A stretch of 48,966 bases of DNA from Spirochaetia bacterium. Lineage in GTDB: Bacteria > Spirochaetota > Spirochaetia > B11-G9. The stretch covers positions 1-48,966 of the forward strand of contig JAQIBN010000087.1 of NCBI GenBank assembly GCA_027859095.1, in the 5' to 3' direction. A model generated the notes under the pieces. The model saw only the letters and a program-made list of their open reading frames with translations, was not told where the DNA came from and did no database searches. Below, piece after piece: positions 1-48,966 of this stretch; the first letter of the stretch is position 1; every line of letters begins with the position of its first letter. Both the position numbers and the translations under genes were made by a program.

Positions 1-180
1 CCTCATATACATTATGTAGCTCCCGGAGGAGCCATAGATAAAGAATCATTAACCTGGAATAAAACGTCAAAGGAGTTCTATTTACCCATATTCCAGTTAT
101 CTAAAATGTGCAGAGACAAATTCAAAAAAATAATCGAAAAGAAAAATCTACTTCATGCAATTGTTATCATCTTTCTTTAG
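1..180 (+). pseudogene. IS91-family transposase, C-terminal fragment (partial at window edge)
   Basis: Frame 1 is open from the window edge to a TAG at 178-180 and reads PHIHYVAPGGAID, later FYLPIFQLSKMCRDKF. This matches the 'PHxHxxxPGG ... W ... FLPV..LS..FR.KF' region of IS91/IS801-type Y2 transposases as I remember the family. The family normally continues well beyond this point, and here the reading frame runs into the 3' end of the convergent fic gene, so the copy looks truncated. The beginning lies outside the window. It suggests that the left edge is a mobile-element scar. Identification is by eye only. Confidence 0.55.
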
Positions 181-1087
181 TCTTAATATATTCTTCAATG
201 GCTTCTCTTGTTGTCATCCAATTCTTATTTATCTTTACTGCTGCTATTCTCCCTTTTCTTGCTAATAATGATAAATACTCCTGTGAATAATCACAATATT
301 TAGTAGCCTCCATAAGATTAATAAACATTCTATTTTCAGCTTGATCCGGTTCTATACTGTTTAAATATATTATAAGTGAACGCTCAATTGATCTACCAAT
401 AAAATCATTGTAAGGTTCCAGTCTTCCTAAATTTGCCTCATTTAAGACTCTGTAGTATCTTCTTCTGTCAACTTTCAATATTATTGCCGGAGGATAACCA
501 TGTTTTATTAATAATAAATTCATTAATAATCTTGATACTCTGCCATTCCCATCGATAAAGGGATGTATCATTACTAGTTTGTAATGAATATCTGCCGCTA
601 GCTCTGGAATATTTTTATTATATTCATTTTCATTTAACCATTCTATAAATTCACTCATGAGACGTGGTATTTTTATCGATTGTGGAGGTAAATGATTTGC
701 TCCTACAATTCTTACATTTTGTTTTCGATAATTCCCAGCCTCTGTATCATCGATTGATTTAAGTATCAGGGAATGTAAATTTCTTATTGTTTGTTCAGTT
801 ATTTTTTCTTTTTTCTCAACAACTAATTTTAAATAGTCAATTCCTTTTTTATGATTTATAGCTTCAAAATGTTCGTTTACTGTCTTTCCACCAATTGTTA
901 TACCAGTATTAATTACAATTTCTGTTTCCTGTAATGTAAGTGTATTCCCTTCAATTGCATTAGAATTATATGTCCAGGCTATAGTAAATTCTTCTTCCAA
1001 TTTTCTGATTATTGATGGATTTAATGGTCGATTTCGATCAAGTTCCCGTTTCTTACCTTCAATACTTCTTAATATTTTCTCATTCAT
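167..1087 (-). CDS. Fic family protein with N-terminal inhibitory motif and C-terminal helix-turn-helix
   Basis: A 306-aa Fic-domain protein, predicted to transfer AMP or a related group from a nucleotide to a target hydroxyl. The active-site loop HPFIDGNGRVSR (about residues 175-186) matches HxFx(D/E)GNGRxxR, with the catalytic His and the anion-binding GNGR. Near the N-terminus SNAIEGN fits the (S/T)xxxE(G/N) inhibitory helix of class II Fic proteins, so the enzyme is probably self-inhibited. The last 50 residues (YCDYSQEYLSLLARKG ... TTREAIEEY) look like a small excisionase-type DNA-binding fold. Length is normal and the frame is intact. The ATG at 1087 follows AAGGA and a good promoter. 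No antitoxin gene is adjacent. The target is unknown. It lies between mobile-element scars, so it may be accessory DNA. Confidence 0.9.
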   Translation of the reverse strand: MNEKILRSIEGKKRELDRNRPLNPSIIRKLEEEFTIAWTYNSNAIEGNTLTLQETEIVINTGITIGGKTVNEHFEAINHKKGIDYLKLVVEKKEKITEQTIRNLHSLILKSIDDTEAGNYRKQNVRIVGANHLPPQSIKIPRLMSEFIEWLNENEYNKNIPELAADIHYKLVMIHPFIDGNGRVSRLLMNLLLIKHGYPPAIILKVDRRRYYRVLNEANLGRLEPYNDFIGRSIERSLIIYLNSIEPDQAENRMFINLMEATKYCDYSQEYLSLLARKGRIAAVKINKNWMTTREAIEEYIKTKER

Positions 1088-1118
1088 GTATCGGTATCCT
1101 TAATTACACTACTAACCG

Positions 1119-1147
1119 ATATTAACACAATATCTAATTATGTTCAA
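1119..1147 (-). promoter_or_regulatory. Candidate sigma-70 promoter of fic
   Basis: On the minus strand TTGAAC (1147-1142) and TAATAT (1124-1119) are separated by 17 bases and lie about 30 bases upstream of the fic ATG. The match is strong, although the region is AT-rich. Confidence 0.6.
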
Positions 1148-1396
1148 CTTTTTCTGATTTTAAAGCCTAAATATTTACTTCCATCGGAGATTAAAACAGT
1201 TATCAGACCAGTCTCATTCATAAAATCAAAGCCTGTAACCGATCACGAGCTCCAAAGTCAAATTCACAATATAAATTTCTTAAAAATAAAACATTTTCTC
1301 TGATGAGTTTGCTTCAGTTGGAGTTTACAGGCAGTTTTAAACAGAGAAATGATAACGCCCAAATGACCAGTGCCCTCGCAGGAGCGCAGCGACGAA
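1148..1396. other. Intergenic stretch without recognisable gene
   Basis: Between the fic promoter and the intron boundary I see no ORF of note. The last part (CCTCGCAGGAGCGCAGCGAC) is GC-richer than its surroundings and would be the 5' exon side of the intron insertion. It may be a remnant of a terminator or REP-like repeat. Confidence 0.4.
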
Positions 1397-1752
1397 GTGT
1401 GCCCAGTATGGGTAATACCTAACAGGTGAAAGTCCTGTTATCACTCTGAAAGGAGGGAAGATATAGACGAAGGCAAGGGTGTCCGAAGAAAATCTACAGC
1501 CCGCTTAAGAAGCTAAGCATAAAAGGTAGTTGTAGATCCAATGAGGAATCTGAAGAAAGCTCTAGTCGAAACTATCGTTTGAACGGAAGTGAACCTTCGT
1601 AAGGCAGATGCAGTGGATAAGGTGCCCTCGACCACCGAAGTCCAATATCCTTTACGTAAAACTGCATATGTACTGAAGGCAGACGGATAGTGAAATAGGT
1701 ATTATTCTTACCTGGGGAAGGACTGCTGATATGGTAACTGTGTAAATACGAC
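1397..1752 (+). mobile_element. Group II intron, 5' domain remnant without its ORF
   Basis: The sequence starts GTGTGCCCAGTATGGGTAAT and contains GGTGAAAGTCCTGTT, CAAGGGTGTCCGAAG, GAACGGAAGTGAACC and ACCTGGGGAAGGACTGCTGA. This is the order of conserved blocks in domain I and the region leading into domain IV of bacterial group II introns. It breaks off where the reverse-transcriptase gene should begin, at the inverted end of the DDE element (1753). No reverse transcriptase ORF and no domain V/VI sequence were seen up to menA. It is therefore a truncated intron that cannot splice by itself. The 5' boundary is set by the GTGTG start. The class is uncertain. Confidence 0.75.
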
Positions 1753-1772
1753 TGTAATTTCGCAAATTAAAA
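1753..1772 (+). repeat. Left terminal inverted repeat of the DDE element
   Basis: TGTAATTTCGCAAATTA plus three A is the exact reverse complement of 5815-5834. Imperfect similarity continues inward for a few bases. Confidence 0.8.
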
Positions 1773-1844
1773 TAACTGATATGTTGTGACCTTTGTCAAG
1801 TCATAATAAATTACCCTATAAAATCTCCTCGAATACCAGGATAG

Positions 1845-1865
1845 AGGGTTATGTTCAGTAAATTA
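1845..1865 (+). repeat. RIT left inverted repeat
   Basis: AGGGTTATGTTCAG plus AAAT-rich end, 21 bases, an exact reverse complement of 4806-4826. It marks the left boundary of the recombinase cassette. Confidence 0.85.
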
Positions 1866-1892
1866 GCATTGTTCTGCCAAATCGGCATCTCT

Positions 1893-2606
1893 TCAGACGA
1901 TACCGATGATGTTGCATTTTCCAGATGACCGGTTTTTAAACAATGGTTGCTCTTTTAATTGTGGCCTATTCAACTTCTTTTCATCGAAATAATGGACCAG
2001 TAAGTTAACCATTGGTTTCATTAAGGGGACGATTCGTGTTTTGTTACCCTTACCAGTTAATTTAACTGTTGCAGGACTATCAAGCCTAATATCACGAACC
2101 TTCAGATCTGCAATTTCTTGCACCCTTGCACCGGTATCATAGAGCAATCCCAAAAGAATTAAATCCCTACGTCCTTGTGCTGTATGACGGTCTGGTTGTT
2201 CCAATAACAACTTAATTTCTTTGATAGATAAATAGGATATCACTGAGTTACCAGCTTTTTTGAATGGAATTGTGAGGATTTCCTGCAAAGGGAAAAGCAA
2301 TTCCGGCTGTTCATATTGAAGGAATTTACAGAATGCATGAATAGCAGCCAATCTCTGATTTCGAGTAGAGACAGAACAGCAACGGGTTTCCTGTATCCAT
2401 TTTAGAAACGACTCAATGATTGTTTTGTCAATTTTAGCAAGTGTAATTTTTTCCGGTTTGAGATTATACACTTGTCGGCAAAAACGGATGAATAGGGAAA
2501 AAGTATCCCTATAGGATTTTATGGTGTTACTGCTGGCACCAACTTCTGCTGGTAAATATTTTGCAAGATAGGTCGTTAACCAGTAGGAAAAATCAGTAGG
2601 TTTCAT
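1893..2606 (-). pseudogene. Third tyrosine recombinase of the RIT trio, C-terminally truncated
   Basis: The ATG at 2606 (MKPTDFSYW) follows GGCGG and overlaps the end of the second recombinase; the ORF track start at 2627 is less likely. The product has the SAM-like core-binding domain (SSNTIKSYRDTFSLFIRFC, early) and the first catalytic Arg (LLYDTGARVQEIADL). It ends at KNRSSGKCNIIGIV, before the HxLRH and final Tyr motifs expected in the family. It is about 237 aa where about 330 would be normal. Without the nucleophilic Tyr it cannot recombine DNA. It stops only about 30 bases from the left inverted repeat, so the loss was a deletion inside the element. Confidence 0.8.
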
Positions 2607-3451
2607 GATAAACCGCCGGTAAAACATATTTTGATACTGGGTTAACTAATTTGATTAAATCTGGGAAAAATTCTACTGTAAGTCTAACATAATGTTCTGT
2701 AGATGCTGTTGAAGCATGGCCTAAATAGGTTGAAAGAATAGGAAGTGCACAATAAATATCAATTCCTTGTTTGACCATATTATTTAATGAATGAACAGCA
2801 AAAGTGTGGCGTAAGTCATGCATTCGAGGCCCGATACCTTTTCCTCCATGGGAAATTTCACTTTGCCAGAGTATATTCCGAAAATTCTCATAAGCAGTAT
2901 CTTTTCTATATTTTGTTCTGTCCTTATTCAAAAAAAAATAATCTTGCGGTGTTGATAGCTGGTGAAGTTGCTTCAGATATACGAAGACCAGTACTGTAAA
3001 GTAATCTGAACAGTACTGGCAGTAAAATGTTTCTGTTAGTACGTTTCGATACTGATAAAGTGTCACAGGTATAAAAAAACCGCTGTAATTCTTCTGAAGT
3101 AAAAATATAGGGTACAAATTTATGCCGATCTATTTTAGCATGGCAAGCTGGAATAAAGGGAGAATACCCCAGATCAACTAAAAAAAGAGAAAATTGTCTA
3201 AGATTGGAAGTCCTCTCACCCCAAGTGGAAGCATTTTCCCAATCACGCTTTTTTGTCCACAGTAAAGCAACCTCCTTGGTCAATTGAGGTTCTTTGAGTC
3301 CTATTGTAACTGTAAATCTTGAAAACCGTTTAAGAGCATTAGCAGCAGTAATATAATTGAACCCAAGAGAACACTTCATCTTAACAAATCGGGTAAGCAA
3401 ATCTTTAAAGGATTCTTCAAAATTGACATCAGTACCTTTAGTCTTCAACAT
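2593..3451 (-). pseudogene. Second tyrosine recombinase of the RIT trio, internally deleted and frameshifted
   Basis: The N-terminal half (ATG 3451, MLKTKGTDVN, preceded by GGGAGGGG) is intact through RLLYSTGLRISEATS, which carries the first catalytic Arg. The frame then ends at 2924. The C-terminal half continues in another frame from YFFLNKDRTKYR through MHDLRHTFAVH (HxLRH) and YLGHASTASTEHYVRL (His and the nucleophilic Tyr), ending at 2593. The middle segment between the Arg and the HxLRH region is too short by roughly 50-60 residues, so there was a deletion as well as a frameshift near a run of T. The start overlaps the stop of the first recombinase by 14 bases. Confidence 0.8.
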
Positions 3452-4688
3452 GTTTCCCCTCCCATTCTCCTTTTTCAGGAACATCAAGCATACATTGTTT
3501 AAGATGTGTTAAATCAATTTTAAGATAGATAGAGGTTGTTTGAGAGTTACTATGACCCAGCACTTCTGAGATAACTGGGAGTGGTACATTTTTTACTAAT
3601 AATGCACTTGCAAGACTATGTCTTAATGCATGTGGACCATGTTTTTTACCAGGAGGGATGGAAATGCTGGCTTTTCGAAGATACAGGCTAACAATACTAT
3701 GAAGTGTAGGAGGACTCAATGAAGAAATTGGGCAAACATGACGAAGAAAAATATGTTCATCTTTGCTTTGTGGGCGTCCATATTTAAGATATCCAATAAT
3801 TGCATTCCCAACATCTGGCAAGAGTGGTAAAAGTATATGTTTTCCTGTTTTTGTTTGATTGAATTGAATTTCGTTTGATGTCCAGTTCATATTAGAAAAT
3901 TCAAGGTTACATATTTCACCTGCCCGCATTCCAAGTCTCGCGGCTAAAAGTAGTATTGCATAATCTCTTTTCCCTTTGGGATTTCCACGGTCAACACTTT
4001 TTAATAGTCGATTTACCTCGTCCTCACTGAATGCAGAAGGAATTTTAGCTGTTTTATCAATCTTTATAGAAGGAACTATTGATTCTAAATTAACCTTGAT
4101 GGCATTGTCCGCGTAAAGATAGCGTAGTATATTTCTAAGATTACAAAGACCACAATATATTGAAGCGTTTGTCAGTCCTGCCATAGAGTTCACATAATCA
4201 AAGATATGTTTGGATTCGAGATTTTTTAATGATTCAAGATGAATTGAACCGATATGGTCAGAAAATCGAGTAAGATAAATACGATCCGATTCAATTGTTT
4301 TAGCGCTACGACCATCCTGCACTCGTTTTAAAATGTATGCTTCAAATAATTTATTTACACTTTCAGTAAATGGCTGGGGAATACGTCTTCTTTTTGATAA
4401 AACATACCCATGAATCTGATATTCAATCAGCATATTTATAGCTCTGACTTGTCTCATAGCTTTACTGGAAAGATCTTTCAAGTTCGTGGCTCCAAACTTC
4501 TGAAATAGAAAACTGTTACCAATTTCCGAGTCGAAATGGCAAACATTTTGGTCATCCATAAAATTCTGTAATTCTTTCCAGTTTTTTTCGTATAGTTGTA
4601 TTCGTACTTTTTTGTACTTCAACCTATTTAATTCCGTTTTGACTTTATTGCATAAATCATCTAATCCAATTTTTTGCACTGTTTCCAT
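3438..4688 (-). CDS. First tyrosine recombinase of the RIT trio
   Basis: About 416 aa. The ATG at 4688 (METVQKIG) is preferred over 4715 because AAAGGAG lies just before it. The core-binding domain is in the middle (AKTIESDRIYLTRFSDHI). The catalytic domain has LGMRAGEICNL (Arg), GPHALRHSLAS (HxLRH) and LGHSNSQTTSIYLKI (His and nucleophilic Tyr), so all key residues are present. This is a site-specific DNA recombinase of the integrase/Xer superfamily, expected to act on the inverted repeats of the element with its two partners. The partners are broken, so the intact gene is probably a survivor rather than part of a working machine. Confidence 0.9.
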   Translation of the reverse strand: METVQKIGLDDLCNKVKTELNRLKYKKVRIQLYEKNWKELQNFMDDQNVCHFDSEIGNSFLFQKFGATNLKDLSSKAMRQVRAINMLIEYQIHGYVLSKRRRIPQPFTESVNKLFEAYILKRVQDGRSAKTIESDRIYLTRFSDHIGSIHLESLKNLESKHIFDYVNSMAGLTNASIYCGLCNLRNILRYLYADNAIKVNLESIVPSIKIDKTAKIPSAFSEDEVNRLLKSVDRGNPKGKRDYAILLLAARLGMRAGEICNLEFSNMNWTSNEIQFNQTKTGKHILLPLLPDVGNAIIGYLKYGRPQSKDEHIFLRHVCPISSLSPPTLHSIVSLYLRKASISIPPGKKHGPHALRHSLASALLVKNVPLPVISEVLGHSNSQTTSIYLKIDLTHLKQCMLDVPEKGEWEGKHVED

Positions 4689-4782
4689 AATTTTCTCCTT
4701 TGAAATCTTGATCAATTAATGATTCCATAAGAAAAATATTATGAAAAGCCACCAGATTTATTATTCTAGGCTGTATAAAAAC

Positions 4783-4795
4783 TTAACAGTGTTAA
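4783..4795. repeat. 13-bp palindrome inside the right RIT end
   Basis: TTAACAGTGTTAA is a perfect palindrome around a central G, 10 bases inside the right inverted repeat and upstream of the first recombinase gene. It could be a recombinase binding site or an operator. No equivalent was seen beside the left repeat, where sequence has been deleted. Confidence 0.4.
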
Positions 4796-4805
4796 CTCCG
4801 CATAA

Positions 4806-4826
4806 TAATTTACTGAACATAACCCT
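4806..4826 (-). repeat. RIT right inverted repeat
   Basis: A 21-base exact reverse complement of 1845-1865. It overlaps the last codons of the interrupted DDE integrase. Confidence 0.85.
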
Positions 4827-5158
4827 TTCCCTGAGGTCTGTAGGGACGTGCATAGCTTAGAGAGATACCTAACCCGGCACATCCCAACTGCAATCTGTGT
4901 GAACGGAATGAGGGGCCATTATCCACATAGAGTTTTCTGGGGACTCCTCTTTTTTTTAAAGCTGTCCAGAGACAGTGTAAGTAATTATCTATATTTTCTG
5001 AGAGATAAAACTGTCCATGGGTTATCCCATTCCTTACTTACCAGTTCCTTCAAAATACTCTCTTTTTCTCCCCAATGTTCATGTACATTGCATTCGACCA
5101 GAGGGAAAATGACTCCAAAACGGAAGATTGCTATTTTCTCTTTTTTCTCACTATCCAT
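4810..5158 (-). pseudogene. DDE integrase-type transposase, internally deleted, frameshifted and cut by the RIT element
   Basis: A start codon at 5158 after a strong GGAGG opens MDSEKKEKIAIFRFGVI, an N-terminus typical of rve-type transposases, and stops after 57 codons. A second frame through the same DNA reads FYLSENIDNYLHCLWTAL. After a slip in a run of nine A it reads KLYVDNGPSFRSHRL and LSYARPYRPQGKG. YVDNG with the downstream PxxPQGKG is the central part of the rve catalytic core (second Asp and the region before the Glu). The sequence then enters the RIT repeat and ends. Most of the protein between the N-terminus and the second Asp is missing. Confidence 0.7.
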
Positions 5159-5203
5159 AAGGATACCTCCTGAAATTTATTCTCATTTAAAAATAAATCA
5201 GGA

Positions 5204-5764
5204 CTATCCTACTGTCACCGCAAAAGGGAGGTAGGGAGGATCACTGCTATGGTATATTTCACGGTATTTCAACCTGAATGTTACCGGTTTCTGACCACTT
5301 TTGATGAAGGTCATAAAGTATTGCAAAGGGCTCTGCCAATTTTCTAATTGACTACACTGAAACTTCAAAGCTTTCATCCAGTACTGTTGATTCTGACGGG
5401 GAATCTCACTGGAAAAAGGTTTACCTTTTAATTTGATTAACAGCATTTTGTTAATAATTTTATTAGGATACTGAAAGCCTGTTGGATATTCACAAGGTCT
5501 TGCTGTGTGAACTGCTCCACATTCCGGACATCGCCACCGCTTCATCCAGATTCCCTGTATGTATCCATAGAAATAGCGAATAACATATCCGTGACCCCAA
5601 AGCCGTATGCTATTGCAAGAAGGACATAATTTGGGCTTTTCCCATGAATATTTCTTTCCAAGCTCTTGAATATTTTGCAAATCTATCCGAAAAAGAAGTA
5701 ACAGTAGTTTCCTCCCTTTGGGAGGTCGTTTGTATTTGGGGCATGTGGTCATTGATGTGGACAC
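5204..5764 (-). CDS. Zinc-ribbon protein of the DDE element
   Basis: 186 aa, or 182 if the ATG at 5752 is used; the GTG at 5764 sits too close to GGAG to be certain. CPSCNSIRLWGHG and CPECGAVHTARPCEY form two Cys pairs like a zinc ribbon, and the N-terminal CPKYKRPP may add another. Similar small proteins (DUF6431-like, by memory) accompany DDE integrases in some insertion elements, where they may help bind ends. It is encoded just upstream of the broken integrase and inside the 20-bp inverted repeats, so it belongs to the element. I do not know its function. The frame is intact, but the C-terminal part is low in recognisable features. Confidence 0.55.
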   Translation of the reverse strand: MSTSMTTCPKYKRPPKGRKLLLLLFRIDLQNIQELGKKYSWEKPKLCPSCNSIRLWGHGYVIRYFYGYIQGIWMKRWRCPECGAVHTARPCEYPTGFQYPNKIINKMLLIKLKGKPFSSEIPRQNQQYWMKALKFQCSQLENWQSPLQYFMTFIKSGQKPVTFRLKYREIYHSSDPPYLPFAVTVG

Positions 5765-5814
5765 TGCTCCATTTTTTATTCTTCGGATAATGTTAATCTA
5801 AGACAAATTCACTT

Positions 5815-5834
5815 TTTTAATTTGCGAAATTACA
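5815..5834 (-). repeat. Right terminal inverted repeat of the DDE element
   Basis: The reverse complement of 1753-1772. It ends ATTACA 25 bases from the menA stop codon. Confidence 0.8.
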
Positions 5835-5859
5835 CCCCCTTCCAGAATTGTATGAATTT

Positions 5860-6750
5860 TTAGTTAGACAGTAGTATTCCAAAACTCAACAGTACAGAAA
5901 ACAAAAGTCCCGCCTTTGCAGTTCCAGCCAATGTTTTATTAAGAGCCTTACCACTGGTACGTCCATACATATCCTGAAACAGCGGAACCCACAATGGTGC
6001 AGAAACAAGTGAAAGGAGAACCCAGGGAGAGGTATCTGTTAGAAATACCAAAGTGGGAGGAATAAGATAGGCCACGACCACAAGGAGATAATATTCAACC
6101 CGTGTCAATTTTTCTCCCATAACTACAGCCAGGGTTTTTTTGCCCCCTGCCGTATCAGTCTTAATATCTCTGTAATTATTTACTACAAGTATGGCTGTAA
6201 TCAGTAGACCTATAGATATTGAATAAAGAATAATTTCAATATTAAGGTTAAGTGTTTGAACATAGTAGGTTCCACAAACAGCAGCTGGACCAAAAAAAGT
6301 AAAAACAAAAAGGTCTCCCAGGGCATTTGAAGATAATGGAAAAGGACCTGCACTGTAGAGATAAACTGATATTACAGAAGCGAGACCAATAATTAAAATT
6401 GGAAGTCCTGCAATGTAAATTAAATAAACGCCAATGGTTAAAATTACCAATGTAATCAATGCCATACCTATACGCATAGATTTTAAACTTAGAAGTCCTC
6501 CGGCAGCTGCCCTTGTTGGGCCGACTCTGTCAGGGGTATCAATTCCATGAATAAAATCGAAATAGTCGTTAGCAATATTGACTGCAATCTGAAGAAGTAG
6601 TGCTGCTGCCAGAGCGGCAATAACAGGAAGTAATTTAAAGCTGTCTTCTGACCAGGCAAGTGCTGCCCCAGGAAGTATTGGGCCAAGAGCAGCCGGGAGA
6701 GTTTTTGGCCTTGCGGCTGTAACCCATCCTTTTATACCTGAACTATTCAT
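5860..6750 (-). CDS. menA: 1,4-dihydroxy-2-naphthoate polyprenyltransferase
   Basis: 296-aa integral membrane prenyltransferase of the UbiA superfamily. It joins a polyprenyl chain to 1,4-dihydroxy-2-naphthoate, giving demethylmenaquinone. NDYFDFIHGIDTPDRVG holds the first Asp-rich motif (NDxxDxxxG, residues about 60-75) with TRAAAGG after it, and NNYRDIKTDTAGGKKTL is the second Asp-rich loop (about 191-207). Eight or nine hydrophobic segments are visible. The start at 6750 overlaps the end of ubiE by 8 bases, so the two are translated together. It is the last gene of the operon. The 3' end abuts the mobile-element region, but the protein looks complete. Confidence 0.93.
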   Translation of the reverse strand: MNSSGIKGWVTAARPKTLPAALGPILPGAALAWSEDSFKLLPVIAALAAALLLQIAVNIANDYFDFIHGIDTPDRVGPTRAAAGGLLSLKSMRIGMALITLVILTIGVYLIYIAGLPILIIGLASVISVYLYSAGPFPLSSNALGDLFVFTFFGPAAVCGTYYVQTLNLNIEIILYSISIGLLITAILVVNNYRDIKTDTAGGKKTLAVVMGEKLTRVEYYLLVVVAYLIPPTLVFLTDTSPWVLLSLVSAPLWVPLFQDMYGRTSGKALNKTLAGTAKAGLLFSVLLSFGILLSN

Positions 6751-7480
6751 CCTTCCCCCTCTTTTTTTCTCCCCAGTGAATAGCTATAGTTCCAAACATA
6801 TATTTTCTGTATGAAACTTTCTGGAATCCGGTTTTAATCATTATTTCTTTTATTTCTTCGGCAGTTTTAAAGGCTTTGGTTGTTTCCGGGAGATATGTAT
6901 ATGCCGATTTATTACCGGAAATTAAAGAACCCAATATTGGAATTATTTTTAAGAGATAAAAATTAATGAAGGGGGACATATTTGATTTTACCGGGGGTGT
7001 TGTATCCAGGCAGGCAACTTTGCCACCTGGATTTAATACTTTGTATTGTTCTGAAAACGCAGTATTTATATCCCCGGCATTACGCATTAGGTAGGCTGAT
7101 GTTACTATATCGAAACTTGTATTTTTGAAGGGAAGTTTTAGTGCATCTCCCTCGATCCATTCTACTATAGTAAAATTAGGTCTTTTTTGTTTGCTCAGGT
7201 TTTCATACCTGGAGTGAGCAATATTCAGCATGCCGGATGAAAAATCCAGGCCGGTACTTCTTTCCAGTTTTATCCCCATTTGTAGGGCTTCAATTATTAC
7301 ATCTCCTGTACCTGTTGCCACATCCAGCAATCTGTTCCCATGCTTTAAACCTGACAGTCTGATAAGTTCTCTTCTCCACCTACGGTCTTGTCCAAAAGTT
7401 ATTAATTTGTTCATTAAAACATATCTGGGTGAGATTTTATTAAACATATCTTTAATACTATCCGGGTTTTCTTTTCTCAT
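6743..7480 (-). CDS. menG: Demethylmenaquinone C-methyltransferase
   Basis: 245-aa SAM-dependent methyltransferase of the UbiE/MenG family, which carries out the final menaquinone methylation. LDVATGTGDV is the SAM-binding glycine motif (about residues 52-61), and NAGDINTAFSEQYKVLNPGGKV matches the family signature around the end of the core fold. The N-terminal KDMFNKISPRYVLMNKLIT is the conserved UbiE opening. No ubiquinone genes are nearby and menA overlaps it, so a menaquinone role is preferred. It starts 7 bases after the permease gene, which places it in the transporter operon. Confidence 0.93.
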   Translation of the reverse strand: MRKENPDSIKDMFNKISPRYVLMNKLITFGQDRRWRRELIRLSGLKHGNRLLDVATGTGDVIIEALQMGIKLERSTGLDFSSGMLNIAHSRYENLSKQKRPNFTIVEWIEGDALKLPFKNTSFDIVTSAYLMRNAGDINTAFSEQYKVLNPGGKVACLDTTPPVKSNMSPFINFYLLKIIPILGSLISGNKSAYTYLPETTKAFKTAEEIKEIMIKTGFQKVSYRKYMFGTIAIHWGEKKRGKDE

Positions 7481-7487
7481 TTACTTC

Positions 7488-8228
7488 CTATCTGTGCCTG
7501 GAAACCTTCCATTCCAGAATATCTATTAAATAGTATAAAAGAAATCCCAGAAGGCTAATTGCAAGAATACCTGCATACATCTCTTTATATCTAAGTGCCT
7601 GATAGGCTCTTACTATTATAAAATATCCAAGACCATATTCTGTTAGAGATTGTTCTGCTATAAAAAGAACTGCAAGGGATGTTCCAATGGAAACACGAAC
7701 TGCAGTAAGAATTGCCGGGATCGAAGCTGGGAAGTATACAAAACGCAGCAGAGCCAGTCTCCCTGCGCCCAGAGATTTTACAGAATTTATAAGAGCCTCT
7801 GGCAAACCGGCAGATTCATCCCGGACAACTACCAGTATTTGAAAGAAAATTATTAGGCTGATAAGAAAAATCTTTGAAAAGTTGCTTATACCAAAAAGAA
7901 CATAAACAACAGGAAGAAGTACAATCTTGGGTATTGCATAGAGTACTGAAATTAATGGAGAAAAAAAGCGATTAAGGGCTTTCATCTGTCCAAGGATCAA
8001 TCCTATTGGAACTGCTGCAATTACAGCTGCCAGAATAGCAGTAATTACCCTTATAGTGCTGACCAGAAAATGAATCCCAAGTTCTCCTATTATTAGTTTT
8101 CCAAACACAGGAAGGACTGACAGAGGGGAGGGCAGTATCGGCTTGTTGACTCCAAGTGCAAGCGCTATCCAGAGAATAAGAAACATTACAAATCCAATGG
8201 AGATCTCTTTTATGGTATAACGTTTCAT
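7488..8228 (-). CDS. ABC transporter permease (SsuC/TauC/ThiX type)
   Basis: About 246 aa with some six hydrophobic helices. The cytoplasmic coupling loop reads VKSLGAGRLALLRFVYFPASIPAI, the EAA-like motif of BPD permeases. The ATG at 8228 (MKRYTIKEI) forms an ATGA overlap with the ATPase stop, which is why I prefer it over 8264. With the preceding ATPase and binding protein it makes a complete importer of the nitrate/sulfonate/thiamine-precursor class. The substrate cannot be read from the sequence. Co-transcription with menG and menA suggests a substrate connected with menaquinone, such as a naphthoate or a pathway intermediate; that is inference. Confidence 0.88.
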   Translation of the reverse strand: MKRYTIKEISIGFVMFLILWIALALGVNKPILPSPLSVLPVFGKLIIGELGIHFLVSTIRVITAILAAVIAAVPIGLILGQMKALNRFFSPLISVLYAIPKIVLLPVVYVLFGISNFSKIFLISLIIFFQILVVVRDESAGLPEALINSVKSLGAGRLALLRFVYFPASIPAILTAVRVSIGTSLAVLFIAEQSLTEYGLGYFIIVRAYQALRYKEMYAGILAISLLGFLLYYLIDILEWKVSRHR

Positions 8229-9001
8229 TTTAGTGACTCCAGAACCTTCCGAAGCTGCCCACACATCCTTGTATAATCCCTGCTGTTTTTAAAGTCAGAT
8301 GAACCGGCTCCGGGATTTTCGAATATCAGAGCATCCTGTCCGGCCCTCTGAATTACAATAATCCGCTTTCCCAGAAACACGGCCTCTTCAAGATTATGTG
8401 TTACTGTTATTCTGGTTCGGGTACTTTCTTTATCCAGATCCAGGATAAGATTCTGCAGAGAGTCTCTTGTTTTTAAATCAAGAGAGGTAAAGGGCTCATC
8501 CATAAGGAGCAGATCGGGCTGGAGAACCATAGTTCTTGCAATGGCTGTTCTCTGTTTTTGGCCTCCGGAAATTTGTGAGGGATATTTATCCCGCAGATCA
8601 TTAATTGTTAATCTTTCAAGCCAGTATTCTACAGTTTCTGTTTCCTGTTGTTTATCAAATTTACTGCTTGTCGGAGAGTGTTTACCATCCGGGCCATAGT
8701 ACTTTCTAATTCTAAATCCCAGTCTTATGTTTTTCTCTACTGTTTCCCAGGGAAGGAGACCATGATCCTGCATTATAAAACCTGTTTCCGGTCGGGACCT
8801 GTTTATCTGACTCCCTGCTATTAGAAGACTTCCTTTTTTAGCTTTGAGTAGTCCTGAAAGCATGTATAGGAGGGTTGTTTTCCCGGAACCTGATAATCCT
8901 AGAACTGACCAGGATTCACCATTTTTTACATTCCAGTTAAAACCTGAAAATACAGAGATATTATCGGGGTAGGAAAATTGGAGATTCTGAATTTTAATCA
9001 T
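8225..9001 (-). CDS. ABC transporter ATP-binding protein
   Basis: 258 aa with a Walker A GLSGSGKTTL (about residues 35-44), Q-loop FIMQDHGLLPWETV, signature QISGGQKQRTAIARTM, Walker B LLLMDEPFTSLD and an H-loop VTHNLEEAVFLG. This is the SsuB/TauB class of importer ATPase. An insert of about 20 hydrophilic residues (YGPDGKHSPTSSKFDKQQ) between the Q-loop and the signature is longer than usual. The start overlaps the stop of the binding protein by 8 bases, and its own stop overlaps the permease start. It powers the importer described in the neighbouring entries. Confidence 0.93.
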   Translation of the reverse strand: MIKIQNLQFSYPDNISVFSGFNWNVKNGESWSVLGLSGSGKTTLLYMLSGLLKAKKGSLLIAGSQINRSRPETGFIMQDHGLLPWETVEKNIRLGFRIRKYYGPDGKHSPTSSKFDKQQETETVEYWLERLTINDLRDKYPSQISGGQKQRTAIARTMVLQPDLLLMDEPFTSLDLKTRDSLQNLILDLDKESTRTRITVTHNLEEAVFLGKRIIVIQRAGQDALIFENPGAGSSDFKNSRDYTRMCGQLRKVLESLK

Positions 9002-9956
9002 TTGTACTTATAAAGATATCAGTAATACTGGACTCATACAACGGAGAGGTCTCAAGAAGTTTCTTTTCCTGAAGCCAGTTTATCACATCATTCCATTGGT
9101 TCTGATCCGGGATTTCTCCATAAGGGAACTCAGGTATTCTGAATGTATTTTCTATAATTTCAGGCACCCTGACTTTTTCGAGGAACAGTTTCCTAAATGT
9201 TTCAGGATTTGAATTAAGATCTTTTACTGCTTTGTTCCATGCTCTTATGAATCCTTTTACTGCATGTGAATTATTGTCAGTCAGGGCTGTAGTAAAGCTT
9301 AGAACACTTATTGAAAATTCCGGATGGGAGAGATCATCTGTTACAAGAATAGCACCTGCTGCTATTGCCGCCTCCCCAAGAGGATCGGGAAGTGTTGCTG
9401 CCGAAAGAGCTCCGCTCATTAGAAGTTGAAATCTTTCGGGGATAACAGGGACATTTTTTGTTTTTATAGAATCTGCCGGAACACCTTCAGCCTGAAGTAT
9501 TCTCATGGTTAGATATTCAATTACTGTATTTTTAGATACCGCAATAGGGATACCTGCCAGATCCAGAGGAGAAGATATTTTACTTCCAGGAGAGGCCAGG
9601 ATTCGAAAGTATGGGCTTCCTGTCATAGGTTTTCTAACTGTTATGACTGCCTTGAGTTGTATTTCATCTCTGTTAAAAAGAGCCAGAGTTGAAAGTTCGT
9701 TGAGCATACCGTCTATTTCACCGGACTGCATTAATCGATCTCTCTCGATTGGATTAGCTACTGATAGAGCTTTTACATCAAGATTTTCCTCCAGGAAATA
9801 CCCTTGCTCTTCAGCAATATATAGTGGGAGTGCATCAATAATAGGAAGGAATGCTACTGTAAGACTTGTTGTAGCAGGATTGGATTCTGAACTACCGGCT
9901 GCGAAAATATGAACTGAAAAATAGAATATTACAAAAATAAGTATCAATTTTTTCAT
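8994..9956 (-). CDS. Periplasmic substrate-binding protein of the importer (NMT1/THI5-like)
   Basis: 320 aa. A signal peptide (MKKLILIFVIFYFSVHIFAAG) is followed by SSES, and no lipobox Cys is present, so a soluble periplasmic protein is expected. The mature part reads LTVAFLPIIDALPLYIAEEQGYF, the opening of NMT1/SsuA-type binding proteins, then GEIDGMLNELSTLALF and later KNTVIEYLTMRILQAEG, the hinge region. It should capture a small organic substrate and pass it to the permease. It is the first gene of a five-gene operon ending in menG and menA. The signal-peptide style is common in spirochaetes. The ligand is unknown. Confidence 0.88.
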   Translation of the reverse strand: MKKLILIFVIFYFSVHIFAAGSSESNPATTSLTVAFLPIIDALPLYIAEEQGYFLEENLDVKALSVANPIERDRLMQSGEIDGMLNELSTLALFNRDEIQLKAVITVRKPMTGSPYFRILASPGSKISSPLDLAGIPIAVSKNTVIEYLTMRILQAEGVPADSIKTKNVPVIPERFQLLMSGALSAATLPDPLGEAAIAAGAILVTDDLSHPEFSISVLSFTTALTDNNSHAVKGFIRAWNKAVKDLNSNPETFRKLFLEKVRVPEIIENTFRIPEFPYGEIPDQNQWNDVINWLQEKKLLETSPLYESSITDIFISTND

Positions 9957-10003
9957 GTATAAATTCCTTATTGGATAATGTGAAAGTCAAAAACCTTACT
10001 ATT

Positions 10004-10033
10004 TTTGTACTCTACAATACTTTTATCTGTCAA
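10004..10033 (-). promoter_or_regulatory. Candidate promoter of the importer-menG-menA operon
   Basis: On the minus strand TTGACA (10033-10028) is followed after 18 bases by TACAAA (10009-10004). The leader to the ATG at 9956 contains AAGGAATTTATAC as ribosome site. The -35 is perfect and the -10 moderate, which fits an activated promoter. Confidence 0.5.
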
Positions 10034-10059
10034 GTAACCTCTGGTTTTAAATTATATAA

Positions 10060-10075
10060 TGTGAATATTTCACAA
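10060..10075. promoter_or_regulatory. Palindromic operator TGTGAATATTTCACA, CRP/FNR- or Rex-like
   Basis: Six-base arms TGTGAA/TTCACA around TAT, with one further base pair lost on one side. It resembles CRP sites (TGTGA..TCACA, one base shorter spacing) and Rex sites (TTGTGAA..TTCACAA, one base shorter). It lies about 27 bases upstream of the -35 of the importer promoter, a position suited to an activator. Which factor binds is not known. Confidence 0.45.
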
Positions 10076-10162
10076 TAAAAATAAAATAAGAAAATAGTAC
10101 AAAGTATCAGTTTATATAAAAAGAAAAAAGTTATAGATTAGGAAAATCAATATTATAAACAT

Positions 10163-10342
10163 ATATTGAACATTTTTCTTGACAATGGCGAATCCAGATC
10201 GAATTGCATTTGTGGAATTATTGTCCGAGGGCGAAAGGAGGGCCAAACAGTATTCTATGTCTTGAAGTATCCAAGGCTCTATGAAGCATGTCTCATTATT
10301 CGTGAGGTTGTTCACTTTAAATTCCTTTTTAATCACTTTTAA
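10163..10342 (+). pseudogene. ArsR-type regulator, C-terminal remnant
   Basis: An open frame without a credible start reads CGIIVRGRKEGQTVFYVLKYPRLYEACLIIREVV in pieces and ends TAA at 10340-10342. The pattern GxVxxRREGxxVxYxLxxPRLxE is the winged beta-hairpin and last helix of ArsR repressors. The N-terminal recognition helix is absent. It lies just upstream of an intact arsR gene, so it may be the relic of a duplicated or replaced regulator. The match is by eye and short. Confidence 0.4.
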
Positions 10343-10477
10343 CCAAATATTTCACTATTCCCACTGTAAAAGTGGCTTAAAAAAGTCTTTTATACTTTTA
10401 AAACCAGCCATCTTAAGAAACTATTATATTATTCCGTAAATCATCACTTTAAAATATATTTAATATTTTTATTTTAC

Positions 10478-10506
10478 TTGATTTATTTTGAAGTACAGTT
10501 TAATAT
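10478..10506 (+). promoter_or_regulatory. Candidate promoter of the arsR-sqr operon, giving a nearly leaderless mRNA
   Basis: TTGATT and TAATAT are separated by 17 bases. The -10 ends 8 bases before the ATG at 10515, so transcription would begin within a few bases of that start codon. The alternative TTG start at 10488 lies inside the promoter and no Shine-Dalgarno is present for either. Confidence 0.5.
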
Positions 10507-10514
10507 CTATTAAA

Positions 10515-10844
10515 ATGTTAACAAAAGATGTATTAAAGGCTAAATTCTCCGCAGACGATAACGCCTGTGGGGAATTAATGAAGGTTCTGGACTTGTTTTC
10601 CAGTAAAACACGTTTCCGAATATTGTGTATACTTAGAGAACAGGATTTTTGTGTAAGTGATATAGCAGAAATTGTTGAAGAGGGGAAAATATCCAATATC
10701 TCTCAACAACTTAAAATTTTGTCAATGTCAAAAATAATATCCAGATATAGAGTAGAAAAAAGAGTTTTTTATAAACTCGAAGATGAACGTATTAGGCGTA
10801 TTGTAGACTTTCTACATGGGCAATATATAGATTCTGACAACTAA
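10515..10844 (+). CDS. ArsR-family winged-helix regulator of the sulfide module
   Basis: About 109 aa from ATG 10515 (MLTKDVLKAKF); the track's TTG at 10488 would fall within the promoter. KVLDLFSSKTRFRILCIL and CVSDIAEIV followed by SNISQQLKIL form the helix-turn-helix, and YRVEKRVFYKLEDERI is the wing. Three cysteines occur (NACGEL, ILCIL, DFCVSD). In ArsR regulators of the SqrR/BigR group a cysteine pair senses persulfide, and the next gene is a sulfide:quinone oxidoreductase, so persulfide sensing is a reasonable inference. The cysteine positions do not let me assign that group with certainty. It is probably autoregulated. Confidence 0.85.
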   Translation: MLTKDVLKAKFSADDNACGELMKVLDLFSSKTRFRILCILREQDFCVSDIAEIVEEGKISNISQQLKILSMSKIISRYRVEKRVFYKLEDERIRRIVDFLHGQYIDSDN

Positions 10845-10855
10845 GGATGGGGTTA

Positions 10856-12088
10856 ATGAAAAGAATTGTTATTTTAGGTGCCGGAACTGGCGGCACAATG
10901 ATGGCTAATCATCTTGTAAAAAAAATTAATAAAAAAGAATGGTCCATAACAGTAATAGACCAGGAAACTAAACACTACTATCAGGCGGGGTATATTTTTA
11001 TTCCATTTGGTATGGAATCAAAAAGAACTCTTACAAAACAGATAAAACAGTTCCTCCCAAAGGGAATTGGGCACATGAATATTAGGGTTGACCTGATTAA
11101 ACCGGAAGAGAACAAATTGGTTCTTTCTGATGGTAAAGAACTGGACTATGATATCCTTATTACTGCTACAGGGTGCAGGATTGTACCTTCTGAAGTAGAG
11201 GGTATGGATGGAGAAGGGTGGATGCGTGATATTTTCGATTTTTATACAGTAGAAGGTGCTACTGCACTTGCTGAAAAACTGAAAACCTGGGAAGGCGGAA
11301 ATCTTGTGGTTCACACAGCAGAAATGCCTATAAAATGTCCTGTAGCTCCTCTAGAATTTACCTTTCTTTCAGATTGGTTTTTGACAAAAAATGGAAAAAG
11401 ATCTGCAACAAAGCTAATCTATGTAACTCCTCTTTCAGGAGCTTTCACCAAAGAGAAAACTTCAGAGATCCTTGGACATCTGTTGGAAAATAAAAATATT
11501 GAAATTGTTCCGGATTTTGCAGTTGAAAAAATTGATCCGGCAAATAGGATCATGCGTTCTTTCGATGGTATAGAGATTAAATATGATTTGCTTGTTACAA
11601 TTCCAACCAATATGGGAGATGAACTGTATGAAAAGTCCGGAATGGGAGATGAACTGAACTTTATTCCAACAGATAAACATACACTTCAGTCAAAAAAACA
11701 TGAAAATATATTTGTAATAGGTGATGCTTCTGATGTTCCAACTTCAAAAGCAGGTTCTGTTGCTCATGCCCAGGGAGAAGTTGTAACAAAAAATATACTA
11801 AGATATATCGCAGGAAAGGATCTTCTTCCAGATTTTGATGGTCATGCAAACTGCTTTATTGAATCAGGATATGGTAAGGGTTTTCTCATTGACTTTAATT
11901 ATGATATTCCTCCTGCAGAAGGAACATTTCCTGTTCCGGGACTGGGACCATTTTCTCTGCTTAAAGAGACTAGAATGAATCATTTGGGAAAACTTAGTGC
12001 TAAATGGATTTACTGGAACATTTTTCTAAAAGGGATAAAGATACCCTTTATAACATCTAAGTTAACCATGAAAGGGAAAAAATTTTAA
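10856..12088 (+). CDS. sqr: Sulfide:quinone oxidoreductase-like flavoprotein
   Basis: About 410 aa from ATG 10856, which has AAGGA eight bases upstream; the ATG at 10847 would lack one. MKRIVILGAGTGGTMMANHL is the FAD-binding N-terminus, and NIFVIGDASDVPTSKAGSVAHAQ is the second FAD motif. Three cysteines lie at TATGCR, MPIKCPVAP and HANCF, matching the spacing of the three redox-active cysteines in SQR. The enzyme would oxidise sulfide to a polysulfide or persulfide and pass electrons to menaquinone at the inner membrane. The C-terminal amphipathic stretch (WIYWNIFLKGIKIPFI) is suited to membrane contact. TusE/DsrC and DsrE2 homologues follow at once and are likely acceptors of the sulfane sulfur. 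Confidence 0.88.
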   Translation: MKRIVILGAGTGGTMMANHLVKKINKKEWSITVIDQETKHYYQAGYIFIPFGMESKRTLTKQIKQFLPKGIGHMNIRVDLIKPEENKLVLSDGKELDYDILITATGCRIVPSEVEGMDGEGWMRDIFDFYTVEGATALAEKLKTWEGGNLVVHTAEMPIKCPVAPLEFTFLSDWFLTKNGKRSATKLIYVTPLSGAFTKEKTSEILGHLLENKNIEIVPDFAVEKIDPANRIMRSFDGIEIKYDLLVTIPTNMGDELYEKSGMGDELNFIPTDKHTLQSKKHENIFVIGDASDVPTSKAGSVAHAQGEVVTKNILRYIAGKDLLPDFDGHANCFIESGYGKGFLIDFNYDIPPAEGTFPVPGLGPFSLLKETRMNHLGKLSAKWIYWNIFLKGIKIPFITSKLTMKGKKF

Positions 12089-12107
12089 ATTATAAGGAGA
12101 TATATTT

Positions 12108-12425
12108 ATGGGACAAAAAGAAATTGCTGGTAAAACAGTATCAGTAAATGAAGAAGGGTATTTGACCATCCACGAAGAATGGAATAAAGAAATAGCTGCT
12201 GCAATAGCAGTTGAAGAAGGAATAGGAGAACTTAAAGAAGGACATTGGAAGGTTATTGAGTTCCTTCAGAAAGAATTTAAAGAAAATGGTACCGTACCTT
12301 CTCTTAGGCGTGTAACAAAAGCCGGAGGTGTTCCTACAAAAGATTTATATGCTTTTTTCCCAGGTGGACCTTTAAAAAAATCATCAAAAATTGCTGGTTT
12401 ATTGAAACCTGCCAGCTGTGTATAG
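12108..12425 (+). CDS. TusE/DsrC-family sulfur carrier with a single C-terminal cysteine
   Basis: 105 aa. It carries HWKVIEFLQKEFKENG and PSLRRVTKAGGVP, the core of the TusE/DsrC/DsvC fold, and ends GLLKPASCV. The penultimate Cys is the sulfur-carrying residue. DsrC proteins that serve dissimilatory sulfite reductase have a second Cys about ten residues earlier; here that place reads KKSSKIAGL, with Ser. By this rule it is of the TusE kind, a persulfide relay that cannot form the intramolecular trisulfide. No sulfite reductase genes are in the window. AAGGAGATATATTT ATG gives a clear start. It probably takes sulfur from SQR or from the neighbouring DsrE2-like protein. Confidence 0.88.
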   Translation: MGQKEIAGKTVSVNEEGYLTIHEEWNKEIAAAIAVEEGIGELKEGHWKVIEFLQKEFKENGTVPSLRRVTKAGGVPTKDLYAFFPGGPLKKSSKIAGLLKPASCV

Positions 12426-12434
12426 GAGTTAATT

Positions 12435-12911
12435 ATGGCAGAAACTAAAGACGCTATCAAAAAAATATCCCTAGTATGTTCAAAGGGATCCCTGGATGGG
12501 ATTTACCCTGCACTGATAATGGCAAATGGAGCCAGAATGGAAGGTATTGAAGTTTCCATTTTCTTCACTTTTTTTGGAATGGATGCAATTACTAAAAAGA
12601 AAATGAATAAAATAAAAATTGCTACAGTTGGAAATCCAGGTATGGGTATGCCTACATGGCTGGGAGCAATTCCTGGAATGTCTGCAATGGCGACATGGAT
12701 GATGGGTAAAACTATGGATAAGCTGGATATTCCTCCAATTCCTGAGTTTATTGAGATGATTCATGATGCAGGTGGAAAATTGTATGCATGTAAAGCAACT
12801 GTGGATATGTTTGGATTAACTATGGATGATTTTTGTCCTCAGGTTGAAAAGGTTCTTACGGTTGGTGATTTTTATGAACTTTCTGCAGGTGCGGAGATTA
12901 TTTTTACATAG
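12435..12911 (+). CDS. DsrE/DsrF-like family protein (DsrE2 type)
   Basis: 158 aa. KISLVCSKGSLDGIYPALIMANGA is the N-terminal Rossmann-like strand and helix of the DsrE fold. GKLYACKATVDMFGLTMDDF contains the conserved cysteine of DsrE2-type carriers. A Met/Gly-rich hydrophobic middle (NPGMGMPTWLGAIPGMSAMATWMM) is typical of DsrE2 and may associate with the membrane. In sulfur oxidisers DsrE2 transfers sulfane sulfur with TusA and DsrC-like partners. It begins 9 bases after the TusE-like gene with AGGAG, and a strong hairpin follows. It completes a four-gene sulfide-handling operon. Confidence 0.87.
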   Translation: MAETKDAIKKISLVCSKGSLDGIYPALIMANGARMEGIEVSIFFTFFGMDAITKKKMNKIKIATVGNPGMGMPTWLGAIPGMSAMATWMMGKTMDKLDIPPIPEFIEMIHDAGGKLYACKATVDMFGLTMDDFCPQVEKVLTVGDFYELSAGAEIIFT

Positions 12912-12932
12912 ATATAAATATTGAATTTGAAC

Positions 12933-12972
12933 GTAGAGACGTAGCGTTCTATATAGCACGCTACGTCTCTAC
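12933..12972. terminator. 15-bp perfect hairpin between convergent operons (terminator or REP-like repeat)
   Basis: GTAGAGACGTAGCGT pairs exactly with ACGCTACGTCTCTAC across a 10-base loop. No long T run follows on either strand, so it could be a bidirectional terminator or a palindromic interspersed repeat of the 'GTAGAGACG...CGTCTCTAC' kind seen in several phyla. It separates the sulfide operon from the end of the Nqr-Nuo operon. Confidence 0.65.
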
Positions 12973-13001
12973 AAACCATAACGGTTGGATCCCTGTAAAA
13001 A

Positions 13002-13865
13002 TTAATCCAAATTTAAATAATCACAAAGTTTAAACAGACTTTTAACAGAGGTTTTTTCTTCAAAACTATTTAAACTATTTTTAGCTTTACTGATTCTGGA
13101 CTTACCTTCGGATGCAATATCGGTCATTTTTGAATAAACTGCATCTTCATCCGCAATATCATCTGCCAATTGGAAAGCATAACCGAAACTAAGGCCAAAG
13201 CTGGCAAAAGAATTTATTTCCTTTTCTGAACCTCCGGCTATTATTGCACCGCTTCTGCAGCTGGCTTCCATAAGCAGTGCTGTCTTTTTTTCAAGAATAA
13301 TAAGGTACTCACTAAAATCAGCATCTTTACTTAAAGAAATAAGTTTTTGCTGAAAGACTTCACCAAAACACATGGCCTGAGTAAGATTACTGAATAGTGA
13401 GAGTAATTGATTTTTTATTTCCCAGTCATCAAGTGGAAGATTAAGGACAATAGAAAAAAACTGAGCAAATAGAATATCTCCAACAAGGACTGCAATTTTG
13501 GAACCATATTCTGCATTAAGAGAATGCTGAGTACGCCTACTATCTGCTTCATCAATGATATCATCGTGGATTAAAGATGCAGTATGGAGAAGTTCTACAC
13601 CTGCTGCTAATTGAATGAGAGCTTCTTTTCTTTCCTGGTATACTTTGTCTGAAGAAGATACTGATTTTGCACTTAATAAAAAAAGAGCTGGTCTAAGCAT
13701 TTTCCCAGGGATATTAAACACATGCTGTAGTACTTTAGTTACGTAGCCTTCACTCCAGGATTCCCCTGTATGTTTTGACAAAATTCCTGCAATTTGCTGG
13801 CCAAGCTCCTTTTCTACAAGCTTATGTTCTAAAGCTATTGGTTCCAGAATAGATTTTAATTTCAC
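13002..13865 (-). CDS. Polyprenyl diphosphate synthase
   Basis: 287 aa of the trans-isoprenyl diphosphate synthase family. PGKMLRPALFLLSA stands in the place of the usual GGKRLRP. IHDDIIDEADSRR is the first Asp-rich motif (about residues 100-112) and FQLADDIADEDAV the second. It makes the linear prenyl chain, most likely for the menaquinone side chain used by MenA elsewhere in this window. It begins 1 base after the stop of the HoxU-like gene and so belongs to the end of the Nqr-Nuo operon, coupling quinone supply to the pumps. The C-terminus (KSLFKLCDYLNLD) is a little short for the family. Chain length cannot be told from this sequence. Confidence 0.9.
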   Translation of the reverse strand: MKLKSILEPIALEHKLVEKELGQQIAGILSKHTGESWSEGYVTKVLQHVFNIPGKMLRPALFLLSAKSVSSSDKVYQERKEALIQLAAGVELLHTASLIHDDIIDEADSRRTQHSLNAEYGSKIAVLVGDILFAQFFSIVLNLPLDDWEIKNQLLSLFSNLTQAMCFGEVFQQKLISLSKDADFSEYLIILEKKTALLMEASCRSGAIIAGGSEKEINSFASFGLSFGYAFQLADDIADEDAVYSKMTDIASEGKSRISKAKNSLNSFEEKTSVKSLFKLCDYLNLD

Positions 13866-13866
13866 C

Positions 13867-14475
13867 TTATACCACTTCTTCTATAGTTATTGTATTTGTG
13901 GGACAAACGTAAGCACATGAGCCACAACCTATACATGTTTCTGCATATTTCTCAAATGGAGTTTTAACTGTTCTTTCCATACCCCTGGCAGAGAAACTTA
14001 TGGCATCTCTCATTGGTATTTCAGCACATGCTCTTACACATAATCCACATAGAATACAGTTAGTATCGACAATTGAGGGAGCATCATTAAACAGATACTT
14101 TTCAGCCGGTGTTTGTTCTTCACTATCCTCTGGCAGTCCAATCTCTTTAGCCAGGACTCTTAATTCACTAGCTTTAGGGCTTCTTGATATTAACATAGAC
14201 AGAATAAATCGTCTGGCCTGAATTACTTTGGAACTGTGAGTTTCAATAATCTGGCCTTCTCCAATTTTAGCTGTACAGGCAGGCATAAGTTTCTTCATAT
14301 CAGGGTTTCTTGTTGTTGCAACATCTACAAGACAGAGTCTGCAACCTCCAAAAGGTGTCAGATGTTCGTTATTACAGAGAGTGGGAATTTTAATTCCCTG
14401 TTTTGAAGCCGACTCCAAAATTGTCGTTTCATTTCCCTTTTCTATTATTTTTCCATTAAGTGTATATTTGATCAT
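13867..14475 (-). CDS. HoxU/HydA-N-like iron-sulfur protein without a hydrogenase domain
   Basis: 202 aa. A plant-type 2Fe-2S domain (LCNNEHLTPFGGCRLCLVDV with PACTAKI) is followed by two 4Fe-4S motifs, CILCGLCVRAC and CIGCGSCAYVC. The order resembles the N-terminus of NuoG, HoxU and [FeFe] hydrogenases. The His-Cys 4Fe-4S site that usually lies between them (HxxxCxxC) is missing; that place reads HSSKVIQARRFILSM. No H-cluster domain follows. It overlaps the NuoF-like gene by 4 bases and would carry electrons between that flavoprotein and another partner, possibly ferredoxin or the membrane complex encoded upstream. Confidence 0.85.
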   Translation of the reverse strand: MIKYTLNGKIIEKGNETTILESASKQGIKIPTLCNNEHLTPFGGCRLCLVDVATTRNPDMKKLMPACTAKIGEGQIIETHSSKVIQARRFILSMLISRSPKASELRVLAKEIGLPEDSEEQTPAEKYLFNDAPSIVDTNCILCGLCVRACAEIPMRDAISFSARGMERTVKTPFEKYAETCIGCGSCAYVCPTNTITIEEVV

Positions 14476-16268
14476 GATTCAATCCTTACAGCATCAAAGT
14501 TACAAACAGCTTTACAAATTCCACATTTAACACAGACCTCAGGATCGATAATGTGTATACCTTTTCTTTCCCCTGAAATAGCATCAACAGGACAGTCTCT
14601 GGCGCAGAGTGTACAACCAGTACATTTATCTGCCAGTATCGTATATTGAATTAGTGATTTACATTCCTTTGCAGGGCATCTGCCCTCTTTTATATGTGCA
14701 TCATATTCATCTCTAAAATATTTAAGTGTTGTTAAAACAGGGTTTGGAGCAGTAGCTCCCAAAGCACATAAAGAGGTTGACCCTATAAGCTCAGACATCT
14801 CTAACAGAATATCTATATCCTCTTCTTTTCCTTTCCCTTCTGTTATTCTTGTCAGGATATCAAGCATATGTCTTGTACCCTCCCGGCAAGGAGTACATTT
14901 TCCACAGGATTCCTGCTGGGTGAAGGCAAGAAAATATCTTGCAACCTCAACCATACAGTTGTCCTCATCCATGACTATCATACCACCGGATCCTACAATA
15001 GATCCAATTTTAGCAAAGGTATCATAACCTACTGGTGTGTCCAATAGGGACTCGGGTATACAACCTCCCGAAGGACCGCCGGTTTGAACGGCTTTAAACT
15101 TTTTGCCATTCATGACTCCACCGCCAATATCAAAAATGATATCCCGTACAGAGATTCCCATAGGAACTTCTACAAGGCCGGTATTATTTACTTTTCCAAC
15201 AAGAGAGAAAACCTTTGTTCCCTTACTTGTTTCTGTACCGATAGATGAATACCACGTTGCTCCACGATTTATAATATGTCTGATATTTGCCCAGGTTTCC
15301 ACATTATTTATATTAGTTGGTTTCCCCATATAACCAGCTACTGCCGGGTAAGGAGGTCGAACTCTTGGTTCTGGCATATTCCCTTCCAAAGAAGCTATTA
15401 AGGAAGTTTCTTCACCACAGACAAAAGCACCTGCGCCTCTGTTTACAGAGACATCAAATTCAAAACCAGTTCCAAAAATATCATCCCCTAATAATCCATA
15501 AGTTCTTGCATCTTTTATTGCTTTGTATATTCTTTCTACTGCCAGAGGGTACTCACCTCTTACATAAATAAATCCATGGGAGGCACCAATTGCATATGCT
15601 CCTATGGCCATTCCTTCCAAAATAACATGGGGATCTGATTCTACTATGGATCTATCCATAAATGCACCAGGGTCACCTTCATCAGCATTACATATAATAT
15701 ATTTTTCATCACCAGGAGAGTTCTTTGCAAATCCCCATTTCATGCCTGTAGAGAAACCACCTCCTCCACGACCTCTTAATCCAGAATCTTTAACTTCTTT
15801 AATTATCTCTTCAGGAGTCATTTCTGTAAGAGCTTTCGCAAGAGCAGAATAACCCTCTCTACCAATATATTCATCAATATTTTCAGGATCTATAAGCCCC
15901 CGGTTTGCCAGAGCTATAAGTTTCTGTTTTTTAAAAAAGCCAATATCTGAAAGCTTTGGAATGGGATCATCTCCCTCTTTTGGAACATACATATGCTTTT
16001 CTACGGGGCGGCCTTTAAGAAAATGTTCTTCCACAAGATAGGGAATATCTTTTTCTTCCAGCATTTCATAAAAAATATCTCCAGGTTGAACGATCATAAT
16101 TGGGCCTCTTTCACAAAACCCCTGACAACCTGTGTCTACAACCTGGATTTCATCCTGAAGGTTATGTTTTTCAAGCTCTCTGTTAAACGCTTTTTCGATA
16201 TCAAAAGCTCTGTTAGATACACAACCGGTACCTGCACAAAGCATAAGATGCATTCTATATTCCTGCAT
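14472..16268 (-). CDS. NuoF-type NADH-binding flavoprotein with extra iron-sulfur domains
   Basis: 598 aa. Domains in order: a thioredoxin-like 2Fe-2S domain (CAGTGCVSNRAF ... VDTGCQGFC, residues 10-60), the NuoF Rossmann-like domain binding FMN and NADH (GLRGRGGGGFSTGMKWGFAK, about 165-185), an SLBB domain, the NuoF 4Fe-4S site (ESCGKCTPCREGTRHM) and a C-terminal pair of 4Fe-4S motifs (CTGCTLCARDCP, CVKCGICKAVC). This is the layout of HydB/HndC and other flavin-based bifurcating enzymes rather than of plain complex I NuoF. It oxidises or forms NADH. It overlaps its neighbours on both sides. No hydrogenase subunit is encoded here, so its partner in this operon is open. Confidence 0.92.
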   Translation of the reverse strand: MQEYRMHLMLCAGTGCVSNRAFDIEKAFNRELEKHNLQDEIQVVDTGCQGFCERGPIMIVQPGDIFYEMLEEKDIPYLVEEHFLKGRPVEKHMYVPKEGDDPIPKLSDIGFFKKQKLIALANRGLIDPENIDEYIGREGYSALAKALTEMTPEEIIKEVKDSGLRGRGGGGFSTGMKWGFAKNSPGDEKYIICNADEGDPGAFMDRSIVESDPHVILEGMAIGAYAIGASHGFIYVRGEYPLAVERIYKAIKDARTYGLLGDDIFGTGFEFDVSVNRGAGAFVCGEETSLIASLEGNMPEPRVRPPYPAVAGYMGKPTNINNVETWANIRHIINRGATWYSSIGTETSKGTKVFSLVGKVNNTGLVEVPMGISVRDIIFDIGGGVMNGKKFKAVQTGGPSGGCIPESLLDTPVGYDTFAKIGSIVGSGGMIVMDEDNCMVEVARYFLAFTQQESCGKCTPCREGTRHMLDILTRITEGKGKEEDIDILLEMSELIGSTSLCALGATAPNPVLTTLKYFRDEYDAHIKEGRCPAKECKSLIQYTILADKCTGCTLCARDCPVDAISGERKGIHIIDPEVCVKCGICKAVCNFDAVRIES

Positions 16269-16648
16269 TAACCTACCCTCTCACTTCCTCTGCCAAGGGC
16301 AGATTCTTCTACAATCTTTCCATTCATTACATGTTCTTTAAAAATTGTCTTAACTTTTTCTTTAGTCAGATGAACATATTTAACAGGAGACTCCCCCTGA
16401 ATTTCAATTGTTGCCATAGGTTCATGACTACAAAGTCCAGCACATCCAGTAGTTGTAAACAAAATATCTTTTTGCCCCGAAGCTTCCAGCTCATCTAAAA
16501 AGGCTTTCATAATATCTCTTGCCCCGGTAGCAATTCCACATGTTCCCATATGGACAGTAATTTTAGCTCTACCAGCTCCGCTTCGCAGGTTTGTAGATGC
16601 TTCCATTTTTTCGCTGATTTTCTTCAAGTCTTCAGGCTTCAAATTCAT
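16268..16648 (-). CDS. Thioredoxin-like 2Fe-2S ferredoxin (HndB-like)
   Basis: About 126 aa from ATG 16648 (MNLKPEDL), which follows GGAGG; the track start at 16663 lies upstream of that ribosome site. HMGTCGIATGARDIMKAFL and FTTTGCAGLCSHEPMATI supply four cysteines of a thioredoxin-like 2Fe-2S cluster. Such a stand-alone protein accompanies NADP-reducing hydrogenase operons. It ends in an ATG overlap with the NuoF-like gene. It should pass electrons to or from the NuoF-like flavoprotein, whose own N-terminal domain is a related fold. Confidence 0.88.
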   Translation of the reverse strand: MNLKPEDLKKISEKMEASTNLRSGAGRAKITVHMGTCGIATGARDIMKAFLDELEASGQKDILFTTTGCAGLCSHEPMATIEIQGESPVKYVHLTKEKVKTIFKEHVMNGKIVEESALGRGSERVG

Positions 16649-16668
16649 ATTTACCTCCAACAACGCCG

Positions 16669-17091
16669 CTATTCAGAATCGCTTTTAAAATTATAAAAAA
16701 AATCAATATCCGGATGGGATAATCTTAAGACCTGAATCGTAAGCATTATATCCCCTATAGGTTTCATATCCGGATGATCCTTTTTAAAAACCGCTTTTAT
16801 TTTGGTACCAACTCCTTTATTGGAGTCAATCTCAAATTCCCCTTCTGTTTCCAGGGCTGCCTGTTTTAACAGGGACACCCCAAATCCAAAATATTTCCCT
16901 TCTTTTGATGAATAGAAAGGACTGGTTACAAGTTTTATTGTTTCCTCATCCATCCCTGATCCATCATCTATTATCAAAAGACACAGAAAATTATCTGTTT
17001 TCTTTTCTTCCAATGTAACTTCAATTCGACTTGCTCTGGCACGAATTGAATTCTCTACTACATCAAGTATGTGTAGGGAAAGATCTTCCAT
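16669..17091 (-). CDS. Stand-alone histidine-kinase-like ATPase
   Basis: 140 aa. LHILDVVENSIRARAS is the N-box, LLIIDDGSGMDEETI the G1 box and KYFGFGVSLLKQAA the G2 region of a GHKL ATP-binding domain. There is no phospho-accepting His domain and no membrane segment. Proteins of this kind occur in [FeFe]-hydrogenase operons next to PHP and DRTGG proteins, where their job is not known to me. It overlaps the PHP gene by one base. It might act as an anti-sigma-type or switch kinase sensing redox or nucleotide state; that is inference. Confidence 0.85.
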   Translation of the reverse strand: MEDLSLHILDVVENSIRARASRIEVTLEEKKTDNFLCLLIIDDGSGMDEETIKLVTSPFYSSKEGKYFGFGVSLLKQAALETEGEFEIDSNKGVGTKIKAVFKKDHPDMKPIGDIMLTIQVLRLSHPDIDFFYNFKSDSE

Positions 17092-17831
17092 TATCTAACC
17101 ACTCCACGATTGTTTTTACCATGGATTGCCAATATTAATTCTTTAACATTGGGTTCCAAAAGGCTAAACTCTGTCATTCTTTTTCCAATATCCTCAATAT
17201 AATGGGCATCGGAACATGATATATAAGGATACCCGTATAAATATCCTGGTTTCCCTACATTTTCTCTGTCAACAGTCATTTCACTGTTGATTATTTCTAT
17301 ACCATCCAGTTTCAATCCTTCAGGTATAAATCCCAGTTGGCTGAGAATACTGAAAGACTCTCTATCAACATGTGATGCTACTACCATTCCCCCGTTTAGA
17401 TGAACAAGATCAACAATACGGTCAATACTGAGGCTTGTCGCTCCAAACAAGAGTTTTTCACTAACTCCCAGAATCTTATCATTGGAATCAAGAAAAACCT
17501 GATCTCCAAAAGCTTCAGGATTATTGATACCCGGAAGATTGGCCTGAACAATCATCTCCATATTATAAAGATCTTCGTTCCGGTCAAAATACCCAAGAAG
17601 ATGTACTTCCTCTTCGGAACAAATTTCCATTCCACCAATAACTGTAAGTCCTTCCCTTTCACCGGCAGTTCGTACAGCTTCAAAATTACCGGCACTGTTA
17701 TGATCAGTGATTGCGATCATATCCAGTCCCTTTTCTTTAGACTTCGCCACTATCCTTTCTGGCGTCATCCCGTAATCTCCACAAGGAGATAAAATTGTAT
17801 GAAGATGAAGGTCAGCCTTATAAATCTTCAT
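17091..17831 (-). CDS. PHP-domain metal-dependent phosphoesterase
   Basis: 246 aa. KADLHLHTILSPCGDYGM, ITDHNSAGNFEAV, VASHVDRES and ISCSDAHYI give the four metal-binding motifs of the PHP fold, all with their His/Asp residues. The family hydrolyses phosphate esters, including histidinol phosphate and nucleotide 3',5'-bisphosphates. In this setting it sits between a DRTGG protein and a GHKL ATPase within an electron-transfer operon, so a regulatory role on a small phosphorylated signal is more plausible than a biosynthetic one. The start at 17831 has a short gap to the upstream gene. Confidence 0.87.
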   Translation of the reverse strand: MKIYKADLHLHTILSPCGDYGMTPERIVAKSKEKGLDMIAITDHNSAGNFEAVRTAGEREGLTVIGGMEICSEEEVHLLGYFDRNEDLYNMEMIVQANLPGINNPEAFGDQVFLDSNDKILGVSEKLLFGATSLSIDRIVDLVHLNGGMVVASHVDRESFSILSQLGFIPEGLKLDGIEIINSEMTVDRENVGKPGYLYGYPYISCSDAHYIEDIGKRMTEFSLLEPNVKELILAIHGKNNRGVVR

Positions 17832-17840
17832 TATTTTATA

Positions 17841-18179
17841 TCAACCAGGAATTCCCAATTGATATAACCTTCCTGTTGTTTCAAAAGCACTTTCGCAACT
17901 ACTCAATACTGTTAAGCCCGCTTCTTCTGCTTTAGTTGCGGCTGCAGGAATTAATTGCCTGTTTTGAATCAGAATTATACCAGCCATATTTTTCATCAAA
18001 GCAATTGCAACAACATTTACATGGGTCTGGTAAGTTATCCATATGTCTCCCTCTTTTCCATGGGCAATTACATCACTCATTAGATCACTTACATATCCTC
18101 TAAGAACTTCAGTCTGGAGGGGGACTTCACCAGAAAGCAGTTTTAGGTCCAGTTTCTCTATAATTTCATTCAGGTGCAT
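17841..18179 (-). CDS. DRTGG-domain protein (second copy)
   Basis: 112 aa. The motif VLRGYVSDLMSDVIAHGKEGDIWIT matches the DRTGG-domain core also found in the paralogue at 19094-19429. DRTGG domains bind nucleotides in some PTA- and CBS-linked proteins. GIILIQNRQLIPAAATKAEEAGLTVLS forms the second alpha/beta half. It overlaps the CBS-ATPase gene by 10 bases. Two DRTGG copies flanking a CBS-ATPase suggest one assembly that reads adenine-nucleotide or redox state; inferred from context. Confidence 0.82.
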   Translation of the reverse strand: MHLNEIIEKLDLKLLSGEVPLQTEVLRGYVSDLMSDVIAHGKEGDIWITYQTHVNVVAIALMKNMAGIILIQNRQLIPAAATKAEEAGLTVLSSCESAFETTGRLYQLGIPG

Positions 18180-19090
18180 TTTCCCTCCATATTAATATCT
18201 ACAATTAATACTGTTCCTTCACCTACTGTGGATTTTATAGTAAAATTATCTGAGCAATTTTTAATGTTCTGAAGGCCCATTCCAGCACCAAACCCAAGTT
18301 CTCGAACCCAGTCGGGAGCTGTTGAATACCCTGGTTCCATGGCTTTCTCCACATCCGGAATTCCTGGTCCATGGTCTTCTATTTCCATATTTAGTAATTC
18401 TGAACTTAAAGTGATTGTGACTGTTCCACCTCCGGCATAAGCCAGTAAATTTATTTCTGCTTCGTATGCTGCAATGGCAGTTTTTCTAACTAAATTTCCA
18501 GGTAAGCCCAGTTTATATAAATCTGTTCGAATTGAACTTGAAATTTCTCCTCCATATTCCAGAGATTTTTGTTCGACAATGTAATTTAAAGTTAAAAGGG
18601 CAGATACTGATTCGATATTATTTAATATACAGTTATATTCTTTCTTACTTTCTTTCTCATCATCAAGATCAAGTACGGCTAGAACTCCTTCCATCATTGT
18701 GCATCTGCATATTACACCGAGGAATTTATTACTCTCATTTTCAACAACCGGAAGTCCTCGTAACCCTATAAGTTCCAATTCTTTTACTGCAGTAATTACA
18801 GGTTCGTCAGGATGTAGAGTTTTAAAATCAATATCCATTATTTCGGAAACAGGAACATCTCCCATTTCAGAAGTTAACCAGTCCACATATCCTTCTATAG
18901 ATATTTGTCCCACCAACTTTTCCCCTGTAAGAACAGGTATACATGCATAATTATTTTCTTTTATTACATACTTTAGTTCACTCATTTTCGTTTCAGGAGT
19001 AACTCTAGTTACATCAGTTCTCATTATTTTTTCTACGCGAATTTCATAGATCCTTTCTATGACGCTTTGTGAAATACGAATCTGATTCAT
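18170..19090 (-). CDS. CBS-pair protein with C-terminal GHKL ATPase domain
   Basis: 306 aa. Two CBS repeats come first (MRTDVTRVTPETKMSELKYV and MDIDFKTLHPDEPVITAVKE, residues 20-130), a fold that binds adenosyl ligands. The C-terminal part is an RsbW-like ATPase: AAYEAEINLLAYAGGG (N-box-like), IEDHGPGIPDVEKA (G1) and FGAGMGLQNIKN (G2). The pair suggests an ATP-dependent switch controlled by adenylate level. It starts 3 bases after the first DRTGG gene. It acts in the cytoplasm, with no membrane segment visible. The target is unknown. Confidence 0.87.
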   Translation of the reverse strand: MNQIRISQSVIERIYEIRVEKIMRTDVTRVTPETKMSELKYVIKENNYACIPVLTGEKLVGQISIEGYVDWLTSEMGDVPVSEIMDIDFKTLHPDEPVITAVKELELIGLRGLPVVENESNKFLGVICRCTMMEGVLAVLDLDDEKESKKEYNCILNNIESVSALLTLNYIVEQKSLEYGGEISSSIRTDLYKLGLPGNLVRKTAIAAYEAEINLLAYAGGGTVTITLSSELLNMEIEDHGPGIPDVEKAMEPGYSTAPDWVRELGFGAGMGLQNIKNCSDNFTIKSTVGEGTVLIVDINMEGKCT

Positions 19091-19093
19091 TGA

Positions 19094-19429
19094 TTAACCC
19101 TGTAATCCAGCAGCAAAAAGTTTGCCTGTTACCTGGAAAGTTGAAAAATCTGTTACTAGAATTGTAACTCTTTTAGTATTTGCCAGCTCTATTGTTTTTT
19201 TTTCAGGGTATTTCCCATTTGTATAGCAAATAGCAGGAATCTCTACCATTTCTACTGTTCGTATGGTTTGCTGATTTGTCAAACTGGTAATAAGAAGCTG
19301 AGCTTCTCTTCCAAATGTAAGAACATCACTCATAAGATCAGAAACATAAATACTCTTTATTTCTCTGGACAAATGTCCTGAAGAGAGTATTTTTGCATTT
19401 AATATCTGGCATAGTTCTTTTATTTTCAT
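19094..19429 (-). CDS. DRTGG-domain protein (first copy)
   Basis: 111 aa. IKSIYVSDLMSDVLTFGREAQLLIT is shared with the copy at 17841-18179, including SDLMSDV. The remainder, VEIPAICYTNGKYPEKKTIELA, is more diverged and has a cysteine not found in the paralogue. The start codon overlaps the NuoE-like stop. It may bind a nucleotide and report to the CBS-ATPase encoded next. Confidence 0.82.
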   Translation of the reverse strand: MKIKELCQILNAKILSSGHLSREIKSIYVSDLMSDVLTFGREAQLLITSLTNQQTIRTVEMVEIPAICYTNGKYPEKKTIELANTKRVTILVTDFSTFQVTGKLFAAGLQG

Positions 19430-19875
19430 TATGTATCTTTCTTCATCAGTTTTTTAATAGTTTTTTGTGTCATTTTACCATGGAATTCTCCATCCACAGT
19501 TACAAGCGGCCCCAGAGCACAAGCACCAACACAATTAACTACATCCAGGGTATACTCTCCATCAGCTGTAGTTTCACCTGCTTTAATTTTCAGTTCTCTT
19601 TCTATTGTATCAACAATTAATGGAGCTCCCCTGACATGACATGCCGTTCCTACACAAGCACAAACATGATGCTTTCCTATAGGTTCAAGTCTAAAAGTTG
19701 AATAAAATGTTACCAGACTGTAAAATCTGCTTAGGGGAATATTTAGGCGTCTGGATGCCTCTCTTAGATATTCCTCAGGAAGATATCCAAATTCTTCATG
19801 CATATCCTGAAGGAGGCCAATTAGGGAGCCTTTCACTTTTTCATATTCTTCCAATAATTCGTTAAGTTTTTCCAT
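19429..19875 (-). CDS. NuoE-type 2Fe-2S subunit
   Basis: 148 aa. MHEEFGYLPEEYLREASRRLNIPLSRFYSLVTFYSTF is the conserved N-terminal helical part. CACVGTACHVRGA and VNCVGACALGPLV carry the four cysteines of the thioredoxin-like 2Fe-2S cluster. NuoE partners NuoF in complex I, NAD-linked hydrogenases and bifurcating enzymes. The partner NuoF lies five regulatory genes downstream in the same operon. It starts 21 bases after the shortened nqrF, which is the junction between the membrane complex and the NADH module. Confidence 0.92.
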   Translation of the reverse strand: MEKLNELLEEYEKVKGSLIGLLQDMHEEFGYLPEEYLREASRRLNIPLSRFYSLVTFYSTFRLEPIGKHHVCACVGTACHVRGAPLIVDTIERELKIKAGETTADGEYTLDVVNCVGACALGPLVTVDGEFHGKMTQKTIKKLMKKDT

Positions 19876-19896
19876 TCTACTACCTAGTTCCCATCT

Positions 19897-20346
19897 TTAT
19901 TGTATTTTCACTAGCCATTTTTTATTTGCATCAAAGTTCTTACTTAAGACCATTTGGTGCACAACTGTAAGAAAATCTGGTATTTCGATGGTAATATCGT
20001 TTTTAATTTTTACCTGACACGCAAGTCTCATATTATTCAGTTTTTCCTGACGACTCATCCAAATTTCTTCTGTTGGAAGAATCATTCCTCCACCCTCAGG
20101 TACTTGAACTTTACAATAACCACAGCTTCCTTTTCCACCACATGAATTGGAAACATTAAATCCATTGTCATTAAGAGCTGTTAAAAGATTAATACCGCCT
20201 TCAACAGTGATCTCTTTAACTTCGTCACCCTCAAGAACGCTTATTTTACAATCTCCATAACTAACAAGGAGTTTGTCAGCTATTAAAAGTACAATTGTAA
20301 TTAAAAGAAGTAGTCCATTCATTACTAATACTGGTACAAAATTCAT
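19897..20346 (-). CDS. nqrF: NqrF-like protein reduced to membrane anchor and 2Fe-2S domain
   Basis: 149 aa; full NqrF, as at 34012-35106, is about 365-410. One membrane helix (VLVMNGLLLLITIVLLIADKLL) is followed by SCGGKGSCGYCKV ... RLACQ, the plant-type 2Fe-2S site of NqrF. After EIPDFLTVVHQ the protein ends. The FAD-binding (RxYS) and NADH-binding domains are absent, and the downstream DNA holds no remnant of them in frame. The end is a clean stop, followed by NuoE with its own ribosome site, so this looks like an evolved short form rather than a recent break. It could accept electrons from the NuoEF module and hand them to the membrane subunits. Confidence 0.87.
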   Translation of the reverse strand: MNFVPVLVMNGLLLLITIVLLIADKLLVSYGDCKISVLEGDEVKEITVEGGINLLTALNDNGFNVSNSCGGKGSCGYCKVQVPEGGGMILPTEEIWMSRQEKLNNMRLACQVKIKNDITIEIPDFLTVVHQMVLSKNFDANKKWLVKIQ

Positions 20347-20933
20347 TAGACAGTCACCATCCCGGCAAATCCAAGAAACGCTAGGGAAAGAATCCCTGCA
20401 ATTGTCATGATTATTCCCGGTCCCTTCATTCCCCTGGGAATATCTCCAACAAGGGCTAGCTTTTCATTTATGGCAGCAACTATAACTATTGCAATTATCC
20501 AGCCTATAGAAGCTCCAAAAGCAAATACTACAGTCTGAAGGTAGTTGTAAGATCTTATGACCATAAACAGTGAGACTGCAAGGACAGTACAGTTTACAGT
20601 GATTAATGGAAGAAATATTCCAAATGCTGCCTGGAGTACAGGAAAGAATTTTTCCATTATCATTTCAACTAACTGAACAGTTCCAGCAATTACAATTATG
20701 AATACAATATAGTAAATTAGCTCACTGTGGAGTGGTACCAGAATGTAATTGTAAATAGGCCAGTTTATAAGTGCTGTAAGTGTTACTACAAAAATAACTG
20801 CAAATCCCATTCCACTTGCTGTCCGGAGGCTCTTTGAAAGAGAAATAAATGGACACATTCCAAGAAGATATGTAAAAGCAATATTTTGTGTTAATACAGC
20901 AGCAATAAATATCATTAATAAATTAATAGCCAT
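20346..20933 (-). CDS. nqrE: Nqr/Rnf membrane subunit E (RnfA homologue), operon 1
   Basis: 195 aa, six membrane helices. LGMCPFISLS and LITVNCTVLAV keep the two half-channel cysteines that, together with those of subunit D, ligate the intramembrane iron-sulfur centre in NqrD/E and RnfA/E. The end, DIPRGMKGPGIIMTIAGILSLAFLGFAGM, is closer to NqrE than to RnfA. It forms part of the ion-translocating core. Gene order A-B-C-D-E-F and overlaps with neighbours support the operon. The paralogue at 33408-33995 is clearly related but diverged. Confidence 0.92.
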   Translation of the reverse strand: MAINLLMIFIAAVLTQNIAFTYLLGMCPFISLSKSLRTASGMGFAVIFVVTLTALINWPIYNYILVPLHSELIYYIVFIIVIAGTVQLVEMIMEKFFPVLQAAFGIFLPLITVNCTVLAVSLFMVIRSYNYLQTVVFAFGASIGWIIAIVIVAAINEKLALVGDIPRGMKGPGIIMTIAGILSLAFLGFAGMVTV

Positions 20934-20944
20934 AATAATCCCCC

Positions 20945-21568
20945 TTAATCCGATTCAACTTTAGCAAGTGTTCTTGTAATCCAGATAAACAAACTCACCA
21001 CAAAGAACGCTCCAGGTGCCATGGAGATAACCACCCATTTAGGGAAACTGTCAGGCATTACCTGAAATCCTAATAGAGTACCAAATCCAAGTATTTCTCT
21101 CACAATGGCAATTGCTACAAGTGTATAGGTGTAGGAAAATCCATTTGCTACAGAATCCAGAACTGAGTGGAGAACATTATTCTGGCTATAAAAAGCTTCT
21201 GCCCTTCCCATAATTATACAATTAGTAATAATTAACCCTACATAAGGACCAATAGATTCACTTATTTCAGGGAAATAAGCTTTTAGAACCCTGTCGACTA
21301 CAATTACAAAAGAGGCAATTACAATCATGTAGGTAATCATCCTTACTCTTCGGGGGATAATATTTCTTAATCCAGAAATGAGTAAAGATGTTGCTAATAA
21401 GACAAAGGTAACACCCGCGCCCATTGCTATTGCATTTGCAACTGTGTTTGAAACTGCAAGAGCCGAACAAATACCAAGTACCATCGAGGAGATTGGATGA
21501 TCTCTCCATATCCCATCCAGTACTGTCTGATAACTTTTAGTTTTCTTTATTTCAGTAAACGTCACCAT
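20945..21568 (-). CDS. nqrD: Nqr/Rnf membrane subunit D (RnfE homologue), operon 1
   Basis: 207 aa, six membrane helices. LGICSALAVSNTV and VGLIITNCIIMGRAEAF hold the conserved cysteines of the intramembrane iron-sulfur site. The family signature GRAEAFYSQNN is intact. It pairs with subunit E in an inverted arrangement across the membrane. The start codon overlaps the stop of nqrC, and nqrE follows after 11 bases. Confidence 0.92.
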   Translation of the reverse strand: MVTFTEIKKTKSYQTVLDGIWRDHPISSMVLGICSALAVSNTVANAIAMGAGVTFVLLATSLLISGLRNIIPRRVRMITYMIVIASFVIVVDRVLKAYFPEISESIGPYVGLIITNCIIMGRAEAFYSQNNVLHSVLDSVANGFSYTYTLVAIAIVREILGFGTLLGFQVMPDSFPKWVVISMAPGAFFVVSLFIWITRTLAKVESD

Positions 21569-22143
21569 CAGTCTCCTTTAAAGGTGGAATTAAATATTTT
21601 GTAGTCATCATTAATGACCTTAATCAGTGCAATACACGACATTGTAGCACCTGTAATGCCATCAACATCTGTCTTGTTTGAAGATTTCCCAGCTCCAACA
21701 AGGATTAGTTCAGGATCAAATTGTTTACCAATAAAAGAATCCAGAAATTGCTTCTCTGTAATACGGCTTCCCAGTCCAGGAGTTTCCACCTGGGATTTTA
21801 TTCCAACAGCAGTGATAGTTTTTTTATCATCAGCCATTACCGCAACTCCAATAATGGGGCCTTGAAATCCTGAGCCCTCAAAAGGAAAGGCCATCTCTCC
21901 GGAAGAAACTTTGTAAATGGTCATTTCCGGATACACAATTGTACTAATATTATCTGTGAACACTTTCTCAATTGTTTCATCTGTATACTCAATTCCAAAA
22001 GTTTTCAAAATTGTACTTAATTCTTTTATTTTTTCATTTTTGGCAATCATGGGTTCTGTAAATGCATCTACACCAACAAGAGTTGTTGCCAGGATAGTTC
22101 CAAGAATTAGTACAAAGACAATCATCATTATTTTGTCTTTCAT
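21568..22143 (-). CDS. nqrC: Nqr/Rnf subunit C (RnfG homologue), covalent-FMN protein, operon 1
   Basis: 191 aa. One N-terminal membrane helix (IMMIVFVLILGTILATTLV) anchors a periplasmic FMN-binding domain. VETPGLGSRI and VDGITGATMSC are the family motifs; the Thr of TGATMS is the site where ApbE attaches FMN through phosphate. The length is nearer to RnfG (about 200) than to NqrC (about 260). No apbE gene is in the window. It relays electrons on the outer side of the membrane between the D/E iron-sulfur centre and subunit B. Confidence 0.92.
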   Translation of the reverse strand: MKDKIMMIVFVLILGTILATTLVGVDAFTEPMIAKNEKIKELSTILKTFGIEYTDETIEKVFTDNISTIVYPEMTIYKVSSGEMAFPFEGSGFQGPIIGVAVMADDKKTITAVGIKSQVETPGLGSRITEKQFLDSFIGKQFDPELILVGAGKSSNKTDVDGITGATMSCIALIKVINDDYKIFNSTFKGD

Positions 22144-23174
22144 ATCTTATTATTCCTATAAATTGTTTTTAAAACCATGTGATCTATGAGTGGATTTAAA
22201 CCGTTCATAAATATAATACTGAACATGACCCCTTCTGTATAACCAGCAAAGCTTCTTATAAGAAATGTTAATAATCCACATCCAAAACCATAGATATATT
22301 TACCTATTTTTGTTGTTGGTCCTGTAACAGGATCTGTTGCCATAAACATTGCTCCAAATAAGAGTCCACCGCTGAGGATGCTGAAAACAGGAGGGGCTAT
22401 AGCAGGGGATATCATATTTCCAATAAATGAAAATACTAATACTGTTCCAAGGTATGAAACAGGGATTCTCCAGTTGGATACTTTGGAGAGCATAAGAAAG
22501 ATTCCACCAACAATAATTCCAAGACTGAAAACTTCGCCCATACTTCCTGCATGCAGCCCTCTCAATAGATCCCAATAAGGTGTCATTTCTCCGGAAATCT
22601 GGAAAACACCAAGAGGGGTTGCAGATGTTATTACATCTGCGAAAGGTTCTTTCCATGATGCTGACATAAGTTGTGGAAATGCGATTGTAATAAACAGTCT
22701 TCCAACCAGAGCCGGGTTAAAGATATTTCTTCCTGTTCCGCCAAATATTTCCTTTCCAAAAAATGTTCCAAATATTGATCCGATTGCAACAGCCCATAAG
22801 GGTAGGGTTGGGGGCAGAACCAGTGCAAAAATAAGACCTGTTACAAGAAAACCTTCTTCAATTTCCCTTTCCCTTACTATTGCAAAAGATACTTCTACAA
22901 TCCCTCCGGCAATGTAGGATGTCATAATTATTGCTAAAGCATACAATCCGTAAAAATAGACTGCAGCTGCTGTTGCAGGCAGAAGGCCTATTATAGCAAA
23001 TGACATATATCTTTTTATTTCAATATGATCTTTAATATGTGGTGCTCCATGAGTTACTATACTGGTCCCAAATATTATCCCTTCCATTGTCTCAAAAATA
23101 GATTTAAATTTATGTAATGATTTTTTTTCTCCCATTTGATGAATGAGTTTTTGGACTTTACTCTGCTGCTTCAT
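22140..23174 (-). CDS. nqrB: Nqr/Rnf membrane subunit B (RnfD homologue), operon 1
   Basis: 344 aa. After an N-terminal tail (THGAPHIKDHIEIKRYM, NqrB-like) come about ten membrane helices. EEGFLVTGLIFALVLPP and GKEIFGGTGRNIFNPALVGR are hallmark NqrB sequences. ITSATPLGVF contains the Thr that carries covalent FMN in NqrB/RnfD (SATP). It binds riboflavin and FMN and is the likely quinone-facing, ion-moving subunit. It overlaps nqrA by 17 bases and nqrC by 4. The shortened N-terminus is intermediate between NqrB and RnfD. Confidence 0.92.
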   Translation of the reverse strand: MKQQSKVQKLIHQMGEKKSLHKFKSIFETMEGIIFGTSIVTHGAPHIKDHIEIKRYMSFAIIGLLPATAAAVYFYGLYALAIIMTSYIAGGIVEVSFAIVREREIEEGFLVTGLIFALVLPPTLPLWAVAIGSIFGTFFGKEIFGGTGRNIFNPALVGRLFITIAFPQLMSASWKEPFADVITSATPLGVFQISGEMTPYWDLLRGLHAGSMGEVFSLGIIVGGIFLMLSKVSNWRIPVSYLGTVLVFSFIGNMISPAIAPPVFSILSGGLLFGAMFMATDPVTGPTTKIGKYIYGFGCGLLTFLIRSFAGYTEGVMFSIIFMNGLNPLIDHMVLKTIYRNNKI

Positions 23175-24693
23175 TAGTCTGCTCCTTTGGCTGCATAGGC
23201 GAGCAGCCCACTTGTTGGCGACCAGCCTTCAATCCAATAAGATTATAGGAATTGATAAAATCATCCTCTTTTACATAAGCATCTTCCAGAAGTTTTTTCT
23301 TCCCTTCTTTTAGATAAGCTGCAATTGGTATTTTTGCTGTACATACATAAGTACAAAGATTACAGTCTATACATTTAAATATTCCATACTGAACAGCAGT
23401 TTCATCCAGTCTGTCTCTTTCAACATATGGAAAAAGAACATTTGGAAGTATTCCTGCAGGACAAACATTTTGACAAAATCCACATGAAAGGCATGCTCTC
23501 TGTTCGCCATTTAAGTTTGTATTTATAGTCTTTTTAAAAGGCAGAATCTTTGCAAGAAATGTGTTAGAAAAAGAATCTTTTTTAAAACCTGGTTTTGCAA
23601 AAAACATCAGATCCTGTCCTCTTTTTTCCTCAAGAGCAATAAGTACTTCAGTATTTCTTCCAATAGGTGATTCAAAATTGGATTTTTTCCCTGTTAGAAC
23701 ACTGTTGTTGATAAAACGAATATCTTCCTTATCTTCCAGCAATAGTCTCCCTGTGGAAATATCTGATATAAGTGTTCCCACTTTTAAACTTAAGTGGATA
23801 TTATCATTAAAAACAGGCCCGGCCAAAGCCACTATTTTTTCTGTTAAAGGTTTTCCTTCTACTACTGCTTCATATACATGACAAACGTCCTGTATTCCAA
23901 GTATAACAATACCCTTATTTATACCCTTGTAATTAGCAGGAATATCAATATTTAGTACAGTTTTTGCAAGCACAGAGTCATGGCTCTGAGGATATTTTGC
24001 TTTAGTTTTATGAAATGAAATCGATAAATTATCTGAAACTGCATTATCAATAACCTGAAACCATGTAGAGGTATTTGTACTCATTGCTATGTGAATAGAG
24101 GCTTTTCCCATAATTTTAGCTAGAATGGACAGTCCTTCAGTAAACTTTTTTACACCATCATCCTTCAGGAATACAGAGACGTCAGGGTTAAAAACCTCGG
24201 AATCTGTTGAATGAATTATAATATGCTGAACATCCTCTGGTTCTATTACTGATGATTTGAACCCTGTGGGAATACCACTTGATCCAAGAGAACTTGTTCC
24301 GGATAAATAAATAATTTTCTCCAGATCTTTTCCACCTAGTTTTCTCCAGTCATTTGTAAAACCAGGTACTTTTTCCAATTCAGTGGAATCTGTGCTGGTA
24401 ATTTTGACAACACTAACCTGTTGTTCCAAATAATCCATTTTTTTAACAGATTCAACAATACCATTTACAGAGCTGTGTATAGGAGAAGAAACAGAATCAT
24501 CATCCTGCCATATAATCTGTCCTGCACTGACTTTATCCCCTGTTCGTACAAAGGGTTTTATCTTTGTGTCTGTTTTACTTAAGGGTATGTAGAGATGTTC
24601 TGGTAATACCTGAACGATGAGTTCCTGTGAGGGCTGTCCCTTAAACTGCTTTAATTCATACCCACCGGAAATTTTTCCATTTAGTAATTTCAT
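23158..24693 (-). CDS. nqrA: NqrA/RnfC hybrid subunit with two 4Fe-4S motifs, operon 1
   Basis: 511 aa. The N-terminus has a lipoyl-like lobe (VSSPIHSSVNGIVESVKK), then a Rossmann-like domain in which the RnfC NADH/FMN loop GGAGFPT is replaced by LGSSGIPTG and the NAxECEPY segment by HSTDSEVFNPDVSV, as in NqrA. The C-terminus has CLSCGFCQNVC and CIDCNLCTYVC, two complete 4Fe-4S motifs as in RnfC; usual NqrA keeps only vestiges of the second. It therefore looks like an NqrA that retains RnfC clusters and does not bind NADH itself. It is the first gene of a 16-gene operon and is preceded by a promoter at 24769-24796. Confidence 0.88.
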   Translation of the reverse strand: MKLLNGKISGGYELKQFKGQPSQELIVQVLPEHLYIPLSKTDTKIKPFVRTGDKVSAGQIIWQDDDSVSSPIHSSVNGIVESVKKMDYLEQQVSVVKITSTDSTELEKVPGFTNDWRKLGGKDLEKIIYLSGTSSLGSSGIPTGFKSSVIEPEDVQHIIIHSTDSEVFNPDVSVFLKDDGVKKFTEGLSILAKIMGKASIHIAMSTNTSTWFQVIDNAVSDNLSISFHKTKAKYPQSHDSVLAKTVLNIDIPANYKGINKGIVILGIQDVCHVYEAVVEGKPLTEKIVALAGPVFNDNIHLSLKVGTLISDISTGRLLLEDKEDIRFINNSVLTGKKSNFESPIGRNTEVLIALEEKRGQDLMFFAKPGFKKDSFSNTFLAKILPFKKTINTNLNGEQRACLSCGFCQNVCPAGILPNVLFPYVERDRLDETAVQYGIFKCIDCNLCTYVCTAKIPIAAYLKEGKKKLLEDAYVKEDDFINSYNLIGLKAGRQQVGCSPMQPKEQTNEAAE

Positions 24694-24768
24694 TTTTCAC
24701 CAGTTCTAATTTTATTTTTGATACTTTAATAAGTATTTTTATATATCTTATCGTTATGTATCTGTTTT

Positions 24769-24796
24769 ATTATATACGTTTTAACAAGTATTACAA
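24769..24796 (-). promoter_or_regulatory. Candidate promoter of the Nqr-Nuo operon, with an overlapping palindrome
   Basis: Minus-strand TTGTAA (24796-24791) and TATAAT (24774-24769) are separated by 16 bases, about 75 bases upstream of nqrA. AGTATTACAATACT, six-base arms around two bases, covers the -35 region at about 24787-24800 and could bind a repressor. The rest of 24694-24992 is very AT-rich and contains no gene. Confidence 0.5.
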
Positions 24797-24897
24797 TACT
24801 AAAATGTAATTTATTGCTTTTTTTATCACAACAATAAACAATTAAAATCTTACAATATTATAAAACAATATTAAAGAGAATTTTATTCTTAATATAT

Positions 24898-24918
24898 CCT
24901 GAGTTAGCAGCTAACAGG
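24898..24918. promoter_or_regulatory. Palindromic site upstream of the ferritin-like/kinase operon
   Basis: CCTGAGTTAGC and GCTAACAGG pair around a central A with one unpaired base. It lies about 40 bases upstream of a TATAAT at 24959-24964 that probably serves the plus-strand gene at 24993; the -35 of that promoter is poor, so an activator may bind here. No other copy of this exact palindrome was noticed. Confidence 0.35.
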
Positions 24919-24992
24919 AAAAATTTATTTTATATTCTGATTTTTGATGAATATAGTATATAATATGATTATTATATACCTATGGAGAGAAT

Positions 24993-25454
24993 ATGATTAG
25001 TTTTAAAAAGCTTGAAGATATTTTAAGAGAAACTATAAAGTGGGAAGAACAGATGAAAGATCTTTATGATGTTGCTGAGCTAGGATTACGAGGCAAAGAA
25101 GCAAAAGAACTTTTAGTTTTTCTAAAAGATTCTCATTACAGGCATCTGAATGTCCTTCAAAATATAAATGTAAATCATTATGGGCCTGATGAATGGATTA
25201 AATTTACAGCTGATTTTGGAGTTCTCCAGCAGATACCGCAACATCAAATTACACAACATTCCAGTGCTGAGGATATTTTTTCCAGGGTAAGTAATTATGA
25301 GACATCTCTTAAATTAGTTTATCAAAGGGTGTCTGAACATACTGTCTCTCAAAGTCAAACAGAATTATTTTCCTCCCTGGCACTTATGAAAGAAAATCAG
25401 TTATCTGCTATCAGTAATTTTATAGAGAGTTATTTTAATCCTAATGTGGGGTAG
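24993..25454 (+). CDS. Ferritin-like four-helix protein, triad 1 (function unknown)
   Basis: 153 aa, almost all helical by composition. It resembles rubrerythrin-type four-helix bundles in layout: KWEEQMKDLYDVA in helix 1, LKDSHYRHLNVL in helix 2, YETSLKLVYQRV in helix 3 and LMKENQLSAISNF in helix 4. The ligand pattern E...H is incomplete (helix 4 has ENQ where ExxH would be expected), so a diiron site is doubtful. Two paralogues occur, at 28576-29028 and 35143-35598. It is followed 3 bases later by a histidine kinase and then a response regulator. The repeated association suggests an input or accessory protein for the kinase. I do not recognise a named family. Confidence 0.72.
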   Translation: MISFKKLEDILRETIKWEEQMKDLYDVAELGLRGKEAKELLVFLKDSHYRHLNVLQNINVNHYGPDEWIKFTADFGVLQQIPQHQITQHSSAEDIFSRVSNYETSLKLVYQRVSEHTVSQSQTELFSSLALMKENQLSAISNFIESYFNPNVG

Positions 25455-25457
25455 CAT

Positions 25458-26846
25458 ATGGTGCAGGAACTTAGTCCTATTGAGTCATCAGCATTTAAGA
25501 GTTTGAAAAAGGTTATAATATGGTTTATAACACTTCGATGGATAGCCTGTATCGGTGTTTCTATGGTACTGATACTTTCTTATTTTATTTTTCACTTTCA
25601 ACTTCAATACAAAATATTATCTATAACGACTTTTATACTGATACTTCTCAATCTTACATATAGTTTCTATTTTTACAGATATAAGAAACAATATCTTCAA
25701 AGAAGAGAGATTCACCAGTTTTTTCAGATACAGATTTTTGGCGATTATCTCTTGCTTCTTGTTCTTGTTTATTTTTCAGGATTTATGGAAAATCCCCTCA
25801 TTTATTTCTTTGTCTTCCATATTATAATCACATCCTTTCTATTTTCATCAAGAATTGTAACCCTGTATACAGCTATACTTGTCCTTGTTATTGGCAGTAT
25901 TTCATTCCTGCAGTATTTTTATATTATTCCATCATACCCCCTATTTACTAGTTATGGGATAATGGCGCCAATTGTCAGACTTGTTCAAACAGCTGGGTTT
26001 TCCGCATTATTAGTAATAACAGCATATCTGACTACCAGCACTATTAAAAAAATTGATACCAGGGGAAAGCAGTTCGAAATAGAACTCAATAAGTATAAAA
26101 GTCTGGATAAAATAAAGTCCAATTTCATACTTCAGGTAACTCATGAACTGAGAGGACCTCTTGCCGCGATCAGCGGTTTTCATGAAATGATACTTAGAGG
26201 TATAACAGGCGAAATTCAGGACCAGACAAGGCAGATAATAACCAAGGCTGACAGACGTACTGATAATCTACTCATAATAATTGGTGAAATGATTGATTTT
26301 GCCTATATAAAATCCAGTGATGATATTACTTTTGCTACTAAGGAACTGTCTGTCAGAAAAATTATTAGTGAGAATATCAGTAACATTACAACAAAGGCAG
26401 AACAGGAAGAGGTTCATCTTTCAGTTGCATGCCCAAAGCACCTTAGAATAAAAACAAATAGTGATCTGATAAACATAATTCTTGGAAACTTATTGTTTAA
26501 TGCTATAAAGTATACACAACCAGGGGGGAATGTGTCTTTGATCGCGTCAGAGAAAGGGCATGAAGTTCATATTGTTGTTGAAGATACAGGAATTGGTGTA
26601 TGTGAAGATGAAATTGAAAAAGTTTTTGATGAATTTTATCGTTCAAGAAGGGCTAGAGAAATGGAAAAAGATGGAACAGGCTTGGGGCTGTCCATAGTTA
26701 AGAAAGCGGTGGATGCACTTCATGGACGTATTATTGTACACTCAAAAGAGGGTAAAGGCAGCAGTTTCCATGTGTTTCTGCCGGCATATATTGATACAGG
26801 ACAAATACCAGGAGGAGAGAATGCAGAGAATACTGATAATAGATGA
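25458..26846 (+). CDS. Membrane histidine kinase, triad 1
   Basis: 462 aa. About six membrane helices occupy residues 15-200, beginning VIIWFITLRWIACIGV, with no large periplasmic loop, so the signal is probably within the membrane or from a partner protein. LQVTHELRGPLAAISGF is the H-box with the phospho-accepting His. NLLFNAIKYTQPGG (N), VEDTGIGVCEDEI (G1) and GTGLGLSIVKKAV (G2) complete the ATPase. A cysteine within the G1 box (GVCED) is unusual. The gene overlaps the response regulator by 26 bases. A quinone- or redox-sensing role next to Nqr operons is inference. Confidence 0.9.
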   Translation: MVQELSPIESSAFKSLKKVIIWFITLRWIACIGVSMVLILSYFIFHFQLQYKILSITTFILILLNLTYSFYFYRYKKQYLQRREIHQFFQIQIFGDYLLLLVLVYFSGFMENPLIYFFVFHIIITSFLFSSRIVTLYTAILVLVIGSISFLQYFYIIPSYPLFTSYGIMAPIVRLVQTAGFSALLVITAYLTTSTIKKIDTRGKQFEIELNKYKSLDKIKSNFILQVTHELRGPLAAISGFHEMILRGITGEIQDQTRQIITKADRRTDNLLIIIGEMIDFAYIKSSDDITFATKELSVRKIISENISNITTKAEQEEVHLSVACPKHLRIKTNSDLINIILGNLLFNAIKYTQPGGNVSLIASEKGHEVHIVVEDTGIGVCEDEIEKVFDEFYRSRRAREMEKDGTGLGLSIVKKAVDALHGRIIVHSKEGKGSSFHVFLPAYIDTGQIPGGENAENTDNR

Positions 26847-27183
26847 TGATGAGGATATTATTGAAACTGTTGGATCATTATTGAAATTTGAGGGTTACGA
26901 TGTTGATTTTGCTATAACGACAGAAAAAGGGATAGAGAAGTTGGAAGAAAACATTCCCGACCTAGTTTTACTGGATATTATGTTCCCTGATAAAAAAACA
27001 AAAGGCTTTGATGCAGCTGCAATAATTAAGGACTTATATGCTGATTTGCCGCTTTTTGTTTTTACAGCAATAAACAGGGAATATGCATTTGATTTTTCAA
27101 TGGATGATATAAAAGCTGACGAGTTTATCAATAAACCTGTTAAACTGGACAGGCTTTTAGAGTTAATAAAAAAATATACTTAA
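26821..27183 (+). CDS. Single-domain response regulator, triad 1
   Basis: 120 aa from ATG 26821 (MQRILIIDDDED) after GGAGGAGAG; the longer track start at 26713 runs through the kinase gene. IDDDEDIIE gives the acidic pocket, LVLLDIMFP the phospho-accepting Asp, FTAINREYAFDF the Thr region and NKPVKL the Lys. There is no output domain. A five- to six-residue insertion after the phosphorylated Asp (MFPDKKTKGFDA) and the INREYAFDF segment are shared with the regulator at 29222 and, more loosely, that at 37014. It must act by protein contact or as a phosphate relay. Confidence 0.9.
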   Translation: MQRILIIDDDEDIIETVGSLLKFEGYDVDFAITTEKGIEKLEENIPDLVLLDIMFPDKKTKGFDAAAIIKDLYADLPLFVFTAINREYAFDFSMDDIKADEFINKPVKLDRLLELIKKYT

Positions 27184-27188
27184 AGGGC

Positions 27189-28457
27189 TTAGGCTGCCTT
27201 GTCTCTCCGATCAGACAGCCTGCGGCACTGTTCCCGAATATTATTTACTGTTGTAAAAAAATCCCGCATAAGGGTTACCGACAAAAAACGTCCTCGTTCA
27301 GTAGCTTTAAGGGAGCCTTCTTTAAAGATCGCCGCCCTTAACAGGAATGCTAAACTAAGCTCAAAAAACATGTGGATAAACCATAACCTGCCATAGTTTT
27401 TCCTTATTGTCTTTAATGGGAGTTTTCCACTAAAAAATGCCATGAGAAGAAAGTACTGCAATTTTTCTTTCCCACTAAGCTGCTTCCCCATAGTTATAGC
27501 GGGAATATCTGCATTAATCATTTCGATGTAATGCTCAATAGAAAATGTTGTTGTAAACAAATTTCCGGAAAGGTAAAAGAAAGCTCCGGAACCAACTCCA
27601 ATGTAGGAGTCCCTGTTTGTAATATACTCATCAAGAGTGTTCCCTTTGCGGGTAAAACACCATGAAGACGTTCGTTCATAAATATCCGATAGTGCTGCAA
27701 CTATAAGCTTGTAGAATTTCTTTTCATTATTTACATTGGAGTGACCAAGAGCAAGTTTAATTTTTTCTTTAACAGAAGTAGAGGACATGAGGGGATAAAA
27801 TGTAGCCTGGTCTAAATTCATATTCTTGATAATTGCAATATCTCTTTCGAGCATCTCTTCAGACTGTTCAGGGAAATTAAAAATCATATCAACATTCAGG
27901 GTCTCAAATATTCCAGCTGCGTCTCTCAGACGTTCCTGTATGATATCCCCACTTCCATATTTATTAAATCTTTTCAGCTTGCGTAAAAGTTCATCATCAA
28001 AGGTTTGAACCCCAACTGAAAGTCTGGTAACACCTGAATCTTTAAGAGTCTTCATAATGCGGGGTTGCAGGTGATTTGGATTGGTTTCTACAGATATCTC
28101 CCTGATATCCCAAAGAGACCTGATAAGTTGTAATACACCCCCAAGACGTTCCGGCATAACTGTCGGAGTACCACCTCCTACATATACTTCATCAAATTTA
28201 AATCCCCTTTCGCTATAACACAGGATCTCTTTTTCAAGAGCATCAAAATAGGGAATGGCCTGTTTTTCGTCAAATTTTACTTTAAAGAAGGAACAATAAG
28301 GACAGAGCACCTCACAAAAGGGAATATGGACATAGAGAAGCAAGGGTTCAGTAGGAGCTTTAAGCACCGGTGGTGATGAAAGAGCATGCACTTTCATACT
28401 CCGGTGCATCATTGATTTCACAAGCTTATTTAGAAGAAGTTCAGAGATATTTTTCAT
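27189..28457 (-). CDS. HemN/HemW-like radical SAM protein
   Basis: 422 aa. HIPFCEVLCPYCSFF is the CxxxCxxC radical SAM motif with the extra aromatic and Cys of coproporphyrinogen oxidase-like proteins. VYVGGGTPT and SVETNPNHL bind SAM, and RLSVGVQTFDDELLRKL is the family's middle motif. The C-terminal part (SSWCFTRKGNTLDEYITNRD and GVGSGAFFYL) is closer to the HutW/ChuW and related branch than to classical HemN. It may be a haem chaperone, a coproporphyrin decarboxylase or a haem-handling methyltransferase; the sequence does not decide. It converges on the triad 1 response regulator. A decayed paralogue lies at 38739-39161. Confidence 0.82.
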   Translation of the reverse strand: MKNISELLLNKLVKSMMHRSMKVHALSSPPVLKAPTEPLLLYVHIPFCEVLCPYCSFFKVKFDEKQAIPYFDALEKEILCYSERGFKFDEVYVGGGTPTVMPERLGGVLQLIRSLWDIREISVETNPNHLQPRIMKTLKDSGVTRLSVGVQTFDDELLRKLKRFNKYGSGDIIQERLRDAAGIFETLNVDMIFNFPEQSEEMLERDIAIIKNMNLDQATFYPLMSSTSVKEKIKLALGHSNVNNEKKFYKLIVAALSDIYERTSSWCFTRKGNTLDEYITNRDSYIGVGSGAFFYLSGNLFTTTFSIEHYIEMINADIPAITMGKQLSGKEKLQYFLLMAFFSGKLPLKTIRKNYGRLWFIHMFFELSLAFLLRAAIFKEGSLKATERGRFLSVTLMRDFFTTVNNIREQCRRLSDRRDKAA

Positions 28458-28575
28458 ACTATGGGTTGTAACATATATATATCCAGTTTATCAATATATC
28501 GAAATATATATGGCAAAGGTAATAAATTACCCATTTCCCAATATTATTCTTAGGGTGCTGATCCCCTGCAGGTAG

Positions 28576-29028
28576 CTACTCCGCAAAATTTTTCTTTATA
28601 AAATTCCTAATTCTATCAACTTGATTTACCTTGAAATGGAAAAGTGATTCAAATAAAGCTTTTTGGCTTTCGGAGACAAGGGATTTAGCTCTGCCCAGAT
28701 AAAAATTTTTCAGCTTTTCTTCATATTTAACAACATTCTCAAATATTTCCAGAGGTGGTGAGTTTTTGTCAATAGAACGAACCGGTATCTCAGATTCAAT
28801 GGATTTGTCATCGGTAAACTGCATCCATGAAATATGTCCGTAATCTTTAAGGTTTAGATTTTTCAATACCTCAAAATGCTTTTGATGATTCTGTTTAAGG
28901 AAAACAACCAGTTCTTTCGACTGTTCATTTTTTACCCCATAACTTGCAATATCATATAAATCCAAAATTTCCTGTTCCCATTTTAGCGTCAATTTAAATA
29001 CCTGCTCTAAATCCCTAAATGTTTTCAT
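28576..29028 (-). CDS. Ferritin-like four-helix protein, second paralogue (unpaired)
   Basis: About 150 aa from ATG 29028 (MKTFRDLEQVF), which follows GGAGGGAGCT; the track start at 29040 precedes that site. LKWEQEILDLYDIASYGV and LKQNHQKHFEVLKNL match helices 1 and 2 of the triad 1 protein, and KYEEKLKNFYLGRAKSL matches helix 3. SHGHISW-like ligands are not preserved, so metal binding is uncertain. It is transcribed divergently from the response regulator gene at 29222, with which it shares the upstream region, and has no kinase of its own beside it. Confidence 0.7.
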   Translation of the reverse strand: MKTFRDLEQVFKLTLKWEQEILDLYDIASYGVKNEQSKELVVFLKQNHQKHFEVLKNLNLKDYGHISWMQFTDDKSIESEIPVRSIDKNSPPLEIFENVVKYEEKLKNFYLGRAKSLVSESQKALFESLFHFKVNQVDRIRNFIKKNFAE

Positions 29029-29117
29029 AGCTCCCTCCATTTGCAGGATAAATCAGCCGGCTCTTATTTGCAATGATTTTTTTGTATTTTAACAACAAGG
29101 ACAAAAGAATTTATATT

Positions 29118-29173
29118 TTTGTTGACAAAATAGATGAGCTATCTAATAATGTTAATATCATTGAGTCAACAAA
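29118..29173. promoter_or_regulatory. Divergent control region: promoter bracketed by a 9-bp inverted repeat
   Basis: Plus-strand TTGACA (29122-29127) and TAATAA (29144-29149, spacing 16) form a good promoter for the regulator-nqr operon. TTTGTTGAC (29118-29126) and GTCAACAAA (29165-29173) are exact inverted copies lying over the -35 and just after the start site. This arrangement suits a repressor binding both sides of the promoter. The region also serves the divergent ferritin-like gene. Confidence 0.55.
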
Positions 29174-29221
29174 TGTAACATTATAACTATTATACTTAAT
29201 TAATGAGTATTGGGAGTAGCA

Positions 29222-29590
29222 ATGAAAAATAAAATTTTAATTATCGATGATGATGAGGACATTGCTGACAATATTCAGGCATTACTTTCATTTGAAGGTT
29301 TTGAGGTAATTAAATCATTCCATGTCGATGAGGGAATAAAAAAAATAGAGGATGAAAAACCGGATCTAGTTCTTCTGGACATAATGTTTCCTGAAGGTAA
29401 AACATTAGGGTTTGAGGCCGCTATTGAAATCAAAAAAGTCCGGCCCAAGCTCCCTATTTTCGCTTTTTCTGCAATAAATAGAGATTATGCATTTGATTTC
29501 CAAAAAGAAGATGCACATGTTGAAGAGTTCATCGTAAAACCGATAGATTCAAAAAATCTGGTTAATCTGATTAATAAATATTTAAAATAA
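29222..29590 (+). CDS. Single-domain response regulator heading the second nqr operon
   Basis: About 122 aa from ATG 29222 (MKNKILIIDDDED) after GGGAG; the TTG at 29210 is less likely. LVLLDIMFPEGKTLGFEA holds the phospho-accepting Asp, FSAINRDYAFDF and VKPIDS the Ser and Lys regions. It is closest to the regulator at 26821 (shared LLDIMFP and IN-R-YAFDF). No kinase gene adjoins it. It precedes nqrA2 by 47 bases without a terminator, so pump and regulator are probably co-transcribed; phosphorylation by one of the two nearby kinases is likely. Confidence 0.88.
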   Translation: MKNKILIIDDDEDIADNIQALLSFEGFEVIKSFHVDEGIKKIEDEKPDLVLLDIMFPEGKTLGFEAAIEIKKVRPKLPIFAFSAINRDYAFDFQKEDAHVEEFIVKPIDSKNLVNLINKYLK

Positions 29591-29637
29591 CTAAACCGGA
29601 TGTATTTCCAAGACTTTCAAAGGTATGGGGGTAAAAT

Positions 29638-31068
29638 GTGAGAATGCGAGGCGGATATACGCCAAAAATCGATGGAAGACCGAGTAGTATTTTAAAGAAG
29701 ATAGCTCTTTCTTCTTCGTTAACTATCGATCTGCATAGAAATGAAAGGTTTTATAAACCTTTAGTAGAAGAGGGGCAGAGAGTCAAAATTGGTGATCTTA
29801 TTGCGAGTGCGGATCTGAATTTACTTATAGAAAAAGGGGATTCAATTGAAGAAAATGATCCGGTAGAGAAAGAAGCTCAGGTTCTCTACCTGCCTTCTCC
29901 TGCAGACGGGATAATTCATTTAAATATTGAGACAGAGACAGGAAAGCCATTTTCAATTATCCTGTCAGACATAGGATCATCAGTAGATAAAAATCCCCAG
30001 ATAGTGAAAGATCCTAACAGATTAACCCCTATTGAAGCCAGAAAAGTCCTGGTGGAGAGAGGTATTTGGCAGTACATCTGGAGTTCAGGAACCAACGGAA
30101 TCGCAGATATCTCCGGCAAAAAAAAACCAAAGGCAATAGTTATTAACACAATCATTGCTGAACCATTCAGAACCAGAGGAAAGGTAATCCTCAATAATTT
30201 CTGGCACAGTATTATTAAAGGGTTAAGTTACCTCCCTCTGCTTTTGGAGGATTATGGTACAATAGAATTTATCCTTACAGAAAAAAAAGATCCTATTGTG
30301 CAGCTGATGTTAAAAGAACTTACAGGAAAAGCCTGGGTTAAATTCCATTTTGTAGATGTAAAATATCCAATAGAAAAGCCGGAGATACTTAACAAACTTA
30401 TCAGAAAAGAAAAAAACAGATTCAATCAGGATAATGAGATTTGGGTTGTAGACATACAGACTGTTGAAGCAATAGGAATCTGCCTTGGGAAAGGTGTTCC
30501 CATGAGCAGGAGGATTGTAGCCATGGGAGGACCGGCATTCCCTGATCCAATGCACATTAATGTCAGAATAGGAACTCCATTAAAGGATATTATACCGGAA
30601 AATATCAATCTAAATACAACTTTGGTGCTCCGGGGCGGGCTGTTTTTAGGAGAACCCGTGGATCCAGAAAACAGCTCAGTAGGTTTTGATGATGATGCTT
30701 TCTTCTTTATTCCAGTAAAACAAACAAGGGAATTCCTCTCTTTTATCAAGCCAGGATTCAGTAAGAGATCAATATTTCCCAATTTTGCAGGTAGAATTGA
30801 TAGGGACCTGTCAAGTCAGCTGCGCGGTGAACTGCGACCTTGTATTGCTTGTGGAAAGTGCCAGGAAGTTTGCCCCGTTAATCTGATGCCTCAAATTATT
30901 CATCGATATCTTTATACGGATAGACTGGACGAGGCACAAAAGCTGGGACTAGATAACTGTATTGAATGTAATCTATGTACTTTCGTATGTACCTCAAAAA
31001 TTGAACTGAAGGTACAGTTTGTAAATGCAAAAAACATGCTTCTAATGGAGCAGGAAGGGAACTTATGA
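29638..31068 (+). CDS. nqrA: NqrA/RnfC hybrid subunit with two 4Fe-4S motifs, operon 2
   Basis: 476 aa from GTG 29638 after GGGGG; ATG 29644 is an alternative. MRGGYTPKIDG begins as in NqrA. The lipoyl-like lobe (LPSPADGIIHLNIE) is followed by a Rossmann-like domain with RGIWQYIWSSGTNGIAD and AIVINTIIAEPFRTR, in the places of the RnfC glycine loop and ECEPY motif, so NADH binding is not expected. CIACGKCQEVC and CIECNLCTFVC are two complete 4Fe-4S motifs. The design equals that of the operon 1 subunit at 23158-24693. It may receive electrons from or give them to ferredoxin or NqrF. Confidence 0.88.
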   Translation: MRMRGGYTPKIDGRPSSILKKIALSSSLTIDLHRNERFYKPLVEEGQRVKIGDLIASADLNLLIEKGDSIEENDPVEKEAQVLYLPSPADGIIHLNIETETGKPFSIILSDIGSSVDKNPQIVKDPNRLTPIEARKVLVERGIWQYIWSSGTNGIADISGKKKPKAIVINTIIAEPFRTRGKVILNNFWHSIIKGLSYLPLLLEDYGTIEFILTEKKDPIVQLMLKELTGKAWVKFHFVDVKYPIEKPEILNKLIRKEKNRFNQDNEIWVVDIQTVEAIGICLGKGVPMSRRIVAMGGPAFPDPMHINVRIGTPLKDIIPENINLNTTLVLRGGLFLGEPVDPENSSVGFDDDAFFFIPVKQTREFLSFIKPGFSKRSIFPNFAGRIDRDLSSQLRGELRPCIACGKCQEVCPVNLMPQIIHRYLYTDRLDEAQKLGLDNCIECNLCTFVCTSKIELKVQFVNAKNMLLMEQEGNL

Positions 31069-32153
31069 AATTATTAAGATTATTCTTTGATAAAATAGAG
31101 CCCCTTTTTGATGAGGGCAAAGCGTTATCACTTTTTCATCCTGTTTATTCTATGTTTGACAACATGATGTTTTCCAGTAATGAAAAAACACCCAATGCAC
31201 CCTTCGGACGTGATCCGATCGACATTAAAAGATACATGTTTATTGTAGTTATAGCTCTTACGCCGGCTTTTCTTGGATCTCTTTATTTCTATGGACTGAG
31301 GATATTATGGATGCTCATTGTCTCCTATGCTGTAGGGGCAGTAGTTGAGATTGCATTTGCAATAATACGAAAAGAAGAAGTTAATGAAGGCTTTCTTGTT
31401 ACCGGTTTTATATTCCCTCTTATTCTTCCCCCTGGAATCCCTCTATGGATGGTAGCTGTAGGTATGGCATTCGGGGTTCTTGTTGGAAAAGAGGTATTTG
31501 GAGGTACAGGAAGAAATATCTTTAATCCGGCATTGGTCGGTCGTATTTTCCTTGCCCTGGGATATCCCTCAGCCATGAGCGGATCCTGGGTGAGCCCTGG
31601 AAGCGGATCCTTAGGAAACCTGCTAAAAAACTTCCAGCTTGCTGCCCCGGATGTATTAAGTTCAGCAACTCCCCTTGTCCAGGCGAAAAATGGAATTTTT
31701 ATGCCCTTGAAAGATCTCTTTTTTGGAAATATTCTGGGAAGCGCAGGAGAAACATCTGCGCTTCTTATAATACTTGGAGGATTGATAGTACTTTTTGCCG
31801 GAATAGCAAACTGGAGAACAATCCTTTCAATAATCCTCTCATTTGCGGGTTTTAACCTCCTCCTGAATATCCTGTCCCCCGGAACGGCAAACCCTGTTCT
31901 TTTTAATATGTTATCTGGAGGTTTTCTTTTTGGCACTTTTTTCATGGCCACTGATCCGGTATCTTCTCCTATCACCATTTCAGCCAAATGGGTCTATGGA
32001 ATATTTATCGGGTTGATAGCCTTGCTGATTAGAACATTTTCAGGATTTGTTGAGGGAATGATGTTTGCTATACTTTTAGGCAATATTTTTTCTCCTCTTT
32101 TTGATGAAGTAGTAATACGAGTACGGATGAAACATTATGCAAAAAAACTCTAA
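31065..32153 (+). CDS. nqrB: Nqr/Rnf membrane subunit B, operon 2
   Basis: 362 aa with about ten membrane helices. GRDPIDIKRYMFI, NEGFLVTGFIFPLILPPG and GKEVFGGTGRNIFNPALVGR are NqrB landmarks. LSSATPLVQAKNG contains the Thr for covalent FMN. It overlaps nqrA2 by 4 bases. Compared with the operon 1 copy it has an additional segment of about 15 residues after the MSGSWV region. It is the quinone-side membrane subunit. Confidence 0.92.
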   Translation: MKLLRLFFDKIEPLFDEGKALSLFHPVYSMFDNMMFSSNEKTPNAPFGRDPIDIKRYMFIVVIALTPAFLGSLYFYGLRILWMLIVSYAVGAVVEIAFAIIRKEEVNEGFLVTGFIFPLILPPGIPLWMVAVGMAFGVLVGKEVFGGTGRNIFNPALVGRIFLALGYPSAMSGSWVSPGSGSLGNLLKNFQLAAPDVLSSATPLVQAKNGIFMPLKDLFFGNILGSAGETSALLIILGGLIVLFAGIANWRTILSIILSFAGFNLLLNILSPGTANPVLFNMLSGGFLFGTFFMATDPVSSPITISAKWVYGIFIGLIALLIRTFSGFVEGMMFAILLGNIFSPLFDEVVIRVRMKHYAKKL

Positions 32154-32775
32154 TTTAAGGACAATTGGCTTTGCAACCATCCTGGGTCTGGTTTGTTCTA
32201 TTTTACTTACCTTTGCGAATATACAGACAAAACCACTCCGTCTGGCCAATGAAAAAGCAGAAGAACTGACAAATTACCTCTTCGTATTGGATGTTCCTGT
32301 ATCTCCTGGGGCTAAAGCCGATGATTTACTGAAAATATTTGATAAGTCAATACGGGTGAAAGAAGCCGGAGGTATCAAATTCTATGAGTATTATCCTGAA
32401 AATAGTTCCGATGACAAACCTGTAGCCGTAGCCGTAGCTTTTAACGGACCGGGATTATGGGACAAGATTGGCGGCGTAATTGCATTGGAACCAGACCTTA
32501 AAACCATTAAGGGAATAAGTTTTTATAAACAGGCAGAAACACCGGGATTGGGTGGTGAAATTGCCAGTGACTGGTTTCAATCCCAATTCATTGGTAAATC
32601 GATCATTTCACCTTCAGGAACACCTGGATTCAAAATTTTAAAGCCCGAAGCAGCTACAGATTCAAATTCAGTTGATGGAATAAGCGGGGCGACAATGACA
32701 TCAAGCAGAGTCGAGGTTATCCTTGAAAAACTTGCAGGCACGATCTCGAACGCAAGGAGTGCATATGAGCAATAA
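32137..32775 (+). CDS. nqrC: Nqr/Rnf subunit C, covalent-FMN protein, operon 2
   Basis: 212 aa. One membrane helix (TIGFATILGLVCSILLTFANI) is followed by the periplasmic FMN domain, with AETPGLGGEIASDWF and VDGISGATMTSSRVE. SGATMT is the flavinylation site. GLWDKIGGVIALEPDLKTIKG matches the strand region of NqrC. It overlaps nqrB2 by 17 bases. ApbE would be needed to load FMN and is not encoded here. Confidence 0.92.
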   Translation: MQKNSNLRTIGFATILGLVCSILLTFANIQTKPLRLANEKAEELTNYLFVLDVPVSPGAKADDLLKIFDKSIRVKEAGGIKFYEYYPENSSDDKPVAVAVAFNGPGLWDKIGGVIALEPDLKTIKGISFYKQAETPGLGGEIASDWFQSQFIGKSIISPSGTPGFKILKPEAATDSNSVDGISGATMTSSRVEVILEKLAGTISNARSAYEQ

Positions 32776-33415
32776 TTTGGCAGCAGGCCAAAAAATTAAA
32801 ATTCGTGATATTTTTGCAGATGGTGTATATAGATTCAATCCGATAACAGTACAGGTTCTGGGTATTTGTTCTGCATTGGCAGTCACTAACAGGGTAGATA
32901 ATGCAGTAGTCATGGGCGGAGCTCTTATTTTTGTAACTGCATTCTCCTCTTTACTGGTTTCTATTCTAAGAAAATCAATTCCCCTAAGAATAAGAATGAT
33001 AGTAGAGGTGGCAATAATTGCCACATTCGTAATTCTCTTTGATCAGTTTCTAAAAGCATATGCCTGGAACATGTCAAAACAATTAGGCCCCTATGTCGGT
33101 TTAATTATTACCAACTGTATAGTCATGGGACGAGCCGAAGCATTTGCAACCCAAAATACGCCCTTGACATCTATGTTTGACGGTATAGCGAACGGAATAG
33201 GCTACAGTATAGTTCTCATCCTGGTTGCCCTGGTTCGTGAAATAATAGGTTCAGGAACACTGAATATTTTTGGAACTCAGATTTTGACATTATTGGATAT
33301 AGGCTATACCAAGAATCTTTTGTTTGTTCTGGCTCCGGGAGCTTTTTTTACAGCAGGGTTTATAATCTGGGGAGTGAATGCAATCACAAATACAAAGGAG
33401 GATGCAAATGAGTAG
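32765..33415 (+). CDS. nqrD: Nqr/Rnf membrane subunit D, operon 2
   Basis: About 216 aa from ATG 32765 (MSNNLAAGQ), which follows AAGGAG; the track start at 32723 is inside nqrC. LGICSALAVTNRV and VGLIITNCIVMGRAEAF keep the two iron-sulfur cysteines. Six membrane helices are visible. It overlaps nqrC2 by 11 bases and nqrE2 by 8. Confidence 0.92.
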   Translation: MSNNLAAGQKIKIRDIFADGVYRFNPITVQVLGICSALAVTNRVDNAVVMGGALIFVTAFSSLLVSILRKSIPLRIRMIVEVAIIATFVILFDQFLKAYAWNMSKQLGPYVGLIITNCIVMGRAEAFATQNTPLTSMFDGIANGIGYSIVLILVALVREIIGSGTLNIFGTQILTLLDIGYTKNLLFVLAPGAFFTAGFIIWGVNAITNTKEDANE

Positions 33416-33995
33416 CACACCTTTATTAGTTATCCTTGTTGGTTCAATTTTCACAAATAATATTATATTTGCCAGTTTTTTAGGTATGTGCTCATTCATG
33501 GCTGTTTCGGATAAGATAGATACTGCAATTGGACTTGGGAGTGCAGTAACCTTTGTTATGGTTGCAACTACTGCAATTAATTACCTGGTTTATCATTATA
33601 TTTTGGTACCTCTTGGACTCGAGTTTATTTCATACATTATTTTTATTGCAGTTATTGCAGCCTTTGTCCAGTTTGTAGAGATGTTTGTGGAGCGATTTAG
33701 CCCCGGGCTTTATATTGCCCTGGGTATCTTTCTCCCACTCATTACCGTAAACTGTGCAATTTTGGGTGTTAGTCTCTTCATGGTTCTAAGAAACTACAAT
33801 TTCCTGCAATCAACTGTATTCGGCCTTGGCGGTGGATTGGGCTGGACTCTGGCAATTATGCTCATGGCCGGGCTTAGAGAGAAAATGGGATATTCCAATG
33901 TTCCCAGGCCGTTAAAAGGCGCGGCAGTAATTATGCTTGTAACGGGTGTTCTTGCCATGGCATTCATGGGATTTTCAGGCATAATCAATTTGTAA
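33408..33995 (+). CDS. nqrE: Nqr/Rnf membrane subunit E, operon 2
   Basis: 195 aa from ATG 33408 (MSSTPLLVILVG) after AAAGGAGG. LGMCSFMAVS and LITVNCAILGV carry the iron-sulfur cysteines, and NVPRPLKGAAVIMLVTGVLAMAFMGFSG is the NqrE C-terminus. Six membrane helices. It is followed by nqrF2 after 16 bases. Confidence 0.92.
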   Translation: MSSTPLLVILVGSIFTNNIIFASFLGMCSFMAVSDKIDTAIGLGSAVTFVMVATTAINYLVYHYILVPLGLEFISYIIFIAVIAAFVQFVEMFVERFSPGLYIALGIFLPLITVNCAILGVSLFMVLRNYNFLQSTVFGLGGGLGWTLAIMLMAGLREKMGYSNVPRPLKGAAVIMLVTGVLAMAFMGFSGIINL

Positions 33996-34011
33996 GTTAA
34001 GAGGGGATGAT

Positions 34012-35106
34012 ATGATAGAGGGAATATTAGCAGTTGGAATTACAACATCGATCTTTATTTTACTATCTGCCATTCTGCTAGTGGCGGAAAAATATTTTAC
34101 AGATTATGGAATATGTTCAATCACTATAAATGAGGGTTCTTCCGTATTGGAACAAAAGGGAGGAATCACTCTCCTATCATCTTTAATCGATAACAAAGTT
34201 TTTATTCCTTCAGCATGCGGAGGTAAAGGTTCCTGTGGGTTTTGCAAGGTAATTGTGCAAAGCGGAGGAGGGTCTATCCTGCCAACTGAAACGTCTTTTA
34301 TGACCAGAGGAGAAATCAGGTCAGGAGTGCGACTTGCCTGTCAGGTAAAAGTAAAACAAAACCTGGAAATATCTATTCCGGAAGGGCTTCTCAGCGTCAA
34401 AGAATTCAGTGCTACTGTTGCCTCAAGCATTGAATTGACGCATGATATAAAAGAACTTACTTTTGATCTTATTGAACCTGTTGATATAGAACAAAAACCG
34501 GGGCAATACATTCAAATTTGTGCACCTGCCCCTGATGGTGTTGTTTTCAGGGCATATTCCATCAGTTCTCCATCATATGAAAAGAACAAAGTACAGATTG
34601 TTGTACGTCTAATTCCCGGAGGTATTGCATCCACTTACATCCACGGTCTGAAGGTAGGAGATTCCGTAATGTTTACCGGACCTTATGGAGAGTTTATTCT
34701 TTCGGAGGATGAAAGTACTGACATTGTTTGCGTCGGTGGAGGAGCTGGTATGGCTCCAATTAACAATATAATACACTCATTATATGCAAAATGGCCAAAC
34801 AGGAAATGTTATCTGTTCTTCGGATGCCGGACACTAAATGATGTCTTCTATCTTGAACAATTTAAGGAACTTGCAAAAATTCATCCAAATCTTAAGATTG
34901 TATATGGGCTCTCTGATCCCATTGGGGATGACGAGGAGTGGGATGGAGATTCAGGATTCATACATTTATCGGTAGATAAGCATCTGGAATTCGGTAAAAA
35001 GAGTCAGGCGTTTTTATGCGGGCCTCCTCCGATGATAGAGGCTGTTACAGATATCCTAAGTGAGAAAGGATTAAAAGCGGAGGACATCTTTTATGATAAG
35101 TTTTAA
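34012..35106 (+). CDS. nqrF: NqrF, NADH-oxidising subunit, operon 2
   Basis: 364 aa and complete in domains. One membrane helix (ILAVGITTSIFILLSAILLVA), a 2Fe-2S domain (SACGGKGSCGFCKV with RLACQVKV), an FAD domain (RAYSISS at the flavin site) and an NADH-binding domain (GGGAGMAPINNII, FGCR, LCGPPPMIE). It takes electrons from NADH through FAD to 2Fe-2S and on to the membrane core. The operon 1 counterpart stops directly after the 2Fe-2S domain, at the equivalent of EGLLSVKE here. This is the expected end of an nqrABCDEF operon, but a ferritin-like/kinase/regulator set follows on the same strand. Confidence 0.93.
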   Translation: MIEGILAVGITTSIFILLSAILLVAEKYFTDYGICSITINEGSSVLEQKGGITLLSSLIDNKVFIPSACGGKGSCGFCKVIVQSGGGSILPTETSFMTRGEIRSGVRLACQVKVKQNLEISIPEGLLSVKEFSATVASSIELTHDIKELTFDLIEPVDIEQKPGQYIQICAPAPDGVVFRAYSISSPSYEKNKVQIVVRLIPGGIASTYIHGLKVGDSVMFTGPYGEFILSEDESTDIVCVGGGAGMAPINNIIHSLYAKWPNRKCYLFFGCRTLNDVFYLEQFKELAKIHPNLKIVYGLSDPIGDDEEWDGDSGFIHLSVDKHLEFGKKSQAFLCGPPPMIEAVTDILSEKGLKAEDIFYDKF

Positions 35107-35142
35107 TTTATCTGAGTTTTTATCAATCGGGGAGGTGGGGAA

Positions 35143-35598
35143 ATGGCAATTGTAAGCATAGGGGATATACTGGATAAGGCAGCAGAATTTGAAAGAATAC
35201 TTGAAAAATACTACATTGAAATCAGAGACAATACGAGTAATAATGGTGTAAAACTGCTTACTTATTACTTAAGCAGACATAGGCGACATCTGCAGGAAGC
35301 TCTGGTGAGTATTGAAGTAGCTGAACTAAAAAAAGTAAGAAAAGTTAAGCTTAAGTATAATATAGATTTTTATCTTAAAAAAGAGTTTCATCCAATGAAA
35401 ACACCGGTTGAGGAAGTTAATGGCGATGAACTCCTGGATGCAGCAGTTGGATATGATCAAAAGCTCATTCACCTTTACGAAAAGATTCAGGAACAACCTC
35501 TTCCGGAGGAAGCGAAAAATATAATTGGAAGTCTTATCAGCATTGAGCACAAAGATATCCTGATGCTGAAAAAAACCATAGCAACAAATTACTACTAA
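35143..35598 (+). CDS. Ferritin-like four-helix protein, triad 2
   Basis: 151 aa. AAEFERILEKYYIEIRD (helix 1), LSRHRRHLQEAL (helix 2), GYDQKLIHLYEKIQE (helix 3) and LISIEHKDILMLKK (helix 4). Here helix 4 has ExxH (IEHK), and helices 1 and 3 have Glu or Asp at matching places, so this copy comes closest to a rubrerythrin-like metal site; helix 2 has His but no ExxH. It is preceded by nqrF2 and followed after 12 bases by a kinase. It may be a metal- or redox-responsive input subunit. No named family is recognised. Confidence 0.72.
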   Translation: MAIVSIGDILDKAAEFERILEKYYIEIRDNTSNNGVKLLTYYLSRHRRHLQEALVSIEVAELKKVRKVKLKYNIDFYLKKEFHPMKTPVEEVNGDELLDAAVGYDQKLIHLYEKIQEQPLPEEAKNIIGSLISIEHKDILMLKKTIATNYY

Positions 35599-35610
35599 AT
35601 CGGATATATA

Positions 35611-36999
35611 ATGGCAAGCTATCAGCTCAAAGGGTATTCTCCAGAGAATAAATCACTTATCACCCCGGGGACAGTAATATTAGATGAAAAAATGCTTCTG
35701 TCCAATGTCCATTGGTTTATAAGTGTTCGGTGGATAGTTATAATAATATTTATTATTGGCAGTACTGTAGGGAATTTGTTCTCAGTTCAACTGATAAACA
35801 TAGGTTTTAAAATACCCATATTGCCATTACTTGGGATGGCAATTCCATTATTACTAATGAATACGGCTTTTTTTCTATTTAGTCGTAACCTAAAAGTTTC
35901 TGAACATAAGAGTATCTCAATTAATCTATGGATACAGATTGTAATTGACTTAATTTTTGTAACCTGCCTGGTCTACTATATTGGCGCCACAGACACTTTT
36001 ATTCCATTTATCTATTTAATTCATATCACTCTCTCCTGCTTGTTTTTCCCTAAGCACCAAAGCATTATTATAGTTTGTATAGCTGCATCCTTGTATCTGC
36101 TTACTGTCTCACTTCAGAATACCGGTATTATCATGAAACAGACAGTATTTATTTCCAGGGATAATATCGATATGTTGAATTCCTCAGTTAGTTTGCTTCT
36201 TGCTTTTACAGCAGTATTAATTTGGTTTATTATCTGGTATTTTGTATCAACCCTTTCTGATATCGTCAGTGAAAGAGATCTTGCATTGAAAATAGCAAAC
36301 GAAGAATTGAAAAAGGCTGAAGAGGAAAAAACAAAACAGATACTTATCACAACTCATGACCTGAAAGCTCCATTTGTGGGAATAGAAAGTAATATAAGTG
36401 TGTTAAAATACATCCATTGGGAAGAACTTACACCTGAATGCCGGGATATTATTGATAAAATTGAAGTGAGGTCAAAAACCCTTCGAGAGAGAATTAAGCA
36501 GATACTTGACCTTGGCAATCTAAGAACCCAATTCCAAAACGATGTTCAAACAGAGCAGATAAGCCTGAAAAAGATTTTCGAAGAAATATTAGATGAAATG
36601 GTAGATATGATTAATGAGAAAAAAATCAAACTAGTCACAACAATTTTAGATATTACCGTAAACAGCAATAAAAATAATTTGTTAATTCTCTTTTCAAATC
36701 TTATTTCCAATGCAATATTTTATACCCAGAACGGCGAGACAATCCAAATTAACATGGAAAAACAGGAAAGTGAAGTTATTATCAAAATCAGTGATACAGG
36801 AATAGGGATAGCAGAGAAACACCTGGATAAAATATTTGATGAATATTTTCGAACACCTGAAGCCGCAAGATTTAATAAAATGTCTACCGGTCTCGGTCTT
36901 CAGATTGTCAAAACTATCACAGAGAAACTGGATCTTTCCCTAATGGTGGAAAGTGAAATAAATAAAGGTACTACATTTACAGTTGGTATAAGAATCTAA
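35611..36999 (+). CDS. Membrane histidine kinase, triad 2
   Basis: 462 aa, the same length as the triad 1 kinase. A soluble N-terminus of about 35 residues precedes about six membrane helices beginning HWFISVRWIVIIIFI; the RWI motif in the first helix is shared with the other kinase. LITTHDLKAPFVGIE is the H-box. NLISNAIFYTQNG (N), ISDTGIGIAEKHL (G1) and STGLGLQIVKTI (G2) are present. The sensor is embedded in the membrane, with no periplasmic domain. A regulator gene follows after 14 bases. Confidence 0.9.
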   Translation: MASYQLKGYSPENKSLITPGTVILDEKMLLSNVHWFISVRWIVIIIFIIGSTVGNLFSVQLINIGFKIPILPLLGMAIPLLLMNTAFFLFSRNLKVSEHKSISINLWIQIVIDLIFVTCLVYYIGATDTFIPFIYLIHITLSCLFFPKHQSIIIVCIAASLYLLTVSLQNTGIIMKQTVFISRDNIDMLNSSVSLLLAFTAVLIWFIIWYFVSTLSDIVSERDLALKIANEELKKAEEEKTKQILITTHDLKAPFVGIESNISVLKYIHWEELTPECRDIIDKIEVRSKTLRERIKQILDLGNLRTQFQNDVQTEQISLKKIFEEILDEMVDMINEKKIKLVTTILDITVNSNKNNLLILFSNLISNAIFYTQNGETIQINMEKQESEVIIKISDTGIGIAEKHLDKIFDEYFRTPEAARFNKMSTGLGLQIVKTITEKLDLSLMVESEINKGTTFTVGIRI

Positions 37000-37013
37000 A
37001 AACGGAGGTTATT

Positions 37014-37400
37014 ATGATAAAAATAAAACTTGTAGACGATGACATCGAAATCACCGAAAATATTATGGCAATTCTTGGTGCTAAGGGATTTCAGGCAGAG
37101 GCATTCAATGAACTGAGTGGAGCTGTAGAGTTTATCAAGGATGGTATACCGGATCTCATTATACTTGATGTGATGTTTCCTGAGAATCCTGCAGGCGGTT
37201 TAGATCTTGCAAGAGAAATACGGACTCATAAAGAACTGGAAAAAATTCCTGTTATCCTTTTTACTAATATCAATCAGGAACTACCCATGGAATTCTCCCA
37301 GGAAGATATAGATGATGAATGGATGCCGGTACAGTCATTTATGGAGAAACCTATTAAACCGGAAGTATTAATTAATAAAATTAATGAGCAGCTGAAATAA
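37014..37400 (+). CDS. Single-domain response regulator, triad 2
   Basis: 128 aa. VDDDIEITEN is the acidic pocket, LIILDVMFPENPAGGLD the phospho-accepting Asp with the same MFP insertion as its paralogues, LFTNINQELPMEF the Thr region and MEKPIKP the Lys. There is no output domain. It is the last gene before a strong terminator, closing an operon that runs from 29222. Confidence 0.9.
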   Translation: MIKIKLVDDDIEITENIMAILGAKGFQAEAFNELSGAVEFIKDGIPDLIILDVMFPENPAGGLDLAREIRTHKELEKIPVILFTNINQELPMEFSQEDIDDEWMPVQSFMEKPIKPEVLINKINEQLK

Positions 37401-37419
37401 GCTGCTGAACCAAACAATT

Positions 37420-37449
37420 GAAGCTGTCCCTGTTTTCAGGGACAGCTTC
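37420..37449 (+). terminator. Rho-independent terminator of the second nqr operon
   Basis: GAAGCTGTCCCTG pairs exactly with CAGGGACAGCTTC around a TTTT loop, followed by TTTATA. A 13-bp stem with a short T tail. Confidence 0.85.
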
Positions 37450-37571
37450 TTTATACACCTAAAAAAATAATTATACACTTTTGTTTGCGAAGAAAGTCTT
37501 AGCCATAAGATCAAAACATATGATTAAACTAGCTATAATTTTTTATGATAAACTTTTATTTTATATTAGTA

Positions 37572-38390
37572 TTATTGTAATTTTAAACGTCCGGCTGCTG
37601 CCTGAGCCAATCCAAAATAATCTTTGAAATCAGAGTTTGTTGCTCCGGTTACAGCGTCAGCAACACTCCAAAGTTTAAGGCCGTCAGCATTGTCATCTTT
37701 TGCCTTAGCCATTTTCGACAGTGAAAATTGAAGACCATTCTCAGCAATAAAATTCTCTATTTCGGTGATATTCCCAATCCATGTCTGCCCGGTATTCCAA
37801 TAACCAGGAGCAGTCTTTTTCGTAATTCCACCGTAAGATGTTGTAGTAACAGGGGTAACTGCAGCTCCGAAACTGGTTAATACTCCAAATTTCCCGGCGG
37901 AAATTAGAGCATAATATGCAGCCATGCTTGTCTGGTGAGCAAGAATAGTCTTTTCCAGATCAGCACTTCCAACAGCAGTTCCTTTATCATCAGCTTCTAC
38001 ATAGGAAAAAGAAGTTCCCGTCTTAACAGCTACGTATACTTTATCATTATATGAAACATATTTAGCAACAAATGCTTCATGTCCATGACTCATATACCCC
38101 ATAGTATTATCAGCATTCCAATCCGTAGCTTCCAGATCAACAGCCGCGAGAACATGCGGTAAGAATGCATCATCTAGAAATACTGTCAGTTTTCCAGTGT
38201 TATCAACTTTAACTTCAGCCTTACCAACGTATCCAGCATGTACATATGCATATGCAGTTTCAGATTGGTTTGGTGAATAAGGTCCTGTTACCATCGATTT
38301 TGCATCATTGTCACTAGCAGTCTTTGCGCCGCATGCTGCCAAACCAGCAATTATTGCAATGCTAAGCAGTAAAAGTAAATATTTTTTCAT
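37572..38390 (-). CDS. Lipoprotein with FMN-binding (flavinylation-type) motif
   Basis: 272 aa. The signal peptide ends in the lipobox LAAC, so the mature protein starts at Cys 20 and is lipid-anchored outside the inner membrane. Near the C-terminus WSVADAVTGATNSDFKDYF contains D-A-V-T-G-A-T-N-S, close to the D(G/A)xSGAT(S/T) motif where ApbE attaches FMN. AYAYVHAGYVGKAEVKVDNTGKL at the start may be a related FMN-binding-type half repeat. It would serve as an extracytoplasmic electron carrier, as reported for flavinylated lipoproteins such as Listeria PplA. It has its own strong promoter. Its gene stands between the second nqr operon and the cytochrome c maturation genes. Confidence 0.78.
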   Translation of the reverse strand: MKKYLLLLLSIAIIAGLAACGAKTASDNDAKSMVTGPYSPNQSETAYAYVHAGYVGKAEVKVDNTGKLTVFLDDAFLPHVLAAVDLEATDWNADNTMGYMSHGHEAFVAKYVSYNDKVYVAVKTGTSFSYVEADDKGTAVGSADLEKTILAHQTSMAAYYALISAGKFGVLTSFGAAVTPVTTTSYGGITKKTAPGYWNTGQTWIGNITEIENFIAENGLQFSLSKMAKAKDDNADGLKLWSVADAVTGATNSDFKDYFGLAQAAAGRLKLQ

Positions 38391-38459
38391 TTCCTGTCCT
38401 TTAGAATAATTTTTGTATTGCGAAGTAAATTGGATGATTAATTCACAATATCACCTTGT

Positions 38460-38488
38460 ATATTAGTATTTTAATAATATATTGTCAA
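38460..38488 (-). promoter_or_regulatory. Strong promoter of the lipoprotein gene
   Basis: Minus-strand TTGACA (38488-38483) and TAATAT (38465-38460) are separated by exactly 17 bases, with a leader of about 60 bases and AAAGGACAGGAA before the ATG. This near-consensus promoter suggests high, largely constitutive expression. Confidence 0.75.
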
Positions 38489-38579
38489 TAGTTATTATCT
38501 CACGAATTGCATTTATTAGACATATAATGCTACATTCTGTTACGTGTTATATTATTATATCTATGACATATGGGGTATT

Positions 38580-38738
38580 ATGTATTTGAAAAAGAGCCCA
38601 TGGTCAAATACTGGATCCACGCAGCTTTCTATTGTTAATGGCTTTAGGATACGGAGGGAAAGACTCGGCAAAAAACCAAACAGACTCTTGGATATCTGGA
38701 TGAGCTTGAAAAGGAATATGATAACCCTGTTAACGCAT
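38580..38738 (+). pseudogene. IS1634-type transposase, N-terminal relic
   Basis: From ATG 38580 the frame reads MYLKKSPWSNTGSTQLSIVNGFR. Restoring one lost base near 38648 continues it as DTEGKTRQKTKQTLGYLDELEKEYDNPV (quoted in part), the well-known start of IS1634/IS4-group transposases. After NPVNA the sequence passes directly into the interior of the radical SAM pseudogene on the other strand. Only about 50 codons remain. It marks the agent or the scar of the deletion that broke that gene. Confidence 0.65.
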
Positions 38739-39161
38739 GAATCTTTAAGAATCTTAAGAATTTCCGGCTGCAAATGATTAGGATTTGTTGCAACTGACAT
38801 GTCACGAATATCCCACAAAGATCGAATGAGTCTTATAACACTTCCAAGTCTCTCGGGGAAGAACAGTAGGAGTTCCTCCTCCAACATAAACCTCATCGAA
38901 TCTGAATTCTTTTGCACTGTATCCCAGGATTTCTTTTTCAAGGGCGTCAAAATATTCAGAGGCAAGTTTATCATCAAACTTCAGCTTGAAGAATGAACAG
39001 TAGGGACAGTGTTCTTCACAGAAGGGTATGTGAACATACAGGAGAAGAGCTTCTTTGGGAACACTAAGCTCAGGAGCCTTAGATAGGGAGTGTACCCGCA
39101 AACTCCTGTTCATCATTATTCTGGAAACCTTATTTAGAAGAAAATCTGAAATATCTTTCAT
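38739..39161 (-). pseudogene. HemN/HemW-like radical SAM protein, decayed paralogue
   Basis: From ATG 39161 (MKDISDFLLNKV) it follows the intact paralogue at 27189-28457: HIPFCEEHCPYCSFFKLKF, VYVGGGTPTVLP. After about 107 codons the frame shifts. In the next frame PERLGSVIRLIRSLWDIRDMSV and TNPNHLQPEILKILKDS continue the match, and at about codon 150 it is cut by the IS1634-type relic. The C-terminal two thirds are gone. It lies downstream of triad 2 in the same relative orientation as the intact gene has to triad 1. Confidence 0.85.
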
Positions 39162-39269
39162 AGATGATTTTGTAACACATAAATGAATAGGATTCATGTA
39201 TTATTATACAAAATATCCAATATAGTTATAGAAAAGAAAATATTTATACTATGCACTTCACTTAATTTT

Positions 39270-39299
39270 TTGTAATATACCTTACTGGTAAAGTAATAT
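39270..39299 (+). promoter_or_regulatory. Candidate promoter of the cytochrome c maturation genes
   Basis: TTGTAA (39270-39275) and TAATAT (39294-39299) are separated by 18 bases. The spacer holds TTACTGGTAA, four-base arms around two bases. AAGGAA follows before the ATG at 39342. Moderate support only, in AT-rich DNA. Confidence 0.35.
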
Positions 39300-39341
39300 A
39301 TTTGGAATATTAGATAGTTAATATTATAAGGAACATAAATA

Positions 39342-39941
39342 ATGAAGAAACAGAAAAAAGAGATAACCAAAGAAACTATAATTATAGTTGGTTTAGTGTT
39401 CTTTATTACAGGATATGCTGTTAACGGGCTAATTGGAAGTATAGGTAATTTAATCGGACAACAAACATCGAATAGAACAGACATTACAGAAGCACTGAAT
39501 ACCAATGGTTCTGGCTTAAAGTCACAGATTGATTATCTGAAAGAGAAACTTGATGCAAATCCAGGGAACTCAGCAACCTGGATAAATCTTGGGAATAACT
39601 ATTTTGACTCAGATAGATATGATGAGGCAATAGCCGCGTACCTGAAGGCATTGGAGTTGAAGCCTGACAATCCTGATGTTCTTTCTGATCTTGGAGTGAT
39701 GTACAGGAGATCCGGGAATCCCAAAAAGGCGATATCTGCATTTGATGAAGTTCAAAGAATTGATCCTTCCCATACTATGTCTCTGTTTAATAAGGGTATT
39801 GTTCAATTTTATGATCTTGATCTAAAAAACGAAGCTCTTGAAACATGGAAGAAACTTGCTTCTATAGATCCTGGATTCAAAATGCCTACAGGTGAACTGA
39901 TTACTGATTTTATAGGTTCTATTAAATTAATCAACAATTAA
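39342..39941 (+). CDS. Membrane-anchored TPR protein (CcmI/NrfG-like)
   Basis: 199 aa. One N-terminal membrane helix (TIIIVGLVFFITGYAVNGLIG) is followed by tetratricopeptide repeats: NSATWINLGNNYFDSDRYDEAIAAYLKALELKP, then NPDVLSDLGVMYRRSGNPKKAISAFDEVQRIDP in part, then SLFNKGIVQFYDLDLKNEALETW. Such proteins assist cytochrome c maturation by binding apocytochrome, for example CcmI and NrfG. Its place 22 bases upstream of ccsB supports that role here. No cytochrome c (CxxCH) gene is in the window. Confidence 0.82.
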   Translation: MKKQKKEITKETIIIVGLVFFITGYAVNGLIGSIGNLIGQQTSNRTDITEALNTNGSGLKSQIDYLKEKLDANPGNSATWINLGNNYFDSDRYDEAIAAYLKALELKPDNPDVLSDLGVMYRRSGNPKKAISAFDEVQRIDPSHTMSLFNKGIVQFYDLDLKNEALETWKKLASIDPGFKMPTGELITDFIGSIKLINN

Positions 39942-39963
39942 TATAGTAAGGGAGTATTACAGA

Positions 39964-40944
39964 ATGAATGAGACTGCATCTAGTAGCTGGGTCGGAGCAT
40001 TGTTTAAATTTTTTCGCTCTGTAAAATTGGCTATAGTTCTAATTTTAATAATTACCTTTACATCAATTATATCCACTTTTATTCCTCAAAATAAAGAGAT
40101 TCTGTTCTACATGGAAACATACAGGAAATTTACCTCCTGGTTTATATTAACCAGTGGTTTTAATAGTTTTTTTAAGTCTTATATTTTTATTGTCCCCTCA
40201 GTTTTATTTTTTTTAAACCTTTCTGTTTGTACCTTTGACAGACTTAAAGGGAGAATAAAAAGGAAGGCAAAAAACCGGTTTGGACCTGATATATTACATG
40301 TAGGACTTCTTATTCTGATAATTGGAGGAATGATTACTTTTATGGGAAGAACGGAAGCATTCGTAAGAATGGAAGAAGGTGAAGTAATCAGCCTTACTGG
40401 AGGATATACTTTAACACTAAAAGATTTCGACTTCCTTAAATATGAAAATGGTAGACCAAAAGACTGGATCTCCACTGTAGATTTGGAAAGGAATGGAGAG
40501 GTTATTCATGAATCCTATGCTATTGAAGTTAACACTCCGCTAAAAGCCGGTAATAAAAAAATCTATCAAATATCCTACACAGTCAATAATTTACTGTTTA
40601 TCTCAGATCCTGCAGGAGTAGTTTATCAATTAAATCCTGGTCAGATGATACCTGTTGGAGAGAATGGACTGATTTTTAAAGATATTATTACGGATCCATC
40701 CAACCCTGGTAATTCAGAGGTCATATTTGAAAAATGGGTGGATCATAAAGTAGAGAAGCTGGTAAAGTTGTCTGTTTCTGACAAAATCGATATATACACA
40801 ATTGCAGGAACAGATACCAGAATGAGTACCGGACTTCAGATTGTCAGCGATCCTGGATACTCTACAGTTTTTATTGGTCTGATTTTACTGACAATCGGCC
40901 TTTTTCTAACATACTATCAAAAACTAGGAGATGATAAACTATGA
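39964..40944 (+). CDS. ccsB: Cytochrome c biogenesis protein CcsB/ResB
   Basis: 326 aa. FFRSVKLAIVLILIITFTSII is the typical first helix with its Phe-Ser-Leu-like opening, followed by helices near residues 60-80 and 98-118 and one at the C-terminus (VFIGLILLTIGLFLTYYQKL). Between them lies a large periplasmic domain. In system II, CcsB and CcsA form the haem exporter and ligase attaching haem to CxxCH motifs. It overlaps ccsA by 4 bases. The protein is short for the family (often 350-550 aa) but complete. Confidence 0.9.
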   Translation: MNETASSSWVGALFKFFRSVKLAIVLILIITFTSIISTFIPQNKEILFYMETYRKFTSWFILTSGFNSFFKSYIFIVPSVLFFLNLSVCTFDRLKGRIKRKAKNRFGPDILHVGLLILIIGGMITFMGRTEAFVRMEEGEVISLTGGYTLTLKDFDFLKYENGRPKDWISTVDLERNGEVIHESYAIEVNTPLKAGNKKIYQISYTVNNLLFISDPAGVVYQLNPGQMIPVGENGLIFKDIITDPSNPGNSEVIFEKWVDHKVEKLVKLSVSDKIDIYTIAGTDTRMSTGLQIVSDPGYSTVFIGLILLTIGLFLTYYQKLGDDKL

Positions 40945-41726
40945 TGCCGACTATAGCATTTTTTGTGCTCAGCGCTGCTGCTGTAATACAGATATTTTTT
41001 CTTTTAAAGAAATCAGACAAGCCGGATCCTATATCACATTATTTTCTGCTAACAGGATCTTTATTACTATTGGCTACAAACGTTCAAAGGAGTATTCAGA
41101 TAAATTTTGTAGCTGTTACAAATACCTTTGAGTCTCTTGTATTCTTTTCCGGTGTAATTGCTCTATTACTTTTTCTTTATCATATTCAAAAAAAATGGAA
41201 GGTACTGCAATTTATTATATTTGGAAGTACAATTATTGCCCTGATTTTATTGGCAATAGCTTCTTCGCCGATTGCGCCTAAAGAAATTCAACCTCCTATT
41301 CCTGCGCTGCAGTCAATGTGGTTGGTTCTGCATGTAACTTTCTCTTTTATTGGTGAATCGTTTTTTGCCTTAAGTTTCATTACTGCCATTTATTATCTTG
41401 TAGTAAAAGATGAAGAGAAAAAACTTAATGCTGACAGATTAACATATACGGCTATTGCAATTGGATATCCTATCTATACAGCAGGAGCTCTTATCTTCGG
41501 CGCTATCTGGGCAGAAGCTGCCTGGGGTTCCTACTGGAGCTGGGATCCGAAAGAGACATGGGCCTTAATTACCTGGCTGGTTTATACAGCATATCTCCAT
41601 TCCAGACTGGTTAAGAGCTTAAGAGGAAGAACTTCTGCAATTCTTGCCATTGTAGGGTTTGCATTTACCATATTTACATTTTTTGGTGTGAATTTTGTTC
41701 TTTCAGGTCTGCATAGTTACGGTTAA
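40941..41726 (+). CDS. ccsA: Cytochrome c biogenesis protein CcsA/ResC
   Basis: 261 aa with about eight membrane helices. WGSYWSWDPKETWALITWLVY is the tryptophan-rich WWD haem-handling motif (quoted at its limit), and conserved His residues lie on both sides (LHVTFSFIGE, TAYLHSRL, SGLHSYG). It works with CcsB in transfer of haem to apocytochromes outside the inner membrane. Its presence implies that the cell makes c-type cytochromes and haem, in accordance with the haem operon that follows. Confidence 0.92.
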   Translation: MMPTIAFFVLSAAAVIQIFFLLKKSDKPDPISHYFLLTGSLLLLATNVQRSIQINFVAVTNTFESLVFFSGVIALLLFLYHIQKKWKVLQFIIFGSTIIALILLAIASSPIAPKEIQPPIPALQSMWLVLHVTFSFIGESFFALSFITAIYYLVVKDEEKKLNADRLTYTAIAIGYPIYTAGALIFGAIWAEAAWGSYWSWDPKETWALITWLVYTAYLHSRLVKSLRGRTSAILAIVGFAFTIFTFFGVNFVLSGLHSYG

Positions 41727-41752
41727 AATATTACTATTTCCGGAATAAATAC

Positions 41753-41805
41753 TGGACATAGATTATCTTTTAGGTAATAATCTATGCAGAACTGACCAGT
41801 CAGTT
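41753..41805 (+). promoter_or_regulatory. Promoter of the haem operon with a TetR-like operator
   Basis: TGGACA (41753-41758) and AATAAT (41776-41781) are separated by 17 bases. The palindrome AACTGACCAGTCAGTT (41790-41805), seven-base arms around two bases, lies over the expected transcription start, 15 bases before the hemX ATG. A 10-bp inverted repeat (CATAGATTAT/ATAATCTATG) also spans the spacer and -10. A TetR-family gene lies in the same operon, so autogenous repression is likely. Confidence 0.6.
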
Positions 41806-41820
41806 TCTACTGGAGTTTAG

Positions 41821-42633
41821 ATGCTGATATATGGAAATTTCATCATTGCTGCCTTCTATTTGATCCTGGCAGCAGGTCATATAAGAAGGCTTCACTTTCA
41901 GAGCAAAACTTTGGATGTGGCAAATATGGTACTATTAATTACAGGTATTACAGTCCACCTGTTTCTAATAATTTTTATCGGTGCTACCCGGGGAGTTATT
42001 GCACTAAGTACAGTTTTTGAGGCTCTTTCAGCCCTTGCCTTATTCATGGCAGTGACGTTTCTTGTGCTTGAAATAAGATTGGTAGAGAAATCTCCCGGTG
42101 CTTTTATATTTCCCCTGATTTTCTTTTTACAGGTCATTTCTGCAGTCGGCTACCGGGTCCCTGTTCTGGATAAAAATATAGTTCAAATGCCTCTTTTTAC
42201 ACTTCATACAATAACAACTATTATAGGATATACTTTCTTTGTTTACTCCTTCATTCTTGGTATAATGCGACTCTATCTTCTGGGAAGGTTTAAAAGGAAA
42301 AAATTTGATGATCTCTTTTTTGAACTTCCCCCTCTTGTGGTTCTTGAAAAACTCAACATCAGTGCCCTTCTGGCCGGATTTGTTCTTTTAAGTATAGGGT
42401 TAATAACAGGAACCAGACTGGCATATCTTATTTGGAAAGGAGTTCCTTTTTCTGATCCAAAGATTTTTCTTTCAATCGTTCTTTGGTTTGTCTACCTGCT
42501 TAATATTCTTTCTATTAAAACTTTTAAACTAAAAGGCCGGATGATCAGTTACTGCTCGATTGTAGGCTTTATCCTGATAATTGTAATTCTTATGATTGAA
42601 AGTTTTACCAATACAACTATACATAAATTCTAG
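41821..42633 (+). CDS. hemX: HemX-like membrane protein of the CcsA superfamily
   Basis: 270 aa with about eight membrane helices. FIIAAFYLILAAGHIRRL and TLHTITTIIGYTFFVYSFILG resemble HemX and CcsA, but the WWD motif is missing, which separates it from the true ligase just upstream. In Bacillus HemX lies before hemA and lowers HemA amount. Here it is also upstream of hemA, separated only by the sirohaem dehydrogenase gene. It is the first gene after the TetR-like operator. Confidence 0.8.
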   Translation: MLIYGNFIIAAFYLILAAGHIRRLHFQSKTLDVANMVLLITGITVHLFLIIFIGATRGVIALSTVFEALSALALFMAVTFLVLEIRLVEKSPGAFIFPLIFFLQVISAVGYRVPVLDKNIVQMPLFTLHTITTIIGYTFFVYSFILGIMRLYLLGRFKRKKFDDLFFELPPLVVLEKLNISALLAGFVLLSIGLITGTRLAYLIWKGVPFSDPKIFLSIVLWFVYLLNILSIKTFKLKGRMISYCSIVGFILIIVILMIESFTNTTIHKF

Positions 42634-42641
42634 GAGGTAAC

Positions 42642-43232
42642 ATGTACCCACTGTTTTTGAAGCTTGAAGATGTAAAATGCCTGGTAATTGGTGGAGGTGT
42701 TATTGCAGAAAGAAAAACACTTAGTCTGATCGAATCTGGTGCAGAAGTTACTTTGATTTCACCGGATATCACTAATAAATTAGATGAGCTGATTAAAAAG
42801 AATATTGTTAAATACTGTAATCGACTTTTTAGAGCAGGAGATACTCATGGTTTCTTTCTTGTTATTGCAGCAACAAATTTAATCGAGGTAAATAAACTTA
42901 TCTACGAAGAATCCATAACGACCAATACTCTAATTAACTGCGTTGATGAACCTGAGCACTGTAATTTTTATGTACCTGCTCAAATTAAAAGGGGGGACCT
43001 TCAGATAGCTATTTCAACTTCAGGGAAACTGCCTATGCTTGCAGGAAGGTTCCGAAAATTATTTGAAACTATTCTGCCCAAATCAATCGGTAAAGAAATT
43101 GAAAGACTTCACCAAATAAGAACCAGAATAATTACCGAATCCAAAGATGATCCTGGCCTCAAGAAAAAGAAATTTGAAACGGAACTTGAACCGGAAATTG
43201 AAATTATTATTAACAATATAGGAATAAAATGA
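42642..43232 (+). CDS. Precorrin-2 dehydrogenase (sirohaem synthase N-terminal type)
   Basis: 196 aa. MYPLFLKLEDVKCLVIGGGVIAERK is the NAD-binding start, and VTLISPDITNKL the second strand of the Rossmann fold. NCVDEPEHCNFYVPAQIKRGDLQIAISTSGKLP matches CysG N-terminal/Met8/SirC (quoted in parts). It oxidises precorrin-2 to sirohydrochlorin with NAD and may insert iron. The CysG methylase domain is encoded separately downstream as CobA-HemD. AGGAGG precedes the ATG at 42642. The stop overlaps the hemA start (ATGA). Confidence 0.92.
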   Translation: MYPLFLKLEDVKCLVIGGGVIAERKTLSLIESGAEVTLISPDITNKLDELIKKNIVKYCNRLFRAGDTHGFFLVIAATNLIEVNKLIYEESITTNTLINCVDEPEHCNFYVPAQIKRGDLQIAISTSGKLPMLAGRFRKLFETILPKSIGKEIERLHQIRTRIITESKDDPGLKKKKFETELEPEIEIIINNIGIK

Positions 43233-44539
43233 TTGGTATTATAGGCATTAACCATGAAACAGCTCCCCTTGCTATCAGGGAAAAGCTTGTGTTTAAGGAA
43301 GAAGAAGGGAAACAATTTCTTGAGAAACTTAAATCACTTCTGTCGGATACAAAGGCAGTATTGGTTTCAACATGCAACAGAACCGAAATCTATTTCTATA
43401 TGGATAGTTCCTGTACTGCAAGTTATAACAGGACGTTAATTGATGAAATAATCAATTATAAACATTTGGATTATGAAATTGAATCCAGTTTTTACAGTTA
43501 TTCTGATTATGAAGCTGTTAATCATCTTTTACGAGTTGCTGCTGGTTTGGATTCGATGGTTCTGGGAGAAAATCAGATTCTTGGACAACTAAAACAGGCA
43601 TATCACATAAGTTCCAGTATTGGTATGACAGGCACTGTTCTTAATAGGTTGTTTCATAAGGCATTTGAAGCAGGAAAGAGAACCAGATCTGAAACAGATA
43701 TAAACAAGGGTGCCTCCTCTGTAGGTTATGCTGCAGTAGAATTAGCACATAAAGTATTCGGTGAGCTGGATAATAATCCTGTTCTTTTAATTGGTGCAGG
43801 AGAAACTGGTGAGCTTGTTTTAAAATGTTTGAAAGAAAGAGGCAGCAAATCGATAACAATCATGAATAGAACTCTTGAAAAGGCAGAAGATCTGGCAAAA
43901 AAATTCAATGCAGAAACCAAGGAGTTTAATCTTCTAAAGGATGCCCTCATTCAATCTGATATTGTTATAACTTCTACATCAGCAGGAAAACAATTGTTGT
44001 CAAAGGAAATTATTTCAGAAATAGAAAAGAAACGAAAGAAAAAATTGTTTCTGTTAATAGACTTGTCAGTTCCGAGGAATATAGATGATTCTGTAAGGGA
44101 TATTACTAATACTTTTCTTTTTAATATAGATGATCTTCAGCAGATAGTGGCCTTCAATAAGAAAAAAAGAGGGGGTGCTGTAAAGAAATCTGAAGCAATT
44201 ATTACAACAATCGCTGAGGATTTCATAATCTGGCAAAAAGGACTGAAACTGTCCCCGACTATTGATTCTCTGAAGAAAAAACTGATCTCTTATTCTGAAA
44301 ACGAGTTATCAAATCTTAAAAAACGTATTTCAAAAGATGAGTTTCATCATGTTAGCCAATATTCAGATTTCATTACCAATAAATATCTTGGACTGATAAT
44401 AAAAAATTTACGGGAACTGTCAAAAAATGGAAGCAGCCTGGAATATATTGATCTGGTGAACAACCTTTTTAATCTTGAACAGGTAAATGATGATCACAAT
44501 ATAAGCCCTGGTGTAAATGGAGAGAATATTGAAAACTGA
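43229..44539 (+). CDS. hemA: Glutamyl-tRNA reductase
   Basis: 436 aa. VSTCNRTEIYFY contains the catalytic Cys (about residue 48). VGENQILGQLKQAY and NKGASSVGYAAVELA are family motifs, and LLIGAGETGELVL is the NADPH site. It makes glutamate-1-semialdehyde from charged tRNA-Glu, the first committed step of tetrapyrrole synthesis by the C5 route. The aminotransferase HemL is not in the window. It overlaps the neighbours on both sides. Confidence 0.95.
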   Translation: MIGIIGINHETAPLAIREKLVFKEEEGKQFLEKLKSLLSDTKAVLVSTCNRTEIYFYMDSSCTASYNRTLIDEIINYKHLDYEIESSFYSYSDYEAVNHLLRVAAGLDSMVLGENQILGQLKQAYHISSSIGMTGTVLNRLFHKAFEAGKRTRSETDINKGASSVGYAAVELAHKVFGELDNNPVLLIGAGETGELVLKCLKERGSKSITIMNRTLEKAEDLAKKFNAETKEFNLLKDALIQSDIVITSTSAGKQLLSKEIISEIEKKRKKKLFLLIDLSVPRNIDDSVRDITNTFLFNIDDLQQIVAFNKKKRGGAVKKSEAIITTIAEDFIIWQKGLKLSPTIDSLKKKLISYSENELSNLKKRISKDEFHHVSQYSDFITNKYLGLIIKNLRELSKNGSSLEYIDLVNNLFNLEQVNDDHNISPGVNGENIEN

Positions 44540-45476
44540 TGTGAAGATAGGCACAAGAGGGAGTAAACTCGCCATAATTCAGGCGGAAATGGTTAAAAAA
44601 CTGCTCCTGGAAAAAGATAGTATGCTAAAAGTAGATATTATTATCATTAAAACAAAAGGTGATAAAATTCTGGATTCACCACTTTCCAAAATAGGAGATA
44701 AAGGGCTGTTTACAAAAGAGCTTGAAACTGCACTGCTTACAAACAGAATAGATCTTGCGGTCCACAGTCTTAAGGATCTTCCCACTGAACTACCTGAGGG
44801 AATAAGCCTTGGAGGAGTTCTTAAACGGGAGGATGTCCGGGATGCTTTTATTAGTAAAGATGGTAAATTACTTTCCGAAATGCCCCGGGGATCAGTTATT
44901 GGAACCTCCAGTTTAAGAAGACGATCTCAACTTTTAAGACTGGGAAAAGGTTTTCAAATTATAGATATACGGGGAAACGTTGATACCAGGCTCTCTAAAC
45001 TTGAATCCGGTTACTGTGATGGTACTATCCTTGCCTGTTCCGGAATGATACGATCTGGACTTGAATATAAAATTACGGAAAAACTCAGCCCCAATATAAT
45101 GATGCCTGCAATAAGCCAGGGGATAATTGGTATTGAAATAAATGAAAATAATTCATCTATTAAAGAGCTTCTCTTAAAAATAAACGATTTTGAAACAGCA
45201 TTAATGGCAAAGGCAGAACGGGCATTCCTGAATACTCTGGAGGGCGGATGTCAAACTCCTGTTGGCTGCTATTCTGTTATAGATGGAAATAACTTTAGAT
45301 TCAGAGCTCTTGTCTCAGATTTGGATGGGCAAAAAGTAATAACTGCAGATAATACGGGACCATTGGAGGATGCAGTAGAGATAGCTTTGAGAACAGCTTC
45401 AGAAATACTTGCCAGAGGTGGTAATAGTATTATGGCAGATATAAGGAATGAGCTTGGAGAAAATTATGAAGCCTGA
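44517..45476 (+). CDS. hemC: Hydroxymethylbilane synthase
   Basis: 319 aa. KIGTRGSKLAIIQAEMV is the typical start region, DLAVHSLKDLPTEL and GTSSLRRRSQLLRL bind substrate, and LEGGCQTPVGCY carries the Cys that holds the dipyrromethane cofactor. It makes hydroxymethylbilane from four porphobilinogens. ATG 44517 is taken from the track; TTG 44529 has a better GGAG spacing and would still cover the domain. It overlaps the end of hemA by 23 bases. Confidence 0.95.
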   Translation: MERILKTDVKIGTRGSKLAIIQAEMVKKLLLEKDSMLKVDIIIIKTKGDKILDSPLSKIGDKGLFTKELETALLTNRIDLAVHSLKDLPTELPEGISLGGVLKREDVRDAFISKDGKLLSEMPRGSVIGTSSLRRRSQLLRLGKGFQIIDIRGNVDTRLSKLESGYCDGTILACSGMIRSGLEYKITEKLSPNIMMPAISQGIIGIEINENNSSIKELLLKINDFETALMAKAERAFLNTLEGGCQTPVGCYSVIDGNNFRFRALVSDLDGQKVITADNTGPLEDAVEIALRTASEILARGGNSIMADIRNELGENYEA

Positions 45477-46083
45477 AAAAATTGAGATGATACTTTCTGC
45501 TGCATGTCAACTGTTTGCCGAAAGTGATTTTCATAATGTTTCCATGGCAGATGTTGCAGCATCTGCAGGTGTGGGGAAGGGGACACTTTATAACTATTTT
45601 CAATCTAAAGATGATCTCTATTTTTCAATCCTCCAGTCCAGACTTGAAAAATTATTAGATGTGCTTGAGAAAGCATACAGAAAAAGAGATGATTTTATTA
45701 GAAACCTTCGTAGTCTAATACTTCATTTGTACTCGTTCATGTCAAAATACCGATATTTTCACCAGATATGGAACAGGGAAGAAAACAGTCTTGAACAAAA
45801 GAACAACACAGTAATTATTGAAATAAGAAATAAAATTCTGGATCTGATCAGACGTGTCTTAATTCAGGGGCAAAATGAAAAATTGTTTAAAAAAAGTGTG
45901 GATATTGATATTTCGGTGCAGCTTATCTACTGCATGATTAATTATTTATCAATAAATAATCATACCGGGGATACAAAAGAGATCAGAATAGATTCTCTAA
46001 TGGAAATACTCTTAACCGGAATTGGGATAAAAGAAATCGACACATCGGTGCATTACGAGGTATACATACATGAATCTAAATAA
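45466..46083 (+). CDS. TetR-family regulator within the haem operon
   Basis: About 205 aa from ATG 45466 after TTGGAG; the track start at 45448 lies upstream of that site. SMADVAASAGVGKGTLYNYFQSKDDLY is the TetR helix-turn-helix with the GTLYxYFxSKDxLY signature (quoted in part). The rest is a helical ligand-binding domain without a recognised ligand. It overlaps hemC by 11 bases and cobA-hemD by 14. It probably senses a tetrapyrrole or related ligand and represses the hemX promoter through the palindrome at 41790-41805; that is inference. Confidence 0.88.
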   Translation: MKPEKIEMILSAACQLFAESDFHNVSMADVAASAGVGKGTLYNYFQSKDDLYFSILQSRLEKLLDVLEKAYRKRDDFIRNLRSLILHLYSFMSKYRYFHQIWNREENSLEQKNNTVIIEIRNKILDLIRRVLIQGQNEKLFKKSVDIDISVQLIYCMINYLSINNHTGDTKEIRIDSLMEILLTGIGIKEIDTSVHYEVYIHESK

Positions 46084-47617
46084 TAGAGGCTTGAATGGAA
46101 AAGTATACCTGATTGGTGCCGGTCCAGGAGATGTCGGCCTGCTGACACTAAAAGGGGCAGAATATCTTTCCAGTGCAGATGTTATTGTATATGACTATCT
46201 GAGCAGCAACTCCCTGCTTTCCATGTCCAAAGATGATAGTGAACATATATATGTTGGGAAAAAAGCATCTGATCATACACTGACACAGGAGGGTATAAAC
46301 AATTTACTTGTAGAAAAAGCCAGAGAAGGTAAATATGTTGCTCGGTTAAAGGGGGGCGATCCCTATGTGTTTGGAAGAGGAGGGGAAGAGGCCCTGGCAC
46401 TGTCTGATGCAGGTATTGAATTTGAAGTAGTACCGGGAGTTACAGCTGGAATTGCAGCGGCAGCTTATGCTGGTATACCCTTTACCCACAGGGGAATTAC
46501 CTCAACAGCCGGATTTATTACAGGTCATGAGATGGATGGTAAGAATGAGAGCAGTATAGACTGGGAATCTATCGCAGGTCTGGGAACTCTTGTCTTTTAT
46601 ATGGGTGTCAGAAATCTTCCGGTTATTGTCAGTAATTTAAAGAAGGAAGGACGCAGTGGAACTACACCTGCTGCAATTGTTCAATGGGGAACTCTGACAT
46701 CCCAGCGATCGGCAGAGGGAACACTTGATACTATAGTTGATGTTGTCAGACAGAAGAAGATCTCAACTCCAGCCCTCATTGTAATAGGTGATGTAGTCAA
46801 TCTTCGATCAAAACTTAACTGGTTTGAGAAAAAACCACTTTTCGGGAAAAAAATAATTGTTACAAGAAGCAGGGCTCAGGCATCCAGCTTATCCAAAGAA
46901 TTAAGGGAGCTTGGAGCAGAGGTAATAGAGTTCCCCACTATTGAGATATCTCTCATACCCGACAACTCAAATCTTGACAGAGCAATAGATTCTGTTTCAG
47001 ACTATTCCTGGATAATATTTACATCTGTTAACAGCGTGGAAATTTTCTTTAAGAGAGTCATGAGTATAAAAGATGCCCGAATTCTGGCAGGAATAAAAAT
47101 TGCTGTCATTGGTTCGGCTACAGCCATGAGTCTTAATGAATACGGTATAAAGGCAGATATAATACCCGAGCAGTTTACATCTGAGGGTATAGTTAAAGCA
47201 CTCGAAAGCTATAAAGCAGAGCTAAAGGGTAAAAAAGTTCTTATTCCCGGAAGTTTGATTGCCAGGGATCTTCTTCCTGTCTCCCTGACTGCCATGGGAG
47301 CCCTTGTTGAAGCTGTACCTGTTTATGAAAATAAAACTCCCGAATATACAGCAGAATATATTGATAGTATATTCGATAAGAACCTCTATTTATGCACATT
47401 TACATCATCATCAACAGTTACAAATTTTATAGATATTTTAAAAGTAAACAATCGAAATAAGTATATTTCAAAGATAAACGGGGCCTCAATAGGACCTGTA
47501 ACTTCAAAAACAGCAAAAGAAGCTGGTATAAATTTATCCATCGAGGCTGGAGTTCATACAATTCCGTCTCTTGTTTCAGAAATAGTAAATAAAGCAATAA
47601 AAAAGGAAAATAAATGA
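46070..47617 (+). CDS. cobA-hemD: Uroporphyrinogen-III C-methyltransferase / uroporphyrinogen-III synthase fusion
   Basis: 515 aa. Residues 1-250 are SUMT: VYLIGAGPGDVGLLTLKGAE, VARLKGGDPYVFGRGGEEA and VPGVTAGIAAAAYAGIPFTHR are its SAM- and substrate-binding motifs. Residues 260-515 are HemD, starting KKIIVTRSRAQASSLSKEL and including IIFTSVNSVEIFF and TFTSSSTVTNF. The fusion converts hydroxymethylbilane to uroporphyrinogen III and on to precorrin-2, feeding the dehydrogenase encoded upstream. Such fusions are common in anaerobes that use sirohaem as a branch point. It overlaps the radical SAM gene by 4 bases. Confidence 0.95.
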   Translation: MNLNNRGLNGKVYLIGAGPGDVGLLTLKGAEYLSSADVIVYDYLSSNSLLSMSKDDSEHIYVGKKASDHTLTQEGINNLLVEKAREGKYVARLKGGDPYVFGRGGEEALALSDAGIEFEVVPGVTAGIAAAAYAGIPFTHRGITSTAGFITGHEMDGKNESSIDWESIAGLGTLVFYMGVRNLPVIVSNLKKEGRSGTTPAAIVQWGTLTSQRSAEGTLDTIVDVVRQKKISTPALIVIGDVVNLRSKLNWFEKKPLFGKKIIVTRSRAQASSLSKELRELGAEVIEFPTIEISLIPDNSNLDRAIDSVSDYSWIIFTSVNSVEIFFKRVMSIKDARILAGIKIAVIGSATAMSLNEYGIKADIIPEQFTSEGIVKALESYKAELKGKKVLIPGSLIARDLLPVSLTAMGALVEAVPVYENKTPEYTAEYIDSIFDKNLYLCTFTSSSTVTNFIDILKVNNRNKYISKINGASIGPVTSKTAKEAGINLSIEAGVHTIPSLVSEIVNKAIKKENK

Positions 47618-48801
47618 TTGGTATCTCAAAACTTTACTGCGGAACAGTTGAAGCATCTGATCCCCTGCGATATGGAAGACATTCGGGAAAATTACCCTCA
47701 CATCTGCTTCAGTTTTCGAAAGATAAAAAACCTGTAGTAGTATGGAATGTAGGACGTCGCTGTAATCTGCGATGCATCCACTGTTATTCACAATCTCAGG
47801 ATATTGATTACGAAGATGAGTTAACAACAGTAGAGGGAAAAGCTCTTATTGATGATCTTGCCAAGTACGGTTCACCTGTTCTTCTTTTTTCTGGTGGAGA
47901 GCCGCTGATGCGGGAAGATATTCTGGAATTGATAGGTCATGCCAAATCTAAAGGGATGAGAGCCGTACTTTCTACAAACGGGACACTCATTACAAGAGAA
48001 CTTGCAAAACAATTAAAAGAACTGGACCTGTCTTATGTAGGTATAAGTCTTGATGGACTTCAAAAAACCCACGATATGTTCAGAGGAAAAAAAGGTGCCT
48101 TTGATGAAGCTATTCAGGGATTGCGAAACTGCCAGGAAGCAGGAATAAAGGTTGGCCTGCGGTTTACCATGAATAAAAAGAATGTGGAAGATATTCCCGG
48201 TATTTTTCAGCTTCTAAGAGATGAAGATATTCCGAGAGCATGTTTTTACCATCTGGTATATACAGGCCGGGGCAGCAAAATTATTGATGAGGATTTGACA
48301 AAAGAAGAAACCAGAAAAACTGTCGATCTTCTGATGGATCTGACCAGGGAAATGTACGACGAAGGTCTTAAAAAAGAAATTTTGACTGTAGACAATCATG
48401 CGGACGGAGTTTACCTTTATCTGCGTCTTAAAGATGAGGATCCGAAGCGAGCAGAAGATGTACTTTCCCTCCTTAAGATGAATGGTGGTAACAGTACAGG
48501 TAATGGAATTGGCTGTGTAAGCTGGGATGGTGAAGTATATGCTGATCAGTTCTGGAGACATGAAACATTCGGGAATGTAAAGGACAGACCCTTCAGCGAG
48601 ATCTGGACAGATCTGTCAAATCCTCTTATGGCTAAATTGAAAGATAAGAAACCTCATGTTAAGGGAAGATGTGCAAAATGTCAGTACCTTGATCTGTGCG
48701 GTGGAAATTTCAGGGTCAGAGCAGAAGCAGTAACAGGAGATTTATGGGCTGAAGACCCTGCCTGTTTCCTGACTGATGAAGAGATAGGAATCAAATCGTA
48801 G
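47614..48801 (+). CDS. ahbC: AhbC-type radical SAM protein (12,18-didecarboxysirohaem deacetylase)
   Basis: 395 aa. RRCNLRCIHCYSQS is the radical SAM CxxxCxxC motif, LLFSGGEPLMREDI binds SAM, and the C-terminal SPASM-like part has GCVSWDGEVYADQFW, RCAKCQYLDLCGG and DPACF. The opening ISKLYCGTVEASDPLRYGR is characteristic of AhbC and NirJ. AhbC removes acetate side chains from didecarboxysirohaem to give iron-coproporphyrin in the alternative haem pathway. NirJ, for haem d1, is the alternative. AhbA/B and AhbD are not in the window, and no HemE/HemF genes are seen, which agrees with the sirohaem route. Confidence 0.85.
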   Translation: MIGISKLYCGTVEASDPLRYGRHSGKLPSHLLQFSKDKKPVVVWNVGRRCNLRCIHCYSQSQDIDYEDELTTVEGKALIDDLAKYGSPVLLFSGGEPLMREDILELIGHAKSKGMRAVLSTNGTLITRELAKQLKELDLSYVGISLDGLQKTHDMFRGKKGAFDEAIQGLRNCQEAGIKVGLRFTMNKKNVEDIPGIFQLLRDEDIPRACFYHLVYTGRGSKIIDEDLTKEETRKTVDLLMDLTREMYDEGLKKEILTVDNHADGVYLYLRLKDEDPKRAEDVLSLLKMNGGNSTGNGIGCVSWDGEVYADQFWRHETFGNVKDRPFSEIWTDLSNPLMAKLKDKKPHVKGRCAKCQYLDLCGGNFRVRAEAVTGDLWAEDPACFLTDEEIGIKS

Positions 48802-48891
48802 CTTGGTCGCAAACAAGTTTGCTGCTCGGCCATGAGTCGTACCGGAAGAGCGAAGCGATGAGGAACGATCTCAGCAACCATAGGAGAAATT
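48802..48891 (+). other. Short intergenic region with an imperfect hairpin
   Basis: GAGTCGTACC and GGAACGATCTC can pair imperfectly around AGAGCGAAGCGATGA. It may be an attenuator, processing site or repeat remnant between ahbC and hemB. AGGAGAAATT gives the hemB ribosome site. Confidence 0.35.
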
Positions 48892-48966
48892 ATGGCTTTT
48901 CCAATACATAGAATGCGTAGAATGCGAAATGATGAGAATACCAGGAGACTTGTAAGGGAAACATCT
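48892..48966 (+). CDS. hemB: Delta-aminolevulinic acid dehydratase, N-terminal part (runs off window)
   Basis: The 25 codons present read MAFPIHRMRRMRNDENTRRLV in part, the N-terminal arm of HemB (FPxxRMRRLRxxxxxRxLVxET), which wraps around the neighbouring subunit. HemB condenses two aminolevulinates into porphobilinogen, the substrate of HemC. Its position at the end of the haem operon supports the assignment. Confidence 0.85.
   Translation, partial: MAFPIHRMRRMRNDENTRRLVRETS

Follow-up and report, generated by a model that had tools for sequence, protein, structure and literature searches.

The window analysed here, a 48,966-nucleotide stretch of a Spirochaetia bacterium genome, contains two Nqr/Rnf-type operons that lie ~5 kb apart and are divergently oriented, operon 1 on the minus strand and operon 2 on the plus strand. 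Subunits of both were identified using Pfam and NCBIfam profiles. Operon 1 runs from the A-subunit gene, starting at 24693, down to a polyprenyl diphosphate synthase gene whose end lies at 13002; adjacent genes either overlap or have gaps of no more than ~21 bp between them, as expected for one transcription unit. The A-subunit A1 (23158–24693, 511 residues) is an RnfC/NqrA homologue, assigned by these profiles and by alignment with solved RnfC structures. It is followed by an NqrB-like B-subunit (22140–23174) with the FMN-threonine motif TSATPL and a Gly-Gly pair at the position of VcNqrB residues 140–141, an RnfG/NqrC-type C-subunit (21568–22143) with the FMN attachment motif DGITGAT, and the D- (NqrD/RnfE, 20945–21568) and E-subunits (NqrE/RnfA, 20346–20933), each with both intramembrane cluster cysteine positions present. 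The next gene, F1 (19897–20346), encodes a truncated NqrF of 149 residues that consists of the N-terminal anchor and the [2Fe-2S] region (ligands C69, C75, C78 and C110) only.

Downstream of F1 and on the same strand lies a NuoE/NuoF/HoxU-like (Bfu) module, which is absent from the initial annotation of this DNA. It begins with a BfuC/NuoE-like thioredoxin-fold [2Fe-2S] subunit (19429–19875), followed by a DRTGG-domain protein (19094–19429), a protein combining CBS and HATPase_c domains (18170–19090), a second DRTGG-like protein (17841–18179), a PHP-domain protein (17091–17831), an HATPase protein (16669–17091) and a stand-alone thioredoxin-like [2Fe-2S] protein that is BfuD-like (16268–16663). 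The second DRTGG-like protein has no NCBIfam match and was recognised as a homologue of the first, with a conserved place in relatives. A BfuB/NuoF-like subunit of 598 residues (14472–16268) and a BfuA/HoxU-like subunit of 202 residues (13867–14475) complete the module, the latter with ligands for one [2Fe-2S] and two [4Fe-4S] clusters and without an H-cluster domain. The last gene of the unit is the polyprenyl diphosphate synthase (13002–13865), retained in several relatives; its product may possibly serve in quinone side chain synthesis.

Operon 2 comprises A2 (29638–31068, 476 residues), which has an NqrA-like fold according to profiles, RnfC alignment and structural model, an NqrB-like B-subunit (31065–32153) with the FMN motif SSATPL and Gly-Ala at the 140–141 position, an NqrC-type C-subunit with DGISGAT (32137–32775), a D-subunit scoring above the NqrD cut-off (32762–33415) and an NqrE/RnfA-type E-subunit (33402–33995). 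The final gene (34012–35106) encodes a full-length NqrF of 364 residues with both the [2Fe-2S] and the FAD/NADH domain, scoring 273.9 bits against TIGR01941, slightly below the cut-off of 295.

Both A1 and A2 match the RnfC as well as the NqrA models, and neither protein reaches either curated cut-off; a Pfam Complex1_51K match is also found in A1. Alignment with solved RnfC (7zc6, 9eri and 8ahx) bears out the earlier description of two A-subunits that possess two full CxxCxxCxxxC motifs and are devoid of the GGAGFPT and ECEPY elements. In each protein all eight motif cysteines align with RnfC [4Fe-4S] ligands, the two sets in A1 being C401/404/407/411 and C441/444/447/451. The position of GGAGFPT is occupied by GSSGIPT in A1 and is lost in A2, and that of ECEPY by DSEVF and IAEPF, respectively. 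Remnants of these FMN/NADH elements can be discerned as GIPT in A1 and its relatives, and as EPF in A2 and sulfate reducers. All 13 aligned RnfC sequences have both the GGxxFP-type and ECEPY elements together with the eight cysteines, and no complete cluster set occurs in the 10 classical NqrA of the alignment.

Retention of the eight cysteines with neither FMN/NADH element defines a type we refer to as FeS-NqrA, comprising 67 sequences from many phyla, A1 and A2 included. One carrier, Desulfonema magnum, is available in culture. The collection derives from a scan seeded partly with the second-cluster motif, the first cluster lying outside the seed, and the frequency of FeS-NqrA in the set is hence biased and does not reflect prevalence. 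Two further NqrA, from Planctomycetes Pan216 (L072) and an Elusimicrobia MAG (L117), are partly decayed, with the first cysteine set broken and the second intact. As judged from these sequences, A-subunits of this kind are not peculiar to the present genome and represent a broad Nqr type that is apparently ancestral.

Structure prediction places A1 and A2 between the two families. The AlphaFold model of A1 (pLDDT 86.8) is closest to RnfC (9eri chain C, Z 35.8, 3.0 Å, 430 aligned residues), compared to a Z of 30.1 for NqrA, while the A2 model (pLDDT 79.0) is closest to NqrA (Z 32.6, 3.8 Å, 407 aligned residues), compared to a Z of 31.0 for RnfC. In the models A1 is thus nearer RnfC and A2 slightly nearer NqrA. 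As the A1 clusters would be located where RnfC passes electrons between the riboflavin of the B-subunit and the cytosol, they may constitute a second electron port; for the A-subunits in general, the clusters may provide such a port, assist docking, or be a relic.

In both operons the B-subunit matches the NqrB model better than the RnfD model (288.9 versus 269.0 bits in operon 1, 344.2 versus 231.2 bits in operon 2), in agreement with their original designation as NqrB-like. Both operons retain the threonines to which FMN is attached in B and C, as well as the four cysteines of the intramembrane cluster in D and E, and ApbE is encoded in the genome. The quinone-linked Gly140-Gly141 pair of NqrB corresponds to Gly-Gly in operon 1 and Gly-Ala in operon 2; this position reads GF or GL in many FeS-Nqr, and GL in some classical Nqr. 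Given the Gly-Ala of operon 2 and the GF/GL of many FeS-Nqr, quinone use is not uniform by the Gly-Gly criterion. Genes resembling MenA and UbiE/MenG are located at 5860–7480, identified solely by inspection of the open reading frames.

A comparison to Na+-NQR (NqrABCDEF, Vibrio cholerae 8a1w and 7xk3) shows that the B–E flavin and cluster residues, the operon order, the NqrB-type N-terminal extension and, for operon 2, the full NqrF are shared. In contrast, known NqrA is cofactor-free while A1 and A2 carry ligands for two [4Fe-4S] clusters, and operon 1 differs further in having an F1 without FAD/NADH domain and the Bfu module downstream. Relative to Rnf (RnfCDGEAB; 7zc6, 9eri and 8ahx), the A-subunits keep the RnfC fold and both [4Fe-4S] ligand sets, but the operons have no RnfB, the RnfC FMN/NADH elements are missing, the core falls outside the Rnf clade, and a true Rnf is encoded separately. 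It could be argued that the A-subunit clusters are non-functional leftovers and that both complexes are plain NADH:quinone pumps of the ordinary Na+-NQR kind, as the NqrB-like B-subunits and the full NqrF of operon 2 would suggest. We consider this unlikely: all eight cysteines are kept in 67 sequences across several phyla and deep branches, a conservation that the scan seed favours for the second-cluster cysteines only and that argues for selection on the ligands, while operon 1 is without an NADH-binding NqrF.

The evolutionary position of both operons was determined from a concatenated B+D+E tree (751 columns, 66 operons) with Rnf as root, a rooting that presumes Nqr to be derived from Rnf. 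The clade containing operon 1 (clade I) branches first, followed by that containing operon 2 (clade II) and then by the remaining Nqr, a third group made up of Desulfobacterota-type FeS-Nqr and classical Nqr (Bacteroidota, Ruegeria and others). The Nqr side, inclusive of both operons, is separated from Rnf with support of 100/100 (SH-aLRT 100 under a mixture model), and the split of Rnf plus the operon 1 clade from the rest receives 99/98. The same order of Rnf, clade I, clade II and rest is recovered in the mixture-model tree and in a tree of the A-subunit N-terminus that excludes the cluster domain. The subunits hence do not fall within ordinary Rnf, and the initial proposal that the complexes are intermediate between Rnf and Nqr and record the transition is upheld by their placement on the Nqr side. 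Nearly all relatives compared are MAGs.

Cluster-free NqrA operons are nested within the FeS-A operons in the B+D+E tree. A topology that unites all FeS-A operons as a single clade was rejected (AU test, p = 8.9e-14), whereas one joining clades I and II is compatible with the data (p 0.119), hence the exact branching order of these two clades is not firm. Since the FeS-A clades branch first and cluster-free NqrA are nested inside them, cluster loss from the A-subunit appears to be late. On the sequence evidence, the clusters were probably lost only after NqrF had been recruited and the FMN/NADH site had gone, leaving a stepwise record of the Rnf-to-Nqr transition. The coexistence of cluster-containing and cluster-free A-subunits in related lineages could alternatively be explained by regain, an Nqr-type A-subunit having recombined with an RnfC-like cluster domain. 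This appears very improbable, as the A N-terminal domain alone yields the same order and decayed intermediates (L072, L117) exist.

The published scenario invokes rnfB loss, decay of the RnfC cofactor site and NqrF recruitment, with an origin in Chlorobi/Bacteroidetes (PMC4014512, PMC12174285). Reyes-Prieto et al. (2014, PMC4014512) describe NqrA as having lost its clusters and report early-branching 'anomalous' Desulfobacteraceae Nqr, which probably belong to the FeS-NqrA group. The transition was previously argued from its end-points only; living forms that combine NqrF with two A-subunit clusters provide an order of events, which is testable in culture through D. magnum. Bacteroidota are not basal on the Nqr side of our B+D+E tree, and the tree order refines the scenario of PMC4014512 with its Chlorobi/Bacteroidetes origin.

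The view that the complexes use NqrF rather than RnfB holds for operon 2, with its NqrF of 364 residues, and in so far as rnfB is found in neither operon; it does not hold for the F-subunit of operon 1, which at 149 residues is without an FAD/NADH domain. A search of the genome for an RnfB that might complete either complex returned a single match above the RnfB cut-off, located on another contig (C288) inside a complete canonical rnfCDGEAB operon whose RnfC displays GGATFPA and ECEPY. As this RnfB is part of its own complete operon, it was rejected as the missing partner of operon 1 or 2. A fourth Rnf/Nqr-type operon of the genome (contig C301; L171, 4675–8523) encodes B, C, D, E and a full NqrF, with no A; its B-subunit (300 residues) is without the N-terminal extension, an RseC-like gene adjoins it, and in the tree it diverges early within the Nqr side, on a long branch.

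F1 retains the transmembrane anchor and four [2Fe-2S] cysteines, with Fer2 as its sole domain. The possibility that F1 is a damaged NqrF or results from misassembly was rejected, given that the protein measures 149–150 residues in most relatives and that BfuC lies directly downstream. A chimeric contig was likewise rejected, as L051, L052 and L066 also have the two operons next to each other. The cassette order is identical in the Spirochaetota loci L050, L051, L053, L054, L060, L063, L069, L156 and L157, giving about ten Spirochaetota MAGs in which this order is kept (L053 and L040 represent one MAG, counted once). In three Planctomycetota MAGs (L055, L154 and L155; identity 64–100%) F1 and the NuoE-like BfuC form a single open frame. 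Conservation of this arrangement across several phyla points to more than chance. The F-subunit is without the FAD domain in every cassette-bearing operon seen, and operons with truncated F and Bfu form an inner clade of clade I (support 100/99; mixture model 100). Other members of clade I, from Omnitrophota and Frackibacter, have a full NqrF and no Bfu cassette. As these cassette-less operons keep the complete protein, the simplest reading is that the Bfu module took the place of the FAD domain of NqrF.

BfuB aligns end to end with the HydB subunits of bifurcating hydrogenases (7t2r, E 6e-247; 7q4v, E 4e-244) with all cluster cysteines conserved (8/8). Every FeS ligand is present, including an N-terminal [2Fe-2S] and two C-terminal [4Fe-4S] sets; non-bifurcating NuoF does not have these additional N- and C-terminal clusters (Schut et al. 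2022, PMC9304861). The four ligand cysteines of BfuC are similarly conserved (8/8), and the BfuA-like subunit is without the His-Cys3 set of NuoG. In the Planctomycetota locus L055, BfuB (10033–13116, 1027 residues) carries a GltD/NfnB-like FAD domain in place of the C-terminal ferredoxin domain; this fusion is absent from L154 and L155 and was for that reason left out of the evidence.

Taken together, we assign a probability of roughly two in three, on evidence that is entirely comparative, to both operons encoding Nqr-side redox-driven ion pumps, derived from Rnf and short of classical Na+-NQR, with operon 1 representing an "Nqr-Bfu" type. Operon 2 most likely works like Na+-NQR since a full NqrF is present: electrons would pass from NADH through F, D/E, C and B to menaquinone with concomitant ion pumping, and the A-subunit clusters would be either a port that was kept or a structural remnant. 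In operon 1, NqrF is reduced to its membrane-bound [2Fe-2S] part, and the BfuABC module would take over NADH entry. NADH and reduced ferredoxin would be confurcated at BfuB/C, electrons then flowing via F1 and the core to menaquinone while Na+ is presumably pumped. By analogy with Nuo-Bfu (PMC9304861), ferredoxin input would raise the driving force above that available from NADH alone. The ferredoxin entry besides NADH that had been put forward initially is unsupported in the case of operon 2; in operon 1 it is plausible through the adjacent Bfu proteins, and not through the A-subunit. It is quite possible, and proposed here tentatively, that BfuABC confurcates NADH and ferredoxin through the NqrF stump into a Na+-pumping Nqr core whose A-subunit provides a second [4Fe-4S] port of the RnfC kind, in a group that preserves stages of the Rnf-to-Nqr transition in which the clusters were the last to be lost.

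Electron flow could also be envisaged in the Rnf direction, from a donor to F1, the B-subunit riboflavin and the A1 clusters, with Bfu replacing the FMN/NADH site of RnfC and reducing NAD+ (and ferredoxin). A1 keeps both RnfC clusters and is structurally closer to RnfC than to NqrA, and the homology of RnfC and NuoF, evident from the Complex1_51K match, makes a NuoF-module swap conceivable. However, BfuC adjoins F1 in the operons checked, and in the three Planctomycetota genomes its fusion partner is F1 and not A; furthermore, it is F, on the input side, that has lost the FAD/NADH domain, and the operon 1 B-subunit has the Gly-Gly of NqrB, which together render this direction improbable. Likewise, the Bfu gene products could form a soluble enzyme of their own, of the hydrogenase type but without H-cluster, whose genes are only co-transcribed with a core served by another F such as the NqrF on C301. 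The DRTGG, CBS-HATPase, PHP, HATPase, thioredoxin, NuoF- and HoxU-like composition of the cassette resembles that of bifurcating hydrogenase cassettes. Yet this is hard to reconcile with the F1–BfuC fusion in three genomes, or with the restriction of FAD-less F to cassette operons when cassette-less operons of the same clade have a full F. The [FeFe] hydrogenase has its own BfuB on C52, as well as HydA, the only H-cluster protein detected in the genome, and the NqrF on C301 comes with B-, C-, D- and E-subunits of its own. We hence regard a separate Bfu enzyme as rather improbable.

The Bfu family includes BfuABC in HydABC, NiFe-HydABCSL, Nfn-Bfu, Mbh-Bfu and Nuo-Bfu (Schut et al. 2022, PMC9304861). 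Operon 1 resembles these in the FeS ligands of BfuB and BfuC, which are as in bifurcating HydB, in its BfuA-like third subunit and in the pairing with a pump as proposed for Nuo-Bfu, and is distinct in that the pump itself has an Nqr/Rnf-type core. In PMC9304861 a search by term gave no match for 'Nqr' and one for 'Rnf', and no description of FeS-NqrA or Nqr-Bfu was found in the open-licence literature searched. If correct, Nqr-Bfu would add a third ion pump to the two for which a union with a bifurcating module has been proposed, Mbh-Bfu and Nuo-Bfu, and would offer a route for a NADH:menaquinone Na+ pump to gain additional driving force from ferredoxin.

Genes for a sulfide-dehydrogenase-like flavoprotein and for DsrC and DsrE family proteins (10847–12911) adjoin the end of operon 1, which suggests sulfur metabolism. 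Both Nqr operons are flanked by three similar-looking proteins of ~150 residues with no Pfam match (24993–25454, 28576–29040 and 35143–35598), accompanied by histidine kinases and response regulators.
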